Source of the DNA: Saccoglossus kowalevskii | Lineage: Eukaryota > Hemichordata > Enteropneusta > Harrimaniidae | Assembly (NCBI RefSeq): GCF_000003605.2 | Contig: NW_003143793.1 | Span: 640,435-663,665 of the forward strand | Length of the DNA stretch: 23,231 nucleotides | Direction: 5' to 3' | In this document: piece by piece, positions 1-23,231 of the stretch | How positions within the stretch are numbered: position 1 is the first letter of the stretch | How the letters are laid out: every line of letters starts with the position of its first letter | The notes under the pieces: model-generated | Database searches by the model: none | What the model was told of the DNA's origin: nothing | Seen by the model: only the letters and a program-made list of their open reading frames with translations | Made by a program: the position numbers and the translations under genes

Positions 1-126
1 AATAAAATGTGCGCTGAAATGCACTTCCACGCACTGTCTAGTTTACAAACTACGCAGCCCTACATCTGCCGCCTTTGTAGCGCTCAATTTTATTTAAGTA
101 TCGCAGACAGTTACAGGGGTGATTAA

Positions 127-134
127 TGACGTCA
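127..134. promoter_or_regulatory. Consensus CRE octamer TGACGTCA
   Basis: Exact palindromic cAMP-response-element/ATF site, without an identifiable neighbouring gene inside the window. A gene beyond the left edge could own it. Confidence 0.4.
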
Positions 135-982
135 TTTCACATATCCATTGCATTTCGGAGAATCAAACAGAAACTAAATCCAGTTCGAATAATTGCCGTA
201 CATGTCAATGGAAAGTCCACATCGTTTCGTGTAATTAATGTTGTTCGTTTCAATAAAAGAAATTACACAGCCATAGGCGACGAGTACAATCACGGAGGTT
301 CCCCATTGATATTAGACATCAAAAAGTAGAATTATGTAACAATCCATTCTAGATCTGCCATCGGAAAATCAATTGAACAATTGCTAATCGTCACCTTCGG
401 GCGTGTTATTATCACAAAATCTGTAACATCCACCTTTTAGGCGGTATTTCTGAAATTAAATCGATGATGAATAACGATAATAATATACAATGTACATGGA
501 TAGTCGCGTAATACTTCTGTTCTGTTTGATAGCCCCAGAGAAGGCACTGGCACATAATGCTGACGATATGGTTTGTATGAAAATGATCGTGGGCGCACTG
601 TTCAAAAAGACGTTTGGCACAACGGCGATGATCATGTTCAAATGTACATATTCTGTGTGTTTTCGACCAATCAAATAACCAAAATAAAATGCTATTATAA
701 TTCAAATAAGAAAATTTCGCAAATTCGCATTTGTTTCTGTTTTTTCCTGTTGCATATTCACCGTTACATTGTTATTAATTTTTATTATCATGCGTGGGTC
801 GTTTATATTCACACTTTCTACATTAAAATCAGATCTGGTATTCGATGACTTTTACTTTCACTGGGCGGCCTGAACTTTCTATTTTGTTATCATCATGTAC
901 GTTCAAAACTCGACAACGATGTGTTTAATTGTTCATATGATAATGTTGGTGTAGTTCACTAAATATAGATTGTGTTTTTAAC

Positions 983-990
983 TGACGTCA
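983..990. promoter_or_regulatory. Consensus CRE octamer TGACGTCA
   Basis: Second exact CRE/ATF palindrome, in an AT-rich non-coding stretch with no adjacent gene. Confidence 0.35.
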
Positions 991-1554
991 CACTGTCAAA
1001 TGTGAATGAGTAATAAATCATATAATACTACGTATCCACATAAAACAATTCTTTACATGTGTGGGTATATTGAAACGGTGAATAGCGTTATTTTTAACCT
1101 TTTTACAATTAGTCCTGATGAAAATGGCATTTCCTGTTCTAAAAAAATAGCGAATACAGTATCATCCTTTTGTCAGCAATGAAGAAGCACGACGTGTTCC
1201 ACGAACGTCCGACCAAGAGCGCGATTGTAGTTGGCAGTGGGCATTCCGTGAAAGCATCTAATTACGAATAAAATAACAAAATCTGCGGTAAATTCATCAT
1301 TATTTGCGCACATCATATATGGATTGCGACTAGTCATAATACCAAGATCGCTCGTAAATACTGCTCAATATCCTAGGGACTGAGTTCCTATTCAATATAT
1401 TGCAAACAACCGTATAAAACACCCCCGGATAATCATTGGTCCTAGCATAGTGCTGATACTAGCCCCACCTTGCGTCTACACGTAGCTAATTTATTCTCTA
1501 ATGATTTTGTTGGTAATTGGAAAAAATAAAAAAAGCTACCTCAAAATAACCACC

Positions 1555-1655
1555 TGGGGTGTGTTCAATAATCGGAATCCGTTTTCCGCGGCGATTCTTG
1601 GCGTTGTAGCTAACAACGCTGTGGGGTGTCCCGTCGGCGTAACGTAACAATATAT
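1555..1655. repeat. GC-richer foldback patch, possible transposon remnant
   Basis: In an otherwise AT-rich area this stretch is CpG- and GC-richer. It holds two short hairpins: AATCG...CGATT (about 1570-1595, with inner CGGAA/TTCCG) and GCGTTGT-AGCTA-ACAACGC (1601-1619, 7-bp arms). It runs directly into AACAATATATTG-type repeats and the (ATT)n array. The combination suggests the end of a small non-autonomous element. I cannot name a family, and no target-site duplication was found. Confidence 0.35.
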
Positions 1656-1668
1656 TGAACAATATATG

Positions 1669-1669
<1 letters not shown>

Positions 1670-1740
<71 letters not shown>
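1670..1740 (+). repeat. (ATT)n trinucleotide microsatellite, about 24 units
   Basis: This is an uninterrupted TTA/ATT tract of 71 nt. On the minus strand it reads (AAT)n and yields a run of asparagines in a spurious frame. It abuts the GC-richer foldback patch at 1550-1655. Such tracts often seed at transposable-element tails, but no element end can be proven here. Confidence 0.97.
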
Positions 1741-2048
1741 TAGAGGACATATCATGCGCATATTCTCCTAAAATGAGCTCTATGCGCATTATATAACGTA
1801 AAAGACTATCAATAAAAATCAAAAGTACTATAGAAAAGAAAAACAATTAAAACTAGTAAAATTGGCTACAGTGATATATTTTTAGTGCCCTCTCAAACGA
1901 TGAATGTGAGACTGAATGGCGGACTGAGAAGGGTGTGCAAGAAGGGTGTTTGGACCTGAATATTGGAATGCACTATCACCGTATGATTTAGTCTTGGTGC
2001 GTGGTTTCGAAACAAATATTCAAAAACGTTTCGTGCTGCTGAACGCGC

Positions 2049-2088
2049 ATGTCGTTAACCACAGATGCCGCAAACAGGTTAACGACAT
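2049..2088. repeat. Hairpin with perfect 12-bp arms
   Basis: ATGTCGTTAACC (2049-2060) and GGTTAACGACAT (2077-2088) are exact reverse complements around a 16-nt loop. The sequence just outside repeats the theme, with CAGATGC in the loop and CATCTGCG at 2094-2102. Each arm carries a GTTAAC palindrome. It could be a foldback remnant or a paired protein-binding site. No RNA gene family is recognised. Confidence 0.8.
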
Positions 2089-2705
2089 TCATGACATCTG
2101 CGTTCTAACGTGTAATAATATTTCGAAAGTTGAATTTTGTCCATTTGAGTCATATTCAAAAATGCATCTTATCTTACTGTACCATGCTAGTATTTCGTTA
2201 CATTGATATCCATCTTCGTGTTCTAGAAAACATCATGCTCCGGGAATAACCATCCCAAAAAAAGAAAAGTACGAGCACGAGTTGTTTGATCAGTTTCATG
2301 ACATATACACAATGGTGGTAGGGAGTCTGGTTGATGTTTTCTATTATATTTAGATTTTCAGCAGAAACAGACAAAATATGGTGCAATCAACCAAACCTTG
2401 ATAAAGTAATTTGTCCCAGCATACAACAATGATTCGCAAAGTAGAAAACGCAGACGCTCTTTAATACGTATTATGGGGTTGACTGTCATTGCACCACATG
2501 TACAATGTGCTCATATGTATTAGTATCAGTGACCTCCTCCAATGACCCCGTAGTTAGATTATTTATGCTCAGAACAATGTGTACTAATTTCTTGTGTACA
2601 CATTTGGGGACCAAAACACAAATATTTCATTTCAATTAAAAGTAAGTGTCATAAACAAAATATAATTATCTTGATTTCTAACTGCGCACAGTGCACGTTT
2701 GAGCG

Positions 2706-2870
2706 TCTTCAGAGAAATCATTATGTTTATATAAGGCAAATGAAAAACATTGTGTTTCTCGGAATCCCGACTGTGAGTGATTTAATCCGTGTTTGATAGT
2801 CTTCCCAGAAAGCATGTTCACAGAGATATAAGGCAATTGAAAAACATTGTGTTTCCGGGAAACCGACAGT
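2706..2870 (+). repeat. Two-copy degenerate tandem duplication, offset 97 bp
   Basis: Copy 1 (about 2706-2774) and copy 2 (about 2800-2870) share a phrase starting TCTTC..AGAAA.CAT and a core ATATAAGGCAA-TGAAAAACATTGTGTTTC, then a CCGACTGT/CCGACAGT end. The core begins at 2729 and 2826. The copies fall in different minus-strand frames, so this is not a coding repeat. Confidence 0.85.
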
Positions 2871-3318
2871 CCCATATTTCCGTTTGTTTCAGATTGGTGG
2901 ATTGGGCACAACAGAAATAGCGCTAGCACCAGATTTACATTACGTTCGCAAAGGCACTCTAAATCTGTCTTCAAAAATTACATTTCACTTGAGAACAAGT
3001 AATTACAGTTATCAATTTGTTTCTGCTTGAGAATTGCTTGGCCAACGCGATTTGAATACTACATTTATAAACAAAGATAAAGATATACAGATTATTTTCG
3101 CTGACTTCATTGGTAGAGAAGCGTCAACATGTCGGCTTGTATATCACACCAAAAATAAAAAATCATCACTAAATGAACAAGTGCACTCATAAAAGTTTGA
3201 TGGAAATCAGTCAGTGTATTTTTCACGAAATCCCTGTTGCATTCTACAAACCCATGATCAAAATATTATATTAATTCAATTACTAGATATATTGTACCAC
3301 GATCTGCAAAAAAAACTA

Positions 3319-3332
3319 ACATTACGTAATGT
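3319..3332. promoter_or_regulatory. Perfect 14-bp palindrome with a bZIP-type core
   Basis: ACATTACGTAATGT equals its own reverse complement. ATTACGTAAT is the consensus of PAR-bZIP, NFIL3 and C/EBP-like dimers. Other TTACGTAA octamers in the window are at 13505, 16278 and 16778. Binding is inferred; no gene is adjacent. Confidence 0.45.
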
Positions 3333-3551
3333 GTAAACATATGTCCTGAAAGCAGACTCCCTCTCATGAAACACCTTAACTATACATTCAAACGGAAACA
3401 CGGCCTCGTAGATAAAAAAAAAATATGCCACAATTAATATGTGTTTTTTCATTTATTGTGTTAACGCGTGTGTCGAACCAATATAGGTATATTTCCACTA
3501 GTACGCAACCCATACAGTTTGTTCATTCAATTATTTAGTTATTAATGTGAC

Positions 3552-3734
3552 GGGTTAGACTTCTATTTCCTGCAAGAAATCTTTCAATAGACCTCACACA
3601 TGACAAAAAAGCATCTCTCTTATCGGTTTAATTATTTATTTATTTCATAATAACGTGTAACCCTTTTGCAATACAGGATTAGATTTTCATTTCCTGCAAG
3701 TAATCTTACAATGGATCCAATATGCATGGCAAAA
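3552..3734 (+). repeat. Two-copy degenerate duplication, offset 124 bp
   Basis: GGGTTAGAC..CTATTTCCTGCAAG (3552-3609) and GGATTAGAT..TCATTTCCTGCAAG (3676-3734) match at roughly three quarters of positions over about 59 nt. Both end near an A-rich run and both are preceded by AATTATTTA-like sequence. A weaker relative (TCCTGTAAGTAGTCATCTTG) lies at 4261-4280. This is consistent with an old interspersed or tandem repeat; nothing suggests coding. Confidence 0.65.
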
Positions 3735-4325
3735 TTGTAAAAAAAAAAAGATCAGATACGAGGAAAAGTTTCAAGCGCTACTGTCGTCTCACGCATGTAT
3801 AACACAATGTTTTTTACGGGGAATTCGAACACACGCTGTGTGACGACTATTGCTATCGAACATTTGCCGTAAAAATAAAACCGTTTAAATTGAAAAATAC
3901 TGACGCTATATTTCAGGTTCTCTGGTAACATCTTCCTAAAGGTAAAACCTCTTATGTAAATGAGAATCGTCTCGAGTGTGAATGTGTTCAACTCTTAATT
4001 GAATATGTTTCGTGAGCAGTCCCTATAAAATACGCAAATCTTATTATTCGAGTAGAATAAAAAAGTACGATGCTTTGAAATCTAGACGAAAACATATATA
4101 TATATACATTTTTTGATTAAGTCACCCCGAAATATTGTCTTAGACACAATTACAGGGACAAATGAGGCGCTACACATGGCTATAGCATATAATTATGACA
4201 TACGACGTACGCTATTATGAATACATACAATCAGTATTTGGCTTGATTTCGCCCACGGAATCCTGTAAGTAGTCATCTTGTACTGTAATCTCTGAGTTTA
4301 ACTTGACAAAACTGGATTTCACTAG

Positions 4326-4337
4326 ATAGCGCCCTCT
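4326..4337 (-). promoter_or_regulatory. CTCF-core-like AGAGGGCGCTAT
   Basis: ATAGCGCCCTCT on the plus strand reads AGAGGGCGCTAT on the minus strand. This matches the 3' half of the bilaterian CTCF consensus (AGRGGGCGCTA). The same 12-mer recurs at 20134-20145. The upstream half of the CTCF site is only weakly matched. Shared repeat ancestry is the alternative explanation. Confidence 0.3.
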
Positions 4338-4404
4338 AGACTCCTAAAAGCAACCAAGCGGCCATCTTTTTTCAATTGCAAGTGATTTAATGTCCAACGT
4401 AGCT

Positions 4405-4416
4405 ACATAGCTATGT
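4405..4416. repeat. Perfect 12-bp palindrome ACATAGCTATGT
   Basis: Exact self-complementary dodecamer, followed within 20 nt by another GCTATGT. It is short, with no assigned role. Confidence 0.6.
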
Positions 4417-4833
4417 TTTCAATGCTATGTCTTCAGTGTCCACATTTTGACCATTGTTGTTACAAATTGATACTAATGGCCCAAGAAATGTTCTATTAAA
4501 AACGAAATTCGGAGAAAAAATATCGATATAGTTACAGTTATTTCCGCTTTAATGTTGCTGTTGGAAACTGCATGTTGATGACCATATTTGACTATGATTT
4601 AATGCAAATGAAACTAATGCGCATGTGCAGTGATTGTTAGTGTACGTATCAAAATAAACAGTGCCTATTTCATTCAATGAATACATTTCTAGTTCATCAA
4701 CCATATTTACAAAATACATGTTCTAGTCAACATCGTATCTCTAACAGACCAAACAAAACAGTCTAAGTATCAAACGCAACATATAATGATGTTTGAATTG
4801 TACAACACAACAGTGTTCAATAGCCAATCATTA

Positions 4834-4927
4834 TGACCTTGGCATTCATATTTTGTAATTCAATTATCAAAGCTTTACTGGAAAGGTCAAGTAGGAACAT
4901 TTCGTGCTACTCGAACTAATGAGGTCA
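4834..4927. promoter_or_regulatory. Three nuclear-receptor half-sites in 94 nt
   Basis: CCAAGGTCA on the minus strand (4834-4842, the extended half-site of NR5A/ERR-type monomers), AAGGTCA (4883-4889) and AGGTCA (4922-4927) occur close together. Half-sites are short and degenerate, so this is weaker than the DR3/DR1 cluster. Confidence 0.3.
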
Positions 4928-7145
4928 ATAAATGAATTAGTGTGGTTTTAGAATAACTTAGTTGCTAAAATGTAGCGAAATTAACGATAGTTACTATATG
5001 ATGACAGCCATCTTGACTCATCGTCGATCATAACAAAGCACCATCCTTCAAGATTGTTTGAAATCAGCGAGAAATTTCAAATGATGATCCGTTTAATAAA
5101 ATCCCGTTCATACGAATACCTCATCATTCAATAAATCGGTAATTTAAAACGTTCAATGATTGTCAACTCGTATATTGTATTGCCATTTCTATACCATCTG
5201 TGGCACGCATTTATTATCCTAAATATACGTCCATACATAACACAACTCTCGTACAATGAGCAGATTTAATTGACACAAAGGGTGGATTATTTTCTGCTTC
5301 GGAGAGTATAGTCTATAAATAAAAAAAATATTATTTTATTGTACATTATATTTGGTTGTTTACCATATCCCATGTTCTAATTATAGGATCGCGATTTAAA
5401 TAAACGCAATCATCGGCGTTGTCAGAGTGGGGCTCAATTTACAAGCCTTCGTCGGCTGCCCTCTCAAGACACCGCTATGGAGACTGCTATACCAAAAGCG
5501 TAATTGAGATTTTCACGGGTGAACCAAGGTTCTGGCATATGTTATTACAATAATATTTCATTTCAATTCAGTGTTTTATTTGAGTGTACATATCGAGGAC
5601 ACGTCTGTACAAGCACTCAATATACAATGGTTCTCGTGGGGGGAAAAACCGTTTCTTCTTACAAATGTTAAACTGCAATGCAAAGTGCGAGACGAGACTT
5701 TTAGTACGAAAATCGCCCCGTTTACCTAGATAAATTGAATTGTAGTCATTCGCATACATCCGTACATCTGTAAATTGGATACATAATCCCCGGTGGCGGA
5801 AGACAATTTAATTCGGCTTTGAACAAAAACAAAGCACGGGAGTGAGTTCTCAGTTCACCAATCGCATCTCGGAGCGAACACCACATTAAATTACTCACCA
5901 CAGGCGGAATGATACAACAAAAATAAAGTCACAAAATTGCATAACCGAATCAGGAATTGTGGAGCTTAGAGAACCAACATCCCGTATTGTAATTATCTCA
6001 AACATCATGGAAATTCAATAGTAGGTATATATAATCCATTACGAATACGTCATGGGAAAATGCTTATGAACCTAAGACATACTAGTACTTCGCGCATAAT
6101 ACATCACCCCTAAGTTGTTCTATCCATGTCGTGTTCAGTCTGCTTGGCTGTCTGCGTGTTTTACCACTCCTTAGACATCAATTGCGTCAGACAAAAAAAA
6201 CATAACTTTGTGTACCTTTGATGACTAGAAGTGAAATCAACGAATTCCTTATCGCATATCGACAGACCTAATTAATTAATCCTTCTATGCTGTCAAGCAA
6301 AGTTACAATTTCTTCGATAAATTTGCATCATATTATTATCATTGCCTCACATTACATTGCTATGTCCATGGCATGACTATATGATATATAGCTGTCCTGT
6401 CGAGCGCATCTGATGCGATCTGGCATGGCGACTAATTTAGCAATTTAACGTTTCAGCGCGCCAGATTGCGGTAGTAAATCAAAGTCCCATTACGCGTATC
6501 TTCGCCATTAATTAGTTGAAATAAATATATATTTTAATCCATTCCATTGTCAACGGACAAGATTGTGTTTACTGGACGATGACAACCATATATACTGTAT
6601 ACTGTTAATGCGTCGTGTTTTTTACGCAAACAAGTTTTATCCTAAAACAATTATATATACACTTGTACTAGATTTCCTTTAAATAATACATAATATATAT
6701 CTGTGAACTATTGGGATGGTATTTGAAGTATTATTCTTTTTACATGAGTTTTCTGTGGATGTTATTTAACGTTAAATTGGACATTCTATTTCATGTATAA
6801 CATGCATATTATCAACGCATTGTTACTAATCACAAAGAAAAATGATTCAGGCCGGTTTATACGAAGCAAAACATGACGGAGAATAAATCATGACTTGCTA
6901 GACTTATGTCTTTATTTTCAGTGGGTAACCTTCATGTTTAATATCTCATATCTCCTAAATATGCCACCATAATCTAATTATGCTAATTTTCAGAACTTTG
7001 CTATACCCCACGCGTTATATCAACTCATATCTATCACTATCCTATTCTTCAGGATGTTGCAAATACGCATAGTTAATGAGCCAATATTAACAGCGGGACC
7101 AGACCATTATGAAGAGAGAGCATGATTCGTGGAACACAGTCTGCT

Positions 7146-7161
7146 TAACGGGTTAACGGGT
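7146..7161 (+). repeat. TTAACGGG direct doublet
   Basis: The octamer TTAACGGG occurs twice head to tail. Two copies are too few to call an array; the AACGG core resembles a Myb-type half-site. Confidence 0.7.
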
Positions 7162-7238
7162 ATTTTGGAGTGTGGAGCGATGTCCTCACAATCACCTTTA
7201 ATAACTGGAAAATGAATTAAATATTTACGGTTTTAAGA

Positions 7239-7439
7239 ATTCCATCATAATTGTTTCGATTAAGACTGGCGTCCCGTGTTGCGAACCATATACAAACATT
7301 GAACAACGCACTAAGCGATGTTTAGATTGTTCACTTAAAGTATTCCATCAATATCGTTTCTGTTAACACCGATGTCATGTGTCGCCGAACGTATACACAC
7401 ATTGAAAGACGCATATGCGATGTTTAAAAGGTTCACTTA
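7239..7439 (+). repeat. Two-copy tandem duplication, period 103 bp
   Basis: Copy 1 (7239-7337) and copy 2 (7342-7439) both run from ATTCCATCA to GTTCACTTA. They share blocks such as ACATTGAA and GCGATGTTTA in the same order. Identity is about three quarters with very few indels, so it is one ancestral tandem duplication that has since diverged. No open frame is preserved in both copies. Confidence 0.88.
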
Positions 7440-7519
7440 TAAGTTGAGACACTCTGAGTTTATTCACTTTAAATGTATTATATCCGCGTAGTACTCCACT
7501 TTTGCGTTTGAAGTCATTA

Positions 7520-7532
7520 CCCCCCCCCCCCC
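7520..7532 (+). repeat. Poly-C tract, 13 nt
   Basis: A run of 13 C, conspicuous in AT-rich DNA. It is a mononucleotide tract with no assignable role and is prone to length error in sequencing. Confidence 0.95.
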
Positions 7533-9150
7533 ATTAGATAATGGGAAAATAATTTGCCGCATTACATAGTACACGTTGACTGATAGTAACTTTGTTTATT
7601 AAAAACACAATTTGGGAGAAATAATATCTCCAGAACCAATCTTCAAATTGACATGACTAGAGGACTCTTTAATATATCACGAATTGTAGATAAATTATAC
7701 AATTACCATTATCATTAACTCTAAAAGAGGTACTTCATGATGAAGTGTCTTGAAAAAGTCGTGATTATAATTCCAGACGGTGTAATCAATCTCCAATTGT
7801 TCATTAAGGGGGTTCCTATAAATGACCGTGACTCATCGAACTATTGCATGGATACCTGCGTACAGCCCGGAACCTGGATACTAAACACACTCGACAGTGA
7901 AAAATCACGTCTGTTGAAGTAATAAAATGAATGGCGTATGTATTTATGTGCTTCTTAAAAATCGAGTCACATCATCGTTTGTATGAATTCAAACTCCGCT
8001 CACGACAGGCGATCTAATTGAATTGGTGGGTATAATACCAAATAGTTCGATAGGACAATATTACGTTCGTACTTAATTGTATAGTATTTATTTAACCGAT
8101 TACAAAGATTTGGCTTGTATTTTCTGTTCAAATCCGCAGAATGATACATTGCGGTGTAAGAGACGATTATTCTAGACAGTGTGTACTACTAAAAATCATT
8201 AATTATACAGCGAAGGCATAAAATACGCAGAAATGTAATCGTTTTTTATTTTCTTAGCGGGAAATGTGATTACGTTCAATATTTATTCATTCTAGATTGA
8301 TTTCACTCCGACGAAGGACAATATCTTTCCACAGCATGAAATGGAGATCATATTTATTTAACACGGATGCTTGATGCTGCTCATAATGGAGTGTGTTCCT
8401 TTCAATAAGTTGCGAGTAATTACATCTCCTATTACCGATGTTCTTTCGATAATCAGGTCAAGTAGTTAGAAAGCTTATTATGAGCAAATAGTTGAGTTGG
8501 ATCACAACCGATACTGTTCACACAATGTGACGTGTGCTTCCTTGTCACTATTTTTCAAATCTGATACTGATATGATAACACGGTAATTATCTATATATCT
8601 ATAAAATGATTCTGGCAGCGTATTCGCTGAATAATAAACAACAGGGAGTAGGGTACAACAATACAATGATGGCGGAAGTACATACCCCTTTCGGCCGTGA
8701 CTCCTTTATGTCTATATATATAATACGCATTGATTTGCCTCATGCATTTTCATACATTCATAATCCGCATGATTACCGGCTGTCGTTTTGCATCCTTGGA
8801 ATTGTGTGACACATCGATTTTAATTCGGTACGACGGCATACCTACTTCCCTCTGCGTGGGTCGCCCCCACACACGTATTAAAATTACGCAGGTGCGTAAT
8901 ATGTAGATGGCTAATGGTGTTATAAGATTTTCATCGCTAAATGTGGTAACAGTCTGTCTCTTTGAACAGGCTACTTCACTTCACTAAAAGGTAGAAACAT
9001 GATTAGGTTTTACGTAGAGTGAACAAACTAAAACACCGTCGGGTGAAATGTACCGACTAATTGGCTATTAATATGGGTGAAAATGAGAAACCTTATGGTT
9101 TTACAATTAAACTCCCGAAGACCCCAATTTCAGTAATCGGATTATCGATT
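7533..9150. other. Non-coding stretch between duplication and minisatellite
   Basis: Only 61-67-codon frames (7737-7922 and 8606-8809, plus strand) occur, neither resembling a known protein. Two short GC-rich hairpins near 8.86-8.90 kb stand out. Confidence 0.6.
8883..8900. repeat. Short hairpin with 7-bp arms, ATTACGC/GCGTAAT
   Basis: ATTACGC and GCGTAAT flank the loop AGGT. About 20 nt upstream lies a second GC-rich hairpin, GTGGG/CCCAC (about 8857-8871). Both are short and could be chance, although CG-containing arms are less expected in this composition. Confidence 0.6.
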
Positions 9151-9151
9151 T

Positions 9152-9605
9152 CAATTCAACGTCAACTGACTAGGTCAAATCATTAATTTCATCAATCGAT
9201 CAGCGATAAACATTCAATGTCAACAAGCTGTGCCAAGCGTCAATATCCTTGATCAAGTTAATGATAACCATTTAACGTCCACTGACTGGGTCATAACATT
9301 AATTTTGTCGATGAACTTGGCAATAAACATCCAACGTCAATACACTATCATGTAAATTTTATTAATCGACTAACGTTAAACATTTTTTTTTGAATAGTCT
9401 TTTTTTATCAAACGAATAAAGTAACGTTAAACAATTAATGTCACCTGACTAGGTCAAAACATCATGTCATCAATCGAGTAACGACACCCATTCAATGTCA
9501 ACTAACTAGGCCAACGAATCTCAACTAAGGTTAAATATTCAGTGTCATCTGGCTAGGTGAAAGCATCGATTTCATCAACTGACAAACGATATCCATTCAA
9601 GAAGA
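9152..9605 (+). repeat. Degenerate minisatellite, period about 58 bp, about eight units
   Basis: Units begin with a CATTCAACGTCA-like phrase at about 9152, 9211, 9269, 9328, 9381, 9432, 9489 and 9536, with a partial unit at 9594. Spacings are 59, 58, 59, 53, 51, 57, 47 and 58 nt. The recurring order is CATTCAAYGTCA, then CTGACTAGGTCAAA, then CATTAATTTCATCAATCGA, then TAACGATAAA. Units differ by many substitutions and small indels, and the fifth is disrupted by T-runs, so the array is old. Several units carry an AGGTCA nuclear-receptor half-site (9172-9177, 9451-9456). No coding frame follows the period. Confidence 0.85.
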
Positions 9606-9609
9606 AAAG

Positions 9610-11845
9610 CGTATAATAATGAGACGTTAATCTATATACTTGTACTTAAAGTCTCAAAAACGTTTTGTTTAAAAATAGTAGATCTTAAAGACCAACGATT
9701 GCCCTAAGGACACAATTAACTTTCCGACATGTGTGTGGTCATGGTCAATAACACAAATATAAGTTAATGCATCCACAGAGCCTAGAGTTTATTGTGTATT
9801 CAAGTACCGACAACTGACATACAGAGTCAATTATCAGTATTCGGTCTAGTTAAAAACAAGTGAAAGTAAAAATCGGATTCTGAAACTCATAATTTATATA
9901 GTATGTCTAAATGTACACTGTTATTGCAGCTTCAATCAAGCGGAACTAGAAGAAGAAAAAAACTGCACGTCACGTTGAAGCACTCTTCAATAACGGGGAT
10001 ATATTTTAGTCAATTAAATTGAGACGACTAGAGTAATATTCATGTCAGTAAATAACGATTAACTTAAAGAATAAATCAGTGCAGTATTGCCACAAGTAGG
10101 GCATGCTGTAATTACCACGCAGCCTCTGTAAGTAGTAACTTACGATGAGATATTCAGAGGTCCCATTAAGTCTACGTAATGGCAAATCTTGAATAAAAAC
10201 ACTGTATGTTTAACATGGTTCTAGGGTCCTATCAAAACGTGTCAAATATTCAAATTACGCAATTAACTTGCCGATATGGTATAACGTTTAATAAGATGCG
10301 TGATAAAAAAGTACGTTATATCTAACAGAATATAGTCGTACACATAGTATTGTTATTAAATATACAATTGCGCATGTATTATGTCATGAATTTATAATGC
10401 ATTGCTTATTATAGTTTAAAATATTTAAACATTCTTGTAAGTCACGCACTTACAGAAGATGATAAATAATTTATTCAGCTCTATAGAATGACTGGGGTGT
10501 TTTATTTGTCTGTATTTAATCTCTTATCGCCCGCATCGGTGTATTCGTTCATTGCATTGTGTAATAATATCAATATTGAGCCAAATCAATGTTGTAAAAA
10601 GGCGCTGTGGTTATTTACGAGTGTTTAATATTTAAAACATTTTATATACCCCTCCTTGGCTCGCATTATTTGTTTTTCATCGATATTGCCTTTTATATCA
10701 CTGAGTGCAAGATAACAGCATTGTTCAATGCACGTCGAGTATGAACTGACAAGCGTTCAACACCAGTGAATGGCAGCTATTTAATGAAGCGATACCATGT
10801 ATAAATAACATTTTGCGTGTTGAAGTCAAAACTGTATTTTACACGCGTGTGAAGGCCATTGGAAACAACTGAACAATTGGGTTATCTACAATAGAATATA
10901 AAACAGCCCCAAAATGACGGTATGTGCGTGGGCATTGACATTTAAATTCCGATTCAGAGCATTTGTATGTACACGTAGTGCCTCATTGGTTTGAGCTTTA
11001 TACTACGCCGACTGCAGTAACCAACATATGCTCAATTCAATGTTCTCACCAAGAACGACATGCGCACTTGTGTTGACATGAACGACGAATATAACGCACT
11101 CATTCTTTGGCTGTCATAAACAAATCAGACACTGTCTATTATCGAAACGTGCAGTGCAACAGAAACTTAAAAGTATGTTTTTTATGCATAGCCGGTTACA
11201 GTCAATAATGGAATATTGACGTTATTGCCTGCTTTGTATGATCAACGTGAAAAAGAAAGGCGACGAGTTGATTTTATTTCCGTACATATAAATATGTTCA
11301 TTAAAATAGTTCAGATAAATCAATGTGCCAGGATTTCTACGGATGTTAACATCTTCAGTTGAGCTCTTTGGTTATTACTTGTAATCTCTTCCGATGGTGA
11401 CAGAAATAACGATAGCTTGGCTTCATGCATGAATAGATTTTGCAAACTTGTTTTTTTCAGCATATGTACATATTAAAATATTATTACGCAAATTTTCTCT
11501 GTTTACTCAATCATTTGAAATACAAGTTGTTATGATGATAGGTTATTTCTTATATATGTATTTCTGTGTATTTAATTTGTAAAACAAATAGGTCACTGGG
11601 TGAATAACATTGGATGAATAATGCACGGTTAAAAAATAATGAGACTCTACTCGAATCGAACAAATGTGACCATCACTTGTGTTAAGTGTGAGTTGATTGA
11701 TGAGTTGCAATGGCCTGCGAACAACTGGGTTGATATGTTTTATAATTCGTGCCTGGTATTCGTTTTTTTTTCTTTGTAAATATGGATGGTAATGATGTGT
11801 GTTCTCGCATCAACTACTGCCATTTCAAGTCAATTATATCCCAGA
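9610..11845. other. Non-coding stretch
   Basis: No frame above 60 codons is open here. The stretch is AT-rich, with GTAAGT-AGTA-ACTTAC (10128-10143) as a small hairpin. Nothing else is assignable. Confidence 0.6.
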
Positions 11846-11849
11846 CGAC

Positions 11850-11975
11850 TGACCTTTATCATGTAATATTAACAATAGGTCAATGAGGTCACCGCGTTTT
11901 TATAAATTATCTCACTGTTTCGTTTAGAAGAGTTTGGAGCTGTCGATGTCCTGATCATTCCATGAACTTTGACCT
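11850..11975. promoter_or_regulatory. Cluster of nuclear-receptor-type elements (half-site, DR3, DR1)
   Basis: Within 126 nt there is an inverted half-site TGACCT (11850-11855), a perfect direct repeat AGGTCA-ATG-AGGTCA (11877-11891; DR3, the spacing known for VDR-type/RXR dimers), and on the minus strand AGGTCA-A-AGTTCA (11963-11975; DR1, the spacing used by HNF4 and RXR dimers). The cluster lies about 430-550 nt beyond the receptor stop codon. It could be an enhancer for the receptor or an unseen gene. The motifs are seen; the function is inferred. Confidence 0.5.
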
Positions 11976-12196
11976 GTTTCTATGAGAGATTCGCATACGT
12001 CATAGAGTGTGTTCAACGACACCAATTACTCTTGTCAGTGTGTCATGTACTTGTGTGCTCTTTAAAGAATATACCCTGGGAAATTAAAGTAGAAGTACGT
12101 ATCTTAATAGGTTGGACGAACATCAGTCACAGTCGGTTCATCCGTTCTATACAATGATTACCCGGGAAATACGAAAAATTGGGGATGTCTTCTTTC

Positions 12197-12202
12197 TTTA
12201 TT
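12197..12202 (-). terminator. Candidate polyadenylation signal of the receptor mRNA
   Basis: TTTATT on the plus strand reads AATAAA on the minus strand, about 200 nt beyond the receptor stop codon. It is the first canonical hexamer I found in that interval and would give a 3' UTR of roughly 210-230 nt. AATAAA is frequent in AT-rich DNA, so this is a positional candidate only. Confidence 0.45.
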
Positions 12203-12400
12203 CGAACAACTGAGCCAATTACCGCTTTTCTTCCTCGTCACAAACTGCCCTCGGTTGTTCGGTATATGTACGTGAAGAGAGCACTGACGTATATAAGTAA
12301 CATTTTAAAGAAAAGGGGGCATTGGCCTTTATAGTCGTGACGCTGGTTGGAAATACACACTAATTGACAGCATCCATGTTCTTCGTTACACATGCAGACA

Positions 12401-13387
12401 TTAAGTATGTGGATGCATTTGAGATTCATTATCAAATTTGGCACTTGTGGCGTCTTTTGCAAACAGTGCCTTATACCCGGTGCGTATTTGTTTGTTTCTC
12501 AGGCCGTATATTATAGGGTTGACACACGAATTACAGAACGCCATCAGAACGAACAGTTGAAACACTTGGCTGGCATGGTAATGGGTGAAATATCCCAGCG
12601 AAAAAAGCAGATAGCACACCTGGTCTGGCGCCCAACACGCTGTAAATATCATGACAACCAGAAACAGAGTTTTCACCACTTTCTGGCGAGCTCTCAGCAA
12701 TGACAGCGCAGGGCTGTTGCGCGATGTGTTCTTTTTCAGTAAAATGGCAGCTTGTTTCTTCATCGATTTAAAGATTCTTGTATACACTACGATCATGGTG
12801 GTGACGGGTAGAAAAAAAGTAACTATCAGGTTAAAAACACCGTATATAGACTCGAAACTGGTGTCGGTGCGTATGATCTCACACTGTCGCGTGTTCTCTG
12901 CATTGGTGTTGATGAAGAGTATGAACACATTGAGTAATAGGGCAAAGACCCAGACAAGCGCAACGACGAGCTTAGTGCGCTTTCTCGTAAAATATCGGTT
13001 ATACCGTCCGGGGTGCATAAGAGCGTAGTATCGCTCAATGGTTACAGCAACGAGATTGAACACTGATGCTTTTATAGATACCCAGAGTAAAAATTTAGAC
13101 CAGATAAATCGACAATACAGTTCCCCAATCAGTCCTGGAGAGATGCTTGTAGGCACTGGCAACGGCACGATAACCACCGATGTTATCAAATCAGCTGTAG
13201 CTAAGCTCACCAGAAAATGGTTCGTTATGGTCCGCAGTTTTGGAAATCTGCCAAACGCCGCACATACTAAACTGTTACCTATGATGCCCGTCACTGCGAA
13301 AACACATTGACATACCTGTAACCAGCTCCATGGTCTAATATCGACATTGATCGGGTTAAACGACGTGGTGTTATTATACATTGCCAT
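12401..13387 (-). CDS. Class A (rhodopsin-family) G-protein-coupled receptor, orphan, peptide-receptor-like, intronless
   Basis: This is a plasma-membrane seven-helix receptor that should couple an extracellular ligand to heterotrimeric G proteins. The 328 residues fit a complete class A receptor with short tails. The N-terminus has overlapping glycosylation sequons at N5 and N6. Approximate helices are TM1 23-45 (GN at 37-38), TM2 55-80 (LATAD, D66), TM3 93-117, TM4 139-159 (W146), TM5 181-205 (P194), TM6 236-264 (CWAP 251-254) and TM7 274-296 (NPIIY 290-294). C92 and C169 are the expected TM3-loop 2 disulfide pair. The DRY triad is ERY (118-120), a common variant. The basic helix 8 after NPIIY has no palmitoylatable cysteine. 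An in-frame TGA at 13397-13399 fixes this ATG unless an upstream exon exists; the nearby second Met (residue 3) is an alternative. No frameshift or missing core residue is seen. The pattern resembles the broad galanin/somatostatin/allatostatin-like peptide-receptor set, but ligand and subfamily are not resolvable by eye. Confidence 0.96.
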   Translation of the reverse strand: MAMYNNTTSFNPINVDIRPWSWLQVCQCVFAVTGIIGNSLVCAAFGRFPKLRTITNHFLVSLATADLITSVVIVPLPVPTSISPGLIGELYCRFIWSKFLLWVSIKASVFNLVAVTIERYYALMHPGRYNRYFTRKRTKLVVALVWVFALLLNVFILFINTNAENTRQCEIIRTDTSFESIYGVFNLIVTFFLPVTTMIVVYTRIFKSMKKQAAILLKKNTSRNSPALSLLRARQKVVKTLFLVVMIFTACWAPDQVCYLLFSLGYFTHYHASQVFQLFVLMAFCNSCVNPIIYGLRNKQIRTGYKALFAKDATSAKFDNESQMHPHT

Positions 13388-13400
13388 AGTCCGCGTTCAT
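13374..13400 (-). promoter_or_regulatory. Overlapping upstream ORF (8 codons) at the receptor start
   Basis: An ATG 13 nt upstream of the receptor ATG opens an 8-codon frame (MNADYGNV) that stops at TAA inside the receptor coding sequence. It is out of frame with the receptor, and its ATGA also supplies the in-frame TGA that bounds the receptor ORF. If transcription starts upstream of 13400, scanning ribosomes would meet this ATG first. In other genes, overlapping uORFs usually lower translation of the main ORF. The sequence shows the geometry; the effect is inferred. Confidence 0.55.
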
Positions 13401-13438
13401 AAATCGTTCGCGTTACTGCTAGTCAATGGATACACGCT

Positions 13439-13454
13439 GGGTATAAATATATGC
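13439..13454 (-). promoter_or_regulatory. TATA-like AT stretch upstream of the receptor gene
   Basis: An AT-rich block containing TATATTTATA on the minus strand (TATAAATA on the plus strand) lies about 55 nt upstream of the receptor ATG. A TATA box there would place transcription start near 13410-13420 and give a very short leader that still includes the upstream ATG at 13400. The plus-strand reading matches the TATA consensus better than the minus-strand reading, so direction is uncertain. In AT-rich DNA such matches are common. Confidence 0.35.
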
Positions 13455-13479
13455 TGTTGAGCTCAATCCATGTGCAAAC

Positions 13480-13557
13480 CCACAGTGAAGCCGTTCACAA
13501 TACTTTACGTAACAGGCTTTAGTGAGACAATTCACGTATCCATGGCGACAGAACTGC
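13480..13557 (+). repeat. Proximal copy of a near-identical inverted repeat in the receptor promoter region
   Basis: This 78-nt block begins with ACAGTGAAGCCGTTCACAAT-type sequence and ends at GAACTGC. It matches the reverse complement of 16223-16310 without substitution: 45 nt (13480-13524) plus 33 nt (13525-13557), separated in the distal copy by 10 extra nt. It lies 93-170 nt upstream of the receptor ATG. Inside are a perfect TTACGTAA palindrome (13505-13512) and an RFX X-box-like GTATCCATGGCGAC (13536-13549; 11 of 14 to the palindromic consensus). A 40-codon plus-strand frame (13470-13592) crosses it, but the indel breaks that frame in the other copy, which argues against coding. Confidence 0.92.
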
Positions 13558-13979
13558 TGCAATCAATCAAGAAATCTATAAAATACTGCTGATTAATGAT
13601 TTTTAAGGTCGGTGAAGCCGGTTCAATAGCGTCAGTCATGCATCGGATTGTCTTAAAGCGGTTTGGTAATTAGGTGAGTTACCTACACTCCCGACGATTC
13701 GTGACGAAGCGGCAAATGCCGAATGTGAACATCAGGAAATGGTTGTCTCCCCGTGGTGGAAAATATATCAATATGTTACTTCTGTTTTCAGAAAAAGCTA
13801 TTCGTTTTTTATCTGATTAATTGTGGAATCACGTGGGCACAGCTGGCGATCTCATTAGTGTATACACGCAGCAGTTAGTCCGTACGCGGTATGTTATCTG
13901 CTCCAGTCCAACATATTGACCTGGCTGTACGCACAGTTTCGAATCCTGTTCAGATTTTGTTTTAAAAATGATTTTTATT

Positions 13980-13995
13980 GAAAGAGTACTCTTTC
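13980..13995. repeat. Perfect 16-bp palindrome about 600 bp upstream of the receptor
   Basis: GAAAGAGTACTCTTTC is an exact palindrome with no spacer. It lies 593-608 nt upstream of the receptor ATG. It may be a dimeric protein-binding site or chance; no known factor consensus is matched confidently. Confidence 0.6.
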
Positions 13996-16222
13996 TTTCA
14001 TCCAATAAAGATATCTGTAAAAATAGATATTTATGATAAGAATTTATCGATCACGTGGTATCCACCGTCGATATCAAAGAATTTTATCAAAAGCATGTAT
14101 TATTATCAGAGAATGATGCAACCTCTACTACCTTGTATCGGAGAAAGATTTTTGGATACTTGAGAATTTTACAATGTATCTAGATTATGGGTTAATAGAC
14201 GAGAAGTATATCCTCCAGGTTATTATGGTATAGCTTTCATCGAACATAAATAGGATGACGTCAAAGATCCAGTCAGAATACAGATTGGCTGGCGTATGAA
14301 ATATTACAATTTACAGACTACTTAAAACACCATCTGGGAGTGTTTAACTATTGAAATTGACACTATTTTTAACTTGCTAATTTGAATATCATTTTCGCTA
14401 CACACAGTATTTATGGGATTTCTAATATTTGCACGTATTTTAGAAAGTTAAAGCGGTGCCCTGTTTACGTAGAGTATGTTGTTTGCACGGGTTTTATGGA
14501 AATGTAATATAGTCAGTTCCGAAATTAACTATGGGAATTCTTTTATGTTTATGAATTCATTACATTATTGAATTCATTTTGTTGTTTGCACTTTTAAATA
14601 TCAAATAGAACTTCATGTCCTCTAAGTGGATCATTCGACAAAACCAAAAATTGCGATCCATTCTATGGTTGTTCATCAAAAGCTGAAAGGTTATTGTTTC
14701 CATGGCCATTATACATGAATATTCCAAACAAAGTCTTGTCGATATGTTTGAAAATGGTTGTATTATACCATGCAATGTGATCTCGAGGTGCCGTTCATGA
14801 TTTGCCAGTAATGGCACCATGTTCAATGGTTCATATACACACAGTTTAAGAAAGAATTGTACATATGCACTATCACGTGATTGTGTACAAATAAAAAAAA
14901 TATCAGTTTGTATCATTTCGCTATTACGGAGAAAATATATGTCGTTCGATAATGGAACAGTGACAACTTCGTGTATTTAATTAAATGAGCCAAATAAAAT
15001 AACGGGGATACACACACAAACTCAAAAGAAAGTCATAGACAAAGTCGACAGTGATTATTCTTTGACGACACATCCTTGTCAATACAATATTATACCGACC
15101 GTACTGTTAATAATCGTCCAAATATTTATGCAGTAAATAAGCAATAAATCAAAATACTGTGCGCTGCTCGATATGTTGTACTGTCGAGCTGAATCAATTT
15201 CCGGTGTATTTAGAAATGATTTGTCTGAACGTGAAAATGAATGAAATATGAGTATGTGTATATAATCGCAATTTGTGTACTTTGTCACATAAAACATAAT
15301 TATAAAATATGACATTTAAAGCACACACGGTAACCGTATTGTACTGACACTTTAGTGAACACGGTTTTGTTAATAAAATGAGATAGAAACTCTATATTTT
15401 TTTACTTTGCTTGTTATGAAAATATGCCTCTTACTCTTACAGTGAACTCATTATACATCATCTCGAAATAAGTTACTTCGTGCTAGAGTGTATAATCATA
15501 ATGTCCGTCGCATCGTGCGCGGATACGTCATAATTGGTCCTTATGTGTACAACTTTTTTGTAATATTTTAATGCGATATAAAATATATTAGTTGCCTGTA
15601 TATCTTGGCTGAGGTTATCTTTAAAGCAAATGTACGATTAATAGTATAAGAATGTTTATCCTTTCATTTTCAGATTTACAAAATGTATGATGAGTACAAT
15701 CTGGTCTCAGGATTGAAGTGCGCCAACGCACGATATGTCGGATCACACGATGTGAGTTTTCATAGCCGCACCTGGAAAATACCCACAATCCTATGCGCTC
15801 TGTACTAACATACCCTACATGGTTGGTAAATAATTGTCGAATATTACTAGTACACAGGAGTGTTTCGAGATGATGCATACATTCCGTAGACATATCTTTT
15901 GTGCTTTTGTTTTTATTGTTTTCTGTTCTCCAAATAGCTGAATATTATGGCTTGTTGCGATGACAGAGTAGTACTGATTTTTATCAACAATATGCCAAAT
16001 TTAGTTCATAACTATGTTACAGTAAATAATTCGTTGGTGACTATGAAAATCCTTACTCCTGGTTTTGTCTTGAATGGATGAAAATGACAGCAACTTTATA
16101 ATCTTTATATCTATACTAAATTTCAATATTCTGGTCATATATATTGCAAAATAACCTCCTTGAGAATGCAATAGAGTCCGACATACTTGAATGCATCTCT
16201 GTCAGAGGTTTTTGAGTCTGTG
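13996..16222. other. Non-coding stretch upstream of the receptor
   Basis: This is the loop between the two arms of the inverted pair. It contains a CRE and unrecognised minus-strand frames of 118 codons (14560-14916) and 90 codons (15621-15893) without known domains. A distal promoter or enhancer role is possible but not shown. Confidence 0.55.
14256..14263. promoter_or_regulatory. Consensus CRE octamer upstream of the receptor gene
   Basis: Third exact TGACGTCA, about 870 nt upstream of the receptor ATG. In this position it could serve as a CREB/ATF enhancer element for the receptor. This rests on motif and position alone. Confidence 0.4.
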
Positions 16223-16310
16223 GCAGTTCTGTCGCCATGGATACGTGAATTGTCTGGCGAGTTAACACTAAAGCCTGTTACGTAAAGTATTGTGAACGGC
16301 TTCACTGTGG
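16223..16310 (-). repeat. Distal copy of the inverted repeat, with a 10-nt insertion
   Basis: This is the reverse-complement partner of 13480-13557, about 2.7 kb further from the receptor. The 33-nt part is 16223-16255, the 45-nt part is 16266-16310, and 16256-16265 holds 10 nt absent from the other copy. No substitutions separate the copies over the 78 shared nt. Similarity stops abruptly on both sides, apart from weak resemblance in the next 15-20 nt. A 70-codon minus-strand frame (16135-16347) spans it but resembles nothing I know. Confidence 0.92.
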
Positions 16311-17587
16311 TTTCCACATTCTGGATATGGTCTCCCTTCGTGCACACTCATTCATAGGGCTGCATACAAGTTGTTTTATAAATGCTGTTCATTTCAGAAC
16401 TCATTACAGACATTTACAACTTCTATTTAACACGTCAACATTTTCATCCTAGGCTCTCGGCACCGATGTTGGTGGTAACACACTGATAGCTGATGTGATA
16501 TCGCTGGCAATTTGTCTTCGTTATATCCTCTTTCTGTGATATGATGTAGTCAGATGGCTGAGCGCACGGAAAACATATTTGTAAATTAGGAAAATAAATT
16601 TGAAAAAAAAAAGATCAATACAAATTGAGAAAGCGCATACATTGGCCACATAGAGCGTTAAAGTGTTATCTCACTCTGCTCCTCGCACGGTATAGTATCC
16701 CCCATGTAGCGTTACATCGTGTTAATTACTAGCTCATGTTCTATTGCTATAACACATGATCGAGAATAAAGAATCCATTACGTAACTCTGGACGTTGGGG
16801 CTGAAGTAAATAATCAGCTGGACTATACATTTTGCCAACTGAATCAACATCCAGTCATTGTAGCATACACTACCCCTGGAATAGCAGGGTCAAATACTGC
16901 ATCGAATCAGGAGTAGAACACTTTGATTAATTGACAAGGTATTGCAATACATATCATTATAGTAACAAAGTAGCTCTGTGTCAATATACCATGTATCTAC
17001 TAACACTAACGTACGTCAGTAGTAATCTTCTTCATTGTGTAGTTTGAGTTCTTAACTCCCGATTCAATCTTAACCGATCTAGTAGTTAAAAACATGCAAA
17101 TTAGGGGGGACATGATTAAGAAGACTTGCTATAAAAAAATAATATACATATTTATGCGTTACTATATCAGAAAAGGCAACATACTACGTCAGTAATTGAA
17201 GACGACAGAGAGCACAACGGTTACGCAATAATACACACTGGTAAATAAATCTACACCACATGAGGTCCGTGACTATATATAATCACGATCGTTATGATAC
17301 GCCATAGCAATCGTCTGTATATTTATGGTACTCGCCTAGCCGCTAATCACCCCCACATCAATGCATCTCATTTTATTGTGGCTTCAGAAGCAACAAAATT
17401 ATAACGATTCTTCGTGCACATGTTTTTGCCTGTAGGGATTATGCTACACTTAATCACACTTCTGGGGCTTGATGGTTGCAAGTAAAGGCTAAATACTTAC
17501 CCTTATAAAACGTTTGTGGCGTCCATGTTGTTTGAATGTCAACATAATATTAATCTTTTTATACATATGTCACTATATCTCGATAGG
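16311..17587. other. Non-coding stretch
   Basis: No convincing frame. It has one TTACGTAA octamer (16778-16785) and an A-run near 16.60 kb. Nothing else is assignable. Confidence 0.6.
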
Positions 17588-18245
17588 TTACGGCGTGCCG
17601 TAATTTTGTGGTATTGTACAGGGGGTATCGGCATCCTACTTTATTAGGAAATACGAATTCCAAATATGGAATGATTACTCGGTATTTCCAAATAACAGAC
17701 ATTAAATGGCATGGCAAACGGCTGGATCAGGAAGATTCAAAGATTTGACTGAATTGTATAGAATAAGATCAATACCTATGTGGCCTATTAATTGGAAGCT
17801 GACAGTATATCAATGGAGATTTATTTCCACTTTTTTGTATTCATATTTTTATTTTTGGTTTTGGGCTAAGATGATTTACTTTCATTTTTTTAAAGCAAAA
17901 TTGCGATGTGCATACATCAACTGTGGTGCTGGAATAGTAGTACTGATTCAGTTGGATACGCCCCGATATAGATTATCTATGGCGTCGAGTCTGTATACTA
18001 ATATATCGAGTTGGAATTCGCTTCAGGACTCAAATTGAATTATTATTTAGAAATATGTGTTAACATTTATTTTTGTTAATTTCTTTTTCTACAATCATTA
18101 TTGTTGTCTATGTTGATTACGGTTGTGGTTCAATGTATTACTAACAATTCGCCACATATCATGACGAACCAGTTAGCCACTGAAACGTATCAATCAATCA
18201 AACATATTAAATATCCTGAATATTTGGTTATTTGGCACGCCGTAA
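17588..18245. mobile_element. Possible small element bounded by 12-bp inverted repeats
   Basis: TTACGGCGTGCC (17588-17599) and its exact reverse complement GGCACGCCGTAA (18234-18245) bound about 658 nt. The left end is itself a palindrome (TTACGGC-GT-GCCGTAA, 17588-17603), and CCAAATAAC recurs in subterminal positions (17688-17696 and inverted at 18227-18235). GC-rich 12-mers matching by chance are unlikely in such AT-rich DNA. Inside lie a foldback (17647-17689) and a 110-codon plus-strand frame (17706-18038) with an aromatic-rich hydrophobic middle. That frame has no recognisable transposase motif. No target-site duplication is evident, so a non-autonomous element is tentative. Confidence 0.35.
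17647..17689. repeat. Hairpin with 8-bp outer and 5-bp inner arms
   Basis: GGAAATAC (17647-17654) pairs with GTATTTCC (17682-17689), and inside it ATTCC pairs with GGAAT around AAATAT. It is a compact foldback just inside the left end of the putative element. Confidence 0.7.
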
Positions 18246-18716
18246 TATTTCCTGTTTTATTATTTACATTGAAGTGCTTGCCATAATTTCTATTTTAGGT
18301 ACGATATAATTGTATTTTGTTTTTATTTACATAGATTCGAATTTACGGACCAAACACAATAATGACGATGGTTTACCACACACGTACTATTATATATATT
18401 GTATTAGCTATAATTTAAAAATAAATTGCATGAAATGTACTGTATTTCTCAATTTTCAAAAAATATTTTCAATAGTTCCTGTACATACTTCCTGTTAGTT
18501 ATTAAAGTTAAAGTTAATCATGTTACAGGAAAACCCTAGCTCGTAAACAAAATTATAATTTAATTACTGGAACAGGATATGTTGTTCTCACAGGAAACAA
18601 GTTATTGTCAAAGGTAAAACTGAAGGTCGATAATCAAGAATATATGTACAAAACACATTTCTGCCAGTAATTACATAGAAAACACTATATTTTTTCAAAA
18701 TGGAATTATTTTGTCC

Positions 18717-18824
18717 ATGTTTATTTCATTTATGCACGAAATGTGTGATAATGTATTATTGTGATGATAATATAGCAGGAAAACGTATGCATATCCCACG
18801 ATAATACATAAATGAAATAAACAT
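18717..18824. repeat. Foldback element with 18-bp perfect arms plus an inner 11-bp arm
   Basis: ATGTTTATTTCATTTATG (18717-18734) and CATAAATGAAATAAACAT (18807-18824) are exact complements. Further pairing continues between GTATTATTGTG (18753-18763) and CACGATAATAC (18797-18807) with one mismatch. The right arm is continuous, whereas the left arm is split by 18 nt (18735-18752). The left side therefore gained a short insertion, or the right side lost one. It resembles a foldback/MITE remnant. A structured RNA is less likely, as no conserved loop is known. Confidence 0.85.
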
Positions 18825-19146
18825 ATGAAATAAAGTGTTAGAACAGATCAACTTTATTTTAGTAAACTTGTGCATTCACCAAATTATTATTGAAATTATA
18901 ATATTAAATTTGTTGGATAATTGCAAAATGTATCAAAGAACTACCGCGACGAGCTCGACGACGTTACTAGTACTGTGGGGACAGCGCTAAATAGGAGATG
19001 TGGCAAGCCTTATTATGAGAATAAAAATATGAATATAAAATGTACTAGAAAGGCATTTTATTTAACAAATTAACAGTTAAAAGATACAATGTCACACCAC
19101 AATGTAAATCAAAACATTTTGAATTAGACACATTTTTGTTTCACTT

Positions 19147-19354
19147 TAAAAGTTTCAACGGGGGACGCGCTTTAAATGTTTATTTTAACGCATGTTCAAA
19201 GTCACACATTTCCCAAAAGTGTTTCCATGAGAGACACATATTGATTAGTGCCACAACACTTAAAGAGTTTTCCACGCGTAACACATTTCCAGTATTGAAA
19301 GGTGATTGTATTAGGGACACACTTCAAAATGTGTTCCCAAGAAAAACGTGATTT
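19147..19354 (+). repeat. Four degenerate copies of a roughly 27-nt motif
   Basis: AAAAGTGTTTCC-N4-GAGACACATTT-like units occur at about 19147-19174, 19215-19240, 19262-19289 and 19326-19354, spaced 47-68 nt. The motif is partly self-complementary (AAANTGTGT...ACACANTTT), and the last unit forms GGGACACA..TGTGTTCCC. A 71-codon frame passes through but has no known domain. Subterminal repeats of a decayed transposon, or clustered binding sites, would both fit. Confidence 0.45.
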
Positions 19355-20130
19355 AAAAAATCATTATCAGTAGATTGTGCATTACAAACAAGTGTACGTT
19401 ACACACGAGTGTATGCACCCGAAATAAATAAAATGTTGCATTTGGCGGCCAAGCACTTTTAATTATTACACAGTCCTAACAAACAAATTATGTTCTCAAG
19501 CAAATAATAATGGCGAAATAGAAAGAATTATAAGGTAAGTTTGAAAAAACATTGTATATAATTGTTGTCAACAATAATAAACATTGACAAATTATTTACT
19601 CTAAGCGCAACAAAGGGATCCTTTTCATCTTGATTATTATTTATAAATTTCAATGACAGTTGAATACAACCACCCTAATTAACAAGCATAGTGTACATTG
19701 GCGTCATTTGAACAATGTTATTCAACTGAAAAAAGGAAAACTTTCGTAGTATTCATAAGTAATGTCTTTATTGCGCTGAGAGCGTTGGAAACTAAGTTAA
19801 ATTATTTAACCATCAACCAGAATGCATATACCAATGTTTATCGTGGACACTATTGTTTAGGAAAGATATTTCACATAACACATTTTTGTTAAGTTTTAGT
19901 TTTCATATTTGTAAGGTTATTTAAAGACATTTACAGTGATATCGTGTCGTATTAACGAGTGATTTTGGTATTTTGATGAAACAATCAATTTACAATACGG
20001 TATAAATCATTGGATAGACTGTCCCTTTTTTTTAATTACATTTGCCAATGACAATAATGCACAGAAATTACTTTATAAATTACACGGCTTTAAACCAGTC
20101 TCGTGATGGCATCCAATACTTCAATGATCA

Positions 20131-20425
20131 ACCATAGCGCCCTCTCCAGCTCAGAGATGAAATCTTTGTATTGAATCTTGGTGTAAGCGATAGTTTAAGA
20201 TTTTCCTACGACCTGGTCAGTTATATCTATGTTCAATACATATACGCAGAGAATAGTCTTTATATTTGACGTACCATTGTGATTAATAGAGCTTTTTGTG
20301 TTTTCTGTTATATTTCTTTTAATATGTGATTCTTGTAATCGTGTTTTTATCAAATGTCAATAATATTGAAATCACCCAATACCATAGTGCCCCTATATTC
20401 GAGATAGATTCTTTCAATAAACCTG
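20131..20425 (+). repeat. Diverged direct repeat, offset 250 bp
   Basis: ACCATAGCGCCCTCT..TC.GAGATGA..TCTTT (20131-20173) and ACCATAGTGCCCC..TTCGAGATAGATTCTTT (20381-20423) agree at about 70% over about 43 nt. ATATCTATGTTCAATA, which follows copy 1 at 20224-20239, recurs at about 21235-21250. This looks like an old interspersed repeat of unknown family. Confidence 0.45.
20134..20145 (-). promoter_or_regulatory. CTCF-core-like AGAGGGCGCTAT, second copy
   Basis: Identical 12-mer to 4326-4337 and in the same orientation. Here it sits inside a diverged repeat whose partner about 250 bp downstream reads GTGCCCC instead, which favours repeat descent over a conserved insulator site. Confidence 0.3.
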
Positions 20426-20838
20426 ATCAATTTCTACCTTCCAATGATCCTTGCTAGGGGCGATAGCAGTTCCCTATTGAAGTAGATTTAAAGTTAAGAA
20501 TTGTAGCTATAATGTACGTAGTTGGTGTGATTGAATATATTCATATTTAAGACGGTGGAAACAAATGGGAATACGTGACGTGTAAGTAACGTAGTTTCCA
20601 AGTTTTTTTCATCTCACGTTGAGTTGTGTGTTATCATGTCAATTGAGGACACGCACACGATCTACAAACATTGCATAAAAAAAAAGATGATAAAGCCTTA
20701 GAATCACAAGAGGTCATTATTGTAAACAAAACATGTTTGGTTAGTATTAGTAAATTTTATATAAATAAAAAAATACTTTCCAATAACTTTTTATGACAAA
20801 ATGTGGGGTAAATGTAGGAGACGTTCACGGAAGCATTT

Positions 20839-20852
20839 GCCCTCAAGAGGGC
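20839..20852. repeat. Short inverted repeat GCCCTCAAGAGGGC
   Basis: Six-base arms around AA. It repeats the GCCCTC theme found at 1889-1894, 4332-4337, 5459-5464 and 20140-20145. Too short to name. Confidence 0.6.
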
Positions 20853-21787
20853 GTGATTTATCGGAATGTGTTATTACCTTATATCGCTTTGAGTGTTTTC
20901 TTTCGAATGCTGACATTGTGTTTGAAATTGACATGCTACAAACACGTCAGACACGGTGTATACCGTGTACCTTGTTCATAAAAAATAAATGTTTGTATTA
21001 TTCATTGATATCTCAGCGGAAACGTCAGTTTTAATCATGTCATGTGTCCACATGCTACATGACCGCACTGCCAAAACGTACATCAAGGATGCACGTGGTC
21101 TTTGGTTAATATGAATGCAGGACATTTAAAAAACAGCTCTGCAGTTTTAAGTTATTGTTTGAAAGTAATATGGGTAACATTGTTCCTTTGGCTTCAATTC
21201 AAATGGACTATGTCCAGTACCATATGCTCTATAATATCTATGTTCAATAAGCTGAACCAGATGAAATAGCCCTCGATAAACTTAGTTAATTGTACATTCA
21301 AAAGTGAAAAACATCCCTGTAATCAAACAACTTAGTATGTAATGCATACACATCTAAAGAAAAGGCGGCATTAAGTTTAATTCAAGCGGATGCAAGTTAT
21401 AAAATCAGACCACAGCATCTTAATTCAAGCATTTTAGAACTTCGAATTACAACACCGTATAACATTGTTTTCAATACATGTATAAAGACAATGTTGTCAT
21501 TCTCCTATATTCAGACTAAGATAACTCACGTTCAGAATTCATGTCCTGTGTAATGTCTACTACTAACTCATCTAGATAAATCGTGTACAGATAATTGAAT
21601 AACTTCTTTACAACTGTGATGGCTGTCGAATTTACGTGACTGCTATATGTACCTTCCCGGCATTGCAAAAACACTAGGACAAAATGCAGTTTGAAATTAA
21701 TAAAAGGTTTAGAGGTCGTCCGAACACATACGTGCTCGGTCACTGGGAACATAGCAAAACCATTGGATTTGTGCGGAACCCCGAAAA

Positions 21788-21871
21788 CATTTAGGTGTGC
21801 GAATACGAAATTAAATCTGTAATTTCACACAACGATGACTGCTTATCTGGAATACAAAGAATCGATGGATT
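21788..21871 (+). repeat. Interspersed repeat, copy A
   Basis: The stretch contains AAATCTGTAATTTCACAC followed by TTATCTGGAATACAAAG and CGATGGATT. It aligns with 23156-23231 from end to end at about three quarters identity, and with 23056-23100 over its first half. Confidence 0.65.
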
Positions 21872-22357
21872 TATCAGAATGTCAAAAGGGCACAAACTCT
21901 CGGAATGTGTGATCTAATAATCCGATTTATGTCGGAAAAGCTGGATAAGCAATTGGTGCGGCAGTGATTTCGACAGATTTAAGTATAGGCAGATTTTTTT
22001 ATTTCTCGGACGAAAATAACGTTACATGAATGTAAAGACTAGTGGTTCAAACCAATGAGCGGATAACACGTCACTCTTAATAATTGATAATTTCTCGCTC
22101 GTGGGCCATCAAATCATTTTTTCTTGGGGCAATAACTATTATATAACTAACTTTTTATATAATTATATATTCCTTGTCCGTTAACAATAAATCGATATCT
22201 AAGCTGTGTCATTCGATTTTGATGTCTGAAGGCTTGTCGCATGTGATTAGGCAAATGTAAGTGGGCTTTTATAAAGATCTTAACTTGTCTAAAATCGACC
22301 CCTTAATTCGAGATATATACATTGTATAAGATTATACAAATCTAACAACAATGGAGC

Positions 22358-22396
22358 AGTTATTGATATTTATTGATATAGTTATTGATATTTATT
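22358..22396 (+). repeat. 22-bp tandem repeat, 1.8 copies
   Basis: AGTTATTGATATTTATTGATAT is followed at once by AGTTATTGATATTTATT. It is a local AT-rich duplication about 220 bp left of the (ATTT)n array. Confidence 0.85.
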
Positions 22397-22615
22397 TTAT
22401 GATTTTTAATATTAATTAGATTTATAAAAAACATCAATAATTGATTGATTGTCCCATGAGACACCATATTTAAAAATTTAAATTATCTTCTTTATCATAC
22501 AACATAGGAATAAATAGATTTATTTGTTTGGATGCTCTAATCTACTTTTCGCTGTTTCAGCTGAATAAATCGTTGGCAGAAACGCCTTTAATATTTAGAT
22601 TCAAGGATAACTAAT

Positions 22616-22741
<126 letters not shown>

Positions 22742-23055
22742 CGAAAAGAAAACTAGTTTGAAGTCTCTCACTACTGCCAAGAACCTTCACTCTATGAAAG
22801 GAGTTTTTTGTATAAATGTCAAATGTCAATGTATATGTATGTTGTTGAAACCATTTCTTCTATGAATTAATTTAGGATTGCATAAACTATTCTTCATGAA
22901 AACACAAATCGGACTTAACAATTGTTGTCAATTAGGAAACATTTCCAGCCTATCGACCAACAGAGTAATACATAACTACTGGAAACGAGCTACTTCACAA
23001 CTACGGTAGCTGTGGATATTAGAATTTAGCAACCCTACTTTCACGGCATGGCAAA

Positions 23056-23231
23056 TTTAAAGCACGCGATCGAAATCCAATTTGTAATTTCCACACCGTC
23101 AACACCAGTTCCACGAATGAGAACATATCATAATAATTGACGGTCGTCGGTTAAACATCTTAGGACGTAGGTAAATTAGTAATTTCACACCGTATTATTT
23201 GATTATTTGAAATACTAAATACCGATGGATT
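23056..23231 (+). repeat. Interspersed repeat, copies B and C, cut by the window edge
   Basis: Copy B (23056-23100) has CGAAATCCAATTTGTAATTTCCACACCG. Copy C (23156-23231) has AAATTAGTAATTTCACACCG followed by TTATTTGAAATACTAAAT and CGATGGATT, where the window ends. B and C are offset by about 103 nt, so this may be the beginning of a tandem array extending right. Copy A is 1.3 kb to the left. Confidence 0.6.

Follow-up and report, generated by a model that had tools for sequence, protein, structure and literature searches.

How does a short block of DNA just upstream of a receptor gene come to be repeated in inverted orientation 2.7 kb away, without a single substitution? We have studied such a pair in a stretch of 23,231 nucleotides from the hemichordate Saccoglossus kowalevskii, which we call the window. 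The pair is real: DNA from upstream of the receptor has been duplicated locally in inverted orientation, two copies are known, and the duplication is probably young. We ask below how it is built, how unusual it is in this genome, and which of the processes known to generate inverted copies accounts for it best.

A single gene is recognized in the window. It encodes a rhodopsin-type (class A) GPCR of 328 amino acids, has no introns and occupies 12404..13387 on the minus strand, with its stop codon at 12401-12403. It matches the Pfam family 7tm_1 with E 2e-49, and its best PDB matches are the beta-1 adrenergic and histamine H2 receptors. The stretches 1-12403 and 13400-23231 were scanned against Pfam in six frames without a match at E 0.1. 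When open reading frames were scanned singly, two of the seven other long ones gave weak matches below the Pfam cut-offs, to Sedlin_N (1928-2206, E 0.0076) and to DUF6996 (19049-19351, E 0.0015), neither of them between the arms of the pair. The ATG of the receptor is at 13387 and the left arm starts at a distance of 93 nt on its upstream side, so that the distance given in a first-pass annotation of this DNA, which placed the block 93-170 nt upstream of the start codon, is correct. The left arm is probably the original sequence, and from its place, 93-170 nt ahead of the start codon in a gene that has a single exon, we infer that it is probably also part of the proximal promoter of the receptor.

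The left arm (13480..13557, minus strand, 78 nt) was aligned with the reverse complement of the right arm (16223..16310, plus strand, 88 nt), and the two agree over 78 nt with no substitutions. The single gap in the 78-column alignment corresponds to 10 nt, GGCGAGTTAA (16256..16265, plus strand), that are present in the right arm only, by insertion there or by deletion in the left arm. It is because of this stretch that the repeat search divides the pair into two blocks, 13477-13524/16266-16313 (48 nt, 98% alike) and 13525-13557/16223-16255 (33 nt, 100% alike). Self-BLAST returns a match of 13470-13557 to 16319-16223 over 98 columns, with 1 mismatch, 2 gap openings and E 2.7e-29, far beyond chance. 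Repeat search, alignment and self-BLAST all bear out the inverted pair first noted here, about 2.7 kb apart, free of substitutions and with one 10-nt indel.

The two ends of the arms behave differently. On the outer side the BLAST match runs 9-10 nt beyond the 78-nt block, to 13470 in the left arm and to 16319 in the right, an extension that taken alone has no significance (164 of 2000 random pairs score equally well). The inner flanks are unrelated and the edge is sharp, with 1076 of 2000 random pairs scoring equally well. A search of the neighborhood for the source of the extra 10 nt gave no convincing template; TGGCGA can pair with TCGCCA in the same arm, a match too short for a claim.

Is a pair of this kind exceptional? 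The first-pass annotation had put all other repeat pairs in the window at 70-80% alike, which is slightly too low, since identity reaches 90% in the pair 2729/2826 and 83% in the pair 3552/3676, and perfect microsatellites also occur. The pure microsatellites of the window are (TTA)n at 1670-1740 (71 nt) and (TTTA)n at 22616-22741 (126 nt). A direct repeat of 85 nt, 80% alike, at 9152-9236 and 9432-9514 lies in a diverged short array.

As background we used ten hand-picked loci (L035-L044, 76.9 kb not N), of which L035 lies beside the nearest paralogue of the receptor, and used self-BLAST to seek inverted pairs of 40 nt or more, with 90% identity or more and a separation of 200 nt or more. The counts from the self-BLAST that returned the arms and the motif counts given below exclude L001, L002 and L005, which belong to the window's own stretch. 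Such pairs occurred in three of the ten loci (L040, L043 and L044), 91-95% alike over 42-150 nt, and none was substitution-free. These pairs may be multi-copy repeats. The direct repeats of L040 came to 67 rows, and L041 contains a direct pair of 98 nt that is 99% alike. Because less perfect inverted pairs are present in three of the ten other loci, the type of the pair is not exceptional; it stands out by having no substitutions in 78 nt, not by its kind.

Is the block found elsewhere in the genome? When the 78 nt were used to search the assembly (572,110,611 bases, 4830 contigs), at least two matches were obtained, and both of those listed are the two arms. The receptor itself has at least 64 matches at E<=1e-20 in its own genome, a number that includes the receptor and counts some pieces and frames with stops, so that not all are separate genes. 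The block was absent from all 29 other receptor loci, each scanned with 1.5 kb of flanking sequence at both ends of the match, where chance alignments of 10-14 nt were obtained (best E 2.2). The 34 further receptor matches, which lie outside these loci, were covered by the 78-nt genome search alone. Copies upstream of paralogous receptors, one of the possibilities raised at the outset, were found at none of the 29 loci.

On the plus strand of the same contig, 19.6 kb beyond the right arm on its right, is the nearest paralogue, which is 46% identical and divergently oriented. Elsewhere in the genome three intronless receptor paralogues, 38-43% identical, form a tandem cluster on one strand with a spacing of 17-19 kb (G000:C1945, near 53891, 72847 and 90319). 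Another stretch of the window, 17552-17681 (130 nt), is 80% identical to positions 1124-1251 of locus L022, about 250-380 nt upstream of a class A receptor match there; this stretch is probably a dispersed repeat.

Three readings of the pair can be ranked, and we favor a templated insertion, followed by an inversion with staggered breaks and then by a regulatory module that has been kept. According to the first, to which we assign an even chance of being correct, the right arm arose by templated inverted insertion, through a local accident of repair or replication. Repair or replication at about 16220 would have involved DNA synthesis templated by the GPCR upstream region 13480-13557, and the resulting copy of roughly 80 nt would have been inserted in inverted orientation at a distance of 2.7 kb, where CTGTGG may have provided homology at the junction. 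The 10-nt indel could have arisen after the copying or as part of the event. The formation of short templated inverted copies is an established kind of mutation.

The right arm is an inverted copy of nearby DNA, and the matches listed in the genome search, at least two, are both arms, as required of a templated insertion. It is also bracketed by a direct repeat of CTGTGG, the first copy at 16218..16223 and the second at its outer edge at 16305..16310, both on the plus strand. This repeat is 6 nt long, compared with 2 nt at the left arm. A 6-nt direct repeat arises by chance in about 2% of 20000 random placements per arm, which is about 0.04 for both arms. The bracketing hints that the right arm is the inserted copy and the receptor upstream region the donor; it is the sole hint of direction, and a weak one. 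The CTGTGG would also fit a junction microhomology, which is possible. From features such as these we infer the mechanism and the direction of copying. The right arm would then most likely be a passenger, lacking a function.

Templated inverted insertions generated by template switching have been described for yeast and human cells (PMC8421209, PMC11724301), and short-scale template-switch copies for great ape genomes (PMC7954356). In the passages on which we draw, templates were sought within 100 bp (PMC8421209) and local foldbacks were mostly 5-34 bp (PMC11724301), and a copy of 80 nt from a distance of 2.7 kb is thus beyond what these passages cover. The pair resembles the MMBIR-linked templated insertions treated there in that a short segment of unique DNA recurs nearby as an inverted copy, with microhomology a possibility at the junction. 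It differs in that the template is 2.7 kb off, that about 80 nt have been copied, and that junction homology is suggested at one arm alone.

The main rival, drawn from the second of two known mutation classes that yield such an arrangement, is that a 2.7-kb inversion by staggered breaks left the inverted duplicates, which we consider rather unlikely. Inversion by staggered breaks leaves inverted duplicates of single-copy DNA at both ends, and the stated mark of the process in Drosophila mojavensis is originally single-copy DNA, inverted, that flanks a segment and has unrelated flanks (PMC3355041). The genome search, with at least two matches and both arms listed, agrees with this, and it is possible that a past inversion created the arms. 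Arms that themselves promote inversion of the segment, an option named in the first-pass annotation, are hypothetical. The arms are like the duplicates of D. mojavensis inversions 2h and 2q in being inverted, of originally single-copy DNA and placed on either side of a segment. However, staggered breaks do not predict that the right arm alone should be bracketed by a direct repeat, and the duplicates of inversion 2q, about 1 and 4.3 kb, are far longer than the arms (PMC3355041), which measure about 80 nt around a segment of 2.7 kb that has no sign of flipping.

The order of the segment was assessed from the composition of 400-nt flanks. In the present order the GC differences are 0.013 and 0.073 and the CpG ratio differences 0.12 and 0.32, as against 0.110 and 0.025 (GC) and 0.50 and 0.30 (CpG ratio) in the flipped order. 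The present order fits slightly better, and the composition, within noise, leans weakly toward its being the original one. The test is a weak one because adjacent windows and windows 2.7 kb distant differ about equally in CpG ratio (0.29 and 0.28, respectively).

Could the arms instead be a regulatory module? A duplicated cis-regulatory module, its identity kept by selection or gene conversion, might serve the GPCR together with a second transcript or the neighboring paralogue. We regard this as possible but unlikely. The left arm has the position of a proximal promoter, the nearest paralogue is divergently oriented on the side of the right arm, and TTACGTAA, which we take to be a bZIP-type site, is kept in both arms. 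The latter occurs at 3322, 13505, 16278 and 16778 of the window, four times in 23 kb with two of the four in the arms, where base composition predicts 0.84 and where 187 kb of other loci contain five. Against this, the block is missing from the 29 other receptor loci, and no gene is recognized to the right of the right arm in the window.

The remaining motifs are less telling. The first-pass annotation stated that both arms keep a palindrome and an RFX-like site, and both are indeed present. The RFX-like site is off at 3 of 14 positions from a palindromic consensus, and it is not distinctive, because 187 kb of other loci contain 24 sites that match as well (up to 3 mismatches). Moreover, a copied block keeps its motifs automatically, and motifs common to both arms would follow from the copying itself. 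TATA-like words are found at 13442 (plus), 16377 (plus) and 16380 (minus), the first and last of which point toward their arm from different distances; since about 0.4 such words are expected per 100 nt, they neither show nor exclude a shared promoter. A pair of convergent first exons from ATGGCGACAGAACTGC, common to both arms, was considered and rejected, as the left frame closes after 16 codons and no further exon was found.

Nor does the identity of the arms call for a module. It had been taken to mean that the pair is young, gene-converted or constrained, and of these young or gene-converted fits. Neither constraint nor gene conversion is needed, because 81 sites free of substitutions are compatible, at the 95% level, with a divergence as high as 3.6%. 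A more specific version, in which the right arm would be a recently copied working promoter module, forming a new divergent promoter that faces the paralogue 19.6 kb to the right and held identical by selection or gene conversion, seems to us very unlikely. If the right arm were active, it would be a clean natural example of a promoter module copied in one step by a repair accident, for which the donor and the copy are both available. As a passenger it would simply be a further local inverted duplicate, of use mainly as a marker of the frequency of short template-switch copies in this genome.

An assembly artefact, in which one copy has been misplaced in a gapped scaffold, receives slightly less credence still. 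Runs of N, which stand for gaps or for withheld sequence, make up the 10 kb that precede the window on its left and 9717 of the next 10000 bases on its right, and five of the ten other sampled loci contain more than 1000 N. However, the arms differ by the 10-nt indel and in their outer bases, and their flanks are unrelated, so that they are not simply one sequence placed twice.

TIR DNA transposons and MITEs also have inverted arms, and a target-site duplication together with a transposase or further genomic copies would be expected of a TIR element. The arms are of TIR-like length and flank an interval of 2.7 kb (13558..16222), and could in principle be the terminal inverted repeats of a DNA transposon, single-copy or fossil, with this interval as its body, a reading to which we give the lowest probability of all: the best target-site duplication at the boundaries tried was 3 nt, below the null median of 4 from 2000 random places, no transposase domain is indicated by Pfam at E 0.1, and the genome search (at least two matches) listed the arms and no other copy of the ends. 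Two 5-nt words common to the flanks lie at unequal distances from the arms. Together with the absence of the block from the 29 receptor loci and of any Pfam (13400-23231) or Rfam match, these results disfavor both a mobile-element family, including the fragment of a mobile element proposed in the first-pass annotation, and a module shared by paralogues.

The interval also gave no match in the Rfam and tRNA searches. Fold z-scores were -0.44, -1.37, -0.31 and -2.05, the last belonging to the right arm on the minus strand, which is mildly stable; with folds that are mostly unremarkable and no Rfam or tRNA match, a structured RNA gene was rejected. An exon-like stretch at 15674-15751 on the plus strand, IYKMYDEYNLVSGLKCANARYVGSHD, lies between the arms and is open over 78 nt; its splice signals, 3′ and 5′, look good by eye, and it matched no solved structure.

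The ratio of observed to expected CpG ranges from 0.25 to 1.33 across L035-L044 and is 1.11 in the window. Such a mosaic between loci is as expected for patchy germline methylation.
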